64,000 nt of DNA. It comes from Aurantiochytrium sp. KH105 (taxonomy: Eukaryota; Sar; Bigyra; Thraustochytrida; Thraustochytriidae). Position numbers and translations under genes: made by a program. The notes below the pieces were generated by a model, which saw only the letters and a program-made list of their open reading frames with translations, had not been told where the DNA came from and searched no databases. The first letter of the stretch is position 1, and every line of letters starts with the position of its first letter. This document shows, piece by piece, positions 1 to 64,000 of this stretch. Location: the NCBI GenBank assembly GCA_003116975.1, contig BGKB01000060.1:84226-148225 (forward strand), written 5' to 3'.

Positions 1-878
1 GCGCGACCGTGGCCTGCGCCATCTCCGAAACGACGGATTGCAGCCACCCGAAATTCTTGGTCCGAATCAAACTGAGCATCTGATCTTCTCCAGGCGCGCC
101 AGTGCGGTTCCAAAAGGTCTCGGGTCTCTTGGTCAATCGTGAGCCATTTGGGTAAGGCTTGGGCGTCAGCATCGAGAAGGATATCGAGGGCTGTATCGAG
201 TCGCGATCGTTCAGGCGCAGTGACGAGCGCATCGCACCAGAGAGCAGTGGCGGCCTCAATGGCATTGGGCTCGTCTGAAACCGCCGCAAGTAAGAGAGCG
301 GCATCGCGGGCGAGGGTAAGCGTTGATGCGTCGTTGAGGACAAAGTGCGCGTTGTATGTCGAAGCAGGGATCTTGTTTCTTTCCCCTTGCAACCAGGACT
401 CTTGCGCTAGCTCAGAAAGTGTCGCGACCTCGAGCTCGTGCAATGTTTTGAGTGGATTTCGCAGGTCGCCAACTCCCAGGTAGAGGAAGCGGAGGCCTTC
501 TTCGTTTGTTGCGTCAGCGCCACTGGTTTTGGCGCTGGACTTGTCGCGTTTGCGTCGCTTACACGAATGCGATGCGGCCTCGTGGCCGTTGCACAGCCTT
601 GCAGAGGCTTCTTGCGAGGTCCAGAGCGCCCTGCCGTGCGTGTTCCCAATCACAAAGCTGGCCATGATCCTGTCCACAAGTTTGCGTCGTGCCGGTGAAG
701 GCAATAGCGTCTCTCTGCCGGCGGGCTCGGCGCCGGTAAGAGGATTGCCATGTTTTGCATTCTCGCTTGCTGTTGCGCTGCGGTCTGCTGTGCTGCCGCT
801 GGCAGCATCGCTCTTGCTGGTGTTGCTGCTGCTGCCACCGCTGGCGCTGCGGCTTCGCCGCCGCTGCTGGAGGCCCAT
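1..878 (-). CDS. DUF4470-like protein, 3' part beyond the left edge
   Basis: An open frame on the minus strand begins at an ATG at 878 (context acc-ATG-G) and is still open at base 1, so about 292 N-terminal residues are visible. After a Ser-rich, low-complexity start, the body contains FLYLGVGDLRNPLKTLHEL and then NAHFVLNDASTLTLARDAA. These resemble the two most conserved blocks of the DUF4470 domain (a GCGDxRN-like turn and an LND...LAR block), which is often found in MYND zinc-finger proteins and in dynein assembly factor DNAAF3. No MYND cysteine cluster is visible in the part present; it could lie outside the window. The molecular function is unknown. The reading frame is convincing; the family assignment rests on by-eye similarity. 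Confidence 0.6.
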   Translation of the reverse strand, partial: MGLQQRRRSRSASGGSSSNTSKSDAASGSTADRSATASENAKHGNPLTGAEPAGRETLLPSPARRKLVDRIMASFVIGNTHGRALWTSQEASARLCNGHEAASHSCKRRKRDKSSAKTSGADATNEEGLRFLYLGVGDLRNPLKTLHELEVATLSELAQESWLQGERNKIPASTYNAHFVLNDASTLTLARDAALLLAAVSDEPNAIEAATALWCDALVTAPERSRLDTALDILLDADAQALPKWLTIDQETRDLLEPHWRAWRRSDAQFDSDQEFRVAAIRRFGDGAGHGR

Positions 879-1098
879 GGTTTTTCCTTTGTTTTTTGGT
901 TTTCTTCATTACTTTTTTCCAATTGCCTTTTTTTTTCTTCTTTTTTGTGCTAATTTCGGCCTTCGCTTCGCGAAGCCAAGCAAAAAGTCGAAGCAATCGC
1001 GAAAGCAAACGGTAAATCCCGAGAAACGAAAAAGAAGCGATGAATCCGCAATTCATTCTCATGAGATGAAGGCACAGGCACGCCATGTCCTGACGAAA

Positions 1099-1942
1099 CT
1101 ACTCTGCATCGTCGTCTAACATTAAAGCAACATCTTGCGGGTCCATTTGCATACGCAGAAAATTGAGAGACATGTCTTGAGGGTCGATGCAGCCATTGCC
1201 GTGATCACGATTTCCTTTGTCAATTTCGATTTTCATGAGCTGACCTTCCTGCCAAATACCTCGAAGAGACCGACCATTGGACCAACGTAGCGTCCCCTCA
1301 CCATTTTTGCGATTCTTTGTCCACCAGCCATCGTACTCAACCCAATTACCCAACGCCGTGCGACGGCATCGGCCCGAACCGTCTCGCTGGCCATGTCGCC
1401 ACTCGCCCTCGTACACGACGTTGCGCTGGGGGTCGTGGAAGATGCCAGATCCATGTCTCTTGCCAAGTTTCCAGTCGCCTTCATAATAGCTCCCATTCGC
1501 AAATGTCTTGCCATTCGCAAAAGTTAGTCACTCCAGTACAAACTCTTTTTCTCGGGAGGGAAACTGAGTACGAAAAAAGTGAGAAAGACATACTTAGACT
1601 TACCTTGCGTCCAAATCCGTGTGGTTTCCGATCGATGCATGTGCCGTGATAGACAATCATGCTCTTGGTCTGCAAAGTGTACATTTGATCTCTGGGATTG
1701 CGATTGCGACGAATAATTTCCAGCTTTCGCGCACGTTTCTCTTGCTCTAGTACAGCCTCGTCCTTTTCCTCGATATTCTTTTCGCTCTCTTTGCTTCTCT
1801 GTGCAGCGATGTCATCAGGGAATCCGTCTTCTTTTTTTTCCTTTTGACCGTCTTCTCTTGCCTCGAGAAGTTGAGAGCGCTCCTCCTTCTTTGCTCTCTC
1901 CTTTTCGGCTTCAATCGAGAGCAACAGCGCCCGCGCCTCCAT
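1099..1942 (-). CDS. MORN-repeat protein, two exons
   Basis: The coding sequence is the complement of 1604-1942 joined to 1099-1506, giving 248 residues. The first about 80 residues are a highly charged, probably helical stretch rich in Glu, Lys and Arg. The rest consists of four to five MORN repeats with the typical G-x-Y-x-G-x-W pattern: SYYEGDWKLGKRHGSG, VYEGEWRHGQRDGSG, WVEYDGWWTKNRKNGEG and LRGIWQEGQ. The intron joins in phase 0 and restores one MORN repeat across the junction (HGFGRK/TFANG), which is strong support for the splice. MORN proteins act as membrane- or cytoskeleton-associated scaffolds and several belong to the flagellar radial spoke; which role applies here is not visible. 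The upstream frame before 1942 translates a simple repeat and was excluded. Confidence 0.8.
1507..1603 (-). other. Intron of the MORN gene, 97 nt
   Basis: On the minus strand the donor reads AAG/GTAAGT at 1604/1603 and the acceptor reads GGCAAG/ACA at 1507/1506. A GACTAAC branch-point-like sequence lies about 16 nt before the acceptor. Removing the 97 nt keeps the frame and rebuilds a MORN repeat. Confidence 0.8.
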
Positions 1943-2010
1943 GGTGTCTTCCCCTTCGTCCACCTTACCCGCTGTCAAGGACTCGGCGGGCGGACACCAA
2001 GCACGCACGC

Positions 2011-2077
2011 AGGCTGGCAGGCTGGCTGGCTGGCTGTCTTGCTCGCTGGCTGGCTGGCTGGCTCGCCGGCCGGCTGA
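2011..2077. repeat. GGCT tetranucleotide array
   Basis: Imperfect tandem copies of ggct/gctg with small interruptions lie in the shared upstream region of the MORN and bL32 genes. Confidence 0.8.
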
Positions 2078-2340
2078 TCGATCGGGCCGAGTCTGCGTCA
2101 ATCGCAGGCAGCTTCCGTCCCGAGATGGCCACCGCGCCTGGCCACGTTCGCAGCCACAGTACCCCACCCTTTCGAAAGGGTGTGTACCTGGGAACGCCGC
2201 ACCCGCCCTGGCCATTGGCAGGCCGGGTTAGGTCGGGGCCGCCCCGGTTAGGTTTGCGCGGGCCCGAGGCGTGTGGACTCGGAGGAGCTCCTGGCCTGCC
2301 TGCGTTGCCTGCGCAAGAAGCGCGGCGCTGCAGAACGAAC

Positions 2341-2358
2341 GATCGATCGATCGATCGA
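2341..2358. repeat. GATC tetranucleotide array
   Basis: Four and a half perfect copies of gatc lie about 130 bp upstream of the bL32 start codon. Confidence 0.8.
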
Positions 2359-2486
2359 GGCCGGGCGCGCGAGCGACGGGGCGAGCGGACGGCGCGCGGC
2401 GCTGCGAGAGGAGGAGCCGCGCTCGCGCGGGGTCGTGCGCTCGGCGCTCGAGCGGAGGGTCGCGGAGAGGAGAGATTGCAGGCGCG

Positions 2487-3035
2487 ATGGAGAAGGTGCT
2501 CCGCGCGGCGACGCTGGCGCGCTTCGCGGCCAGGCAGCAGCGGCTCGCGGCAGGGACGCCCGTGAGCGCGCAGGCGGGCGCCTTGGAGAGCGCCCGGCAG
2601 ACGCTGTGGAACACCTTGGCGGCGTGGTGGTCGCAGCCGTTCCAGCAGCAGCAGCAGCAAACGCTGCGCCTTGGGTTTGAGGGCCTCGCGAGCCCGAACG
2701 ACGCGCTCGCACAGCGGCAAGAGCAGCTGCAGCGGCAGCAGGGCGAGAGCCTCACCGAGCGCGCTGAGCGCTCCGCAGCGGACGCCGTCGAGGCGCTGGA
2801 GAGCCTTTGGAAGGATGGCCTTCTTTTTGCCGTGCCCAAACACCGCGTAACCCGTTCGAAAAAGCGCATTCGGCAGCATAACAAGTACGTCAAGAGGAAG
2901 CTGGCCTTTTCGACCTGCACGACGTGCGGCGAGAAGCACTTGCCACACCACCTGTGCCCGTTTTGCAATCCATTCAACAAGTTTCTCTCCAAGAAAGATG
3001 TTGGCAAGAAGGATCCCAACTTTGACATTTGGTAG
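2487..3035 (+). CDS. Mitochondrial large-subunit ribosomal protein bL32m
   Basis: The 182-residue protein carries a bL32 domain in its last about 75 residues. The hallmark is VPKHRVTRSKKRIRQH, followed by a zinc-binding pattern CTTCGEKHLPHHLCPFCNP (CxxC...CxxC). The roughly 105 residues before it are Ala/Gln/Arg-rich, with a QQQQQQ run, and contain few acidic residues at the very start, as expected for a mitochondrial targeting peptide and an organellar N-terminal extension. bL32 sits in the large subunit near the peptidyl transferase region. The ATG at 2487 is chosen because the upstream frame is a GC-rich simple sequence. No plastid copy is seen, so mitochondria are the likely site. Confidence 0.85.
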   Translation: MEKVLRAATLARFAARQQRLAAGTPVSAQAGALESARQTLWNTLAAWWSQPFQQQQQQTLRLGFEGLASPNDALAQRQEQLQRQQGESLTERAERSAADAVEALESLWKDGLLFAVPKHRVTRSKKRIRQHNKYVKRKLAFSTCTTCGEKHLPHHLCPFCNPFNKFLSKKDVGKKDPNFDIW

Positions 3036-3272
3036 GCGAGATGGCTCGTAAAAGCGCTCGATTAGGCACGCAGGCTAGGCACGCAGGCAGAACGGCAGGC
3101 AAGCACACAGATAAAAAGACAGATTGGCAGAATGGTAGTATCAGGCCGTGTTTGTCTCCTTGTTTCTGGCGGCTTTGCTTGCGCTTTTGCATGACTGGAG
3201 AAGAAGTTTGATCGAGTCCTTCTTTCTATTAGCAAAAAGACAAAAAACAAAAAAACAATTACTACAACACAA

Positions 3273-3278
3273 AATAAA
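3273..3278 (+). terminator. Possible polyadenylation signal of bL32
   Basis: A canonical AATAAA hexamer lies 238 nt after the bL32 stop in an A-rich context. Confidence 0.3.
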
Positions 3279-5574
3279 CGAAACGAAATTGCTGACTCTT
3301 TGGCTGCCACTGGCCACTGGCTAAGAAAATGAAAGGTTCTTGATAGCTAGCTGTCTCGGAGCAAAACAGTCTTTCATGGCGTAGGCAAATTGGGGCGAGT
3401 GCCGCTTGTAGGAAGAAATTTTGCCGGAAACTTGCCATCCTTTGCTACAGGCTCAAGGGAGTCCGTAAATGCTGCATCTTTCGGGGTGTGGAAGATGCGC
3501 TGCAGGCATTGGACAAAGAACGACAAATAACTAAAAGTGTGCGCGATCACAAGGGAAAATGTGGAAGGCGAACCTTTTGTCTGAATCGTAGCTCGAAAAA
3601 AAGCGTCTCTCGAAGCGCTCGAAATGCTTGCAGTATTGAAGCAAAACTCGGGTTCAAGATGTCCAAAAGATGCAAGATTTTCCGAGACCTGATACCTCCA
3701 CACGTTTAATTCCGAGTATTGCCTTATTTAGGTCATGCTATCCACTTTTAATTTTTAAAAAATTAAATATCACTTCCCCCGTTCTCGATCAGAATTGAAA
3801 GTTTGGCATGGCAATCGGGAGGCACGGAATCGAAGAAAAAAAAAGCATATTCCAAGGGCGCGCGAGCTAGATTTGAATGTGATCGAGTAGATTGCATTCA
3901 GGAGATCTTGTTTGACTTTTCTCGTTTGCTTTCATTTACAGTCAGTAAAGCACTCTACTTTTCTTCTCTCCTCGTTTTGACTAGCATCGAAGAAATTACT
4001 CGCGTTGCAAAGAATCGGCGGTTGCGTTGCTGTGTTCACAAGTCACGACCTTGCTTTTTCGCCTCCAACCTCTTTTCCCGCTGCTTTTCTCGAGGAAGAG
4101 GTTTGTGGCAACAGTCACGTCTGCAAGTCTTGGAAATACACTTGGCAAGATCACATTACTTGCGTCTGTTTACGGGTCGCCGTCTGCAACCACCCAAAGG
4201 CAGTTCAGAACCAGGCCTAGCTTGCAAATTGTAATCAAGTACCCGCGCCATTGTTTGTTCTTGAGTAAAAAGCTACGTCACGCGTCAGGGACGCGACGCC
4301 GCGCTACCAACTCTGTGGATTGCATTGGCATGCCCTCTTGCTGACCATGTCGTGCGCCTTTTTGACCGACTTAACAACACGTCATATATCCACGTGGCGG
4401 GCGGCAGCGTCTGGCACACCTTGACCAATTTTCAGTTTCCATTCTACTTCCCTCTTCTTCTTCTTTCTTCTTCTTCTTCATTTTCGCAATCATGTCACGA
4501 TCTCCCTCCGCGCCGCTCTCGTCTCGCGATTTTTCCGCGTTCTCTCTTCATCCCGCCATCTTCTGCCACAGACCCACTTTTTCGTGACACGCACGCACGC
4601 ACGCACGACGAGCGGGCATCCTGCGTCCACGTCTCGGCATGCATCCCCATCATGACGGCGGCCACGTCACTCGACACTCTCTCCCCGTCACTCTCTCTCT
4701 CCGACTCTTCTTTCCTTCTTTCTTCCTCCTCCCTTTCTTCTCCGGCGCCATTTTGCGCCCGCAGCGGGCCTAAACCTCCCCGCCGCCTCGGCCGCGTTTC
4801 CTTCCTTCCTTCCTCTTGCCCCCAGCAAGTCGCTCTCTCCGCTTTGCCCCACTTGCGCGCCGCCTCCGGCCCTGTGTATCCGCGCCGCGCCGCACTTGCG
4901 CCGTCCGCGTATATGCACTTCGATTGGTTGATTGATTGCCTGCCCGCTGCCTCCTCCTCTGCTTCTCTCTCTCTCCGCCTGCCCGGCTCCTCGCTCGCCC
5001 AGACCCCGATCGAAGCAACCGCCAGGTACGTCACCACCGCCGCGCGCGGCGGCGCGGCGCGGCGCGGCGCGGCAGGCGCGGCGGGCGCGCGCGCGGNGAT
5101 GAGGCCGACCCCCCCGGTGCGCGGGCGCGCGGAGCGGGAGGAGCAGGAGCAGGAGCAGGAGCAGGAGCGGGAGGGCGGGGCCGCGGGGCCCGGTCCGGCG
5201 CGCCGCCGCCGCCCGCGTGGCCGGTGTCGCGGCCGGTGTCGCGCGCGGCGGCACGGAGACAAGGAGAGCCGCGGTCGGTGTGCGTTTCTTCGCCTCCTTC
5301 TTTCCTTACCTTTCTTCTCCTTTCTTTTCCCCTTCCTTCTCTCCTTGTTTCTGCACGTCTCGAGGCGCTTTCCGAGGACCTTTCTGGCCGCTGCCGATGC
5401 GGAGCCGCGCCGGGCGCGAGACCCTCGGGCGTGCGGCGCCGCGCCATGGCGGAGGAGGACCCAAGGAGGTCGTGTGTGAGAGGGCAGAGAGGTGGCGTGC
5501 TCGCGTGCCGGCGCGACCGACGGACGGAAGGAAGGAAGGGAGGAACCGAGGGAGTGACTCTCTGGCTTGCTCTG

Positions 5575-5603
5575 CCATGACATGACATGACATGACTGAC
5601 TGA
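5575..5603. repeat. ATGAC/TGAC tandem repeat
   Basis: Four copies of the pentamer catga are followed by the tetramer tgac repeated. The same pentamer occurs inverted near 41730. Confidence 0.7.
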
Positions 5604-5775
5604 CGCACTTGCTCGCTCGATTTGCGCGCAAACTCAACAGACACAAACAACCTTTTATTGTCTCTTACCTACTTTCGTACTTGCTAGTTCCCTCCTCTTT
5701 TCACTCACTCTCCTTCGTTCCTTCGCTCGCGACATACTCGCACGCCAACGCAGCTCAGAACCCGGGCGAGAGAAG

Positions 5776-6384
5776 ATGAACCATCCCGAGTATGACTACC
5801 TTTTCAAGCTGCTCCTGATTGGTGACTCAGGTGTCGGTAAGTCGTGCCTTCTCTTGCGATTTGCTGATGATACGTACACGGAAAGCTACATTTCCACGAT
5901 CGGCGTCGACTTTAAGATCCGCACCATTGAGATGGACGGCAAGACCATCAAGCTGCAGATCTGGGATACCGCCGGTCAGGAGCGCTTCCGTACCATCACC
6001 AGCAGCTACTACCGCGGCGCCCACGGCATTATCATCGTCTACGATGTCACAGATCAAGAGTCCTTTGACAATGTGAAAACTTGGCTGCAGGAGATTGATC
6101 GCTACGCCGCAGAAAAGGTCAACACGTTGCTTGTGGGCAACAAGAGCGATCTTACCAACAAGCGTGTCGTCTCGTACGAGGCCGCTAAGGAGTTCGCCGA
6201 CTCGGTCGAGATGGAGTTCCTCGAGACCAGTGCCAAGAACTCGACCAACGTCGAGAAGGCCTTCATGGTCATGGCCAGCCAGATCAAGCAGCGCATGGCC
6301 AACCAGCCGCTCGGGAGCGGTGGCAGCCAGCCTGCTAACGTCACCCAGCTCGACGGCGAGAACGTCAACTCGGGCTGCTGCTAA
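5776..6384 (+). CDS. RAB1: Rab1/Ypt1 small GTPase
   Basis: The protein is a full-length 202-residue Rab starting [19 protein letters not shown]. All GTPase motifs are intact: P-loop GDSGVGKS (about residues 15-22), switch I with [12 protein letters not shown] (effector Thr), switch [26 protein letters not shown] for guanine recognition, and ETSAKN. It ends in GCC, a dual geranylgeranylation site. The switch region and the RabF motif [22 protein letters not shown] match Rab1/Ypt1, which recruits tethers and controls ER-to-Golgi and intra-Golgi transport. The start fits the family N-terminus exactly. The gene has no intron within the coding sequence; a spliced 5'-UTR is possible. Confidence 0.95.
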
Positions 6385-6445
6385 ATCGACATAATCTCGT
6401 GCGCGCGCGCGAGAGAGAGAGAGTGAGCGCGCTCTGGAAAGAAGA

Positions 6446-6479
<34 letters not shown>

Positions 6480-7437
6480 CTGTGATTGTGTGAATGAGCG
6501 AGTGCACGTGAATCGCAAGGGCGGAGTATTCTTCGTTCCCGTAGCCATCCTCATTCACCTACTCTCGAGACCGACTGACGGATCGATTGACCCAGTCGAC
6601 CGACCAACCAACCAGCCTACCAAGCAACGAACCGACCGACCAACACATCAACATATGCCCCAATCTTCTACATCGTGCGTTGCCCAGCCTTTTACCATTC
6701 TCTCACTGGCCATGCCATCATTCACACGCGCGCTCCCCCCACATGGCAATGGCAACGCTCGACGTTTAAATTACTGGGGAGCAAACGGTGTAAAACATTT
6801 GAGACTCGACTCGTCCACGAGTTGCACACTTGCTCCCGGTGCACATTCAAGGCGAGATTCGAGATGCGACGCACATTCATGATGCAGACGAATCAACCTA
6901 ACAACAAAAAGCAAGTAAAAAGGAAAAGCTCATCATTCAAGATTTACGCTATGCTCCGAATTTTGAAGCTTGTGTCCCTGAAGAAACTCTCTCTCTCTCT
7001 TTCTTTCCCAAGAGAGAGAAAGAAACTTGCTTTACTCCTGTCCATTGACGCTGGCGGGCTGTGAGCATCATCATTCTTTGGGTTGTCTTCGAGCGGCGCT
7101 ATTCTCTTTTTCTGTTTCTTCTCAGTTGTGACTCTTGAGTGTCGTACATAGCCCATTTCATCGATATTTGCTACTCATAGGTGCTCTAGCCCAAGCAAGA
7201 TTCCTTGCAAGCGATGGTCAGTCGAAGAGCACAGCTGCTATTCTTTTCAGAGGAGAATCGATTGAGCCACATCCATCCTTGTTTACAATAATCACTCGTC
7301 TCAGTGCTTCATCTCTGGGAACAAAAGCAGTGCTTCTTAAAATTAAGGTGCAAGAGATCTATCTAATGCTTGTATAATTGTAATTGCTGTTTTGTTTTGC
7401 CAAAGTAGAAACGGCTATACACTGGCGTTCGCTTCAC
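6385..7437. other. Convergent 3' intergenic region
   Basis: This stretch lies between the stops of RAB1 (+) and the GDP-sugar transporter (-). It contains a (GC)/(GA) simple repeat at 6401-6478, a run of ctctct around 6988, and otherwise non-repetitive sequence without a gene I can support. Confidence 0.5.
6401..6478. repeat. (GC)n and (GA)n dinucleotide tract
   Basis: A short gcgcgc run passes into gagaga. After a 20-bp interruption a longer perfect (AG) tract follows to about 6477. It lies in the presumed 3'-UTR of RAB1. Confidence 0.85.
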
Positions 7438-8442
7438 TTAATCGCGGTCTTTGGTCTCAGCGGCATCGGCGGCGTTCGCCTCGGTGTCAACGGGGTCGTA
7501 CTTGACGGGCTCCGCTTCAGGCTTGGCCGGCGTAAACGAGGCGTTCTTCATGGCCTGCTGGTACAGAATGCCACCCGAAATGCACACGAGCAGCCAGAAG
7601 ATGCCGACGGGCGAGGCGTGGTGGTCCCACACAGAAACATTGACAAGGACAGTCGCAAACTTGCATACAACGCCCAGCACAGAAAACGCAGTCGCGGTGA
7701 GCGCCTTGCGGGCGTTAAGTCCAAAGTAGCTAATGGCAATGCCAAAAACGCAAGAAGCACCAACAGCCAAGGCCGACTCGCTTCCGGGAGCAAGCAGCTC
7801 CGCAAGCGCAACGGGAATCTGTGAAGCCTCTCCGGTGGCCATGGCAAAAAACGGGTACAGCACGCTGGCAATGAGGTTGTTGTAGAGCACAAGGCCCCAA
7901 GGCGTGAGCTCCACCTTGGTCACCACGCGCTTGACGAGCACCGTGTCGATAACCATCGTGAACACATAAGCAAAGCCCCAGGTGTAGGCCGTGAGGCTAA
8001 ACTCGCGGTCAGCCTGGACGTAGCCTACTGCGCCAATGACAATCAGGACGAGGCACGCAAGGACCTTGGGGCCTGGGAGCGGGGTCCCGATGGTCACGCG
8101 CTCAACGAAACAGGTAGCCAAAGGCACAAGCGAGCGCAAAACGATAAAGGTGTCCACATTGGCGTACTGCAGAAGCTTCATGTTGCATGCGAGAACGACA
8201 AAGAAGATCAGGCACGCCGGAGAAAAGGCCTTGATTTTGCCCCAGTCCAGCTTGTCCACCTTGACGATGCCAATGGTACCAATGATGAAAGCAAGCAGCC
8301 ACGACGCCGTCAGCTGCGTAAATGTGAGCGTGCTCGAGTACGGCCACTTCATCACGGCCCACTTGTTGATCACAACGAGACCTGAGCTGCTCACCGCGTA
8401 CCCTGCGGCGATGAACATCATCTTGGCCATGGTGGACGACAT
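7438..8442 (-). CDS. Golgi GDP-sugar transporter, GONST3/4 (GDP-fucose/mannose) type
   Basis: The protein has 334 residues and about ten hydrophobic segments throughout, typical of the nucleotide-sugar/triose-phosphate transporter superfamily. Signature stretches are SSSGLVVINKWAVMKWPYSS near the start, YANVDTFIVLRSLVPLATC, WGLVLYNNLIASVLYP, and VSVWDHHASPVGIFWLLVC ending in GGILYQQ. These match plant GONST3/GONST4-type carriers that bring GDP-fucose or GDP-mannose into the Golgi lumen in exchange for GMP. The C-tail is hydrophilic (Pro/Glu/Asp). The frame is open further upstream but only through GTG, so the ATG at 8442 is used. The exact substrate cannot be fixed from sequence; the GDP-sugar class is likely. 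Confidence 0.8.
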   Translation of the reverse strand: MSSTMAKMMFIAAGYAVSSSGLVVINKWAVMKWPYSSTLTFTQLTASWLLAFIIGTIGIVKVDKLDWGKIKAFSPACLIFFVVLACNMKLLQYANVDTFIVLRSLVPLATCFVERVTIGTPLPGPKVLACLVLIVIGAVGYVQADREFSLTAYTWGFAYVFTMVIDTVLVKRVVTKVELTPWGLVLYNNLIASVLYPFFAMATGEASQIPVALAELLAPGSESALAVGASCVFGIAISYFGLNARKALTATAFSVLGVVCKFATVLVNVSVWDHHASPVGIFWLLVCISGGILYQQAMKNASFTPAKPEAEPVKYDPVDTEANAADAAETKDRD

Positions 8443-9032
8443 CTTCTTGACAGTTGCTTTGCTTGTGCAGGCGCGCTGCCACGAGACAAACGAGACGGCA
8501 AGAAGGGCGCGGGTGGGGCCAAGCACGGCGTGAGCGTAAAAAAGCACCCGGAAGCTCCGCTAGCTCGCTAGCTGGACTCGCGCACCGCACCGCACGAGGG
8601 AATCCGGTTATGTGATTGGTCGTTTGCTGCCTGCTTGCATACCAAATGGAAAAAGGTGGATTCGATTCTGGTGGGAGTGCGTATATGTGTTCCTTCACCG
8701 TTATTTAAACGTTACGCGAAACGAAAATCAAGAACAGCCGTTTCAGAATCGTTTTCAACAACCTCCCCGAATGACTGCGATTACAAGACAACAATACACA
8801 CAGACACATCATTGGCTCACGCGCGCCCTCAAAGGAAAACCACTACATCCAAATCAGATCAAAACATAATAGAACTTTGGATTTCATCTTTTTTGATCTG
8901 GCAACAACTTGGCTCCAGTTCTTCTTGAATACCTGGACACCCAGAGGGGAGGGGTCTGTTTTCTATTGAAGCGATTGATCTCGCCCGCAGCATGGCCTCA
9001 GCGAGCTCAGGACGCTTTTCTTCCTCGAGTTG
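8443..9032. other. Intergenic region upstream of the GDP-sugar transporter
   Basis: This region contains the promoter of the transporter and the 3' end of the next minus-strand gene. I see no gene or clear repeat in it. Confidence 0.4.
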
Positions 9033-11402
9033 TTACTCGTCGTTACTATGGTGTTTTCGTGGAAGCACACTCGTAGCCAATTTTGCAAGAAGCTGACCCA
9101 AGGTCTTGGGCCTGCCGTGGCTCGAGCTGTCGCTCATGATGCTTTCAACCTGCATTTCCGACTTCAAGGTAAGAGGATGACTGTCGCCAAGATTCGCACG
9201 CCGGATCTCGAGGCTCTCTTGCGCAATGCCGAGGTCGCGCGTAGCAGCCGCGAGCCAAAAAAGAGACTCCGCAGTCTGATCATTGTCCGTGCCCAGACGC
9301 TCCTCACGAATTTTCACTGAGAGCTTCAGGTCCGCGAGGCCCGCGCTGTCGCCAAATCCCATGCGCGCGCGGCCCAAGGCGAGATGAACGAAACCGAAGC
9401 GAGGATGCGTCGCATCGTTAGGAAAGATGACCCTGAGATAGGCATCCGACTGCTCCGCATACGAAAGGGCCTCCTCGAAGCGTCGAAGATCGGAAAGGAC
9501 GAACGACGTCCAGTACATCGTAACAGCCACATTCTCATGACCGGGTCCAAATCGCTTCTTCTGAATCTCGAGAACACTTTGGTATTGCTCAAGCGCCTCG
9601 CTATACTTCTCTTGACGGTGGAGCGCGCTCGCTATGCAAGCCATGGTCATCGCCGTGTAGGCATGGTCAGGACCGAGCTGTTCCGAACGAATGCCCAAAA
9701 CCCGCCGATACAAGTCAAGCGCTTCATCGTATTTGCCCTGGTCCTGGAGCATGACCGCCATGTTGTGCATCGACATCGCGGCCAAAGGGTGCTTGGGCCC
9801 AAGCGTGCTCTGCCGGATCTCGAGAGCAGCTTCGTACTTTGCGTATGCTGCGGCGTATCCGCCTCTTGATTGCAGCACATTTCCCATGTTATGCAGGGTC
9901 GTAGCGTATGCAACATCATCCTTCATGTGTTCTTCAGCCTCCGATATCTCCTCGTAGATAGCAAGTGCCTCGTCGTATCTTGCGAGGCGTCGCAAGACAC
10001 TTGCAATGCATCCTTTGGTCCCCAAAATTTTGCGATCGTCGTCGGAGGCCAGGGTTTGGCGAATTTTAAGGGTTTTCTCAAGGAGCTCGAGGGCAACAGT
10101 GTAGTCACCCTTGGCCTGGTGCGTGAGTGCAAGGCTCTGCTCGGCTGCTGCGGCCTCGAGACTTTCCTCCCCATAGGTCGACTGCTCGATCTCACAGACC
10201 TCGGTAAACAGCGCGAGAGCTGCTTCGAATTGACTGTGGTCACGCAAAAGTGAGGCCACGTTGCGCATGAGGCGCACAGCTTCTGGCGACGTGTCTCCAA
10301 AAGCTTCCCTTCGCTCCGCGAGAATATCCAAGGCCGTTTGCGCAAGCCACTCGCGCACCTTGCTAAGAACCGCCCCATTGATTGCGTAAAAGCCACCCGG
10401 TATCTTCTCCACGGCATCCATGATCATCTTCCTGTCACCCTCGTCATGACACTGCGCGGTGGCGAGCTCGACGCCCGCGAGCACGCGGGAGATGGCCGCA
10501 GAAGACCCTGTCTCCATCAGGTCAATAAAGCGTTTCGTCTCGCTAGGTGCGAAAATGGGCTGCAACGATTGATGACACTGCACCGCGCCATAGACCTCCC
10601 AGACGCACCACATGCGCGTCAGCGGCGTCGGGCTTTCCCACTTGTCGAAGAAAATAAGACGCTCGTCGAAGAGCTCAATGGCCTCGTGCAAGCCGCGCGA
10701 AAGAAGATCCATGCGGGCTTGCATAACATCTGCGGGGGCAGATTGATCGCCAAAGTTGACGAGCTTGGGCTGATTGGCAGAGAAGATATCAAGCCACACG
10801 AATGTGGTCGCAAGATCGCGGTCTTGTGACTTGTAGTAGGTGACGATGGCCGTCACCAGGTCGCCGAATTTGCAGCTGCGTGCTTGACTCACAAAAGCGC
10901 CAGCAAAGGGCGCCCCGACGCGCTCGTTGCCGTCATCCGTAGTTTCGGCAAGGAGAATATCGAGGTAAAAGCTTGACTCACGGTACGTCTGCGAGAGAAC
11001 GACTTGCTCGCAAACGTCCTCGATTGTCCAGTCTTCGCGGGACTTGAGCTCGACCTGATCAGCTGTAAACCGAACGTATCCATCGACATAGGCTACGGCC
11101 CCAACTTTGCGACCACTCCGCACGGCAACGGTGCTGCCCTTGCGAACGTCTCTCGTTGCACCATAGTGATTAGTGGCGACGAGATCCTCCAGCGTCTTGT
11201 ACAGCTCTACGCCAGGCGCAAGAGATTCATTGCAGATCCCATTAAAGATTTCTTGCAGCGCCAATACGCTCACGCCACGGTACCAAACGACCTCATTGCT
11301 GAGGTTATCTTCGAGCTCCTTGCGTACATTTTCCTGCACCTGCACCAGCGCGGCCGCCTTTGACGCACTCAGCCCTGGGGCCGCACGACTGGCGCGCAAC
11401 AT
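9033..11402 (-). CDS. TIR-like domain protein with kinesin-light-chain-type TPRs
   Basis: The protein has 789 residues. Residues about 88-120 (RKGSTVAVRSGRKVGAVAYV) look like a small beta-barrel. Residues about 162-280 form an alpha/beta domain with FAGAFVSQARSCKFGDLVTA, FVWLDIFSANQP and WESPTPLTRMWCVWEVYGA. This pattern is known from TIR-like N-terminal domains of TPR proteins in algae and other protists. From about residue 365 to 735 there are roughly nine 42-residue TPRs of the kinesin-light-chain/NPHP3 type, each with a G-x-x-H-P-like turn (LGPKHPLAAMSMHNMAVML). Animal and plant TIR domains signal or cleave NAD; here no catalytic Glu can be assigned by eye. No NB-ARC ATPase lies between the two parts. 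Function is unknown; a signalling or scaffold role is inference. Confidence 0.7.
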   Translation of the reverse strand: MLRASRAAPGLSASKAAALVQVQENVRKELEDNLSNEVVWYRGVSVLALQEIFNGICNESLAPGVELYKTLEDLVATNHYGATRDVRKGSTVAVRSGRKVGAVAYVDGYVRFTADQVELKSREDWTIEDVCEQVVLSQTYRESSFYLDILLAETTDDGNERVGAPFAGAFVSQARSCKFGDLVTAIVTYYKSQDRDLATTFVWLDIFSANQPKLVNFGDQSAPADVMQARMDLLSRGLHEAIELFDERLIFFDKWESPTPLTRMWCVWEVYGAVQCHQSLQPIFAPSETKRFIDLMETGSSAAISRVLAGVELATAQCHDEGDRKMIMDAVEKIPGGFYAINGAVLSKVREWLAQTALDILAERREAFGDTSPEAVRLMRNVASLLRDHSQFEAALALFTEVCEIEQSTYGEESLEAAAAEQSLALTHQAKGDYTVALELLEKTLKIRQTLASDDDRKILGTKGCIASVLRRLARYDEALAIYEEISEAEEHMKDDVAYATTLHNMGNVLQSRGGYAAAYAKYEAALEIRQSTLGPKHPLAAMSMHNMAVMLQDQGKYDEALDLYRRVLGIRSEQLGPDHAYTAMTMACIASALHRQEKYSEALEQYQSVLEIQKKRFGPGHENVAVTMYWTSFVLSDLRRFEEALSYAEQSDAYLRVIFPNDATHPRFGFVHLALGRARMGFGDSAGLADLKLSVKIREERLGTDNDQTAESLFWLAAATRDLGIAQESLEIRRANLGDSHPLTLKSEMQVESIMSDSSSHGRPKTLGQLLAKLATSVLPRKHHSNDE

Positions 11403-12526
11403 CGTGTCAGAGAGCCAAGCTGGCTGGCTGGGTAAAGAAAGGAGGTAGGCCTAGTTGTTTGGGTTCGCTCGTCGCGGCCCTCGCCAGGTCGGTCGCCGCC
11501 AAGGAAAGCCGACGGCTTTCAGCGAGTTGCGTCTCCTCGATCAGAATTCGCTTCTCCCCCAGTCGCTTCAGGTTGCTTGCGTTCACGTTTTGCTGGTCTC
11601 TTTCAGGTGCGTCCGTTCGTCAAGCCAAGGTGATGGGTTGACTCTAGTAAAGGTGGGCTGGGCGCGTGTGAAAGTGTGCACTACTTGGAATCGCCGCCGC
11701 CGCCGCCGTAGCCAGGGCCTAGTAAGTGCCAGCGCGTACCCCAGGGAGCATCTTCGAGTTTGCGCGCAGGTTCTCGATGCCGTCGACAGGCAGGATATAA
11801 GTGGGCCCGCGAGAAAGACTCGGAGACTGCCTCCTCGTTTGAGGAGATCCGGCCAACCTCTCTTGTATACGTAGATGTGTGCTAATGTGAACAAATGAAG
11901 AGGGTCAGTTTAGGAGCCAATCGCCAAGCTCGGGCTGGACGAGAAGGAGAATGTGAGGAGCTCTGCATGTAGAATTGACCCCAAATCGAGCGGAAGGGAC
12001 GGCGATTGTTTTGTTGTGAACTTTACAAAACGCTCTATACCGTTTTAGCTCCGGCTCCAAAGTAGAAGAAGACTGCCTTCACTAGCTAGCTGGCTGGCCA
12101 CTCCCACGTATACTTTGCGTCTACGGACAGAGCTCCTATCGTGGCGTGGCGTAGCGTGGCGTAGCGTGGCGTGGCGTGGCGTAGCGTGGCGTAGCGTGGC
12201 GTAGCGTGGCGTGGCGTGGCGTGTTATGGCGTGGCGTTTGGATCAAACACGTCTTTTGCCAACTTTTCTCACGCACGCCGCGTATTCAGTGAACTTGTTG
12301 TCCAGCAGAAGCAGGCCTAGCTTTCTCGGGACATCAGGGTGGGCCATGCACCGGGCGGACAAATCACGATGAGGCTTACGGTACAACGCAGACCAAGCCT
12401 TGCAAAAGGTGCAAATGGCAGTACGAGAAGGAGCATGATAAAGGTGGCGCATCGGTGTAAAAGTAAGGGACATGCGAACGAAGCTAGCCTCTGACTGACG
12501 CCAGTCCCAATAGCCCAACGAGGCCC
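11403..12526. other. Divergent intergenic region with a GTGGC/GTAGC array
   Basis: About 1.1 kb separates the TPR gene (-) from the membrane-protein gene (+). It includes a pentamer array at 12141-12237 and several AGGCCTAG motifs (11447, 11715, 12313). A 91-codon minus-strand frame (12243-12518) is present but has no recognisable family. Confidence 0.5.
12141..12237. repeat. GTGGC/GTAGC pentanucleotide array
   Basis: About 19 copies of a 5-bp unit alternate gtggc and gtagc in a higher-order 10-bp pattern. A single variant copy (gttat) lies near the end. Confidence 0.9.
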
Positions 12527-14338
12527 ATGGACTACCACACCTGCATCAAAAAGAGAGGCCAACGACAAAACGAAACGATACAGTCCCGTAAAGCGAGGGC
12601 AAGGATGCCAGCTCAGCGCTCGCGTCTGCGAATATTCGCCGTCCAGGTATGCCTGATGCTGCACTTTGGACCTTGGGCGTTGGGCCTCGAGGTCGTCCAC
12701 TCCGGTGGCAACTTTTCGCTGCCTTCGACAAAGTTCGGAAGGTACTTTGGCAAACAGACCTGCGACCCAATCACGGCGCCCGTTGCGATGCTATTTGAGC
12801 CCGACCAGCTCTGCGGCCCGTCGTTTGCTCACGATTACTCGGGAACGATTCTCCTCGTGTACGACATGGTATACCCGGTGGGAACGATCGTTACGCAAGG
12901 GGTTGAAATTGACTTTGGAAACATAGGCTGCTCCAAAGAAGCCATGTACGAAAAGCTTGCCACATCTGGTGCCCTTGCTGCCGTAACCATGGCCATCGAT
13001 CCTTTGCCAAGTACTGGTGAATTCCTGCATGGCGCATCTGATCATGACCCCGACCTATACTCGCGCATCCCACTTTTGAGCTTACAAATCAAGGACGCTT
13101 TGGCCATAACCAATCTCTTGACGCAGGGAGAATTTGTCCAGCTCGTGGTCTCATGCGATGAGCCAAACCCAATGCTTCCATATTTGCTTGCCATGTCGAC
13201 GATGGGCCTCGTCTTTGGCTTGAGTGATCTAGCCCTCGGTTTCTGGGCCTTGTACTTCGTCGCAAACGCGTCGGCACACAGCGACAAATGGTGTTGTCGG
13301 CGCGTTCGATGGAATCCAAACAAGAGCTTTCGCGCTTCCTCCAAACACTCATCGAACGAGGCATCGTCAAACGCCATGAAAATCGAAAATGCTAGAGGCG
13401 TCCATGAGCGCGCTCGCGCGAAACGACGCAAGGTGCGCGGCCATATGGAAATTATGCTCGCCTTTGGCATTGTCAACACTGTGTCGGGTTTCGTGGGTGT
13501 TCTCGGTTGCAATGGCTCCATCTCACACTCCTTTCTCGTTGACGATGCGCGTTTACACTTTGGCGTCAAGACATTTTTCGCGTCCAGACTCGTAGGGTTG
13601 AAGATGTTCTGTATCTTACTCGTTGCCATATTCTGGTACGAGATGTCAGCTGCAATGCGGCAAATGCGCAGTGTCGAGAGCATTTTCAGGACGCGCCCAT
13701 TCGCGATTATCATCATGGGCGTTCTTGTCGTTTTGCCCAATAATGTGACGACGATCATTTATGCGAGCTACCTCAAGGTCGACCTAGACACGATAACTTG
13801 GCTTTACACGAGCCTTGCGTCTGCTGTAGGGGTCGCTTTTGTTGTTTCGGGTCAACGCATGATTCGTCAACTCAAAGACCATATGCAAACAATTGCATCG
13901 ACAACAAGAGACCAGCCAGAAGCGATGCGTGGAGTGCGACGCTTTGCGCTGCACATGGCCAGATGGCTGCATGTCTTTGCTGCCTTTTCATTACTTCAAA
14001 TTGTTCTCGTCTGCGTCTTTGTCGGGGGCTCACTCCTCTTCGAGTCGCCTCAAGCCTATGTTCTTGCTGTTGTGCTCATAGGGTCTTGCGGAATTATAAC
14101 ACAGGCAAGTCAAATTATAGGTTTGCGCGGGCCTTCGAAAGCTAGCGCGTCAAAGCCGCGAACCTCGTCAGAGACGACTGAAAGAGATGCCCCAGCCAAC
14201 AAGGTAACAACAGCGTCAAGCAAGAGGGGATCTCAATTCACTTTTTCTAGCGCAAATGCTCAGGGATCCGATGCTCCTGGTGCTCAGGGTGAGAACTTGT
14301 TTGCGACCAATACGAACATGCTGCTCACCGCAGCTTAG
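12527..14338 (+). CDS. Signal-peptide membrane protein with lumenal PA-like domain and about seven TM helices
   Basis: The frame encodes 603 residues from 12527. A second ATG at 12605 gives a better signal peptide (basic MPAQRSRLR, then FAVQVCLMLHFGPWALG) and may be the true start. Residues about 55-225 are extracellular or lumenal and contain TILLVYDMVYPVGTIVTQG and SGALAAVTMAID, resembling a protease-associated (PA) domain fold. Then follow about seven hydrophobic segments (YLLAMSTMGLVFGLSDLALG, IMLAFGIVNTVSGFVGVLG, MFCILLVAIFWYEM, IIIMGVLVVLPNNVTTIIYA, WLYTSLASAVGVAFVVS, FSLLQIVLVCVFVGG, VLAVVLIGSCGIITQ) with a basic Ser-rich cytosolic loop after the first. The tail is Ser/Thr-rich. It is not a known transporter that I recognise; a receptor-like topology is inferred. 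Confidence 0.65.
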   Translation: MDYHTCIKKRGQRQNETIQSRKARARMPAQRSRLRIFAVQVCLMLHFGPWALGLEVVHSGGNFSLPSTKFGRYFGKQTCDPITAPVAMLFEPDQLCGPSFAHDYSGTILLVYDMVYPVGTIVTQGVEIDFGNIGCSKEAMYEKLATSGALAAVTMAIDPLPSTGEFLHGASDHDPDLYSRIPLLSLQIKDALAITNLLTQGEFVQLVVSCDEPNPMLPYLLAMSTMGLVFGLSDLALGFWALYFVANASAHSDKWCCRRVRWNPNKSFRASSKHSSNEASSNAMKIENARGVHERARAKRRKVRGHMEIMLAFGIVNTVSGFVGVLGCNGSISHSFLVDDARLHFGVKTFFASRLVGLKMFCILLVAIFWYEMSAAMRQMRSVESIFRTRPFAIIIMGVLVVLPNNVTTIIYASYLKVDLDTITWLYTSLASAVGVAFVVSGQRMIRQLKDHMQTIASTTRDQPEAMRGVRRFALHMARWLHVFAAFSLLQIVLVCVFVGGSLLFESPQAYVLAVVLIGSCGIITQASQIIGLRGPSKASASKPRTSSETTERDAPANKVTTASSKRGSQFTFSSANAQGSDAPGAQGENLFATNTNMLLTAA

Positions 14339-14843
14339 AAGCTATATTTCTTTGTTTCTTTTCTCTCGCCCTCCATGATCTTGCGTACGCGTGAGTGACC
14401 AAATACTCTCTTGCACGCCAACAACGTTGCGAACATATCATAAATGTTTCGGTGCATCAGCCGCGCCGACTTTAGAACACGCTGCGCTGCACCCTATTGC
14501 TCCTTGCGTGCAAGCCTCACGTCTTGGCGCTCGTAAAGGACCAAAATAGCTCGGGACTGATCGTTGGCGTCCCGAACGTGAAACGGCCGCGCAGCACGAG
14601 ACAGGAAAGACAGACGAGCACGTCAAAGGAGAACTGCAACCACCTTCGGCTTTGACGGAGAGGGAGACATCCGGCACGCGGGCGAGGGTCGCGCGCGCGC
14701 GCTCGCGTACGCTCACTCGAGCTGTTGCTGTGCCTTGCCTCGCCTTGGCTCGCGCGTCTGCTCGCGGTTTTGCGGTCGCGATCGAGTTGAGGAGTCGAGA
14801 CGGGACGAGACCGTCAACTTCGGGGACTGACGGCGAACAGCGG

Positions 14844-14890
<47 letters not shown>

Positions 14891-15023
14891 GCGGCGGCGG
14901 CGGCAGTGGCGGCGGCAACGACCACGTCGACGACGACAAGCGCTTGCGAGCTCGTCAAAAAAGAGCAGCGAATTGTGTCGAAAAAGAATCAGCCTTGTGT
15001 CCCGCTCGACGTGGTGCAGAACC
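14339..15023. other. Region upstream of borealin with a CAG/CGG repeat
   Basis: This holds the 3' region of the membrane-protein gene and the upstream region of borealin. A frame in phase with borealin is open back to 14652 but starts with a non-ATG codon and passes through a CAG tract (14847-14888) followed by CGG. It is therefore treated as 5'-UTR or promoter. Confidence 0.5.
14847..14915. repeat. CAG triplet repeat followed by CGG repeat
   Basis: Fourteen uninterrupted CAG units run directly into five CGG units and a degenerate GGC tail, about 110-180 bp upstream of the borealin ATG. Confidence 0.9.
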
Positions 15024-16037
15024 ATGGCTCCACGACCGGTCATGGGCAAGAAGAAACGCGCGGTTGCGCGAAAAAAGGCCGGGACGGCGCCGCTGAAGAA
15101 AAAAGCTGCCATGCACGAAACGGACGCCACGGCATTCCTCGAGGACCTCGAGGTAGAATTCCGAAGCCGATGCAAAATGATCGAGTTCGACGCCGAGCGC
15201 CAGGCAGACTCGGTCCGCAGCGCATACAGCAGCGAAATCATCAAACTACCCAAGAACATTCGCGCCATGAACGTTCGCGAGTTCTGCGAGAAGCACGGCG
15301 GTCAAATTAGCTCCGTCCTCGAGCAGGACCGCAAGCGGATTCTGGAATCGCCCAACGTTGTTCTGCAGTCCGCCAAGGTTGTTTCGCTAAGCATGTCCAT
15401 GCGTAAAGCTGCCAAAGGCCCCGGACAGCGTGTAGGTACTCCGGGATCGGCGCTCAGCCTTCGTAATCGCGCAGCGCTTGGTGCGCACAATAGCGCCTTC
15501 AAACGAACCGATAACAAGGTCTTTAGCACTCCAAGCCGAGGGCGTGCTGACACAAGCGGAGTCAGTGACCTGACAAGCATCTTTGCCGGCACACCAAAGT
15601 ACGCGGGGGGTAACAACTCCGCGGCACCGACCCCGGCTACTGTTGTTGCAGCTGGTCGAGGCGCCCGACCCATGCGTCGCGGTGAGAGCATCATGTCCGT
15701 CAATGGGTCCCCTCTTGTGGCCACGGTCACGCCGGGATCGAGACCGCAGCCGCCAATGTTCGATGAGAAGAGTGCGCTGGCTATTAAATTAGAAGGCTTT
15801 GATGCTCTTGCAGCACAACTAGGAAGTGGCAAAACGGGCGGCGACGAGGCTTTGAAACAGCTCGAGAGTATTCGCAAAGCTGTGGATGACCTCATTGGCC
15901 AAACGCAAAACTCGAGCATTCTCAACGCTTCACAAACATCATCATCATCAACATCATCATCATCATCATCACAGCAAACGCCTGTTTCAGCAAGCGACGT
16001 TGCGTCTGGCTCAGCAAACTCGCAAGGTAGTTCATAA
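15024..16037 (+). CDS. Borealin-like chromosomal passenger complex subunit
   Basis: The protein has 337 residues. A basic start (MGKKKRAVARKKAG) is followed by a helical domain with FLEDLEVEFRSRCKMIEFDA and EIIKLPKNIRAMNVREFCEK. This is the pattern of the borealin N-terminal helix that bundles with survivin and INCENP (compare the animal sequence I-L-R-L-P-K...M-N). Toward the C-terminus, SIMSVNGSPLVATVTPGS matches the NGSPL element of the borealin dimerisation domain. The linker carries several TP/SP sites, plausible mitotic kinase targets. The tail has a Ser tract encoded by tca repeats. Borealin targets Aurora B to centromeres. The ATG at 15024 is chosen because of the repeat upstream. Confidence 0.75.
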   Translation: MAPRPVMGKKKRAVARKKAGTAPLKKKAAMHETDATAFLEDLEVEFRSRCKMIEFDAERQADSVRSAYSSEIIKLPKNIRAMNVREFCEKHGGQISSVLEQDRKRILESPNVVLQSAKVVSLSMSMRKAAKGPGQRVGTPGSALSLRNRAALGAHNSAFKRTDNKVFSTPSRGRADTSGVSDLTSIFAGTPKYAGGNNSAAPTPATVVAAGRGARPMRRGESIMSVNGSPLVATVTPGSRPQPPMFDEKSALAIKLEGFDALAAQLGSGKTGGDEALKQLESIRKAVDDLIGQTQNSSILNASQTSSSSTSSSSSSQQTPVSASDVASGSANSQGSS

Positions 16038-16123
16038 CGGTTGTAACGATGCTTGCCTGCCACATATACACGCTCTTTGGGAAGCTGTCTGCCCTCTTTT
16101 GTTTCTTTGTTCTTTTTCATAAT

Positions 16124-16129
16124 AATAAA
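16124..16129 (+). terminator. Likely polyadenylation signal of borealin
   Basis: An AATAAA hexamer lies 87 nt after the borealin stop, followed 15 nt later by poly(C). Confidence 0.4.
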
Positions 16130-16143
16130 GTCGGCAAGGGCTG

Positions 16144-16160
16144 CCCCCCCCCCCCCCCCC
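16144..16160. repeat. Poly(C) tract, 17 nt
   Basis: Seventeen consecutive C on the plus strand lie 107 bp after the borealin stop codon. Confidence 0.9.
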
Positions 16161-16384
16161 TTTGTCCCTCTTTTTCTGCTTCTTCTTCTTCTATTTCTAT
16201 TCCATTCCCTTTGATCTCGGGACTTCGCTATCGATCTGTTTTCAACGAACAATTGCACCAAAAAAAGGCTGAGCATCGTAGTAGAAGGACTGGCTACGAG
16301 CAAAGTCTGCTTAGTTTTGTTTTCATTATTTCTTTTAGAGATCAGGCAGACTGCAGTGAAGAAGACATTACCATCTTACTGAGG

Positions 16385-19300
16385 CTAGATTCGATTCTTC
16401 TTGAACTCGCGCTGTACAAAGTCTTTGAGAATCGGAAGTCTGCCGAAGAGCTCCTCAGGAACCATCAACAGGAGACGGCGCGTGCGTCGCAGCGTCTGAT
16501 CCAAAGTTCGAAGCACGTCTCGCACAACAAATACGTACAGGACCGATGTCAGAATGATGAAAATGGCAAGAATTGCATTGCGCTTTGCTTTGCCCGATAA
16601 GAGACTGCTCGTAACGCCCTCAACGTAAATGATGACCGAGGTGGTGAACTGATTTTGCAAATAGTCCTCTTCAAGCTCAAGGAGCTCGGAAACGTCAGCG
16701 TCTGCAAAAGCTTCGATTTTACTGGTCCCATTGTACACATCGACCAAAGTTTTCAACCCTTCAAGGAATTGAAAGCTTGCTGCGGAGAGTCCTCCTCGCA
16801 TCACGCCGTGCATAAAAGCATCGCAGTCTTCAACCGTAGGTTTGTTCTCCAGCTGTCGCCAACGATGACACCCGTTCTCCAGAATGAGCTCGACTTGATC
16901 GGGTTCGGTTGCTGCATAGTGCAGAAGGCCGGCCGAATTTCCTCTTCCATTGAAGAGCCCATCGTTCACATCTTGGAACATCTGCATGACTGATGTAACG
17001 TTGCTGTTCGAGAGGGAGAAATAGGGATCCTTTTGAAATTGTGTCCCCGCAAAGAACATGAGCAGCGTGTGCTTGACGAGTCGAAGCGTCGCGCGGCGAA
17101 GACCTCCCAGATTGACAGATATGGGAACATGCATGAAGTACTCCATATTTGCGAAGAAACCCACTTCGAAATTGAGCGCGTAGAAGATCAAAGCCATATT
17201 CCCGGGCAAAGATAACCTTGCCAATGTTCCCCATGGCATGCTTGCCTTTGCTGAGGCGCGCAATGATGTGTTCCTCGTCTTCATACTTCCATTTGAGCCT
17301 CGATCCTGCGTCTGATGGGAGACAGGAACGGGAACTACTGCACCTCTTTTTGCCCGCCAGCGGCCCCAGCGTCTACGACACGGTCTACAGCAGAGAAAAC
17401 CGAGTAATTTCCCTCGAAATGACACATTTACCTCGCCTTGCCCGCGGTTCGAAGTTCCAGAAGAGCTTTTCATCTTCTTTCGACGCGATGCCTTGCCCTC
17501 CTTCTGGGACTGCTTTCCAAACTGAGCGGCCAATGCTTCGTGCGACACATCGTGAAAGTCCTGCAGCCGACTCTTACACTTGGACGTGATTGTACCGACC
17601 GAGTATGGCGGGATAGATCGAAGAACCTGCAAGACCTCAATCTTGTTGCGTTCAATCATGAGAATTAATGGCGCAATAAATGCGAGCAACAAGGAAACCT
17701 GGAGAACGAGTGCGAGAGTGACAGCAACGAGAAAAATGGGTACCATCTTGGAGATCCGGCTCTCCGCGATCGTCATGTACTCAAATGTCGTCCGGTTGAG
17801 ATCTTGCAGGTACGAGGTAGGTCCATTCACTTGATTCAGGAGCAAGTAGACATCCGGATTGTCGAGAGTGAATGCAGACAAATCTTGCTGCGCCAATTGA
17901 TTCGCAACGCTAACCAACAAAGACGTTGCTTCAAACAAAGACTGAATAGACTCCTCTGTCTCGCCGAGTTGCAGTTCAAGTAGCTCGGTATGCGCCGACG
18001 TATATGCTTCGGAAACACTATCTCCCTTGCTACGGTAGGAGAGACTTTCTCTCTCGATTGTTTTCAAAGTTGTGGCTTGCAGCGAAAGCTCTGCCCGTAA
18101 TGTGTCCTCCGTAATGCCTGCTGGTAGCTGCACTCCTTGGTTGATGAGGTAGAGTCCATGGACGCAATAGGCGAGCGACACCGACGTGAAGCGGCGAAAC
18201 CCTGCGCGATTTAAAAAAGAGATCTCGTCGGCATAGAGTTGAAAGGAGTTTTCCTGAATGACAAAGTAAATGACGGAAAAGAGCAGCACAAAAGTCACCG
18301 TTGCCAGATACTTCGTACTCAACTTTTGAAGCATAGGAGACATGTGCTGACGCGTCATCTCTTCATGCAGCATTTTGCGAAGATACGCCGTCGCTGCACC
18401 CTCTTCTGTGCCCGTACTCGAGGCCGACTTTCCACTTCCGTATCGGTTGCCAAGCATTGCCTTGGAATTTCCTATTTCCGAAACGGAACTGCGGGCATAG
18501 GATGACAACGCACGCGATGGAAATCTGCTCTTGCTCGTAAATCTGAACTGATTGCCAGACGAGCCCATATTACCAAGCTCGTCGCTGGTCCGGGAACCAA
18601 TATGGCCTCCGAAAGGAGAACCTGGACTCGTAAGACTTCCTGGGCTGCTTGGGCCGAATCCAGACTCTGACTGACTCGTCGTCGCGTTTGATCTGCGAGC
18701 TGGACGTTCGATCGTCACCGCAATGCTGATTCGATCGAGCTTCATTCCCTCAAAGTCATACGTGCGAACCTGGCATGTGATAGAAACGATGCGGTTTTCC
18801 CATTGTTCCTTGAGTGAGACGAGATCGATCTCGGTCCATGTGTCTCCGGCAGCAACGAGGTCGTTTCGTAGCTCGTTGTAGTCCTCAACAATGTCATCTG
18901 CAGTGAGCGAGGTGCCACGTAGGTGCGCTTCGTAGTCGCGAAGGTGCGTGAATCGCTGCAAGAGCTGCGAACAAGCTAAGTTCGCGCCAAGCACGCGACC
19001 CGGGTCGTGCGAGGCAGACGCCAAAAAGTATCCAAACCAGCGTTCTTCTTGCGCAGGTGGCTCCGAAATGTTCTCGAGCGGGCTTAGGCTGACAAAGATC
19101 GTAAAATCGACGCCGTTGCTCGTGTATGGTGCAAGGCGCATAGAGGTCTCCAGGAGATGCTGCTGCGAGGACACAAGGAACGTCCGCACAGCTCGCCCGA
19201 AGAAGGGCGACCATCCCTCCTTGAAGAACGAAGATACAATAGTCTGCATGTGTGTAGAAAAGGGAGGGACGAGAAAGTCGCGCACGTTGCGGCCCGTCAA

Positions 19301-21391
19301 CTTGTGCGACACAGAGTTGAGAAGGTAAGCGGCGTCATTGTTAACGTATGAAATTTCCCCAAAGCTGGCGTGCTCGTCTGAAGAATAGTCGTTGATCTCA
19401 AAGATGAGGACCGGATCGAGACGCTCCCCCAACGTGTCTCGTTTGCCGGGTCGGCCTGCGCCTTTCATGCGCTCTTCCTCGAGCGCATCCGCCCTGTATG
19501 TAATTTTGCTCCCGTTGGCCTTGTCGTTGAGGATATCAGTCAGAAAGGATCCGTATGCATTGAGATGGCGCGACGAGCGAGGCTGGAGCTTGATGAGGTT
19601 CATGTAGGCACTTTGCGCCTTGGTAAAGCTCTCGAAAACCTGTTTGCTAAGCTGCTGGATCCGGCGCATGTCCTGAGACCTGCTTTGAAATTCCTTCCAA
19701 AATTCAAGCAGCTGGACGCACGATACTCGGTCATAGAGTCGGGCCTCGCGTTCGCACTTTTCGCTCGCCACAAAGGAAACGACGTCGCGACCCGTCGACA
19801 CGCTCTCCCGGAGTCGAGCGGAGAGCTTGAAGAGTCTAAAATTCAAATCTAGGTACGGCTTGCGCTTTCGCGCTTTGAGAAGGGGATCTCGGGAGAGAAT
19901 GGTACCGCGCTCATTCGGGAAAAAGCACAGATAAAAGTGAATCTGGAACATGCAAATCATGGACGAGCCAGCATACTGTGCAATTGCGCTATCGTATACG
20001 TGTCGCACGTGCCGCAAGACGCGGCGCTCCTCGCGATCATTGGCTGACAATTTGCTCTGCAGTTGAGCTTGCGAGCTTTTCGTGATGGCCCCCGACCACA
20101 AGTGTTGCAGAGAGTTCTCTTCAAACATGGTGGCATTGTCCGTGACGTCAAGTTCGTTGATGATCATGGAGTCGTTGTGTCTGGAGTTGCCCTCCGAGCC
20201 ATCTTGAAGGGCCGGGTGGTTCTCCTGTAGGTAGATGCGCATCTTTAGCTCGAGCTCGTACGGGTTACGGACCCGAAAGGTATCGAGTTGATGCAACCGT
20301 TCGATACGTGCATGCATGAGAAAGTAGGTGAGCGGAATCACCAGCGGGCCCCCAAGCACGATGAGGACAGCAGCGTCAAAGTCTGCCACGGTCTTTTCGT
20401 TGTTCAGAATAAGGCTTTTGAGCGAACGGACCAGCATTCCGATGTTGAACCACAAAAGGATCATGTTTGCGACGGCGTGCCAAGCGTTGATCTTGTGACG
20501 GTAATAGGGCTGGTACATGATGTATAAGAAGGCGAGTACGAAACTTGAGGCAAAAAAAGCGAGCATGCGGCAGATTTCCAATGTTTCGTCCCCCCAAAGG
20601 TCGAAGACGTCCCACAAGGTCTTGCACACGGCACAAACGAGCATAACGACTCTTTCAAGAAATGCCACACGCGTGTGGGCGCAGGCTGTTGCAGACTCCG
20701 ACGTGAGGATTGGGTCGTAGGTGGTTCCTACAAAGACGAGGACGAAGGCAGTGAAAAAGAGATAGAGAACGCCACCGAGTGCTCGGACCCCGGAAGTGGC
20801 GCTGGCCTCAACTGACGTGGGTACGATCAGGAGATAGAAGAACACTTCCTGCAGAGGCATCCATGCTACACCTCCTAGAAAGCTTGCTGTACGGCGAAGT
20901 ATTTTCACCGACCACGTACTTGCATTGTTTGCGCCGGATAATTTCCTGTATCCTACAAAGACAGCAACCACGAAGGCACAGAACACTAGGCCCAAGGAGA
21001 TGAACATGAAGATGCGGTACGTCATCAACTGGACGGCGAGATTACGCAGGTTCGAGTAATAGACGATACCAGAGAGGAACTTTCGAATCTTGTCTTCCTC
21101 GGCAATGTCTCCGTACGCAAGTGGGGCCAGCACGTAGGATATGGACTGTAAGCACATAATAGCAATACCGAGTTTCGTCGAGAACGATGATGTACCAATG
21201 TCCTCGGACAGCAGGAGAAGCGTTCCAGTCGTGACTTGCTTCGCCTTGCTATAAACCTTTTCCGCAAAGTCAGCCCATGAGTCTTCAGAAGTTTCGCTTG
21301 TGTCTTTTCCGACGAACCGCCCGGCATCGAATGCGTTGTACGAGTCGTCATCACCCTGGAGCATCAGCTCCGAGGCAACTTCTTCGTCCAT
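16385..21391 (-). CDS. TmcB-like multi-pass membrane protein with PAS-like domain (paralogue A)
   Basis: The protein has 1668 residues and no intron. Residues about 60-360 hold some eight TM helices, including LFCAFVVAVFVGY and a YIMYQPYYRHKINAW loop. Then comes VRNPYELELKMRIYL and a helical region. A PAS-like domain sits at about 655-765 (FGEISYVNNDAAYLLNSVSH, DFLVPPFSTHM). TM segments follow near 1025, 1217-1245, 1400 and 1605, and the chain ends in RTRRLLLMVPEELFGRLP. This layout matches the tiny macrocysts (TmcB) family of Dictyostelium, ciliates and other protists, thought to be membrane-bound sensors. The large segments between the late TM helices are probably exoplasmic sensory loops. 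The gene is the divergent twin of the gene at 23954. The ligand and output are unknown. Confidence 0.7.
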   Translation of the reverse strand: MDEEVASELMLQGDDDSYNAFDAGRFVGKDTSETSEDSWADFAEKVYSKAKQVTTGTLLLLSEDIGTSSFSTKLGIAIMCLQSISYVLAPLAYGDIAEEDKIRKFLSGIVYYSNLRNLAVQLMTYRIFMFISLGLVFCAFVVAVFVGYRKLSGANNASTWSVKILRRTASFLGGVAWMPLQEVFFYLLIVPTSVEASATSGVRALGGVLYLFFTAFVLVFVGTTYDPILTSESATACAHTRVAFLERVVMLVCAVCKTLWDVFDLWGDETLEICRMLAFFASSFVLAFLYIMYQPYYRHKINAWHAVANMILLWFNIGMLVRSLKSLILNNEKTVADFDAAVLIVLGGPLVIPLTYFLMHARIERLHQLDTFRVRNPYELELKMRIYLQENHPALQDGSEGNSRHNDSMIINELDVTDNATMFEENSLQHLWSGAITKSSQAQLQSKLSANDREERRVLRHVRHVYDSAIAQYAGSSMICMFQIHFYLCFFPNERGTILSRDPLLKARKRKPYLDLNFRLFKLSARLRESVSTGRDVVSFVASEKCEREARLYDRVSCVQLLEFWKEFQSRSQDMRRIQQLSKQVFESFTKAQSAYMNLIKLQPRSSRHLNAYGSFLTDILNDKANGSKITYRADALEEERMKGAGRPGKRDTLGERLDPVLIFEINDYSSDEHASFGEISYVNNDAAYLLNSVSHKLTGRNVRDFLVPPFSTHMQTIVSSFFKEGWSPFFGRAVRTFLVSSQQHLLETSMRLAPYTSNGVDFTIFVSLSPLENISEPPAQEERWFGYFLASASHDPGRVLGANLACSQLLQRFTHLRDYEAHLRGTSLTADDIVEDYNELRNDLVAAGDTWTEIDLVSLKEQWENRIVSITCQVRTYDFEGMKLDRISIAVTIERPARRSNATTSQSESGFGPSSPGSLTSPGSPFGGHIGSRTSDELGNMGSSGNQFRFTSKSRFPSRALSSYARSSVSEIGNSKAMLGNRYGSGKSASSTGTEEGAATAYLRKMLHEEMTRQHMSPMLQKLSTKYLATVTFVLLFSVIYFVIQENSFQLYADEISFLNRAGFRRFTSVSLAYCVHGLYLINQGVQLPAGITEDTLRAELSLQATTLKTIERESLSYRSKGDSVSEAYTSAHTELLELQLGETEESIQSLFEATSLLVSVANQLAQQDLSAFTLDNPDVYLLLNQVNGPTSYLQDLNRTTFEYMTIAESRISKMVPIFLVAVTLALVLQVSLLLAFIAPLILMIERNKIEVLQVLRSIPPYSVGTITSKCKSRLQDFHDVSHEALAAQFGKQSQKEGKASRRKKMKSSSGTSNRGQGEVNVSFRGKLLGFLCCRPCRRRWGRWRAKRGAVVPVPVSHQTQDRGSNGSMKTRNTSLRASAKASMPWGTLARLSLPGNMALIFYALNFEVGFFANMEYFMHVPISVNLGGLRRATLRLVKHTLLMFFAGTQFQKDPYFSLSNSNVTSVMQMFQDVNDGLFNGRGNSAGLLHYAATEPDQVELILENGCHRWRQLENKPTVEDCDAFMHGVMRGGLSAASFQFLEGLKTLVDVYNGTSKIEAFADADVSELLELEEDYLQNQFTTSVIIYVEGVTSSLLSGKAKRNAILAIFIILTSVLYVFVVRDVLRTLDQTLRRTRRLLLMVPEELFGRLPILKDFVQREFKKNRI

Positions 21392-21765
21392 CTCGGGCGC
21401 GGCGTCTCCGTTTAGAGACCGTTCTCGCCCGGTCTAGGAGACAGCGCTCGAGCTGCGTGTTTGGCAACAACGGCGACTTTGAAGCAAGACAGCTCGACCT
21501 CGACTGACCGCTGAGCGTGTGATGCTTGGATGTATAAGAGTGTTTTGGGAGGCGGCCGCGCGTGGCGACGGCGTCAGAGCATACAACTCGGCCGCAGAGT
21601 CTCTGCAAAGTAGACGAGACTGCAGACCTATTTTGCTTTCTTTTTTCAGCCTGTCCAGCCACCTTGAAAGGGACACGCTCAGACTGCAGCGAAACTACCA
21701 GCCAGGGTTTGGAAGTAAGGCGCCGGCAAGTTCGCTTTCCACTGACTGGCAGCCAGCCACTCAGT

Positions 21766-21826
21766 CAAGCAAGCAAGCAAGCTAGCAAGCAAGCAAGCAA
21801 GCAAGCCAGCTAGCTAGCAAGCAAGG
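21766..21826. repeat. CAAG tetranucleotide array
   Basis: About fourteen imperfect copies of aagc are interspersed with agct variants, about 375 bp upstream of the start of the minus-strand Tmc-like gene. Confidence 0.85.
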
Positions 21827-22162
21827 TCTCTTTCTGGAACCCAGCCCAGTCAAGACTGAAAGTGAGCCGTTACGTATGGTACTGACCGTGACCGCCTCGG
21901 AGCTTTACAGAAGCTAAGAAGTTGTACCAGCCATGCCATGCCTAGGCATGCCGTATACCGTGCAATGCCACGCAAGAGTCAGACGCTTGGGGCTCGGTCG
22001 GGCTCGGATCGAGACTGGCCGGTGATGTGGTATCGGGGTGGGTGACCTCGACGTCTCGCTCTCAGTCCCGCCGTCGATAATCGGCCTGTCGACCGCCCTC
22101 AACTTGCGCCGGAGCGACCTCGACTGCGCGCTTGCGCTTGGCGACGTTCCCATCCTCGGGAC

Positions 22163-22240
22163 ACGAGACAGGACAGGACAGGACAGGACAGGACAGGGCA
22201 GAGCAGGGCAGGGCAGGGCAGGGAGAGGCCAGGACAGGCC
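22163..22240. repeat. GACAG/GGCAG pentanucleotide array
   Basis: About seven perfect copies of the pentamer acagg drift into gcagg copies before degenerating. Confidence 0.9.
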
Positions 22241-22726
22241 TGAGAGCCCGGGACAGACCTTGCTTGACGAAGACGGGACGTTGCAGTCGTCGACGGGAAG
22301 CCCTGAGTCGCCCGGCAGGCTCGACGTGTCGCGACGCTTAGCATGATCAGTAACACAAACGCCACCAGCATCGGAGCATAGCAGAGTGACGAAGAGCCTG
22401 GCGGAAACTCTGTGCTTCGAGCAGCAGCTGCAAATGCTGCAGTTGCCATGGTTGCTGTAGCTTGCGCCCCCCACCTGCTCCTGGCGCTCGAGGCACGAGG
22501 TGGGTAGGATGGAGGAAGAGCACGTCCAAGTGCCAGTGCGGTAGTCGCGACGCAGTGCAGTTGAAAACGATTCAGCATACATTGTCAAGGTCAAGTTGCG
22601 AGCAAAGAACTCGAACTCGGAGCGAGCAAGCCCAACGGTCATTTATCTCGGAAACTGCCGAGGAAGCACAACGTGCGCAGCTCAGCACAGCGTCGTCATA
22701 TCGCGAGCGGCTGTAGCGGCTGCTTG

Positions 22727-22760
22727 CCACGCCACGTCACGCCACGCCACGCCACGCCAG
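22727..22760. repeat. GCCAC pentanucleotide array
   Basis: Seven near-perfect copies of the pentamer gccac. Confidence 0.85.
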
Positions 22761-23953
22761 ACCTTTCCTAGCCTTCCAATCTCGACGATGTCCGGGGGTT
22801 TGCGGTCGGCCAGGCTGACGCGGCATAGAGGGCAAGTCACCAGGCTGACGGTTTGGGGCGTGTTGCCGTTGGATCAACCAGCAACTAGAACAATCTAACT
22901 TATCGTTCTGGGCCGTGGATGGTGTTTTACTATTTTCTACTATTACGACATTTACTGCTAGGCCTGCCAAGGCCTCGCTGGCTGACCTGGCCAGCTCCGA
23001 GTGCTGGCCGAGCGAGGACGCTAAAGCCGTGCTGCGTACGTGCTCATGTGTAAAAGTAGCGGCTGCGGGCGGCTCCGGGCGGCTCCGGGCGGCTCTAACG
23101 CGACAAGTGAGTGAGAGATTTGATTGCAAACGTTGGATGCAGAGGCCCGAGGAGTTTCTCACATCGGAAGCAAGGACCGGCCGATTTTGAGGGAGGAAGA
23201 TGCAAGTGAAGAAGTCAAGACCCCGTCGTCGACTGTTCGTCCTTGGCTTGCCTGTAGCGATTTGGAAGACCGGGGTGACAAAAGCCCGGCTCTTACTGTA
23301 AAATAGGGCGCCAGAGAAGGAGAAGAAGGTTGAATCGCTTGACTGTGAGTCCGATGAAGGGCGCAGCTGCAGCACACGTAACGGAGATGCCAGAGTTCGT
23401 ACGGGCGAATTCTACACGCCCGATAGGTAGTAGTAGGTAGGCCATTTTTTCAACAAAAAACACTTAACCCATGCTGTCAGTTGAAACCATCCACCCTCCC
23501 ACCCACCCCCCTCTTCTGGGGAAGTTCGAGCTGCAAGACTGCTAGCAGCAGCAGGCTTCTTATCCCGCTGTTTCATTTACAAATTTTGAAAGATCAGGAC
23601 TCCGGTCATTGCAGCGTACGAGGGTTCTTACTCGTGGCGGCAGCGTCAGGAAAGAGACGAGAAACGGTCACTATACTCCTTCGACGTCTACTAGCGGCTG
23701 CGACCCAGCGCGAAGCAGGCAGAGGACACCTTGGAGGAAACGCATTTCTATGCTTCCCCGCCGGCGGCGTGGACATAAGCAGGTGCCGGCGCAGGTCTCT
23801 CCCCTGCTGGAATACCGGACTGGGCTATTGTCACTTGGCCTGGAAAAGTAGTCCCCGGGCAGAACTCGCTGTCTCTGCGCGAGGACGTGCGCTCAGACTT
23901 GACGGCGAGCGTTCTGTGAGAATCCTCGCGACGCGAGCGTCGAGGCGCAAGAG

Positions 23954-26900
23954 ATGACGTCCAAGGACGATGGCGAGGTCACAGAGAGCGGCTCCACCGG
24001 TAACCTTGGAGAAAACCATCTGCAGGTCCATTCCGGGGAGACGCTGCACAAGGTGGGCAAGCAAGAGAGTGTATTCGACTGGATTGAAAAGTCGTACATT
24101 AAAGCGAAGGATGCCGCCGCAGGCGTCCTGCTCTTGCTCTCACGCGAATGCGGCAAGTCACATTCCAGTGCGCATCTCGGCATCATCATCGAAAGCATTC
24201 AGTTGTTTACCTTTGCGCTCTCGCCCATGCTCGATGCGGACGATGAAGCATCGACAACGAGTCAAGTCGGGACGGCGCCAACGAATGGCAGTATTATCGA
24301 GAACATGGTCTTCTTTTCCGACGTGAGTAATCTGCTCATGTACTTCATTGGGTACGAGCTTTGCCTCTTCCTGACCGTCTCAGCGGTCATTGTCTTCCTT
24401 CTCAACGCCCTCTATGTCGCTTATGGCTGGTCAAATACCTTTAACGTCCTCTGGCCGATCAAGGTCTTACGACTTCAGGCCAATGTGCTCATTGGGCTGG
24501 CGTTCATTCCAACCATCCAGCTCATGGCGCTTATGTTTAGCTGCTCAAGTTTTGATCTCAACTGCACAGCATGGCAGCCACTCGTACTTACCTTGTCCAT
24601 CTTTTATATTCTTCTCGCCATCGCGATTGGCTCGACGTACTTTGACCCAATCGTGACCTCGGAGTCGCCGCAGGCATCGGCGCACACGCGCATCACAGTG
24701 TTTAACATTCTCGCCAAGATCGTGCTCTCCGCCGTGCATGCTGTGTGGGACAGCAATGCAACTCTCCGAAGCTCGTTTGCGGCCGAATTAAGTCGGCACC
24801 TGCTCCTCATCGGATTTTCCTCGGCCCTCAGCTACCTCTACGTCTGGTATCAGCCCTATTACCACTACAAGATGAATGTCCTCTCCGGGGTCACCTCGAG
24901 CATTCTTTTGTGGTTTGCGGTTTCCATGTTCGTGCGCTGGATCAAAATCATGCTCGGGGACCCTAACGCTGTGGGTGCGTTGGAAAACTCTGCAACGAGC
25001 ATTGATAGCACGCGGGCCGCTCGTGATGTATCAGTGGCGCTCGTCACCGGGGCTTTTCTGGTGGTTCCCTTGACGATCTTCATGATCGAATACCGAAAGC
25101 GAGCGCTGGCCAAAAAGCCTGTATACAGACTGAAAAACGCCTATGAGTTCGAGCTCAAAATTCGAAACTATCTGCGAGACCATCACCCAATCTTCGCGCA
25201 AACGCATCACAAGGCGTCCTCGATCAAACCCTTGCTCAAGGACAGTGATGCGATGAACCACCCGATTGATGAAGACAGTAGCGACGATGAAAGCGATGAC
25301 GAGGATCAACAGCCGCTGTTTGCACGAGAAAGCAACGTTTCCAACGTCAAAGATGACAAGAACGCGGGGCATCGGCGCCGCAAGCAAGATAGGGTCCTCA
25401 CCAAAGTGCAAAAGCTTTTCGAGAGTGCCATCTCGCAGTTTCCTGGATCGGCGCAGCTTCCGATGTTCATGATCTACTTTTTTAAGACCTTTTACGAAAA
25501 GGAGCAGGGCATCGTGCTGAGTCGCAAGGCCATCTTGATTGCGGCGCGGCGCAAACCGTGGTTCGACCTCGAGTTTGGCCTGTTCAAGCTGCAATCGGAG
25601 ATTAAGCACAACGTCTCCACGGGTAAGGAGGTTGTGTCCTTTGTTGCGAGTGAAAAGTACGAACGCGAAGCCAAGAACTACGACCGCCAATCATGCTGGC
25701 ACCTGCTCGAATTCTGGAGCGAGCTTTCCGCGAGCCATCCGGACATGACGCGCGTTCAGTCGCTCGCCAAGGCCGTTGCAGAATATTCTGCAAAGGCGCA
25801 AAGCGCATATCTACGTCTCACGCGACTTCAGCCCAAACAAGCGCGGGTCCTCAAGCTGTACAGTGGCTTTCTCAATGATGTCGTCAATGACCGGACCGCA
25901 GGACAGCATGCCATGTCGAGGGCTATCTCATACGAAGAAGACAAGACTTCGGGAAACGCCAACAATGGGGGGCCGCCTGCCGCAGCGGGATCGACCGAGA
26001 ACCCATTGTCAACCCAGCTGCACAAGTTTGACCCTGTCATGGTCTTCGAAATTAGCGAGACCACGCAACACGGAACTGGCTTTGGAGAAATCTCGTATGT
26101 CAATTCTGACGCGGCATATGTTCTGCAAAACGCAAGTCAGAAGCTGGTTGGTCGCAGCGTGATGGAATATCTTGTGCCGCCTTTTTCTACGCACTTGAAA
26201 GGCATCGTCGCGGCCTTCTTTCTCGAAGGGCGGAGTCCGCTATTTGGAAGGAAAATTGAGACGTTTTGCGTCTCGTCACGTAAAGACTGCTTTCAAGTAA
26301 CGATGCAGCTTTCGCCTTACACAACTGACGGCATCAACTTCACCATGTTTCTTTCCTTTGTGCCGAACGAAAGAGCGCTTCGGGAAGCGCAATTTGGTTT
26401 CGGCGAAGACGTTGCAAACCAGGGCTTCTTCCTCTTTTCAGACCAATATGAGCGAGGACATGTCATCGCTGCCTCTGACGCTGGCTCATTCCTCCTTGAA
26501 AAGTTCACGACCCTCCTCGATACACACGCCATGCTCGCGGGCTCTACGATCGAGCTCAAGGATATTATTGAGGACTCGGAGAACATGATGGAGCGCGCTC
26601 TTGCGACAGGCGACTTTGTGGACGTGTCGCTGTGCAGTCTTCGTCTCGACTATGAAAACGAGCTGCATTCGACGGAACTCAAGGTGCAGGAGTTCAACTA
26701 TGAGGGATTTCGCATCCAAAAGGCAACAATCCGGGTCCTGACAAAGGAGGCCGCGGCCATGCGAATGCAGCGCCGAGGAAGCGCAGCGTCCCCTAATGAC
26801 CTGGAGAGTTTTCCTTCCAATGCTACCTCGGATGACTTTTCGGACGTATCCAAGAATGAGAGCGACGACAAATTTGCCTTCTTGAGCCCAACCATTGGCA

Positions 26901-29419
26901 TTTCCAACGCTGCACCGGCACTCGTCAAGTCACCTGGATCGCGGTCTGGCAGCTCCGTTGGTTCCGGCAAGTCTGGTGGCTCGCAGTCGACTGTCGCGGG
27001 AATGTACTTGAGGCGGCTTCTGCAGTCCGAGGGAACAGGCAAAAAGATGTCGCCGCAGCTGCAACGTCTCAGTCTAGTCTACGTCATTTGTCTGCTGGTT
27101 GTCGTGGCATGCTCACTCGTTTATTACGTGATCCAAGAGCGAAATCTTGACCGGTACGCGTCTGAAGTCGCTTTTTTGAATAGGGCCGGATTCCGCCGTT
27201 TTAATGCAGTCTCGCTGGCATATTGTACGCACTGCCTCGTGCTCTTGAATTTGGGTGTCACTCTTCCCAGTGCTCTTTCCGAAGAATCTCTTCGCGCGGA
27301 GCTAGAAACAAATATGGCAAGCTTGCGCGATATTGAAAAGGTCGCCTTTAGCATGCGCACGTACTCTGCTGAAATCGAGGACGTGTACAGCATTGGAAAT
27401 ACCGCCCTAAGCGTGCTCAATGGAGAGAACGCGCGCTGGGAGTACACGAGTCTATATGACGCAACAAGCCTTGTCACAGGTGCTGCGACAAATCTGATTG
27501 ACTCGCCGCTCGAAATGTTCACGCTCGACAACCCCAACGTGCACATGGTCCTCACGCAAGTTTTGGGGTCTGTTTCGTACCTGCAGGATCTCAATAGAAC
27601 GACATTTATGTTTCAGAACCTGGCCGAGAGCGAGATCCACACACTCGTTCCAATTTTTTGGACATCGGTGGGTATTGCAAGCTTCATGCAGACCTTGCTT
27701 CTCGCGTACTTTATCTGGCCCCTGGTCAAACTCGTGGAGAGAAACAAGCTCGAGGTTCTCGAGGTTCTTCGTTCTATTCCACCCAAGTCCATCGCAACCA
27801 TTTCGCTGCGCTCCCGCAATCGCCTGCTCGAGGTCCATGAGGTGGCGAACGAGGTGCTCGAAAGCCAACTCAACAACTCGACCTGGGACACGCAGCGAAA
27901 AATTACGGGGTTGCTCGACAAGTCAGACGGATCAGGAAGCGGAAAGAAACGTAAGCGCTCGGAAAAGTCCAAGGACTCCCCTAGAAAGATGGTCGAGAAG
28001 CGTCTCGCGGACTCTGTCATACGGGCCAGTGCTACAGAACCGGGGAACGCCAACACGCTTCTAACAGGTGAGGACAAGCCTCGAAACCAACTCGCGCGAA
28101 AGGATAGTGGAAGCAGCGAGGAAGCAAATAGCAGCGCCAGTAGCGACAATGACGAAGCCAAAAGCAGCAGCAGTGACCAAATCATGAACATGGCGACCGA
28201 GGCGAGGTCGCCACCCAGCCCGATTGGAGAGGAAGAGGTTGAGACCGAGAAATCGACGTCGAAAGGTTTGAGCGGAGGGCTTGTTGCATGGTTTCGAGGC
28301 GATCATGAAGACGACTCCGATAACGAAGATGAATTCAGGTACAACAGAGGAATCGGAAGTAGAATCCTTTCGGTGCTTGGGACTCCCTTCTACAAGTGCG
28401 GATCCGGCATGAGGCAATTCAAGCGTTGGATGCGACAACTTTGCGCTCCAAAAGTCAAGACCACGCCAACAGCTCCCGTTGTAGCTCCTTTAGACCGTCA
28501 AGACACGGATTCAAAGCTCGAAGCGCGACTTCGCAAAACGCAGACAGACTTTTCCGTACAATTGCGCGTCTTGGCAAAGATGGCCGTCCCTGCACTTGCC
28601 GCTTTTCTTTTTTACGTGCTGAATTATACGCTTGGGTTCTACCTGAACATCAACTACCTTTTGCGCGTGCCGACATCGGTGAACTTTTCCGGGCTGAGAC
28701 GGGCCACCCTTCGTCTCATCAAACACGTACTCTTTCTCTATCTTGCAGGGACCTCGATGGAGGCCGGTGACCCGTATTCTGCATCGCAGGGCAACGTCTC
28801 GCACACAGTTGGCCTGTTTGAACACGTCAACAACGTTCTCTTTCATGGCCGGCAGAATGATGAGGGCCTTTTGCGCGTGAGCAGCGACCAAGAGCAAATT
28901 ACTCTTTTGCTGGAGAACGGCTGCTACAACTGGCCTGGGAGCGATTTAACCGTTTGCGAGACATTCGAAGACGGAATCATGAATGGTGGACTCATGACGG
29001 CCACAAGACAATTTCTAAAGAACTTTGTCACCGAGCTTCACGCAGCGCCGCCGCTGGACTCTTCGGAAACCTCCTTTGCCGGGTATTTGCTTGTACCAGA
29101 GGAGCTTGAGTCTCTTCTGGTACTTGAAGAGAGCTTCCTTCAGGTTCAGTACACGACTTCCGTAAAACTTTATGTAAAAGAGGTGACCGAACAGCTTGAC
29201 GCAGACCGTCTCACGCGCAACATTATTCTGGCTGCATACCTGACTACAATTCTGCTGGTGTATATTTTACTCGTGCGCGGGATCATCCGAAGTCTCGACA
29301 ATGAGTTAAAGCGGACGCGACGCCTTTTGCTTATGGTGCCCGAGGAGCTATACAATCGATTGCCAACGCTGCGCAAGTTTATTACACGCGAATTCAAGAT
29401 CGGCAAACGCAGAAACTAG
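23954..29419 (+). CDS. TmcB-like multi-pass membrane protein with PAS-like domain (paralogue B)
   Basis: The protein has 1821 residues and the same architecture as the minus-strand gene at 16385-21391. It shares the N-terminal block (SYIKAKDAAAGVLLLLSREC), the YVWYQPYYHYKMNVL loop, the SFVASEKYEREAKNYDRQSC element, a PAS-like domain at about 695-795 (FGEISYVNSDAAYVLQNASQ, YLVPPFSTHL), late TM helices and the terminal RTRRLLLMVPEELYNRLP. It differs by an acidic Ser/Glu/Asp insertion at about 1385-1462 and a second acidic loop near 435-460. Both copies are intact, so they are likely functional paralogues from an inverted duplication. TmcB-type proteins are predicted sensors or transducers. The start ATG at 23954 aligns with the paralogue N-terminus. 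Confidence 0.7.
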   Translation: MTSKDDGEVTESGSTGNLGENHLQVHSGETLHKVGKQESVFDWIEKSYIKAKDAAAGVLLLLSRECGKSHSSAHLGIIIESIQLFTFALSPMLDADDEASTTSQVGTAPTNGSIIENMVFFSDVSNLLMYFIGYELCLFLTVSAVIVFLLNALYVAYGWSNTFNVLWPIKVLRLQANVLIGLAFIPTIQLMALMFSCSSFDLNCTAWQPLVLTLSIFYILLAIAIGSTYFDPIVTSESPQASAHTRITVFNILAKIVLSAVHAVWDSNATLRSSFAAELSRHLLLIGFSSALSYLYVWYQPYYHYKMNVLSGVTSSILLWFAVSMFVRWIKIMLGDPNAVGALENSATSIDSTRAARDVSVALVTGAFLVVPLTIFMIEYRKRALAKKPVYRLKNAYEFELKIRNYLRDHHPIFAQTHHKASSIKPLLKDSDAMNHPIDEDSSDDESDDEDQQPLFARESNVSNVKDDKNAGHRRRKQDRVLTKVQKLFESAISQFPGSAQLPMFMIYFFKTFYEKEQGIVLSRKAILIAARRKPWFDLEFGLFKLQSEIKHNVSTGKEVVSFVASEKYEREAKNYDRQSCWHLLEFWSELSASHPDMTRVQSLAKAVAEYSAKAQSAYLRLTRLQPKQARVLKLYSGFLNDVVNDRTAGQHAMSRAISYEEDKTSGNANNGGPPAAAGSTENPLSTQLHKFDPVMVFEISETTQHGTGFGEISYVNSDAAYVLQNASQKLVGRSVMEYLVPPFSTHLKGIVAAFFLEGRSPLFGRKIETFCVSSRKDCFQVTMQLSPYTTDGINFTMFLSFVPNERALREAQFGFGEDVANQGFFLFSDQYERGHVIAASDAGSFLLEKFTTLLDTHAMLAGSTIELKDIIEDSENMMERALATGDFVDVSLCSLRLDYENELHSTELKVQEFNYEGFRIQKATIRVLTKEAAAMRMQRRGSAASPNDLESFPSNATSDDFSDVSKNESDDKFAFLSPTIGISNAAPALVKSPGSRSGSSVGSGKSGGSQSTVAGMYLRRLLQSEGTGKKMSPQLQRLSLVYVICLLVVVACSLVYYVIQERNLDRYASEVAFLNRAGFRRFNAVSLAYCTHCLVLLNLGVTLPSALSEESLRAELETNMASLRDIEKVAFSMRTYSAEIEDVYSIGNTALSVLNGENARWEYTSLYDATSLVTGAATNLIDSPLEMFTLDNPNVHMVLTQVLGSVSYLQDLNRTTFMFQNLAESEIHTLVPIFWTSVGIASFMQTLLLAYFIWPLVKLVERNKLEVLEVLRSIPPKSIATISLRSRNRLLEVHEVANEVLESQLNNSTWDTQRKITGLLDKSDGSGSGKKRKRSEKSKDSPRKMVEKRLADSVIRASATEPGNANTLLTGEDKPRNQLARKDSGSSEEANSSASSDNDEAKSSSSDQIMNMATEARSPPSPIGEEEVETEKSTSKGLSGGLVAWFRGDHEDDSDNEDEFRYNRGIGSRILSVLGTPFYKCGSGMRQFKRWMRQLCAPKVKTTPTAPVVAPLDRQDTDSKLEARLRKTQTDFSVQLRVLAKMAVPALAAFLFYVLNYTLGFYLNINYLLRVPTSVNFSGLRRATLRLIKHVLFLYLAGTSMEAGDPYSASQGNVSHTVGLFEHVNNVLFHGRQNDEGLLRVSSDQEQITLLLENGCYNWPGSDLTVCETFEDGIMNGGLMTATRQFLKNFVTELHAAPPLDSSETSFAGYLLVPEELESLLVLEESFLQVQYTTSVKLYVKEVTEQLDADRLTRNIILAAYLTTILLVYILLVRGIIRSLDNELKRTRRLLLMVPEELYNRLPTLRKFITREFKIGKRRN

Positions 29420-29785
29420 GCTTAATGCAGGATGAAGGCTTTGAGAGAGGGGGAGATTGAATGCCACGCCGTGAAGGCCATGAGCGAAGGGCAAGCTATG
29501 GGAAAAAAAAGAAAGATAGAAATCTGGAACAGCAAATAATCTTGAACCTTTCCAAGAAAAAAAAACTCTACCGAAGTAGTGCTCAAAGCTGACTGTAAAA
29601 AATCGGAAGCAACGATTCCTGACAGGTGGCAGATCGCACGGGCAGGAACACATACTTCGGTCAGCCAGCCAACAAGCATCCCAAGCAAAGCAAAACAAAA
29701 CATGGAAAGAAAGAGGCAAACGAAGGCGAAACATCATGTGTGCATTCTCCAATTTCATAAACCTAAGCTCCCTTTTTGCTCAAGA
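29420..29785. other. Convergent 3' spacer, Tmc-like B and HIS fusion gene
   Basis: This is A-rich non-coding sequence (gggaaaaaaaagaaag, aagaaaaaaaaact) between two convergent stops. It has no gene and no clear repeat. Confidence 0.5.
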
Positions 29786-32637
29786 CTAGAGCACTCCCTT
29801 GGTGGACGGAACGCCCGCGCTTGCATCCGGAGAGATGGACATGCGAAGCGCCACCGCCAACGCCTTGAAGCCCGACTCGGAACGGTGGTGATCGTTTTCG
29901 CCGTGCAGACAGTGGACATGCACGGTGAGACGCGCAGAGGTGACAAACGATTGCACAAAGTGCGTGAGCATCTCCGTGGAGATGGTCCCGATCATCTCGC
30001 GCCGGAAACCAAATTGAATTTCGGCGTAGGGACGGCTGCTGATGTCGACCACCGCCCGGGACAAAGCCTCGTCGAGAGGGCAGAGGGCATAGCCCCAGCG
30101 CACGATGCCCTTGCGCGAACCCAGCGCAGCATCAAAGGCCTCGCCAAGCGCGATACCAACATCCTCGGCCGTGTGGTGGTCGTCGATCCAGAGGTCGCCA
30201 GTGCAGCGCACATTAATGTCGACGCGAGAGTGCTTGGCCAGGGCCTCAATCATGTGATCAAGGAAACCAATTCCTGTGCTCACATCGGCGGCGCCAGTGC
30301 CATCAAGATCGACGCTGACAGCAATGGACGTCTCCTTTGTCTTGCGCTGCACAGCGCCTTGGCGTGCACCGAGGCTAGCATTGCCCTTAGACTTGGTACC
30401 CGCGCCCATGGGCGCAATACCAGGTGTTCCAGCGGATCCAGGAGCAGCCACGACAGCCGCCTTCGACATAGGAGCCTGAAAGACCTCGAGAAGATCAACA
30501 AAGCCCGGCGCGAGTACTTGCGCTGCGCCGGCACTGTAGAGAGCGCCCTCTACGATTTTGGCAGACTCCGCAGTGGCCCCCGGGGTAATGACACCGACAG
30601 CACGAACGCCAGCCGCGCAGGCAGCCCGCATGTCATCAGGGGTATCACCGACCATGACAGCTTCGGCCGGGTCGACGCCTCCAAGACGCTCGAGCGCAAG
30701 ACGAACCGGTGCCGGATCTGGCTTTGAGGGTGCCTCGTGCATGCACACCATGATCGGCTGACCTGCTCCGTCCGAAACGAGGGAACGCAGGTTGTACAAA
30801 TCGAGAAAATAAAGAGCCTCATCGCGAGGGCGGCCAGTCACGATAGCAATGCCAAGAGGAGCGCGCTTGCGCAGCTCGACGAGGAGCGCGCGCGAGGGAA
30901 TAAGGCTCTCCAGGTCACGCAGCCCCGTTGCGGTGCTCGTACCGAGGTAGAACTCTTGAAATTTAGCGGTGATGGTCTCCAGCGAAGGAGCATCCGAGAG
31001 CTTGGCAGCGACAAGCTTGTGAGTGAGTTTCCAGTCGTCGTTTGCGTCGCCTTCAAGCTTGGCTGCCTCAATGTCAGCCGAAGTGACCTTGACGCCAAAG
31101 GAATCCGCCGTACGGATGATGGCCTGGCGGTATGATTGAGATACCTCGGCCAAGACACCGTCCATGTCGAGAAGAAGAGCGCGAGGGGGGCGTTGCGCAG
31201 CTTGGGGCACGTTCCCAGCGGCCGCGGCCCCGGGCATCGGCGTTGCAGGAACGTCAAGGTCACGCATGGCGTCGAGAAGCAGGTCGGTGTCGCGAGGGCG
31301 GCCACAGCTGATGCGAATGTAGCCCGCAAGAGCGCCCTTGGGATAGTAGCGCACAAGAACGCCACGGCGACGCAGCTCCTTGTGCAGCGTGCCCGCGTCC
31401 ATGGGTGCGTTGACCTTGAAGAGCACAAAGTTTGCAACGGAGGGCACTGGAGTGAGCCAAGCGAACTCCTGGAGCAGGACAAGCATTCTCGTGCGCTCCG
31501 CGAGAATTGGCTTGATGTGCTCTTCAACGATCTTGTCTTTGACACGAAGTGCAGCGCGCGCCGCGGCTTCAGTGGCGACGTTGATGTTGTAAGGCTGCTT
31601 GATGGAAAGAAGTTTCTCGGTGAGCTTGGGATGAGCCACGGAGAAGCCTACGCGAAGACCAGCGAGACCGGCCCACTTGCTAAAGGTGCGCAGCACAACA
31701 AGATTCGGAAACTCGTCCATGAGACCCACGGCGCTTCCGCCGCTGAACTCGGCGTAGGCCTCGTCGACAACGAGGATGCAGTTATGTGCGCAGATCTTGC
31801 GGACCTGGTCCTCGGTCATGAGACCGCCCGTGGGGTTATTGGGAGACGCAATAAAGACCAATTTACCGTTGTGGTTGTCCACTTGGTCGATGATGCCGTC
31901 GACGTCAAGGTCAAAGGCCGGGGCGTTGATTCGTGGGACCTCCAGAACTTGGGACCTTGCGATCTTGCCAAGAAACGAGTACATGCCAAAGGTGGGCGGG
32001 GCGGACACAATGCCAGCGCCGGGCTCCACAAGGCGGATGAGAAGATCGAGGAGCTCATCGGAGCCTACGCCCGCGCAGATGTGCTCGGGGCCAATGCTGC
32101 CACCGATGTACTTTGCCAGATCCTGGCGCAGGTAGGTCTGCGCGGGATCCGGGTAGATGTGCATGTACTCGGTGTTGCGCACGGCCTCGATGACCTCCGG
32201 CATGGGGCCGTAAAGGTTCTCATTGGCGTCTAGCTTGGCCAGGCGTTCAATCGGAACGCCGACTTCTGCAGCCACCACATCGAGGGGCTGGATGGGCGAG
32301 TACCTGTTTTTCCGTCGCGATCCCATGCAGGCCACGTTAGTCTATGATTTCCTTCCCTCCCTCCCTCCCTCCCTCCCTCCATCGCTCTTTCCCTCCCTTC
32401 CCCCACCACCTCCGCGCTCGAGCTCCTCGCCAGCCGCCTGCACCACCTCGCGCGGCGCTTCTCCGCTTTGCCGAGCGCCATCGATTCGTCCATCCCTCGA
32501 CCATTCCCTCCCCTCCCCTCCCTCGCATCTCCTCTCTCCGCCCTCGCCCGCGCGGCCGCGGCCGGCGCGGGGCGCACGTACTGCGGCAAGTCCAGGAAGT
32601 CGCTGCGCACGAACTGCAGCGTGGGGTCGGTCGTCAT
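29786..32637 (-). CDS. HisC-HAD-HisB fusion for histidine biosynthesis, two exons
   Basis: The coding sequence is the complement of 32582-32637 joined to 29786-32303, giving 857 residues. Residues about 1-375 are a histidinol-phosphate aminotransferase: [28 protein letters not shown] and the PLP-lysine motif [14 protein letters not shown] (about 226). Residues about 395-610 are a HAD phosphatase with [12 protein letters not shown] and [10 protein letters not shown]. Residues about 655-857 are imidazoleglycerol-phosphate dehydratase with [23 protein letters not shown] and [16 protein letters not shown] (metal-binding His). The order of the pathway is IGPD, HisC, then histinol-phosphate phosphatase. 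One chain could therefore cover three consecutive steps if the HAD domain is the phosphatase, which is inference. The short first exon supplies [19 protein letters not shown] and splices into YSPIQPLDV, completing the HisC N-terminus. Confidence 0.88.
32304..32581 (-). other. Intron of the HIS fusion gene, 278 nt
   Basis: On the minus strand the donor is GCA/GTACGT (32582/32581) and the acceptor is AAACAG/GTAC (32304/32303), with a GACTAAC branch-like motif about 32 nt upstream of the acceptor. Joining rebuilds a Gln codon and the family motif QYSPIQP. The intron includes the CCCT array at 32351-32380. Confidence 0.75.
32351..32380. repeat. CCCT tetranucleotide array in the HIS intron
   Basis: Seven copies of cctc on the plus strand (gagg on the transcribed strand) lie inside the predicted intron. 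Confidence 0.85.
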
Positions 32638-33065
32638 GGTCGCGGCGCTCTCGTTGGCGGTCTGCTCGCCGCTCCTCTGCCTGCTGCCGCTCCTCTTCTG
32701 CTCCGCTCTTCTGCTTGCTCTTCTGCCCTTCGGCGCCACTCGCGCAGCAGCGCAGGCCGGCGCAGCGCAGAGGAGCGCAGGGGAGCGAGGGCGGGGGAGA
32801 GCGGGCGCAAGGGCGCGGGCGGCGAGAGCGGGAACGTTGCCGCGCCCGCGCGCGCGGGGCGAGCGGCCGCGCCGCGCAGCCGCACGTCTGGCGCGTCGCG
32901 TGTTCCCGCAATGGGGGCGGCGAGAGCCCGGATCGCCGGGGCGCGGGCCCGGAATTACGGGGGAGGCAGGGGGGAAAGGGTCGCGGCTGAGAGCGCCGGG
33001 CGGGAGGGATTCTTGGGGGACATGTTGTGCGGAAGGGTGATGTTGGAGGGTCAGACGGCGGAAGG
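32638..33065. promoter_or_regulatory. GC-rich upstream region of the HIS fusion gene
   Basis: This very GC-rich spacer lies between the HIS start codon and the stop of the next minus-strand gene. It holds the HIS promoter and resembles the GC islands before other starts in the window. Confidence 0.4.
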
Positions 33066-36000
33066 TCAGCGGCGGGTCGGCTGCAAGTAGTGCGGAAGAG
33101 CCCAGGCCACGGCTCGCTGCTGGTAGCGACGGAAGCAGCGCTGGATTCGAGCTGCGGCGGCGCGGCGCGCAGCGCGACGGCTCAGCTCGCGCGAGACGCA
33201 CCCTCGCCACGCAGCCTGGATCAGAACAGCAGCGCGCACACGGCGAGCATGGAGAATACTCTTCTGTAACCGGATTTCCAGGGCAGCCCGTGACAATGTG
33301 CCTTCGCCATGCGAAAGTTCCAGGATCTCCACAATCTCGGCTTCTAGCGTGGCAGAGAGATCAATTTGGTCCTCGGGCCGCAGACCGCAGTGACGCAGAC
33401 GCAAGGCTTCCTGCTCAAGGCGGCAGAGCAGCCTACGAGGATATCTGGCCAGCGCTTGCGCAGACGCGTATGGTGTCGCCGCAACTGGACCCAAGGTCGC
33501 AATGGCGTCACGGAATCGTGCCTCGTATCGATCTGCCCCAAGACGAAGATCTTTGCAAAGCAAGTCACGCGTCTCTAGGGCTGCTCGCAAACGATCATTC
33601 TCCCTTTCCATCTGTAAAAGTCTCTCAGCACTGTGAATGCGCGCGAAGCGTGGCGCAAGGCCAGCATCGAGGTCTGCAAGCTGGGCAGCAAGGCCGTGTC
33701 CTGTTAAATCTGTAAAACACCGACCTGCGTGCACCAGAACACGCACGAGCGGTCTACCTGCTGGCATCGCGAGTGTCGCAACTGTCTCGAGGTCATTCGC
33801 TGCGTTGCCCGAATGCGCTTCGTAGACGATGAGTACCGCACGAGCGACTTGCAAGCCACGTTTGAGGACATCTGCGTTCAGGTCCCCGGAAACAGGGCAA
33901 TGCCACGACTGCAAGCTGGCAGTTTGGAGCTCGCTCGCCGCAAAATGTGCGCCCTGCCGTCCTGCGTCAGAGTCGTTGATTGACACAATTGCAACAAATG
34001 GCACGTTGGCAGCTTTTAATCGCCCGAGCTCGAGATGTGGTCGCGCATGACTCAGCTCTTTGGCCAACTTCTTGCGCAATTCAAGCTTGGCGGCTTCGAG
34101 AAGGTTGTCTAGCTGGACAAGCATCTCTCGAAATGCGTCTTGACTCGATCCTTGGGGGACAGGCCACTGCTGATCAAGCACCTGCAGCAAGGTGGGGCGG
34201 AATCGCCGCATCGAAGCGGCTCGAAGCGCAGGGGCGACCTGCGAAGATTTGGTCATCGCAATATTCATTTGTTGGTGCGGTTGCTCTCCTGCTTGATTTG
34301 ACGAGCTGGATTCTGTTTCTTGTGCGGCGGCGATCTTGTCCCAGTGAAGTGCTGACGAGGCGGCCCAATCGGACAGATCGAAAAAAGGAGCGCCACGAAA
34401 GACCGATGGGCCAGAGAATACCTTGGCATCAAGTCTTGCATCGCAGCTGATCACCGCCAAGGGTGCATCATGAGCGATAGATGCAGGGGCGATTGCTTTG
34501 CGCGCAGATTTCACGATGTTGATGAAGTGCAACGAACGCGCCGTGTCGCGACTCGTGATGGCAAGAACAAGATGCGCACGAAATTCGCCTTGCTTCACAA
34601 GTCGAAGGGTCTCTTGGTCATTCGATGTTGCAAACACGACGTTAAACTCCGTTTGCGATTTCAGTTCCTTCACGAATCGCACCCCAAAGCGAGTCTCTGC
34701 TGGGTCTGGACCAGTGATCACCAGGATATCTGCCGTGCTTGCTGCGCCCACGATCTCATGTCGCATCCAGTCTTGGAAGAAGTAGGCGCCAGGGATTTTG
34801 CCATGGCCATCTTTGGCGAAAATGCTTGCCCCATGATGCACGAGAAGGAGAGCGAGAGCCAGGTCATCTTGGCGCGCAGCCAGATGCAGCGGATTTTGCC
34901 CAGTTCGGTCCACAAGATTTACAGGGGCCTCCATCTCGAGGAGAGCACAAAGCGCCTCTGCATCTCGCTGAGCGACCGCAGCGTGAACGAGACTTTGTCG
35001 TGATTTCGGGCAACGGGTCTCCAGCAGATCTGCGTCGAGAACGCCCGTGTCCACGGCGAGAAGAAGACGACGCAGCGCTGCGATCGCACCACTGCGCACG
35101 GCGACTTGAATTGCATGAGCAGCGCTTGAAGCAGACGAATTTGACGGCATGTTATGCGTCTCTGCAGCTTGTAAAGTCCGATTGGTGCTCTCATTCGCTT
35201 CGAGACGCTGACGAATGATGTCCGTAACGTCGGGATGGCTCGTCTTGCAAATGCACCTTACTGTATCGAGCTGCAAACGAGCTAAATGGATGCTACGGCG
35301 AAGGGCCTGAGCCCAAAGGTCAATGCTCGCACAACTAAGAGTATTTTGGCTCAAATTAAGAGCCCAGAGCGAAGAGCGAGCTGGACCGGAATGTGCACTG
35401 CTGCTTTCGCTCCCCGGAGAATCCAGGGCTCCGCTAGAAATCTGTTCTGGACAGTTTGGATCACGGACGGCTTCCGCCGACAGGAAGACGTCAGCAAGAG
35501 CGGCGATTCCAGATTCGTCGGTGCCACCGTCGCTGAGGTCATTGTCTGCAAGGTCGAGTTCGTGCAATGTGCAATGCGCCGGGTTTCGCAAAAGTAAGGC
35601 AAACGAACGCGCCCCGTCTGCTCGAAGCTTGTTTCCCGCAAGCGCAAGGGATCGGAGCGCGGTGTGTGGCTCACAACTCTCGCGCAGCGTGGAGGCAATA
35701 CACTTTGCACCTGATGACCCCAAGTCGTTATAAGAAAGGACGAGGCTTCTTAGAGATTGACTCTTGCACACGCCACGGATAATGTCGACGAGACCATCTT
35801 CACTTTCTCCGTAGTCTGTCAGGCAATTGCCTGCGAGGTCGAGATGGTGCAGCTGCCGGTGTCGGGGAAGCGCTGCGGCAAATGCCTCTAATGCCTTTCG
35901 GGCAGAGAAAATATGACATGCCGCCATGCCCGTGAGGCTGCATCGCGTCAGTCGAAGGGTCTGCAGCACATCGTTGTGCGGCAAGAACTTGGCAATGACG

Positions 36001-36296
36001 GCGAGGCCCTCGTGTCCTACAGGGTTTCCGGTGAGGTCAAGCTCGACGATTCTCGCATTTTTTGCCAAGCTTTCAAAAAGGCACTGCGTTCCTTTGATAC
36101 CAATTGTATTTTCGCGCAGACTGAGCCGTGTCGACGATAGATTTCTCGCTAGCGGCGGCGCGAGAAAGTGCTCCACGAGGTCGTCGCTGACAGCAAGGCC
36201 GTCGAGCTCGACGTTGTCGGGCGAGGTGTCCTTGGCGAGGGCCTCGGCTGCGGCACGGACCCTTGCGCGAGTCTCGTCTCTGTTGGCTGCGGACAT
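33066..36296 (-). CDS. LRR-ankyrin-(TIR-like alpha/beta)2-IQ protein
   Basis: The protein has 1076 residues from the ATG at 36296; a longer frame to 36407 begins with a non-ATG codon. Residues about 25-370 are RNI-type leucine-rich repeats (ARIVELDLTGNPVGHEGL, QLHHLDLAGNCLTDYG, ALRSLALAGNKLRADGAR). Residues about 400-515 are ankyrin repeats (QSLVHAAVAQRDAEALCALL, TGQNPLHLAARQDDLALALL). Residues about 520-640 (ADILVITGPDPAETRFGVRF, HLVLAITSRDTARSLHF) and about 765-860 (VPFVAIVSINDSDAGRQG, ARAVLIVYEAHSGNAANDL) look like two related alpha/beta domains, possibly TIR-like. A helical stretch and two IQ motifs (AAVLIQAAWRGCVSR, AARIQRCFRRYQQRA) close the chain, suggesting calmodulin binding. There is no NB-ARC ATPase. 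Function is unknown; a sensing scaffold is inference. Confidence 0.7.
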   Translation of the reverse strand: MSAANRDETRARVRAAAEALAKDTSPDNVELDGLAVSDDLVEHFLAPPLARNLSSTRLSLRENTIGIKGTQCLFESLAKNARIVELDLTGNPVGHEGLAVIAKFLPHNDVLQTLRLTRCSLTGMAACHIFSARKALEAFAAALPRHRQLHHLDLAGNCLTDYGESEDGLVDIIRGVCKSQSLRSLVLSYNDLGSSGAKCIASTLRESCEPHTALRSLALAGNKLRADGARSFALLLRNPAHCTLHELDLADNDLSDGGTDESGIAALADVFLSAEAVRDPNCPEQISSGALDSPGSESSSAHSGPARSSLWALNLSQNTLSCASIDLWAQALRRSIHLARLQLDTVRCICKTSHPDVTDIIRQRLEANESTNRTLQAAETHNMPSNSSASSAAHAIQVAVRSGAIAALRRLLLAVDTGVLDADLLETRCPKSRQSLVHAAVAQRDAEALCALLEMEAPVNLVDRTGQNPLHLAARQDDLALALLLVHHGASIFAKDGHGKIPGAYFFQDWMRHEIVGAASTADILVITGPDPAETRFGVRFVKELKSQTEFNVVFATSNDQETLRLVKQGEFRAHLVLAITSRDTARSLHFINIVKSARKAIAPASIAHDAPLAVISCDARLDAKVFSGPSVFRGAPFFDLSDWAASSALHWDKIAAAQETESSSSNQAGEQPHQQMNIAMTKSSQVAPALRAASMRRFRPTLLQVLDQQWPVPQGSSQDAFREMLVQLDNLLEAAKLELRKKLAKELSHARPHLELGRLKAANVPFVAIVSINDSDAGRQGAHFAASELQTASLQSWHCPVSGDLNADVLKRGLQVARAVLIVYEAHSGNAANDLETVATLAMPAGRPLVRVLVHAGRCFTDLTGHGLAAQLADLDAGLAPRFARIHSAERLLQMERENDRLRAALETRDLLCKDLRLGADRYEARFRDAIATLGPVAATPYASAQALARYPRRLLCRLEQEALRLRHCGLRPEDQIDLSATLEAEIVEILELSHGEGTLSRAALEIRLQKSILHARRVRAAVLIQAAWRGCVSRELSRRAARRAAAARIQRCFRRYQQRAVAWALPHYLQPTRR

Positions 36297-36650
36297 GCGC
36301 GAGGCACCGTGGCGCGGCGCAACGGGGTTGGCCTCGCGTGCGTCGCGCCACTTTGTTTCATGAGACGGTTCTCCTACGTTTCCTCGGGCACGTTTCTGCG
36401 ACGGCAACTACTTTCACGGCTCGCGAGGTGCGCGCCGGTCGGTTGGGACGAAAAACCTCGGCCAATGCTGCCGGTCTCAAGCTGGACCTTGGTCGAGGTG
36501 GAGGAAAAAGAGGCGCACAACAGCAACCAACTTGAACGAAGGAGTCAGAGCCCGATCGCGCCGACGCGTGCGACGCGGGGCGGGCCGACCCGACCCGAAG
36601 CGGAGCGGAGCGAAACGAAGCAGAAGCGGCCGTCGGAGATCCCAGACGCC
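36297..36650. promoter_or_regulatory. Short divergent promoter, LRR-ANK gene / CLN3
   Basis: Only about 354 bp separate the ATG of the LRR-ankyrin gene (-) from that of CLN3 (+). Both frames are open into it, but the CLN3 extension is a compositionally biased sequence and lacks family similarity. Confidence 0.5.
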
Positions 36651-38078
36651 ATGCTGCAGCGCGCTGGCGCGAGCTCCGGGCCCAGCAGCGAGCTCCGGCG
36701 GCTTGTCGAGGAAGAAGACGGTGCTCGCAGCGACGTCGCCGCACTCTTGCACGACGGCGAGAACGCCTTGGAGGCGAGCACCGCCGAAGGCGTCACACGG
36801 GGTTCCGCTGGCCGGGAGCCGGGCCTGAGCGCGGGAGAAATGGACGAGGAAAGCCTGCTGGGGACGGAAAGGCGGAATAATCGTGCTCAAGACTCCGACA
36901 AATGGCTGGGGCCTTGCAGCGGAAACGTGAGCGCGACGGCCGTGGGATTTTGGCTGCTGGGACTCATGAATAACGCCACCTTTGTGATTATGAACGCTGG
37001 CGCCAAAGAGATTTTTGCAGAAGGCGTTGGCGGCGTCTATCTCGCCAACGTGCTGCCATCCTTGTTCGTCAAGGCGAGCGCGCCGTTTTGGTTTCACTTG
37101 GTCCCCTACCACGTGCGAATCACACTTTGCGCAGCGCTGACGGTGGCCTGTCTGAGCACTGTTGCTCTTGGGCAGAGTTTGGGTGTGCAGCTCTTTGGCG
37201 TTGCCGTCGGTGCCTTTGCAGGATCTTTGGGGGAGGCCAGCTTCCTTGCATACAGCGCCTTTTTCGATGGCCCGACGGCGCTCACGGCGTGGTCGAGCGG
37301 TACAGGCTTTGCAGGAGTTTTTGGTTATTTTTGGGTGGTTTTCTTGACCAAAGCGCTTGGATTCACATTTCGCGCATCGCTTTTACTTGCCATGGTGCTG
37401 CCAGTTGCTTTTTTGTTTGTGTTCTTTCGTATTCTAGCGCCCGCGCGCGCTGCGCGAAGGCCAACGCATGCGGCAGCGGGACGTACGCGCGAGGCACATC
37501 ACGACTGGAGTGCATGGGAGCGCGTGCAGATTTTTGCATCCCTTTGGGAGTTCACGGTGCCATTATTTTTGGTTTACTTTGCAGAATATGCGATGCAATC
37601 GGGAACGTGGGCAGCAATCGGGTTCCCCATTGACAGCAAAGCAGCACGAGACGACTTTTACGTTTTTGCAAATTGGTTGTACCAAGTGGGCGTCTTTGTT
37701 TCCCGTAGCTCGGGGACGCTTTTGCGCCTGAGCAAACGGGACCTCTGGCTCATGCCCGTTTTGCAAATGGTGCTCTTGGTTTTCTTTACGGCAAATGGGG
37801 TCTGGCACTTTTGGTGGAATCAGAGTTTGCTGGCATTGGCGTTCGTGGTGGGTCTTTTGGGCGGGGCGGTATATGTACACGGCTACATTCTCATTTCGCG
37901 AGAGGTGGCTCCGGAACGTAAGGAGTTTGCACTTGCAAGTGCCTCGCTGGCAGACACTTTGGGCATAATGCTGGCCAACATGACCGGCATCATCATTCAG
38001 GGATGTCTGTACGCAGTGAACGACCTTACAGATGAGGGGCGGCCACCCGCATTTACGTGCGGGAAAAAGTATGATTGA
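36651..38078 (+). CDS. CLN3: CLN3/battenin lysosomal-vacuolar membrane protein
   Basis: The protein has 475 residues (human CLN3 has 438). After about 90 hydrophilic residues come about eleven hydrophobic segments. CLN3 signatures are VGFWLLGLMNNATFVIMNAG in the first TM, SLGEASFLAYSAFF, TAWSSGTGFAGVFGYFW, and the later VYFAEYAMQSGTW. CLN3 resides in the lysosome or vacuole membrane; loss causes juvenile neuronal ceroid lipofuscinosis in humans, and the protein has been linked to glycerophosphodiester export and organelle pH. The ATG at 36651 is selected; in-frame ATGs at 36360 and 36465 would add a Arg/Glu-rich leader that overlaps the divergent gene's upstream region. Confidence 0.9.
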   Translation: MLQRAGASSGPSSELRRLVEEEDGARSDVAALLHDGENALEASTAEGVTRGSAGREPGLSAGEMDEESLLGTERRNNRAQDSDKWLGPCSGNVSATAVGFWLLGLMNNATFVIMNAGAKEIFAEGVGGVYLANVLPSLFVKASAPFWFHLVPYHVRITLCAALTVACLSTVALGQSLGVQLFGVAVGAFAGSLGEASFLAYSAFFDGPTALTAWSSGTGFAGVFGYFWVVFLTKALGFTFRASLLLAMVLPVAFLFVFFRILAPARAARRPTHAAAGRTREAHHDWSAWERVQIFASLWEFTVPLFLVYFAEYAMQSGTWAAIGFPIDSKAARDDFYVFANWLYQVGVFVSRSSGTLLRLSKRDLWLMPVLQMVLLVFFTANGVWHFWWNQSLLALAFVVGLLGGAVYVHGYILISREVAPERKEFALASASLADTLGIMLANMTGIIIQGCLYAVNDLTDEGRPPAFTCGKKYD

Positions 38079-38410
38079 TTGATGGATTGTTTGCTTGGTT
38101 GATTGATTTATTGATACGAGCGCTTCGTCCTCCATTTTTTGTCAAACGGAGCGAATGAGAGGCTGCGCAACAAGTCTCAAGAGCCAACGACAAATCATCA
38201 GGCTTAGGAAAGAGCCTTCCTTTGGTGAAATGTACCTGTGTCTTTCATCTTTTATCATTGTGCGCGTAGCCAACAAGAACTTGGTATGCCCAAGAAATGC
38301 GGCATGTCCCGAAAATTGAGCTCTTGGCAAGAGTCAGCCAAAGGTAGGTAGGCCTACTTTTTAAAAATGTGTGAAAAAATAATTACAAAAATGCGTCGCG
38401 CGCCCACTTT
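38079..38410. other. Convergent 3' spacer, CLN3 and EDR2-C gene
   Basis: This AT-richer spacer has gattgattg repeats right after the CLN3 stop and a palindromic TAGGCCTA at 38349-38356. No gene is seen. Confidence 0.5.
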
Positions 38411-39439
38411 CTAATCTTTCTTTGGCCTGTAGTCCTTGTCGAGTTCGATACAAACGTCGCTGAGACTTACATAGTTCCAGCGAACAACGCCAAGAATGAG
38501 CTCTGGCAACTCAGCCTCTTCCTGAGCCTCGACAAGCCAGGTGGTGTCGACAACAATTTTGCCACTCGTTTTGAGAATGCTCGAGTTGAGCATGGAAGCC
38601 ACGTAACTGGACCCGACATCCTGGTCCATTTCAAAGTAGTTCGGGCCCTCGAAGCAGTGCGTGGTAAGTGCCTTACCGATGATGACCGGTCGCTCGCCGC
38701 CGAGCATCTTGATGCTCTTGCGGAGCGCGCCGGGAGCTTCGCGCACCTTGAACTCAAACTTGAGTTTACTTTTGCGCATGGCGTCGTCTCCGCGCACAAA
38801 GTTTTCGTAGGCGCGGTCAAAGCCTGGCTCGTCGCCAATTTTGTAGGTCTGTGATCGCTGGAAAAGGTGAACGACGCTGGTGTACTCGTGCTTGAAGCTG
38901 GACTTGAACATCCATGTCACAATGAGGAATTCGGGCATGCCGTCTTCGGCGTGATCCTTGGATCCCTGCGTGGCAATGAAGTTCTTGAGTTCCTCGACCT
39001 TGCTGGCTACATGCGAGAGGGACTTGCGCGCGCGAAAGACGTTGACGCCCACGATGTTGTATGCAGAGGTGGGCGAGGGTCGCTTTGGTGCCGCCGTGGT
39101 CTTTTTCGTGCCGGAGAGGTAGCCAATGTCGCGGACATTGAAGTCTGTGCTGGGCGGGTTCGTGTATGAGTTCTTGAGCTCTTCGGGGGAGCTCTTGGAG
39201 ACGGTGTCGAGGTTGACGAAGCGTGGTAGGTGCATGGACCATTCTTTGAAGGCGGGCGCCGAAGTTGCGTCGCCGTTGGCCTTTTCCGAAGGCGCGGGCG
39301 GAGCGTCGACGGCCGCTGCGGTCGCTCCGGCTTTGGCGCTCGCCGTCTGAAGGTGCATGTTTTCCTTCTTGACATCGTGCGGGAGCACGGAGTTGTTCAC
39401 CGGCATCACCACCTCCTTCTTCTCCACGCGCGGGGCCAT
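38411..39439 (-). CDS. EDR2 C-terminal domain (DUF1336) protein
   Basis: The protein has 342 residues. After an about 75-residue hydrophilic leader, nearly the whole chain is a DUF1336/EDR2-C domain: FNVRDIGYLSGTKKTTA, PEFLIVTWMFKSSF, VRGDDAMRKSKLKFEFKV, VIIGKALTTHCFEGPNYFEM, DQDVGSSYVASMLNSSI and LPELILGVVRWNYVS. In plants the domain occurs C-terminal to PH and START domains in EDR2, which represses cell death; standalone copies are common in protists and their biochemical role is not known. The equivalents of GDD, NYxExD and the ELPE-(x)-LG motif are all present, so the domain looks intact. There is no signal peptide or membrane helix. Confidence 0.85.
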   Translation of the reverse strand: MAPRVEKKEVVMPVNNSVLPHDVKKENMHLQTASAKAGATAAAVDAPPAPSEKANGDATSAPAFKEWSMHLPRFVNLDTVSKSSPEELKNSYTNPPSTDFNVRDIGYLSGTKKTTAAPKRPSPTSAYNIVGVNVFRARKSLSHVASKVEELKNFIATQGSKDHAEDGMPEFLIVTWMFKSSFKHEYTSVVHLFQRSQTYKIGDEPGFDRAYENFVRGDDAMRKSKLKFEFKVREAPGALRKSIKMLGGERPVIIGKALTTHCFEGPNYFEMDQDVGSSYVASMLNSSILKTSGKIVVDTTWLVEAQEEAELPELILGVVRWNYVSLSDVCIELDKDYRPKKD

Positions 39440-39490
39440 CTTGGTCTTCTTCTATCTCTGTCCAGGTCTGCGCTGCGCTGTGCTGTTCTG

Positions 39491-39520
39491 CCGCTCGCTT
39501 GCTCGCTCGCTCGCTCGCTC
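39491..39520. repeat. GCTC tetranucleotide array
   Basis: About seven copies of gctc lie about 50-80 bp upstream of the EDR2-C start codon. Confidence 0.8.
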
Positions 39521-39765
39521 AATCAATGCTTTTCCGCGGACCGACCGCCTGCTTGATTGCTTGCTTGGCGCTGGTTGTGACTTTTCCTGCCCTACCGGAC
39601 CTCGCGGACCTCGCCTCTGCCTTTCTTCTGCAAAGCCTCTCTCTCGTACGTGGTACGTAGTCCTAGTGTCTTTGTTTTCTAACCGAGTGTCCCGACCAGG
39701 TCACAGGCGCGGCGTGGGACTCGTCGCCACCTCCCTTCTTCTCTTATACTCTATGTCCAAGCGCG

Positions 39766-39812
39766 TCTGCTCTGCTCTGCTCTGCTCTGCTCTGCTCTGC
39801 TCTGCTCTGCTC
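39766..39812. repeat. TCTGC pentanucleotide array
   Basis: Nine perfect copies of tctgc. The reverse complement (gcaga/agagc) forms a second array at 44117-44169. Confidence 0.95.
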
Positions 39813-41729
39813 CACGCTGCTCTGCTGCTCCTCGCCGGCGCGCTCCAGCTCGCGGGGTCCGTTCGAGGCGTTTCGGGTTTGCCTCTCCGCGCGGCGAGCA
39901 AGCACGCAAGCGCGCAAGCAAGCGATCGTTCGTTCGATCGCTCAGTCAGTCCCGAGCCCTCTGCGCCTTCTTCCTTTCTTCATTTCAGTCCACAACAATA
40001 GGAGCCTCGTTAGTATCGGCCCGACATTTTGATATCATCACGGGGCAATAAAGGGCTGTTTTTCCGACATTGTGAGTATTGATAATAACATTTGAAAATT
40101 GAATTCATCGCTTGCAGAACCCTTTTTAAATAAGGGACAAGGGCGTTTTGTCCCGGGTGAGGGTTTTGACGTAAATGAGCGGCTGCGGATTGCAACACAA
40201 CGTGAAGAGCAGTGCGGACGCCCTGTTACTAAGCCACGAGGGCCAAAAAGGAATGAAAAGAGCCAAAATTGTTCAAATCTNCCAGCCGCGCTCTCTCCTC
40301 CCTCTGCCCGCCTCCTGGCCGGCCTTCCTCCCTCCTCCCTCCCTCCTCGAGCGCCTCAGGCTGAACCGCCGCGGGCGCCGCGTGCAACGACCAGGCGCCG
40401 CAGGCAGCCGCGAGCGGGCGACGCTCCGGCGCGGCTCGGCGCTCGCCCCTTTCTTCGGCTCAGCCGCGCGGGCTCAGCCGCGTCGCCGCCGAGGAACTTG
40501 TCTCGCACGATCTGCCAGTCGTGCCCGGCAGCTTTCTCCTTGCGCTCTCTCCCCAGCCAGGAGACCCTCTGAATCAGCAGCAGCAGCAGTGGCAGCTGGA
40601 TGGGCGGAAGTGGGCTATAGCGCGATGGCGCGCTTGCGGCGGCGGATAGCGCACTTGCGGCGCCAGGGAGGGAGGGAGGGATCCCGGGCCGCGGCGCATG
40701 GCTGGAAACGTCTCCGGCGGCGGCGGGTGCCGCGACTGCCCCGCGCGGAGCGGCGGCGGCTGACGGGCCTCGGCGAGACCCGGACCGCGCGCGCCGCAGT
40801 GCGCTGGCGCGTTCGCGGCCACGCGAGCTCGGGGCGACGGGCGGTCGGCGCGAAGGCGGGTTTCGGCGGCGCAGGAAGCCCGCGCAGGAAGCTGCAGCGG
40901 GAGGGTCGACGCGCCGAGAGCGACAGCAAAGACGACAGAGCCGGGCGCGCTCTGGCGCACAAGAAAGCAATCTAACAAGGGCCTAGACTGGCTGTTGTAA
41001 AATGGTGGTATAAAAGGCGGAAAATGCAAGTTTAGCTGGCTGGTTAGAGGATAAGGCATCCCGGCCCGGCTCGCACGTACCGGACCCGGAGGCGAGGAGA
41101 TTGTGGCAATATGCATGGCGGAAGGGTCTGGTGGGAAGAGTCACGACAAGGAAGTTGTAGGCAACGAAGTCGCTGCTGGTGCCGGCTGAAGATGATGAAA
41201 ACACCGGCAGCGGCCAGGACAGGAAGGAGATTGGAAAACCTGGAGAGCGTCGGGCTGACTGACATCGGGTTGACGGACAAGACGTCGCTGTCTGTCGATC
41301 GATCGCCACGATCGCTGCTGCACGCTACAAGCGAAGCAACTCGCTGGGAACACAAAGACAACAGACAACTGACAAGATCAAGATCATCAACAACTGCAAA
41401 CAGCATGGACGTCGTCTCGACGCCACACGAGTGGTGTGGCCACCACTTTCGGAGCTGTGCTCTGATCTGCTCTGCTCTGCTTTCATTCTTTTGCTTTGCT
41501 TTCGCGAGCTGCATGCGCCTGCGCGTGCTCTCGCTCGCTGTTGGCGCCCGCGAAGCACTGCACGCTGTGCTGCTGGCAGCTTCAGCGTCTCAGCGCACGC
41601 TCGCACGCGGCGATCGACAAGACCTCTTCTCTCGAGTCGTTCGGCAGAGGTGCGGTGCAGAGCTACGGCGAACCGCGAGGATCGGTGTCAGTGCAGCGAC
41701 AGCGAGCGGCCCTCGCTTTTGCCAATGTT

Positions 41730-41752
41730 GTCATGTCATGTCATGTCATGTC
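41730..41752. repeat. TCATG pentanucleotide array
   Basis: Four perfect copies of tcatg; the inverse complement of the array near 5575. Confidence 0.85.
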
Positions 41753-42840
41753 AGCGACAAAGCCCAGCAGCCGTGCTTGCTGCCAAGACGCTGACGGGAA
41801 GCGCAGCATCTGCAGCTGCAGCAGCAGCGGCAGCGGCGCTTCTGCAATGAAACAGCGAGTCGCTGAACGGGGAAAGAAAGAAAGAACCCCGAAGCTTCGC
41901 GAGGTGTCCTGACCTGAGCCGCTGCAGGCTCCTGGTGGTTGGGACGAAGGGCATGCTGACTCCGTCCTTGGAGCAACAGCTAGAAGAGCGCGCTCAAACT
42001 ATAGGTTGACGTAGTCCATCAACGTAGTAGTACATGGCGGCTGCGCGACTGCACGCACACGAGATTGCAATTTTTCGTCACGTATTCGCCCGACTTTTAT
42101 AAAATTTGATTTGCTTTATTTTGGTTTGCTTTGTTCATGCGAGAGGGCTCCGGGAGCACGACAGCGCGGCAAGAATGCACGAAGATACTTGCACGTGCGT
42201 GCCGGAGGCATCTCAGATGAAGCTGCAGCAGACTGGTCGTGACAATGCTGCGCAGAGCAGCGCGGTGATGAATGTGTGCGCTTGATGCACGCTCGCTGCT
42301 GCTGCTAGCCTCTCGAGCTTTTCCGCTGGCCTCGCACGCCTTCCTTTCTTTCCCCCGGAGTCGGAGTCAGCTGCAGCGAGTCTACGCATCGAGTTGGGGA
42401 GATGAGGTCTTCTCATCGCGGTCAGCTGTCCTGGCGGTTGGCAATGACCTCTGCCTTGCCTGCCCAGGGCAGCCAATGAAAATGCAGCAGGCCTGTCTGC
42501 ATTTGCTCGAGGCGAGGCCTATGTCAGAGTTTCCTCCGTCCGGCGTGCAGCGGCTGCGGGCCCTTCCATGGCAGACCTCTGAATGCCTCCACAGCCAGGG
42601 CTGCTGCCGAGCGGCGCCAGGCACGCGACCGCGACCGCAGCCGCCTCACTGCGCTGCGCTGCACTGATGAAAAATACATGCCCTTCGCGCTGCGCGAGAG
42701 AGAAGTCTGCACTGGCAATGGCTGGCCAAAGAAATCCGGCGCCGAGTCTTGCCACAGCTGCGACTCCCGGTCAGCCAGGGGTGGTATACGGTGCTCTGGA
42801 CGAAAAAGGGTTGTGCTGCTCGGTTTGCCAAGGCCTAGCA

Positions 42841-42903
42841 GCACGTCTAGCAGCACGGCTAGCAGCATGGCAGCATGGCAGCATGGCAGCAGCAGCAGCA
42901 GCG
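42841..42903. repeat. GCAGCATG / CAG array
   Basis: Repeated gcatggca units end in a short CAG triplet run. Confidence 0.7.
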
Positions 42904-44116
42904 AGAGGAATGGAGAAGCGCGGAGGCTGAGCAAGCTGGATGAGAACTCTGCCAAGTCCATGAACCAAGTCCCGTCTTCCTGGCGCATAGCTAGGCCATA
43001 CAGCCAAGCAACGCACGAGCATGAGAAGGTGGTTGAGTGACCAGGACACATAGACTACGTCCCGTTCCGTTCTGCGTTCTACTATGTGGCAGGCCGAGGC
43101 AAGCAAACGTCACCGGGAAAATTCCTCCTTTCTCCCGCAGACGCAGGGTAATCAACGCTCATGATGACATGAGTGGTTCCGGCCGGCGAATTTGTCATCG
43201 CTTTCTTCTTTTCACTTCACGGTTCGCGCCATGCTGATGGTGATAATGATAATGATGCTTTGGAGCGACGAAGACTTGGACCGGTGGTAGCCAGCACGGA
43301 TGTCAACACGCAATGTGCCCCAATAATTATTACTGGAGACAAACGCCACGCTAGCCAGCTTGCTAGCTAACGAGTCAGCCAGCCAACCAGCCAGGCCGAG
43401 CCGCAGCACGTCTTCATTGGAAAAACCCGAGGCGGTCTTCGAGAGTGACTTCATCATCTGCCGAGGCCGGCCAGCTGGCTGAGCAGCCAGCTGCAGCCAG
43501 AGCCACACCAACCAAGCTGTGCTGCCAGCGCCGTCATCGTCGCCGGCACGACGGCAACTTGGGACTCACCCTTATTACATCACGTGCAGCCGCAGCGCAC
43601 ACCTTCCCTCCCCCTCCCTCGCCGCGGTCTGCGCAACCCTTCTTCCCTCCCCTCCCCTTCAGCCGCGGCTGCGGCGCGAACGTCACCGCTCTCAAGCCCG
43701 AGCCGAGCCCGAGCTTGGCACGCCCGAGCCTGGCCCGCCCGCCCGCGCGAGCCCGCCCGCGTCGCCCGTCCGGCCGCGTCTTTCTCGCCGCCCTGCGGCG
43801 CGCCCTGCGGCCGCCGCCTCGCGCCGCGCCGCGCCCCGGTTCGCGTCGCTGCTTCTGGAGGCCGGCGGGCAGGGCCAGGCAGGCAGGCGCGGCGGCGAGG
43901 CGCAGCGGCGAGCGCTCTGACGTTTCTGGTCCCGCGGCCGTCCGTCCATCCGTCGACCGAGGCGCGCCCAGCCTGAAAAGGCCGCCGCCGCCGCTCCGGC
44001 GCGGCAGAACGGAGCGCCGCTGGAGCGAAGTCGGCCGCGCTGGCAGAGCTGGGACGAGCGCCCCGGCTTCGAGGGAGGAGGAGAAGAGCGCAGCGCATTC
44101 ATCGGGCAGAAGGCGA

Positions 44117-44169
44117 AGCAAAGCAGAGCAGAGCGGAGCAGAGCAGAGCAGAGCAGAGCAAAGCAAAGC
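44117..44169. repeat. AGAGC pentanucleotide array
   Basis: About ten copies of agagc/aaagc lie 75-127 bp upstream of the MetX start codon. It is the inverted counterpart of the array at 39766. Confidence 0.9.
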
Positions 44170-44243
44170 GCCAACTCCGGTGAGCTTGAGGAGGACCAGG
44201 AGAAGGAGAAGGGCGAGGAGAAGGCAAGGAAGGAAGAGACACG

Positions 44244-45647
44244 ATGCTCGCGGCGACGTCGAGACAGGCGCAGAGGAGCGCCGGCGCCGCGATGCTGTGG
44301 AGGAGGACGATGGCCAGCAGCAGCAGCAGCAGCAGCAGCGCCGCCTCGATCTCGGCCCCGCCAACCAGTGTGGACGCGAGCAAACGCAGCGGTAGCAAGA
44401 AGGAGAGCCCCGAGCGACGCCGCAGAAGCAGACCGGTGCACTCCGTGGCCGCGCTCCAGCCCGAGGCGAGCGCCGCCGTCGACGTTACCGTGGGAACCCT
44501 CTTTCCCAAGAACGAGTTCGAACTGTCCAGCGGAGCCAAGCTGGCCCCCGGTTCCGTGCGCATCAAGTACTCGATCATGGGTAACCCTGACGGCAAGAAG
44601 ATTCTTCTTTGCCCGTCCATGAGCAACAGCGTCCACGCCGTCGACGGCTTCGATCCCGATGACCAAAAGGACCACCGCGGTTGGTGGCGCCGCACCATCG
44701 GCCACGGACCAGAGTTCGGCATCGACCTTGACCACTTTCAGGTCATCGTCGGTGCACCCATGGGCTCACCCTTTGGGTCCACCTCGCCGCTCACACCCGG
44801 CGGACCCAACGGCGAGGAACCCCTTCGCGCAAAATTCCCGCTCATCACCCCGCGTGACCAGGCGCTCCACCAAAAGCTCCTGCTCGACGAGCTCGGCATT
44901 GAAAAGGTTTTTGCTGTCGTCGGGGGCTCCATGGGCGGCATGCAGAGTCTTCAATTTGCTGCCAACTTCCCGGACATGTACGACCGTTTCGTCGCAATCG
45001 CAGCCACCGCGCAGACCTCTCCCGGCACCGTCGCGCTGCGCTCCGTCCAGCGCCAGGCCGTGCGCATGGACCCTGATTTCATGAACGGCGAGTACAAGGA
45101 GAACCCCAAGCACGGTCTTGGCATCGCCCGCATGTTCGGAACCATCTGCTACCGCTCCCCCAAAGAGTTTGACGAACGCTTCGATTGGTATCCGAGTGTG
45201 CTCGAACAGTCTGGCGATGTTTCGTTTGAGGTCGAGCGTTACCTGCAGCATCAGGCGCTCAAATTCACGCACCAGGTCAACTATGACGCCAACTGCTACC
45301 TCCTTCTGTCCCAGAGCATGGACCTCATGGACATCGGTCAGAATGTTGGCACTTTTCAAGAAGGCGCCGCGCGCATTCCTCCCTCCAAGGCCGGAATGCT
45401 CCTCTCGTACAGCACGGATCGCCTTACCCCCGCCCAGGACCACGAGCGTCTTGCCCGCGTTCTTGGCCAGAACGATGTTCCTGTCCACTTTGAGGTCATC
45501 GAGTCCAAGTTCGGCCACGACGCTTTCCTCATCGAGAACGAGGCCCAGCCTCTCAACATCCGTCTCAAGGCCTTTCTTAACGCCAGCAACACCCCGCGCA
45601 GCGCTGACGCCGTGCACAGGCTTGTCAAGGACATGTTTGAGCACTAA
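44244..45647 (+). CDS. MetX-type homoserine O-acetyltransferase
   Basis: The protein has 467 residues. The first about 85 are Ser/Arg/Ala-rich (for example MLAATSRQAQRSAGAAMLWR), as in a mitochondrial targeting peptide. The rest is an alpha/beta-hydrolase of the MetX family: GWWRRTIGHGPEFGIDLDHF, nucleophile elbow VVGGSMGGMQ (Ser about 228), STDRLTPAQDHERLARVL (catalytic Asp about 391) and FGHDAFLIE (catalytic His about 426). The enzyme acetylates homoserine from acetyl-CoA for direct sulfhydrylation to homocysteine and methionine. The usual LGGCxGSTGP loop is replaced by APMGSPFGSTSP, so acyl or amino-acid preference (for example serine or succinyl) could differ. Further ATGs within the leader at about 44292 and 44310 are alternatives. 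Confidence 0.85.
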   Translation: MLAATSRQAQRSAGAAMLWRRTMASSSSSSSSAASISAPPTSVDASKRSGSKKESPERRRRSRPVHSVAALQPEASAAVDVTVGTLFPKNEFELSSGAKLAPGSVRIKYSIMGNPDGKKILLCPSMSNSVHAVDGFDPDDQKDHRGWWRRTIGHGPEFGIDLDHFQVIVGAPMGSPFGSTSPLTPGGPNGEEPLRAKFPLITPRDQALHQKLLLDELGIEKVFAVVGGSMGGMQSLQFAANFPDMYDRFVAIAATAQTSPGTVALRSVQRQAVRMDPDFMNGEYKENPKHGLGIARMFGTICYRSPKEFDERFDWYPSVLEQSGDVSFEVERYLQHQALKFTHQVNYDANCYLLLSQSMDLMDIGQNVGTFQEGAARIPPSKAGMLLSYSTDRLTPAQDHERLARVLGQNDVPVHFEVIESKFGHDAFLIENEAQPLNIRLKAFLNASNTPRSADAVHRLVKDMFEH

Positions 45648-46043
45648 TGTCGATTCCCTTTCACCTGTGACCTCTTTTCGTTTGTTAGACCGTTCGGGTC
45701 CAACTTTACACGTGCACGGCTCATTCGTTCATTCAGTCACTCACTCACTCTGTTCCATTCCTTCCCCCCCCCCCCCCCCCAAAAGAAGAAGAAGAAAAAA
45801 AGTACACAGACAACCTGCTAATCAGGGTAGTACGACTACGGTGGAACTCGCTGTAAAGTAGACGCTACGCATACGACGGTAGCAGCTGGCTGGCCAACAT
45901 GAAGAGAAAAAAAGACTTCCGAACATCGAAAATTATGAAATATTGTATTCCCTCCCCCTTATTCTCAATGTCTCCGTCTCTCTACACACGAAGAGTTTCT
46001 ACACGCCATAAGGGAAGGCATCTTCTCTTCTCTTCACCTTGCT
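45648..46043. other. Convergent 3' spacer, MetX and FANCM-like gene
   Basis: This contains a 17-nt poly(C) run at 45764-45780 followed by an A-rich stretch. No gene is seen. Confidence 0.5.
45764..45780. repeat. Poly(C) tract, 17 nt
   Basis: Seventeen consecutive C lie 117 bp after the MetX stop. The length and placement match the tract after borealin. Confidence 0.9.
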
Positions 46044-49000
46044 TCACTTGCTGCGCCGTAGAAGCGAGGTCACCATCAAACCCGCCATCTGCATCGAAAG
46101 TCCGGGAACCTGCTCCATGACTGACTTGGCCTTGAGCGTCTCCAGCACATCTTGCAAGGTCCGCCCGACATTCTGCGCAATCAATCGTCGGGCCACCGCC
46201 AGATTTGCCCCAGGTAGTAGCATGATAAATTTGATCACACGCATGTGGGCTTCAGACATGTCTTCGGACGCAAGACCAAGCGCACGCAGCCCGAAACCCT
46301 CACGCTCTTCGACCGTGCTCATGTGTTGCAATAACTGCACTGTTTCGTCCACACTCGAGGTCATCACGGTTTGCACGCGCGACCAACTTTGCGCTTGCAT
46401 GTACGCCCGGAAAAACTTCTCGGCAAAAGTGTCCTCGCTTCGCGTTTGCAAGTCAACCCCGTCCTCTTCATCGTGCTGCACGACAAGAACTGGCCGACAA
46501 AAAGAACCCAACAACTCCACAACGAGCTCGTCCAACAAGCATCGTACTTGTTGTTGCTGCGATCCAGATTGCGCATGTCCTCGGGCACTCCCAAATCCAG
46601 CCGTCGTCTTTCCCTGAAATGACGACGAGGACGACGAGGACGACGCTGCCGGTGCAGACGCAAGCTGCATCAAGCGGCGCTGCGAGAGAATGCAGACGCC
46701 AACGCGTGAACCAAGCACAAAATCAGCGCCTTGCAGCGAGAAATCACGCACCATCTTGACATCAAATCGTCTTCCGTGCCGCATTTGCCGGCACACGGCC
46801 GTAATATCGCGTCGTTTCGCATGAGCGTCAGCCCATACAAGCTGGGCCGGTCCACGGGAGCTCGATTGTTCCACACTTGTATTGGCTTCCAGCAGGGACG
46901 CAGAAGAAGACACGCCTGATGACACATTGTCGGGACTTTTGATCACGGCCCTCTCGTTGCAAGCGCTTGGTGGAACAGAAACAGGCTCCGACTCTATGTT
47001 CATGCTCAGATCCGCCTTGCGCGTCGAGACCTCCTCAACATCAGCGTCGAGCTCAACCACCATCTCCTTCATTGCTGCAGATTCCGCGACGCCGTTCTTT
47101 GTGCTTTGCACGTGTTCCGCCTGTGGAACGCTCTCGCGTGGCGGCGGCCCAAGGTGCACCGACTGTGGTGAGTCGGCCAGCACTTTGCGCCGGCCCACTT
47201 GTGCCGTCTCTAGCTTCGTGGGTGTTGGCCCAAAGTCTTGCGATTGTGAAGAGTCAGCCAGTACTTTGCGTTGGCGGAATCTCTTCACCTCGTTTCTCGC
47301 CTCGGGCGTTTCCTCGCTCGACGAATCAAGCGCCTTGCCCTTGATGGGCGTCGGCCCAAAGTCTTGCGACTGTGAAGAGTCCTCCATCACCTTGTGATGC
47401 CGTAATCGTTTGCCGCCGCCCCCTAGGACCACTGAGTTAGAGGATTTCGATGTTGACGTCGAAGACGGCGATGACGCTGAACTAGACACTTGTCCCATTT
47501 TCGAGAAACCGGCGTTCTTGCTTTCCAAGTTCACGCCTGCAATCGCTCGCGAATTGAGCTCGCGCAAGTGCGCGTCAATAATCGGCATGTTAAAACGCCG
47601 TCTCCCAAAGCCAGTCAAACCACGCGGGGACTCCATGAGCGAACGTCGGTAAATGTCAGGACTATGTGCCGCGTCACTGTCACTTCGGCTTGCTGAGCGC
47701 TGCGAGCTATCGTCAATCAGGCCCTTCAGGTTCCCGTCTTCATCTTCGTCTTCGTCGGCGCCCTCTTCGTTCTCATCCGAACTTGCGCCTCCAGAGTCTT
47801 CGGCCTCATCTTCAAAGAAACGTGCATTTCTGCGGTCACTTGACTTCTTCTTCTTCTTCAACAATGTCACGCCTTTTCTCAGCTTGAGTAGCTTCTTGGG
47901 GCGCATTGATTCGACGGATGAAGGGCGCTCACGGCTTTTCTGCGTCTCCAACAAAGCAACACGCTTTGACGATGACGGTGACGCCGATCGCGAGAGGTCC
48001 ACCGCAATTACATCTTCGGCTGCCGGGCTCTCTTTGACTGCGGACGCAAGACCCAAGGCGCCAAGCCTGGGTCTTTCCGCCCAAATTCGCGGAGTTTCCG
48101 CGGAGAGCTCGGTGTCATCTACTTTTTTCGCAGACAATGTTGAAGCAGCAGTGAGAATACTTGCCGGGGCCGGGGATGGCATTGCCACGACAGGCGTTTT
48201 ACTTGGCGGCGGCGGCGTCACACTGGCGGACGGGGTCGCCGCAACATTTGGTGATGCGAGCAGCGCACGCGGAGCCACATCGTCTTTTCCCAGAGCTTGC
48301 GATGATGCACCGCCGCTTCCTATGGCCAGAGAACTCTTAGTTTTCTCCTTGGACAATGAGTCCATCAACGAAGATACACGAGTATGCTGCTCAGCCGGCA
48401 CAAGGCCTTCTTCCATCGAATATGACTCTGAACCTGAGGCGTCCTTGGCGACAGCCAAGGCTGGATCCGCGCTTGTTTTCGTCGTCTCTCCTGCAGAGCC
48501 GTGCAATGATGCGGGTCTTGCTTTTGCTGGTCGCGAGGGGCTTCCTGCTTTTGCGCATGTTAGCACGTCACCGTCTTCTTTGGGCCGTGTGTTGCGCTCG
48601 AGCCCTTTTTTCTCGACGATGAGCGGCACCTTCTCTGGCGACTTGGTGACACCGGGAGAATGTGTCTTTGCGCTGGACGGTGCGGCCACCAGCGTGCTGC
48701 CACGATCTTGCACCGTGGAGGTCGCAATCATCATATCCTGTTCCGCTGGAATTTCTGATACACGTGCAGCCTTGGTCGTTATTCCAAGAGTTTGGTCGCG
48801 TGCAACGCGCGCACGAGACTCGCCAACCTTGCTTACATGGAAGGCGCAATATCGAAAGGTGAGCGTGGCGCCAGCATCTCGAGCACACGATGCATGAAAT
48901 CGAAAAGAGCAGCCATCTACGTCACACTCCACACAAGCTCCAACGCGCCGACCGCAAAAGGAGCACGAATGCCGGTGCAAGCTAAGTCTGCGTGACATGT

Positions 49001-52000
49001 CGATATCGCGCAAAACCCCGTCGCGGTCAAATGTGAGAGATATCTGGGGGTTCCACCAGGAACACGCGGCGTGAACCCACGCTCGATCTTTATAAAGTAC
49101 AAGGGCGCCATTCTGGTTGGGACAAAGAAAACAGCTACGCTCGGGACTTCCGCGTTGGCATGGCGCGCATTGCCAGGTTTTAGCATCGGTAACAACTGTG
49201 CCAACGCACCGCGCGTGCACACGCACGTGGCAACTACGCAGACCATGACATTGTAAAAGTTTGCCTCGGCTTGCTGATCCGGGCTCTCCACAACAGGAAC
49301 AAATGTCGTCAGACGCGCAGCCGCGTCGCGTGCATCCGGTCGTGCGATACGCAACGGGAGGCATGGCAATGTCCTCCTCAAAGAGTGAGGCAACATCATC
49401 AGAATCAGAGTCATCCGCAAAACTGATGGACCCCTGTTTGAGACCATCGATGTCGCTGACACCATGGTCTCCAGATACATGATTCCCATTAAGCACGTTT
49501 GGCACAACGATTGCTGGCGCGGGGACTGATGAATGAGCAAGCTCGTTTGGAGGCGCTGCGGATTTCACAGAGTTCTCTTTTCCACCTTCCTTCGTAGCAG
49601 GACTCGCCTCGGCAACGGCGATTGCGAGACGAGGAGTGGACGCGGACTGACGACTGATATCCGATTCGGCGCCTTGTTTTGAGGGTGATTGACTGATCTC
49701 TGCTGGAGAAGTGTTAACGATCGAAATCGAGGGACTTCCCGCGCTAGCGTCCGGACCCGTGCACCCGGTGCTCTCGGAACGCGACTGCGAGGGAGAAGTG
49801 GAGGCCTCCGCATACGATTTACCAACCTTCGCTTGACGCGGTCTCGCCGATCCGCAAGCCCTATCTTCGAGTCCGCTTTTCGCCACAGGATGCGCAGGGC
49901 TCTTTACCGAGCTTTCCGTGAGAACGTGATCAACCTCGATACCCTTGACGAGCTGGTCCTCTGCCACACCTTTTTCAGACCTAGCCTCCAGAATGTATTT
50001 GAGATTATACGTTTGCTCACTTTTGTTTACGCGCGTGACGCGTGCGGTGCCGCCGGGTTTGAAACCACGTCCAGGACGGCGTTTGATCGTAACGCAATCG
50101 CCTACGCTAAACTTTGGTTTCCAATGCTCGCTCTCCTTGTACATCTCAGCATGTTCCATTTCCTTATTCTCAGCATGGCCGCTTTCCTTTGGCGTAGGAC
50201 TCCTTCTCTTCCTTGTCACTGAGCTTTCGTCATTCTCTACCACAGATTTGATGCTGCTTTTTGGCATGGGCCTGTCAAGGCTCACGAGTGATGTTGCTGA
50301 CGATGCACTGACAATTCCTTCCTTGACCTCTTGATGCGTAGAAGAAGACTTTGGCGTTTTGTGGCTTTTCGACGTTGGAAGGGCGGCATCTTTATCAGCC
50401 TGCAGAGGCTTTCGTGCGGTCTCCAAGGCCTGAGCGGGGCCTGCGGCTTGCGGCCTCTCGGCAGCCAGGTCTTTGTCTTCTTGCAAGGTCTTTGCTAGTC
50501 TTTTGGGAGAATTTTGAGCGGGGACACGAGCATCATCAGAGAGTCTTGAACGACGCTGCTGCTGCTGCTGCTGCTCTTGACGACTGTGCTCATTGTCGAG
50601 TTCATGAACCACAACGTCCTCCTGCGAATCCGCATCGAGATTGAATTTGGGTGGCAACGTAGACATTGAAGGCGGTCGACTCGGCGCACAACTCATGTGG
50701 GCTGCATCATCCTTGTCGTCCTTGACGTCGTCGTCACCGTTATAATCGTCGCCGCCAATAAAGGCTTCTTCATCGAAAAGATTGACATCTGCAGCTGCTT
50801 CTGCTGCTTCTGCAGTTGTTGTGTCGTGACCCATGTTCCGCTCGTCTTCAGCTGATGCGTCTCGATCCAATCTGTCAAAAGTCTCCTTCTCTTTAGCATT
50901 GTTCGGAGCAGCATCCAAGTCGATGACACTCGGGTGCGGCGATTCGCAAGGCTCGTTAGAGAGCGCCCAGACTCGCCGGTCAACATAGAGCTTGATGCGC
51001 TCGTATGCCTTGCTGCGCGAGGAGGACGGAGCTGCACGTCGTGACCCCAAGATGAGCTTGTCTCGTCGATTGAACAGGGAGAACGTGAAGAGGTCGGGCG
51101 CTGGTTTTCTTGACGTCTGAACAAAGTCCGCGTAATACTTGTTCTCACGCGGGGAGAACGGACGCAACGGTGTCTTGAGCTCCACCCAAGTATTCTTTGC
51201 CCGCTTCTTGGACTTGTCGGTGTCATCGCCCTTGGACTTTCGCTTCTTTGGGGTAACTCCAGCGACTTGGGAGGCACGAAAACTACCAATCTCGAGCTCC
51301 TTGTACTCTACCTGAGGAACAATACCTTTGGGAACCATGCGAGGATTTGAACCGCGATGCAATGTCAAAGTGCCAAGCTTCTCGCGCAAAAGACGATGAA
51401 TCTTGTTTGAACGCTCCGTGCCGGCTGTGAGATCATTCTTCTCCTTGCCGTGACTTACTAGGAGAACGACGGATCCACTCCGCTTACGTCCAGCTCGCCC
51501 AAAACGCTGCACCATGCGGACGGGCGACTTAAGCGAGTCAAAACACACGATGAGATCTACAGAACCAATGTCAAGACCCTCCTCGCCAATGCAAGTCGCC
51601 ACGAGAATGTCAAGCGCACCAGCTTTGAACTTGTTGATAATTGCCTGTTGCTCACGTTGGCTCTGGCCCTTCGTCGCAACAGACTCCTTGCCGCCTTGCT
51701 TAGATGTTGCCGCCGATTGCCGCGATTGGCCCGGAAGCCCGAAATTTTCGTCCCCACCATTTCCCAGGAAACCGGTGTCGTCATTCTCGTCATTTTCACC
51801 GGCGTCGTTGTCATCGTCGTCGTCGTCATCGTCGATCTCGTCGGCAAGTGCGGCGGATGCCTTGGCCATTTTCATTTTCGACTTTTCCTTGGCCGAGGTG
51901 GTCGAGCGTTGGCCGACAAAGGGGGAGACGCGCAAGTCTGTCTGCGCCTCAATCACTGCCACCAAACTCGCCACAGTGGCACGGCTATGCGCAAAAACAA

Positions 52001-53882
52001 TGCAGCTTGTTTGCTGGCTAGCCTCTCCCATGCGGCGAAAATGCGCAGTAAGAATCTCCAAGAGTTTGGCGACCTTTGGGTTGCAATCGGGGTCATCACG
52101 ACGCAGACGAAGGTCGCCTAAAAAGCTACGAAAACGGTCCGTCTTGGCGATGCGCTCAAAGACCGCATTGATATTGGTCTTCGCCAAGGTTTGCTCAAAG
52201 TGGAAAAGCATCCCGGCCACGCCCTCCACTGCGAGATACTTGATGCCAGTCAGCAGCGTACTGAGTGCACCCAACTCAGCCGTGACGCGTCTTATAGCGG
52301 GCACAGGGGCCGTCGTACCGTTTTGATAGAGCCACGACCGCGCAGTGACAATCATTTCGGGAGATATTTTATGGACTGCGCGACGCAGCATAGGAGGGCA
52401 ACAACTGCTCGCCTGAATGCTTAGGTAGACGGGCTTTGCCAAATCATACAGCTTGGTCTCTACATCTTGCATGCCCCCACTTGACTTGACGTCGATAATT
52501 TGAATCAGTTTGTTGAATACGTATGGTTTGACATCCGGATCCATCTCCGCCTTATACTCAAGATTTGCCACGTGCAGATTATCCACAACCTCCTGGACGC
52601 GTGCCTTGTCGTTGCCGGGTGTCGCACTGAGCGCAAGGATGCGAAAGTTTCGAGTCTTCGATCGAAGTTCTTTGATCAAGTTCGTGAATGCATAGTTGCC
52701 CGTTGCACGGTGCGCTTCGTCAATTACCACGCACACCACTTCTTCCATGGGGACGAGGCCCGTCTTGCAGTCGTTCTCTGCCGTCTGAGGTGTGCAGTAA
52801 AACAGTCGCTTTGTCTTCCAGTGCTCTTTACGCTTCGAGGCCGCAATGTTGCCCATCATGCGCCCCGTCAGAGATTCGTCAATGCCGACAATTTTATGGC
52901 ATGCCTCAACTTGCTGAGACACGAGCGGTTTGGTGGGTGCCACGAAGATGACCTTGCCCGTCGGGAACCATCGCATTATATTGAACATGACCACTGCAGC
53001 GATAAAGGTTTTGCCAAGACCTGTAGGCAGGACGACAAGTGTATTTCGCAAAAGCGCGGCCCTTACAATGGAGAATTGGTACTCGCGCTTCGGATAAGAT
53101 TCGCTCGTGGGATAGACCCAGGTCTTGATTGCCTCTGCATCATGCGGCATCTGCACTGCTGGCCCTGCGAACTCGTCAAAGCTGTCATTACCATCTTCGT
53201 CGTCGTTGTCATCATCTGGGCCGCGCGAGGCGAAAGACCAAGGGGTTTGCTTGTTAATGGAACCAAGGAACGAGGAACGCGCCTTCTTCTTGTGGTTTAC
53301 ATTCTCCCGAGGTCCCGCGTTTGCAAACGTGGCCTTACTCGTTGTCGAGCCACCTCGACTCGGAGGCATCCTCGGGGGCGCAGATGCAGCTGCACTTCTG
53401 TAGTTCATGGGGAAAGAGCCGGTCTTTGATGCCCGAAGCCCGGGATCCTCGTCGAGATCGATTTCCACGACGGCAGACGACGACTTTGGCCGTGTTGCTG
53501 TCTTCGGGGCTGCCGTTGGCGTTGCTGCTGCGGAGACGCGTTTGGTGAAAAATTTGCTCGAGCTGCTTTTCGCGTTTGTAGTACTCGAGATTGACGCACT
53601 TTTGTTCGCTGGGGTTGCGGTTTGCGGGCTGTTGCGGCTCGACACCTTCGATACAGTTGCGCTTGCGCTGGGTTTTCCACAAAACTCGCAAGCACGGCCA
53701 TAACTCTGCGTGCTCGTGAACCCACAGGAGCACTCGTTTGCACGCTTCGATGATACCCTTGATGCCAACGCAGGCGACTGAGACTTGTTGGGTTTGGGCT
53801 TCGCCTTGGTTTGCGCGTGCGTACTCTCCACCTGTTCCAGCATTGCAAAGAGGTCTGGGTTTTCAAAGGGGTCTGCGCTCAT
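46044..53882 (-). CDS. FANCM-like SF2 helicase fused to Tudor-like, PHD and ePHD modules
   Basis: The protein has 2612 residues and no intron; the start is the ATG at 53882. A small Cys cluster (CSCGFTSTQSYGRACEFC) lies at about 47-67. Residues about 260-840 are the SF2 helicase: VVLPTGLGKTFIAA (about 285), VVIDEAHRATGNYAF (about 387), LALSATPG and motif VI VQRFGRAGRKRSG (about 797), with an acidic insert (about 684-711). This is the FANCM/Mph1/Hef family that remodels forks and R-loops. A Tudor-like barrel follows at about 1247-1314 (FSVGDCVTIKRRPGRGFKPG). A PHD finger lies at about 1510-1560 (ICSCCGEPG, CHVRVHARC, WQCAPC) and an extended PHD at about 1570-1684 (CFLCPNQNGALV, WVHAACSWW, CSFCGRRVGACVECD). 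C-terminal are a degenerate ERCC4 domain (about 2346-2517) and helix-hairpin-helix (about 2544-2607). Confidence 0.85.
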   Translation of the reverse strand: MSADPFENPDLFAMLEQVESTHAQTKAKPKPNKSQSPALASRVSSKRANECSCGFTSTQSYGRACEFCGKPSASATVSKVSSRNSPQTATPANKSASISSTTNAKSSSSKFFTKRVSAAATPTAAPKTATRPKSSSAVVEIDLDEDPGLRASKTGSFPMNYRSAAASAPPRMPPSRGGSTTSKATFANAGPRENVNHKKKARSSFLGSINKQTPWSFASRGPDDDNDDEDGNDSFDEFAGPAVQMPHDAEAIKTWVYPTSESYPKREYQFSIVRAALLRNTLVVLPTGLGKTFIAAVVMFNIMRWFPTGKVIFVAPTKPLVSQQVEACHKIVGIDESLTGRMMGNIAASKRKEHWKTKRLFYCTPQTAENDCKTGLVPMEEVVCVVIDEAHRATGNYAFTNLIKELRSKTRNFRILALSATPGNDKARVQEVVDNLHVANLEYKAEMDPDVKPYVFNKLIQIIDVKSSGGMQDVETKLYDLAKPVYLSIQASSCCPPMLRRAVHKISPEMIVTARSWLYQNGTTAPVPAIRRVTAELGALSTLLTGIKYLAVEGVAGMLFHFEQTLAKTNINAVFERIAKTDRFRSFLGDLRLRRDDPDCNPKVAKLLEILTAHFRRMGEASQQTSCIVFAHSRATVASLVAVIEAQTDLRVSPFVGQRSTTSAKEKSKMKMAKASAALADEIDDDDDDDDNDAGENDENDDTGFLGNGGDENFGLPGQSRQSAATSKQGGKESVATKGQSQREQQAIINKFKAGALDILVATCIGEEGLDIGSVDLIVCFDSLKSPVRMVQRFGRAGRKRSGSVVLLVSHGKEKNDLTAGTERSNKIHRLLREKLGTLTLHRGSNPRMVPKGIVPQVEYKELEIGSFRASQVAGVTPKKRKSKGDDTDKSKKRAKNTWVELKTPLRPFSPRENKYYADFVQTSRKPAPDLFTFSLFNRRDKLILGSRRAAPSSSRSKAYERIKLYVDRRVWALSNEPCESPHPSVIDLDAAPNNAKEKETFDRLDRDASAEDERNMGHDTTTAEAAEAAADVNLFDEEAFIGGDDYNGDDDVKDDKDDAAHMSCAPSRPPSMSTLPPKFNLDADSQEDVVVHELDNEHSRQEQQQQQQRRSRLSDDARVPAQNSPKRLAKTLQEDKDLAAERPQAAGPAQALETARKPLQADKDAALPTSKSHKTPKSSSTHQEVKEGIVSASSATSLVSLDRPMPKSSIKSVVENDESSVTRKRRSPTPKESGHAENKEMEHAEMYKESEHWKPKFSVGDCVTIKRRPGRGFKPGGTARVTRVNKSEQTYNLKYILEARSEKGVAEDQLVKGIEVDHVLTESSVKSPAHPVAKSGLEDRACGSARPRQAKVGKSYAEASTSPSQSRSESTGCTGPDASAGSPSISIVNTSPAEISQSPSKQGAESDISRQSASTPRLAIAVAEASPATKEGGKENSVKSAAPPNELAHSSVPAPAIVVPNVLNGNHVSGDHGVSDIDGLKQGSISFADDSDSDDVASLFEEDIAMPPVAYRTTGCTRRGCASDDICSCCGEPGSASRGKLLQCHGLRSCHVRVHARCVGTVVTDAKTWQCAPCQRGSPERSCFLCPNQNGALVLYKDRAWVHAACSWWNPQISLTFDRDGVLRDIDMSRRLSLHRHSCSFCGRRVGACVECDVDGCSFRFHASCARDAGATLTFRYCAFHVSKVGESRARVARDQTLGITTKAARVSEIPAEQDMMIATSTVQDRGSTLVAAPSSAKTHSPGVTKSPEKVPLIVEKKGLERNTRPKEDGDVLTCAKAGSPSRPAKARPASLHGSAGETTKTSADPALAVAKDASGSESYSMEEGLVPAEQHTRVSSLMDSLSKEKTKSSLAIGSGGASSQALGKDDVAPRALLASPNVAATPSASVTPPPPSKTPVVAMPSPAPASILTAASTLSAKKVDDTELSAETPRIWAERPRLGALGLASAVKESPAAEDVIAVDLSRSASPSSSKRVALLETQKSRERPSSVESMRPKKLLKLRKGVTLLKKKKKSSDRRNARFFEDEAEDSGGASSDENEEGADEDEDEDGNLKGLIDDSSQRSASRSDSDAAHSPDIYRRSLMESPRGLTGFGRRRFNMPIIDAHLRELNSRAIAGVNLESKNAGFSKMGQVSSSASSPSSTSTSKSSNSVVLGGGGKRLRHHKVMEDSSQSQDFGPTPIKGKALDSSSEETPEARNEVKRFRQRKVLADSSQSQDFGPTPTKLETAQVGRRKVLADSPQSVHLGPPPRESVPQAEHVQSTKNGVAESAAMKEMVVELDADVEEVSTRKADLSMNIESEPVSVPPSACNERAVIKSPDNVSSGVSSSASLLEANTSVEQSSSRGPAQLVWADAHAKRRDITAVCRQMRHGRRFDVKMVRDFSLQGADFVLGSRVGVCILSQRRLMQLASAPAASSSSSSSSFQGKTTAGFGSARGHAQSGSQQQQVRCLLDELVVELLGSFCRPVLVVQHDEEDGVDLQTRSEDTFAEKFFRAYMQAQSWSRVQTVMTSSVDETVQLLQHMSTVEEREGFGLRALGLASEDMSEAHMRVIKFIMLLPGANLAVARRLIAQNVGRTLQDVLETLKAKSVMEQVPGLSMQMAGLMVTSLLRRSK

Positions 53883-55129
53883 CTTGGCCTCCGCAAGCCC
53901 CGACAGAGCCAACGCAGTAGTCTCCTCGTCTGCTCTCGCGCGCTGGAGCGCGAGCTGGAGCGTGAGCTCGCGCTCTCACTCCAACAGGGGCTGCGCCGCC
54001 TCTCTTGATTTTCGAAATCCGCGACGTGCCCAACCACCGCCGAGGGATCCCGCACCGCCGAGCGGCGCTGGAGGCGCGCGCGCGCACGCGCGTCGCGAGG
54101 ATGCCACAGGAGGACGCGGCGTCCGGAGCCTACACGGGTCGGTCGTGCAGGCCAGCCGGAGCGCCGCGGCTCGCGAGCCAGACTCCTGGCGGTCGCGGGT
54201 CTGTCTCCGCCGTCTGGCAAAGAAAGCAACGCCAAGGAGATCGATTTTGAATTTTCCGAGCTCCAAGGTGAACATGCGTTGCGCACACCGCGGACGAGAA
54301 CGAGGCCTAGCTGCCATGAAGAGAGGGAGAGGGATTTTAAGTATAGGCCTATACCACCGGGTGCCCGGCCTTCCGAGTCGATTTTCTTTCGTTTCTACTT
54401 GCAAATGAATGATGTAGTGTCCCAATTGTGAGTGGAGGGCATTCTCATTCTCAGATGAGTTGCTGTACATGGGACGCTGCGGTTAAGTTGGTGTGAAGTA
54501 GTGACAGAGATTCGACGTTCGTGCAAACTTGGTCTAAGCTCTAGTTTGAAACGACCTTGTCCAACAGTGCTTGCATACCACGATGATTTGATCATGCTTT
54601 GTCACTCTGTCTCACTGTCTATAAGTTAGACAACTTAAGCCTTTGTCGGCAATAGCAAAATAGTACCAATCTTCTCGCGTCGTGACCGGGTGAACCTAAT
54701 AATAACATCACACGACAATAATCTTCGAGACCTCAGCGGCAAAGGCTATTCTCGGCGTAGCTATCTCTGCTCGACGGCGTCGTCCCTGCAATATGTGATT
54801 TCTTGCGCACTGCCTGATCAAGGCTTCTTCTCACTGGGAGAGCCAGGGCTCAGCTGAGCTGACTTGGGCTCGGAGGGCCTCTCAAAATTCGTAACGGCTG
54901 GCAAACACGGATCACAGCAACAGCAACTCGGACGAACCGCGACCTTGCTCGCGCGCGCGTTCGAGGCACGGCAGCGTTGAGCCCCGCACGAGCAGGGGAG
55001 AGACTCTGCGGCCGCTTGTCTTGAATAGGTCTCGCGAGGAAGAAGACGACGACGACGACGACGACGACGGTGGTCACTACTAGAGAAGAACAGGCTTCTG
55101 CGTGGTGATCATTATTGCACCGCGCGACG
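53883..55129. promoter_or_regulatory. Divergent intergenic region, FANCM-like gene / coiled-coil gene
   Basis: This 1.25-kb stretch contains a GC-rich part (53930-54200), two AGGCCTA motifs (54303, 54343) and a GAC triplet array (55045-55069). Nothing coding is supported. Confidence 0.45.
55045..55069. repeat. GAC triplet array
   Basis: Eight perfect gac copies lie about 60 bp upstream of the coiled-coil gene start. Confidence 0.85.
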
Positions 55130-56038
55130 ATGACAGATGTGGAGCCGCGTGGGCTCCTGGCGCGCGCAGAAGCGACGCTGCGCCGTAGCCGCGGCCTCGA
55201 GGACGACCTTACCGGCGAGGCAGACCCCGACACAGGCACGGTCGGCGTACGTAAGTCCCCAGAGTCGTTGACAAGACTCGTGAATGCGCTGCGCGCCCCA
55301 GAACTTGAGGCCCACCGTGAGCTCTTCGAGGACCTCTTCGAGCTGGCCGTTCTAGACGTGCGAAAGTTCGAGTCCGCCGTGCTCAGTGAAAGCGAGAACT
55401 TGCGCCGCGAAAACGCAGAGCTACGCCGCGAACGCGACGAGGCCCAAGCGCAGCTTCTTGCTCTGACCGATCGCCAAACACGAGTTGGAAAGCGCGAGAA
55501 GCGCGCAAGGGCTCTGGAGCGAAAACTCGACGCAGAGGCCAGGAGACTTCAGGCTACCGAGACGCGCCTCAAGCGCTCGGCGTCCCGCGTATTGCCGCCC
55601 AATCCGGACGATTCGGGCGCCCTCCGCTCAAGTCTCTTCGCATATATGCGGGACTGCGAGGGCCTCGTCGGCAAGCCACAAGACGCGGTCCAGGTCCGCA
55701 CGGGCCTCAACGAAAGCACAAACTCGCACACTGTCCAGGGCGCACTTAAACGGCACTTTCAAGGGGTTGAAGCAGCCTTTAATCAGCTCATACGCAGTTA
55801 TCAAGACGAAATCGCGGCCATGTCCGACAACACCGCGCGGCCGAGCAACGGTGCCTCGGCGGCCGCACGAATGCGCGAGCGCAAGGCGCAACGCGAAAAG
55901 GACACCCTTCTGCAGGCCATGCAGACCATCAACAGTCTTGCGGAGGGCCTGGTACAACATCCGGACCTGCAGGCCAACACAGAGGTGGAAATGATCCGAC
56001 GAATCGCACAAGGCGCACAGGAAAGTCCTATTATCTGA
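55130..56038 (+). CDS. Uncharacterised coiled-coil protein
   Basis: The protein has 302 residues with no family I recognise. Residues about 65-160 form a long charged coiled coil (heptads in LRRENAELRRERDEAQAQLL and ALERKLDAEARRLQATETRL). A second helical part spans about 165-285 (AFNQLIRSYQDEIAAMSD, RMRERKAQREKDTLLQAM). There is no signal peptide or TM segment. The C-terminal third is conserved-looking (GALKRHFQGVEAAFNQL), suggesting a folded helical domain rather than only a rod. It lies convergent with the kinesin-9 gene, with only 88 bp between the stops. A cytoskeletal or centrosomal role is possible but not shown by the sequence. The frame upstream of 55130 has only a TTG, so that ATG is used. 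Confidence 0.65.
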   Translation: MTDVEPRGLLARAEATLRRSRGLEDDLTGEADPDTGTVGVRKSPESLTRLVNALRAPELEAHRELFEDLFELAVLDVRKFESAVLSESENLRRENAELRRERDEAQAQLLALTDRQTRVGKREKRARALERKLDAEARRLQATETRLKRSASRVLPPNPDDSGALRSSLFAYMRDCEGLVGKPQDAVQVRTGLNESTNSHTVQGALKRHFQGVEAAFNQLIRSYQDEIAAMSDNTARPSNGASAAARMRERKAQREKDTLLQAMQTINSLAEGLVQHPDLQANTEVEMIRRIAQGAQESPII

Positions 56039-56126
56039 CCGCTTTGGGGCATGTATAAATCCAGACACAAAACTCGAGTAAATCACCAGCTACAATTGCA
56101 TGTCGCTTCCATCGTTAATTGCTCAG

Positions 56127-58493
56127 TCATGCAGACGGAATGAGCCATTCCTCAAAAGCGCTCGCGGCCCGCTGCCGGCAGCTCTTGACAGCTTGCGTGG
56201 CAAAGGCAATTTCCGACTTGACCTCCTTGAGTGCGTCGGTCTGGAGACGGTACTCAGCCTTTTGGGCGCGCAATGTCTCAATCAGATCGTGAGACGGAGC
56301 CCCTTCTTCGGCATGCACACGCTGCAAGCTCTCATCGAGCGAAGCTTTGGCAGCTTTGACATGTTCCTTGATTGTGCGAGACCGTGCTTTCATCTCAACG
56401 AGACCACGCTTTGCGTCTTCGAGCGCAGAAAACAAAGGTGCGCCGACCTTGGCATCCATCTTGAATGTTGCAAAGAGTTTTTCTCTTTCCGCAGCGTCCA
56501 TTTCCTCGGAGACCCTAGGATCTGCGACGCTCGCCGGAGAGCCTTCGTTGGCGCCCTCGCTCAGTCCTCGGCGCCGAAATACATCCTTTCCCTCTCTGGC
56601 ATCCTTGCGTTCTTCATGCTCGTCATCTCCTTCTTCACGAGCACTACTATTGCGACCATGCGAACCCTCTTGTCCATCATGCTTGCGCGGTCGTGGTCCG
56701 GGACGCGGACGCGACGATCTTGGATGCCCACACAAAGGTGGTCGCGGGGTAGGCGACTTGGATAAGCCTCGTTTCGACTTGCTCGAGTCTAGTGTTTCCG
56801 GCGCCAGCTCACAAGAAGTCTCTGCGTGCGGCGCTCGCGCGGATATCCGATACTGTGCCAGAGCTCGTTCTGCACTTTCGCGCGCATCATTCGCAGCGAG
56901 TGCGTTCTCGCGTGCAAGCTCTAAGATTGTAAACACATGGCGAAGACCCTGAATACCAAGCTTGTGCGCATCCCCGTGCTTCATGAACTGCGCAACGTCA
57001 TTTCGAAAGGTGGAAATGGCTTCTTTGCTGAACGGAGCATGCTGATAATTTGAAACCTCATAAAAAGCATCCCGAATGGCCAGCTCTTCGCGAAGCATGC
57101 GAATCTCGTCCTTGTACGCCTGCACGACTTTGGCTCCAGCGCCGTTGGGCCCTTCCAGATCGCTGCCCATATTGTTGCGGACAGGTATGTTTTTTACGCG
57201 CATCATTCGCGTGGCAAACTTGAGCGTTGCCAGAGTCTGCTCGGCATGACTAACTGCTGGCCACACGCAGGCAATCAGGAGACTCTTGCAGTTACCGCCA
57301 AGGGAATCTTGCAAAAAGTGGGTCAACAGACTCTGTCGATAGGGAATGTGTTCGCGCCGTTTGTCACCGAGAGCAACAACGACCTGCTCCAGAAATGAGA
57401 GCGACTTGTTGATTGCTTTTGCCTCTTGCAAGACCGAACCAAGCGAATTGGTCTTTAGAACTCTTTCTGAGCCGGCCAGGTCGACGAGGTGTAGTTTTGC
57501 GCTCGTGACGCGCTCACGCATAATTCCTGTCTCGGACTCTGCTTCGGAGAACCGGCGCTCCACCCATAGCGTGACAATACAATGCGACCGTGTTGAAGAG
57601 TAGTTGAGTTCGTGGGAAGCAATGGCTCTGTTCATGTCGCCTTCAAAGAGACACGCCAGAGCCTCCTCCTCTGATCGCACCGTGCGTCGACTTAGACCGA
57701 GAAGCGTCGTTCCCTCTTGCGCATGAGTCGCAAATTGAAAGCTCGACCGGAGCATCTGTTTTGAAGTGCTCCGCGGCCGATTGCGCGAGGAAATGTCGCG
57801 CTCCATGGCAGCCCTGCCGATTTCGTCTGGCTCCTCTTCGTCATCGTCGCTGCCTCCGTGATTATTTCCTGCTTTTGCGCGACGCTTTGAAGAGGCTGTT
57901 TGTCCATCGCTCTCGGCATCGGCTGATAAAAGGTCGTAGCATTGCTCCTTGTAAATTTCGAGATACGACATGCGAATTGTATAGACAGCATCAGCAGCAC
58001 TTTCGACTGCGCGGAAAAGTGCTGTGATCGATCGAGCCGCGAGCCCGCGCGTATGTGGATCTGCGTTGCCTGGTTTGCCCATCATGGTGAAGGTTTTTCC
58101 TGCACCCGTTTGACCATATGCAAAGATTGTGCCATTGTAGCCGTGTAAAACTCCATCAAGCAAGGGCGGGACGCTACCCTCGAAGACGTCTTCCTGCGTT
58201 GCGTCAGGGGCGAAGACACCGTCAAACTTAAAGGCCCACCTTTCTTCGCCGGCATCAACCTTGCCATGGGCGTGTCGCGGATCGCGCTTGACACGCACGT
58301 TGACGCTCCTTTGCGCGGGCTCCAGCGTCAGGGCTGCACGCGCGTCGGGAGGACATTCAGGCGTCAATGCAGACACCTCGGACGCGTCGACTGGTCGAGG
58401 TCGCACCAACACGCGCACGCGTTGCGTTTTACGGTCAGCGTTCGCGCCTGCGCTACTCGCTGGCGTCCTCGGTAGCGCTGCCGCAGACGCCAT
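56127..58493 (-). CDS. Kinesin-9 family motor (KIF9/KIF6-like)
   Basis: The protein has 788 residues. The N-terminal motor domain (about 25-440) has the ATP site FAYGQTGAGKTFTMMG (about 125), switch I NYSSTRSHCIVT (about 298), switch II LHLVDLAGSER (about 335) and the microtubule-binding HIPYRQSLLTHFLQDSLGGN (about 380). The ending LATLKFATRMMRVKNIP is typical of kinesin-9 (KIF9, KIF6, Chlamydomonas KLP1), which work in the flagellar central pair and in motile cilia. After a helical neck (KDEIRMLREELAIRD), the tail is an Arg/Ser/Glu-rich linker and a last coiled-coil segment. An insertion with basic and acidic runs lies between ATP site and switch I. This implies a flagellated stage. The ATG at 58493 is used since the frame upstream has only GTG. 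Confidence 0.88.
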   Translation of the reverse strand: MASAAALPRTPASSAGANADRKTQRVRVLVRPRPVDASEVSALTPECPPDARAALTLEPAQRSVNVRVKRDPRHAHGKVDAGEERWAFKFDGVFAPDATQEDVFEGSVPPLLDGVLHGYNGTIFAYGQTGAGKTFTMMGKPGNADPHTRGLAARSITALFRAVESAADAVYTIRMSYLEIYKEQCYDLLSADAESDGQTASSKRRAKAGNNHGGSDDDEEEPDEIGRAAMERDISSRNRPRSTSKQMLRSSFQFATHAQEGTTLLGLSRRTVRSEEEALACLFEGDMNRAIASHELNYSSTRSHCIVTLWVERRFSEAESETGIMRERVTSAKLHLVDLAGSERVLKTNSLGSVLQEAKAINKSLSFLEQVVVALGDKRREHIPYRQSLLTHFLQDSLGGNCKSLLIACVWPAVSHAEQTLATLKFATRMMRVKNIPVRNNMGSDLEGPNGAGAKVVQAYKDEIRMLREELAIRDAFYEVSNYQHAPFSKEAISTFRNDVAQFMKHGDAHKLGIQGLRHVFTILELARENALAANDARESAERALAQYRISARAPHAETSCELAPETLDSSKSKRGLSKSPTPRPPLCGHPRSSRPRPGPRPRKHDGQEGSHGRNSSAREEGDDEHEERKDAREGKDVFRRRGLSEGANEGSPASVADPRVSEEMDAAEREKLFATFKMDAKVGAPLFSALEDAKRGLVEMKARSRTIKEHVKAAKASLDESLQRVHAEEGAPSHDLIETLRAQKAEYRLQTDALKEVKSEIAFATQAVKSCRQRAASAFEEWLIPSA

Positions 58494-58686
58494 CGGCTTA
58501 GCAATGCGTGCAATCGTAATCTGTCTCACACGGCGACGCGAGCGCTAGCATCGATTAAGGCGCGCGGACTCACTCCCTTTCCGCTGCCGTGTCAGACCTG
58601 TCTAGTTTGTCAAAGTCATTTGCGAAACCCCAAAACTTGTAACGGCATTAATTTTTACTTTTTACTGTGAGACAATCTGATGAGGC
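58494..58686. other. Kinesin promoter and 3' end of the nuclease-helicase gene
   Basis: This short spacer lies between two minus-strand genes. It carries an AGGCCTAT motif at 58683-58690 next to the stop of the nuclease-helicase. Confidence 0.4.
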
Positions 58687-61600
58687 CTATTGGCCCAGAT
58701 TCTCAATACTGTGACTACCCGCGGCAGCCGCAAAGTCGCGCAGACGGCACATCTCGGCCCAACCGCGCTGAACAACTGGGTCAATGAGCGCCCGAGGTGA
58801 AACCTCTATCAAATTCTCTCCCGCAAGAACGATTGTACGGTATCGCGCACGGGAAATGGCCACATTGAGTCGACGCTCATCAAAGATAAAGGTTGCTTCT
58901 CTCGCAATGGCTCTATGAGATTGAATTCCGTAGAGTACGAGAACCAGATCAAAGGTCTGGCCCTGAGCCTTCTCGACTGTGTCCACGCGAATGGCCGCGG
59001 CTTCTTCCGCACTCAAATGGCTTGCAATAGCACGTCTCATTGCGCGGCGTTGCGTATGGTGCGGCGTTACAACCAACACTGTCAATGTCCACGAAGGGTC
59101 AGATGAGGAAGATGAAGAAGATGCAGACGAGGAGGATGTAGACTTGTAATTTGCTTGATAGCTGCGAATCACATCCATAGCGAAAGCAGCCTCTTTGTCC
59201 AAAAGATCCGAGGAGCTGACCCTTTCGAGAGGCCATTTCAGCTCGACAAAGCGCAAACCTATCGTTGGATCTTGTAGCAGAGGATGCAGCGTATCAGCTT
59301 CTCCAAGCTGACGAATCTTTAAGCTTTCGCGTCGGTGCGATCCAACAACTTGGTAATCTGACCCATACGGACCGTGCAAAAGTTTGCCCATTGCCGTATT
59401 CATGCGAAGATTCTCCAACAATTTCGTCGCAAGTTTCTTGCCAATGGCGTCTTCAACGCCTTGGGATATGCATGTATCCAAGAAAGACCGCGCCGCGGGG
59501 CCATCGAGCTCATCCACGGGCCCAAGCTGTTTGTGGTCCCCCACCACAACAAGACGACCCCATTCCGGGTGCAAGGCGCGCAAGCCTATTGCAGCATGTG
59601 CCTCGTGCATTTGCGACGCTTCGTCAATGAGGAGAAGAGTCGCAAAACCTGGGGTCGCTACGCAATCGTTACGATTCTCTTTTATTCCAGGACACTTGAA
59701 GAGTTGCCAGGGCGTAGTACCGAGAATTGTCATGTCATAATTTCCCCAAAGTTTGGCTTTTACGTTTCCAGGTTCCACAGTCGCGAATCCGCCGTCCTCG
59801 TCCTGCCCGATGTTGCTTGCTATCTGTCGAATACACACGCGCTTCAAACCGAATGTTTGGCACGCTTCCCTGATGTGGCTCAGACATGTATTGATCGCGC
59901 TATTCGTGCTCGCCATGACAATGGCGACGCGAGGTGCTGGAGTGTCAGTATTGAGGATCTCCAACACGACGCGTGCTGCCGTGAACGTCTTACCGCTTCC
60001 CGGTGGCCCCCAAATCACTTGCATACGTCGTTGCAAACAGTTCTCGACAGCCATGCGCTGCGATGCATGCAGACCGTCGAAAAATTGACGCTTCTTATTC
60101 ACCTTCACATCCAACCGGGGCATTGACGCCTCCCACTGAGCAGGGTTTTTGCACAGGGTCATGAATCCGGCAGGATCGCCACGCGAGAGTGCCTCAAGTT
60201 CTTGAATGAGCCTTTTGCAAGCAAAGTTGACGCACCTCTGGACTAAGAAGTAGACATGGTCCTTTTCCGGCCAGCGTTCTTGGCCTTGCACTCCAGAGGC
60301 CATGACGCCGCGTATTTGGACGAGGATAGATTGAGAATTTGTCGTTCTATTCGTGCTTTGCAGAGATGCCACGCCGTGCGAAAACGGAATTGAATCGGGG
60401 AACGTGTCCATGAAGTCGATATCGTCCGTAAGGAGAAGCTGTTTCCATGCGATGGGTGTTGCAGGCACAAGATACCACTGGGGAAATGTGTCTCCGGTAG
60501 CAAGCTTGCTTGCTAGATCCGCTGTGACGTCGCTGTCAGCGCGAAAGGTGCAGTTTTTACTAAGCGCCTTGTAAGTGCCAGCAACCTTTTTGTTTTCCCC
60601 AGTTGAGACTAGCTTGAAGATCTTTCCTTCAAGCGGAAGCTCCTCCATTGGAAGTGAGGAGCGTATTTCGTGTTGGCGCCTTGCTGCTGCCAGCGCGCGC
60701 AACTGTTCTTTTGTTGCGGCCCTGACAAGGCTCTCTTGAGAAAGCGCCAGGATCCTTGAGACCGCAAAAGGTGGCGGCGAAGGAAGAGCACAGAGTTGTT
60801 TGTGGGCACGAACCATGATGTGGACCTTTGTAACGAGCTCGCACAGGTGATTGACGCGGCGCATCAAGAGATCGTCGATGCCATTCTCGGTGCCTTGCGA
60901 CCACATGTCTTGCATTTCTTGATTGGAGAAAACCCTCCCTGTCGCCCGAGAACTGCTGCTGACCATTGTTCTCACACAGTCTGCCAACGTATAGAAGCCA
61001 GGGATAGGAAGGACAAAGTGCTTGGCCAAAAAGGGCCTGAGAAAGCACACTCGATTTGCTCGAGACGCTCGGATCGAGTCCAAGTACGCGCTTTCAGCTT
61101 CTTGAATCTCGATTCGCAAGTCTGTTTCCGATATGAATGAAAAGTCCTTTGCAAGGTCTACCTTATCGAAGAAAAGAAGAGCCTCGACAAGATGGACTGC
61201 TTGTGCGAGGCCTTCTTTGTTGAGCCCCCCTGAAGATTTGGCATGTTTCTCGGTCAGCCATTTAGGAAGAAGCCCAGGGGGATTTGCTTGCGAAAGTCGA
61301 GCAGCCAGCTGCGCAACTTTCATGCTTTTGAAATGGGATATCTTTGGTATTTGAGCCGCCCCAAAGAGGTCGACAGTGTATGGGAGATCCTCAAGCATGC
61401 TCCGATCTCCGATGGACCAAGCCAGGAGACTTGCGCGTTTGCTAAGCATAGCTGCTTCCTCTTCTTCACTTGCTGCGTTCTCGTTGCAGCTCCTTGCTCG
61501 CTGCGCTTCGGCCACCGCCACCTTGACGAGAATTTGCGTGAAAAGCGATAGCGCTGGCGAGTCCCAAGCAACGCATGCGAGAGGTCTGCTCTCGTGGAGG

Positions 61601-62982
61601 CTTGGCTGCAGCATCTTGAACAAGGCATTCACAAAGGCAGACATTGAGTTGCTATTGTCTGGCCCAGAAGACCACGAGCAGTAGCCTGCTGAGTTGCGGA
61701 GCCGGCAGGAGACAACAAGGGGTTCTTGTGGCAGCTTGTCGGGTCTTGCGACTGCATCGATAATGAGCACTTCCGCACCGTGCGAAAGATCAAAGAATCC
61801 AGTTAGGAGAAGCCCACGCCCGACTCGTGTCTTGCATGTATGGTTTCCCAGCACATCTCGGAAATCCCGAAGGTTTGCGTTGAGTCGCGCAAGTCGCAAG
61901 CCACCGTCTTCAGGTATGAGATCCTCGATGTCTTTAAGTGGGATATTCTCAGCATCGTCATGCATGTCTTCAAGAATCGTCATGCACTCGGACGGAAGAT
62001 GAGGAGCGTGGCCGACGAGAGCGCCGTCTCTTGTGTCTCTGCAACTATTGAGAAAGTCGCATGATATGCAATGCGGTGCAAGTCGCCAACGAAGCGCGTT
62101 CTCTGATTGCCGAGAGGAAAGAATGCGTCCAAGACTTCCCGATAGAAATGCACGCATCGACTTGAGGTCAGCCGATAAATTGAAGCGAACAGGTCCGTGT
62201 AGGAGAATTGAGCCCCATGACTGAGACTCGCAAGGAAGCCACACGCCACCGTATGGAGCCACCGAAAAGTCCACATCGAGACGATGAAAGGCCAAGAGGT
62301 CATGAAGCAGTATACTGTAGACGGCGACTTGAACACGATGAGAGAACTTGAGAGAGCTGGACGACTTGGCGTCAACGACAAGAAGTTCGCCCGTTTGTGG
62401 GGTCAAAAAAATAAAGTCGGGTCTTGCGTGAGCAAAGTCTGCACCTGCACTGCGCAATTCGTCGATCCAAGGTATCCCTCCGCCATCAGTCTGAGGGGCA
62501 ATGAGCGGTGCTTGTGCGAGCACAATGAGGTCATACTCTGCGCTATCTTTGTATTGGCGCAGAATTGTTCCGACGTCCATTTCAAAGTCCATTTGGCGCG
62601 AAAGATCGTAGAATCGCACTTTGTCGTTGGCCATCAGTGCTTGTTCGAGTTCCGCCTCGTGTATTTTACCGCGCTCAGTCTGAGCGCTTCCTTCGTGGTG
62701 AATTTTCGTGCGCGATGACCGCGAGGATCTCGCTTTGCGGTGAAGGAAGCGCTCGCATTCATCGCGCGCAAAGTATTCCCCGAGCATGGAGGCTGACGCG
62801 CGCGGGCGCTTACGGTGGACTTTCCGATCATCATTGTGCGAGGAAACTTCATTTTCGCTATTGAGTTCTTCGCCATCTGGGCCTTCTTCTTCCTCCTCTT
62901 TGTCTTGTTCTTCTTCTTCTTCTGCTGCTGCAAGGTTTTCCCGTGTCGCCCAAGCCTGCAGCCGCCAAAAAGTACGACGCAT
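58687..62982 (-). CDS. PD-(D/E)XK nuclease fused to SF1 helicase, Dna2-like
   Basis: The protein has 1431 residues from the ATG at 62982. The N-terminus is acidic and basic. A RecB/Cas4-type nuclease spans about 75-330, with ARDECERF, the GKIHEAELEQAL helix, RPDFIFL (Asp), LLVVDAKSSSSLKF (DxK) and HRVQVAVYSI (QxxxY); a CISCDFLNSC cysteine group with the first CER may hold an Fe-S cluster as in Dna2 and AddB. The middle (about 400-900) is poorly conserved. The C-terminus is an SF1B Upf1/Dna2-like helicase: VIWGPPGSGKTFTAARV (about 990), LLIDEASQMHEAHA (about 1117), VVGDHKQLGPVDEL (about 1146), VDTVEKAQGQTFDLVLV (about 1337) and NVAISRARYRTIVLAGE. The layout resembles Dna2 and bacterial nuclease-helicases. 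It may act in flap or end processing; the substrate is inferred. Confidence 0.75.
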   Translation of the reverse strand: MRRTFWRLQAWATRENLAAAEEEEEQDKEEEEEGPDGEELNSENEVSSHNDDRKVHRKRPRASASMLGEYFARDECERFLHRKARSSRSSRTKIHHEGSAQTERGKIHEAELEQALMANDKVRFYDLSRQMDFEMDVGTILRQYKDSAEYDLIVLAQAPLIAPQTDGGGIPWIDELRSAGADFAHARPDFIFLTPQTGELLVVDAKSSSSLKFSHRVQVAVYSILLHDLLAFHRLDVDFSVAPYGGVWLPCESQSWGSILLHGPVRFNLSADLKSMRAFLSGSLGRILSSRQSENALRWRLAPHCISCDFLNSCRDTRDGALVGHAPHLPSECMTILEDMHDDAENIPLKDIEDLIPEDGGLRLARLNANLRDFRDVLGNHTCKTRVGRGLLLTGFFDLSHGAEVLIIDAVARPDKLPQEPLVVSCRLRNSAGYCSWSSGPDNSNSMSAFVNALFKMLQPSLHESRPLACVAWDSPALSLFTQILVKVAVAEAQRARSCNENAASEEEEAAMLSKRASLLAWSIGDRSMLEDLPYTVDLFGAAQIPKISHFKSMKVAQLAARLSQANPPGLLPKWLTEKHAKSSGGLNKEGLAQAVHLVEALLFFDKVDLAKDFSFISETDLRIEIQEAESAYLDSIRASRANRVCFLRPFLAKHFVLPIPGFYTLADCVRTMVSSSSRATGRVFSNQEMQDMWSQGTENGIDDLLMRRVNHLCELVTKVHIMVRAHKQLCALPSPPPFAVSRILALSQESLVRAATKEQLRALAAARRQHEIRSSLPMEELPLEGKIFKLVSTGENKKVAGTYKALSKNCTFRADSDVTADLASKLATGDTFPQWYLVPATPIAWKQLLLTDDIDFMDTFPDSIPFSHGVASLQSTNRTTNSQSILVQIRGVMASGVQGQERWPEKDHVYFLVQRCVNFACKRLIQELEALSRGDPAGFMTLCKNPAQWEASMPRLDVKVNKKRQFFDGLHASQRMAVENCLQRRMQVIWGPPGSGKTFTAARVVLEILNTDTPAPRVAIVMASTNSAINTCLSHIREACQTFGLKRVCIRQIASNIGQDEDGGFATVEPGNVKAKLWGNYDMTILGTTPWQLFKCPGIKENRNDCVATPGFATLLLIDEASQMHEAHAAIGLRALHPEWGRLVVVGDHKQLGPVDELDGPAARSFLDTCISQGVEDAIGKKLATKLLENLRMNTAMGKLLHGPYGSDYQVVGSHRRESLKIRQLGEADTLHPLLQDPTIGLRFVELKWPLERVSSSDLLDKEAAFAMDVIRSYQANYKSTSSSSASSSSSSSDPSWTLTVLVVTPHHTQRRAMRRAIASHLSAEEAAAIRVDTVEKAQGQTFDLVLVLYGIQSHRAIAREATFIFDERRLNVAISRARYRTIVLAGENLIEVSPRALIDPVVQRGWAEMCRLRDFAAAAGSHSIENLGQ

Positions 62983-63943
62983 GACCTTTTTTCTGGCCCT
63001 CGCTCGGAACGTGGCGAGGTCCACACCGCGCGGCCCTGGCCCTGAGCGCTGGAGTCTAGCCGCGGGTCCGCTCCGGTCTATTCCTCTCCGCCCGCCGGCC
63101 CAAGACGCGGCGGTTGCGTTCGAGGTTTGCTCGCTTGCTCTGGCTTAAATTTGGCTTTTCGTGACCCACAGACATACTGGGGCCTAGTATGACACGTTGA
63201 TCGCGTTGAGAGCGGTAGGCCTGCCTGGCTGCTGCTCTTTTCGCTATTTCGTTATTGATTCATGCTGCAAGGAAGACTGCGACTGAGAGCGTACGGCCGA
63301 GAAAGAGTCGGGTTTGCGGTCACGATTGCGTGCAGTGAGGTGGCTGGCTCATCGCGCCTCTTCTTTTCACTGTAAGTTCTCTGCTCCTGCAAAAGAAGTC
63401 TTCAAGACACCGTGCCGATTTCCTTGCCGGCGACACCTCGCCAACCCGCCGCAGCAAAGCCCCTGCGCCAACCCAGACGTCCTTCTTCGCAGCGCGCCCA
63501 GGCCTGCCTCCCGCCATCCCCATCCTCGCTCCAGTGTCCGCTGTTGCTGCCGCCAGGCGCGGAAAAATCGCCCCGCGCCCGTGCAGCCAGGTCGCTCCGG
63601 GTGCACGCGGAGCGGCCTCGCCGCCCGTGCGTGCCACCGCGGCCGGCGCCGCTACAAGCCCAGCTGGCTTCCCCGCTGCGGCCGTAGCAGGCCGCCCGCG
63701 CAGACGCGACGCGCAGGCGGTCAGCATAAACCCGGGGAAGAAGGGAAGAAGGGAAGAAAAGAAGCCAAGCCGACTTGAAGAAGCAGAAAAGAAAGGAAAG
63801 GAAAGGAAAGGAAAGGAAAGGAAAGGAAAGCGAAGGGAAGGGAAGGAAAGGAAAGGGAAGGGAAGAAAGCAGTAGTTAGTGACAGCGAGTTCGTCGGCAG
63901 GCAAAGCGGGAACTCGCGCGCGCGGCGCGGCGCGGGCGGCGCG
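62983..63943. promoter_or_regulatory. Upstream region of the nuclease-helicase gene and right-edge gene
   Basis: This region contains TAGGCC motifs (63181, 63216), a GC-rich segment (63430-63720) and a GGAAA array (63787-63870). The long frames across it translate repeats. No gene is supported. Confidence 0.4.
63787..63870. repeat. GGAAA pentanucleotide array
   Basis: At least eight perfect copies of ggaaa pass into gggaa variants, just upstream of the possible right-edge gene start. Confidence 0.9.
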
Positions 63944-64000
63944 ATGGAGACCGCGGCGACGCTCGTGGCGGCCGCCGCGCAGGCGCTCGCGGCGCGGGGG
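63944..64000 (+). CDS. Possible start of a gene leaving the right edge
   Basis: An ATG in a GC-rich context opens a frame of 19 codons (METAATLVAAAAQALAARG) that continues past the window end. The GC-rich island just before it resembles those before other genes here. There is too little sequence to name a family. Confidence 0.25.
   Translation, partial: METAATLVAAAAQALAARG

Follow-up and report, generated by a model that had tools for sequence, protein, structure and literature searches.

FANCM acts on forks in chromatin, and to our knowledge its contact with nucleosomes is little understood beyond its histone-fold partners. The locus described here lies in a 64,000-nucleotide stretch of the genome of Aurantiochytrium sp. 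KH105 (the window), and it raises the question of whether a FANCM helicase can carry chromatin-type zinc fingers within its own polypeptide, and what such fingers would bind. A natural FANCM with a module of this type in cis would make nucleosome contact testable in one protein.

A FANCM-type helicase in one long frame

An uninterrupted frame occupies 46044..53882 on the minus strand of the window, from an ATG at 53882 to a stop codon ending at 46044, and encodes 2612 codons plus stop with no intron needed. In the six-frame list the same frame is read from a TTG (46044-53912, 2622 codons), with its first Met at 53882. Residue numbers given here are those of this longer product, P0001, counted from the TTG at 53912, so that the Met is residue 11 and numbering from the Met is lower by 10. 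The sequence-only reading had claimed a single 2612-codon frame and gave no strand for it. The frame held up, and its strand is now established. In 200 shuffles of window positions 40000-60000 the longest open stretch had a mean of 218 and a maximum of 376 codons, and the other five frames across 46044-53912 are open for at most 414 codons. The second haplotype copy (L018 610-8490, minus strand, contig C1) carries the same frame, open throughout its 2617 codons including the stop. Many of the genes searched across the whole genome were found as pairs on two contigs, resembling a diploid assembly in which both haplotypes are retained. As a lineage marker, the tandem acyl-carrier array of PUFA synthase was looked for: the 31 ACP matches listed included no long tandem array, a result that speaks neither for nor against a thraustochytrid, and the title of PMC8660808 names a thraustochytrid that is PUFA-synthase-independent.

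Residues 263-880 (51273..53126, minus strand) make up a FANCM/Hef-type SF2 helicase core, in which the motifs LPTGLGKT, a DEAH box, SAT and QRFGRAGR were located. A Pfam scan of the whole protein placed DEAD at 279-434 and Helicase_C at 747-810. Compared with 177,635 distinct solved-chain sequences, the protein matched human FANCM best (9el5; 347.1 bits, E = 1.4e-102), with archaeal Hef second (1wp9; 199.6 bits, E = 4.2e-58); after these two, no other chain among the best 60 of 225 exceeded 87.3 bits. The best NCBIfam model was Hef nuclease NF010337, at 334 bits against its own full-length cut-off of 610. Pfam, solved chains, NCBIfam and motifs thus agree on the family, and the FANCM-type motifs that had been noticed by eye are genuine.

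When the genome was searched with the helicase piece, 14 matches were obtained at E ≤ 1e-5 from the 74 of 104 candidates that were scored. Two of them are the gene itself and its C1 copy, and the remaining 12 are pieces of helicases, none stronger than E = 7.7e-8. We thus identify the gene at 46044-53882, on the strength of its sequence, as the FANCM of this organism and the only one found among the 74 of 104 scored candidates. In viral contigs, nine stretches matched the pattern used for the helicase and four that used for the zinc-finger module described below, and none of them encoded a relative.

Relatives of the FANCM partners were found in the same genome. MHF1 (CENP-S) was matched at E = 1.1e-16 on contigs C94 and C82, with a model that also matches in two of 14 control genomes, both archaea, and may pick up histone folds. 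MHF2 (CENP-X) was matched at E = 1.3e-8 on contigs C142 and C127, with a model that matched in none of the 14. No MHF-binding family appeared among the Pfam matches of the protein at E ≤ 10, a scan in which HMMER filters can lose weak matches, and a comparison of residues 844-1103 with the PDB returned one unrelated chain (E = 1.2).

The C-terminal region, residues 2348-2622 (46047..46871, minus strand), was assigned as an ERCC4-like pseudonuclease followed by an HhH-like end. With the last 243 residues, four solved chains were obtained at E ≤ 10. The top three were FANCM structures (4m6w, 9hjo and 4bxo; E = 0.055-0.081) and the fourth was unrelated (E = 1.5); with a longer C-terminal fragment all three FANCM chains were found again, at E = 0.066-0.096. 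As the FANCM matches span only about residues 2464-2574, the HhH-like end was assigned by eye, and Pfam reported no family for the C-terminus. The sequence CILS aligned opposite ERRS of human FANCM, in a sub-threshold alignment piece scoring -2.4 bits, and is therefore compatible with a pseudonuclease. A single-sequence AlphaFold model of the C-terminus had a mean pLDDT of 38.6 and was used for no fold claim. Of the ERCC4-like and HhH end that had been proposed, the first part is thus weakly matched and the second is a reading by eye; the C-terminal match to FANCM is suggestive, not strong.

Two further elements lie ahead of this region. An acidic element at residues 2025-2095 (47628..47840, minus strand) appears strongly constrained, with one difference between haplotypes in 71 residues against 40 in 324 across residues 1701-2024 (Fisher p = 0.004, with boundaries set post hoc). 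We take it to resemble the acidic stretch ahead of the ERCC4-like domain in animal FANCM. In the linker ahead of the ERCC4-like region, residues 2173-2258 (47139..47396, minus strand) hold three imperfect repeats, RKVLADSSQSQDFGPTP (repeat family D2), with SQ dipeptides, which might act as a motif for docking or phosphorylation.

Elsewhere in the window, a frame of 1445 residues (58687-63024, minus strand) was considered as a candidate FANCM partner and rejected. It ends in a UPF1-like SF1 helicase, has a very weak Cas4-like match (E = 0.23) towards its start, and looks like a UPF1-type helicase. Two large frames in divergent orientation (16385-21391, minus strand; 23954-29419, plus strand) both contain a TmcB-type TPR domain and are perhaps a duplicated pair.

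Zinc fingers and a Tudor-like segment in the linker

A PZP module lies at residues 1535-1692 (48837..49310, minus strand), in the long linker that separates the helicase from the FANCM C-terminus. It is made up of PHD1 (1538-1585), a zinc knuckle (1594-1617) and an extended PHD2 reaching to 1692. In the whole protein Pfam PF13832 matched this cluster at E = 9.1e-18. JADE1 was matched at E = 2.5e-17 with the whole protein and at E = 7.4e-19 with the fragment, and all 11 distinct solved chains found with the PZP fragment at E ≤ 1e-5 were PZP proteins (JADE1, JADE3, NTO1, BRPF1, AF10 and PHF14). Taken alone, PHD1 falls below the Pfam cut-off of 24 bits, at 10.6 bits in the whole protein and 20.0 as a fragment.

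By alignment, 20 zinc ligands were read at residues 1538, 1541, 1555, 1561, 1566, 1569, 1582, 1585, 1594, 1597, 1614, 1617, 1650, 1653, 1663, 1668, 1673, 1676, 1689 and 1692, the last of which comes from the own-genome alignment and lies beyond the reach of the solved-chain alignments. They follow the order C4HC5HC5HC2H, which is the ligand order given for the BRPF1 PZP in the part of PMC4705663 cited here. The two Cys/His clusters described earlier as PHD and extended PHD are therefore real and jointly form one PZP. Their supposed kinship with PHD-extended PHD pairs of chromatin proteins was likewise upheld, JADE, BRPF and NTO1 being the best relatives. Sequence comparison thus places the PZP, and a small basic domain preceding it, after the helicase and ahead of the FANCM C-terminus.

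We know of no PZP or Tudor-like domain among the features of animal FANCM. A search of the open-access literature by titles and the starts of abstracts among the best matches listed, with subscription papers and protist protein databases beyond its scope, found no report of a FANCM with chromatin-type fingers. The core finding of a FANCM combined with a PZP holds, and its novelty falls short of proven.

Other proteins with such fingers were seen in this genome. Besides FANCM, a second motor protein is so equipped, an SNF2 ATPase frame (L022 211-6111, plus strand, contig C19; copy on C3) that combines PHD, NSD-type PHD and extended-PHD fingers. A partial frame (L021 1-4407, minus strand, contig C7; copy on C119) encodes an SDG2-type SET protein whose PHD/extended-PHD pair lies close to the N-terminus.

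The small basic domain lies at residues 1266-1332 (49917..50117, minus strand) and has a computed pI of 9.73. The stretch FSVGDCVTIKRRPGRGF, previously called a Tudor-like barrel, is present in the translated frame. As a single sequence the segment gave nothing significant, with NHase_beta_C (E = 0.066) as the best Pfam match and E = 0.39 as the best in the PDB. A six-sequence profile gave nothing better than E = 0.077 in Pfam and, in the PDB, a designed repeat protein only (E = 0.0086, with no stretch passing alone). A single-sequence AlphaFold model (mean pLDDT 45.7) was unusable for fold claims.

The segment represents an undescribed domain type that recurs within the genome. A genome-wide search gave 12 matches at E ≤ 10, two of which are the FANCM gene itself. 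The best other pair, on C190 and C13 (E = 1.2e-9 and 3.1e-9), aligns with the FANCM segment at 44% across 64 residues, a match of E = 3.8e-13 when only a small set was compared. It belongs to a 1291-residue frame (L036 2498-6373, minus strand, contig C190; copy on C13) with a RING domain at 46-92, the Tudor-like domain at 798-860 and two BRCT domains, a layout that, judged by its domains, would be BRCA1-like with an extra domain. A further gene (L040 1798-3078, minus strand, contig C114; copy on C16) encodes two copies of the Tudor-like domain together with a winged helix of MCM3 type (PF23191, E = 1.4e-7, from the C114 form, the copy scanned, with L038 left out); its product is a possible replication factor. 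No Pfam domain was found at E ≤ 0.01 in the C7 form of a relative on C7 and C119. A weak relative on C2 and C194 (E = 0.004, 35% over 54 residues) is matched by Agenet in the aligned part of its C2 form (E = 9.4e-9). Agenet is a relative of Tudor, and this match therefore speaks for a Tudor-class fold. The weak match on C29 had E = 0.07. When the C7 copy served as query, 34 matches were obtained; 10 fell in these same genes, and the remaining 24 were short and weak and lay in other, mostly repetitive, frames. In the six-row alignment D-x-V, R, G-x-K-x-G-G and Y-x-L are invariant, one row being one residue shorter in G-x-K-x-G-G. The proposed barrel is thus undemonstrated by Pfam, PDB or structure prediction, and the Agenet-bearing relative points weakly in its favour.

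Possible binding targets of the module

In the cited part of PMC10124903, the first finger of the BRPF1, AF10 and PHF14 PZPs holds residues 1-6 of H3, and section 20 of PMC4705663 also gives PHD1 a role in binding the H3 N-terminus. The latter source, in the sections drawn on here, reports a pI of 4.1 for BRPF1 PHD1 and of 8.3 for its zinc knuckle-PHD2, which binds DNA. For PHD1 of the KH105 FANCM (1535-1590) we computed a pI of 8.53, against 4.23 for JADE1 and 4.59 for NTO1; PHD1 in a JADE/NTO1-like PZP of the same genome, on C129, has a pI of 4.12. Over the Pfam span the FANCM finger has a pI of 8.77 on one haplotype and 8.95 on the other, above all 40 PHD stretches listed from its own genome. 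Those range from 4.05 to 8.16 (33 below 6 and two at 8 or above), in a set that is biased toward well-recognised PHDs, excludes FANCM PHD1 and draws on both haplotypes (about 20 distinct stretches, from fewer genes).

The acidic PHD1 with Asp or Glu after the third Cys, as in readers of the H3 N-terminus, was not found in FANCM. Its third ligand is followed by His (Cys-His), against Cys-Asp/Glu in JADE1, NTO1 and the C129 PZP, and its fourth ligand is delayed by three residues relative to JADE1 and NTO1. Departures near these ligands are not peculiar to FANCM, since the C129 PZP has two extra residues at the same spot and Cys-Val is found in the SDG2-type PZP on C7.

The sequence-only reading had the fingers tether fork remodelling directly to histone marks. 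With PHD1 basic and Cys-Asp replaced by Cys-His, this claim is weakly supported at best, and the module appears unlikely to read the H3 N-terminus in the usual manner. A broader form of it would have the PZP read the unmodified H3 tail, at residues 1-6 through PHD1 or at 20-28, and so direct fork remodelling by histone state. The full PZP signature favours this reading, as do the H3-binding PZPs of BRPF1, AF10 and PHF14 (PMC10124903, as cited above) and the JADE1 and JADE3 chains 8ge0 and 11af, which are named as H3.1 constructs. The 20-28 mode, described for AF10 and PHF14 in the same part of PMC10124903, uses the interface of PHD1, knuckle and PHD2 and does not rest on the acidic groove of PHD1 alone. 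Against it stand a PHD1 pI of 8.5-9, compared with 4.1-4.6 in BRPF1 (published), JADE1 and NTO1, together with the Cys-His and the three additional residues before the fourth ligand relative to JADE1. On balance we consider it unlikely that the module reads H3 in either way, the 20-28 mode being the less improbable of the two.

According to section 21 of PMC4705663, the BRPF1 PZP binds both DNA and nucleosomes by means of basic residues in its zinc knuckle-PHD2, with K383, K390 and R392 needed for the DNA binding. The corresponding part of FANCM has a computed pI of 8.62, and that of JADE1 9.18. By alignment reading, one of the three DNA-contact counterparts in FANCM is basic: R392 corresponds to R1656, adjoined by R1655, K390 corresponds to G1654, and K383 falls in a gap. 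In the discussion section of PMC4705663, JADE1, AF10, PHF14 and ATX1a are suggested possibly not to bind DNA, as they have no such residues. A basic knuckle-PHD2 is consequently no proof of DNA binding, because JADE1 has a pI of 9.18 and is thought possibly not to bind. Since the FANCM PHD1 has no acidic surface for holding H3, we infer that binding to DNA or the nucleosome surface would be likelier than reading of the H3 N-terminus. Binding of the PZP to DNA or nucleosomes is plausible.

Our preferred reading, to which we give a probability of about 0.45, is that the PZP serves to anchor the branch-migrating helicase to nucleosomal or linker DNA beside a stalled fork or crosslink. The predicted anchor would supply a chromatin contact in cis, adding to the contacts FANCM makes through MHF1-MHF2 and through the ERCC4-HhH tail. 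Among the points in its favour are the basic PHD1 (pI 8.5-9), knuckle-PHD2 (8.62) and Tudor-like segment (9.73). Another is the nearest Tudor-like relative, which lies in the RING-BRCT-BRCT protein, a further repair-type layout. Speculatively, and with a probability we regard as low, FANCM in this lineage could carry a built-in nucleosome clamp, in which an H3-reading finger has turned basic and DNA-facing and a common chromatin signal, involving the shared Tudor-like domain, aims remodelling and recombination, unlike in animals. One type of Tudor-like domain is shared by FANCM, the BRCA1-like RING-BRCT-BRCT protein and the MCM3-type winged-helix protein. Its occurrence in both FANCM and the BRCA1-like protein is a hint that a group other than the usual model organisms may use a chromatin signal linked to repair.

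The divergent PHD1 and the single basic match among the three BRPF1 DNA-contact residues would also suit a module that docks proteins, for example a repair or replication factor, instead of binding chromatin, and the Tudor-like domain does occur in the protein with an MCM3-type winged helix. All 11 solved PZP relatives at E ≤ 1e-5 are chromatin proteins, however, and the module is basic in composition; we think protein docking rather improbable.

The two haplotypes allowed constraint on the module to be compared with that on its surroundings. The whole protein has 129 residue differences in 2611 and a dN/dS of 0.30. Indels between the copies were taken from a protein alignment, which makes them whole codons of necessity, and the evidence lies in the open frames. 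Differences number two in 618 residues of the helicase, one in 67 of the Tudor-like segment, five in 158 of the PZP and six in 275 of the C-terminus, and none of the 20 zinc ligands differs. The Tudor-like segment and PZP together have six differences in 225 residues, against 77 in 909 of the flanking linkers (p = 0.0015); taken separately against the linkers they gave p = 0.036 and p = 0.022, respectively. These values come from domain boundaries that were tightened between two runs. With the first, wider boundaries the Tudor-like segment and PZP together had eight differences in 240 against 76 in 955 (p = 0.011), and the PZP alone six in 160 against 76 in 955 (p = 0.07). Across residues 1261-1340 and 1525-1700, silent changes make up 10 of 19 (p = 0.009, tested against one in four), and in the PZP alone five of 12 (p = 0.16). 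The dN/dS was 0.11 for the Tudor-like segment, 0.43 for the PZP, 0.15 for ERCC4 and 0.32 for the N-terminus, compared with 0.52-0.79 for linkers around the module and 0.44 for linker 2181-2340. The module has changed less than the linkers, which supports one functional protein, in tests of modest power that is least for the PZP.

An artefact, in which the helicase and the fingers are transcribed separately, an in-frame intron removes the finger region or the module rides along as a neutral passenger, might be suspected from the very great length of the frame and is highly improbable, given that the frame is unbroken on both assembled haplotypes, that FANCM-like sequence flanks the PZP on both sides (weakly on one) and that the module has changed less than the linkers.

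Comparison with known systems

Archaeal Hef belongs to the same helicase family as the KH105 protein (1wp9, E = 4.2e-58; NF010337, 334 bits). Hef is an active nuclease, and we know of no fingers in it; its ERK-type catalytic triplet reads CIL in the KH105 FANCM, in a sub-threshold alignment. With animal FANCM the protein shares the helicase core seen in the human enzyme (E = 1.4e-102), and MHF1 and MHF2 relatives are likewise encoded in the genome. The MHF-binding region that follows the helicase in animals went unrecognised here, in Pfam at E ≤ 10 and in the PDB for residues 844-1103, and the C-terminal ERCC4-like region of animal FANCM (4m6w, 4bxo) is matched weakly.

The nearest relative of the Tudor-like segment is in the RING-Tudor-like-BRCT-BRCT protein of the same genome, but that protein has neither a helicase nor a PZP in Pfam. 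JADE1, JADE3, BRPF1, NTO1, AF10 and PHF14 have the same PZP signature as the KH105 FANCM, but there it belongs to chromatin proteins, acetyltransferase subunits among them. The basic PHD1 of the KH105 FANCM contrasts with an acidic one in JADE1 and NTO1 (by computation) and in BRPF1 (as published).
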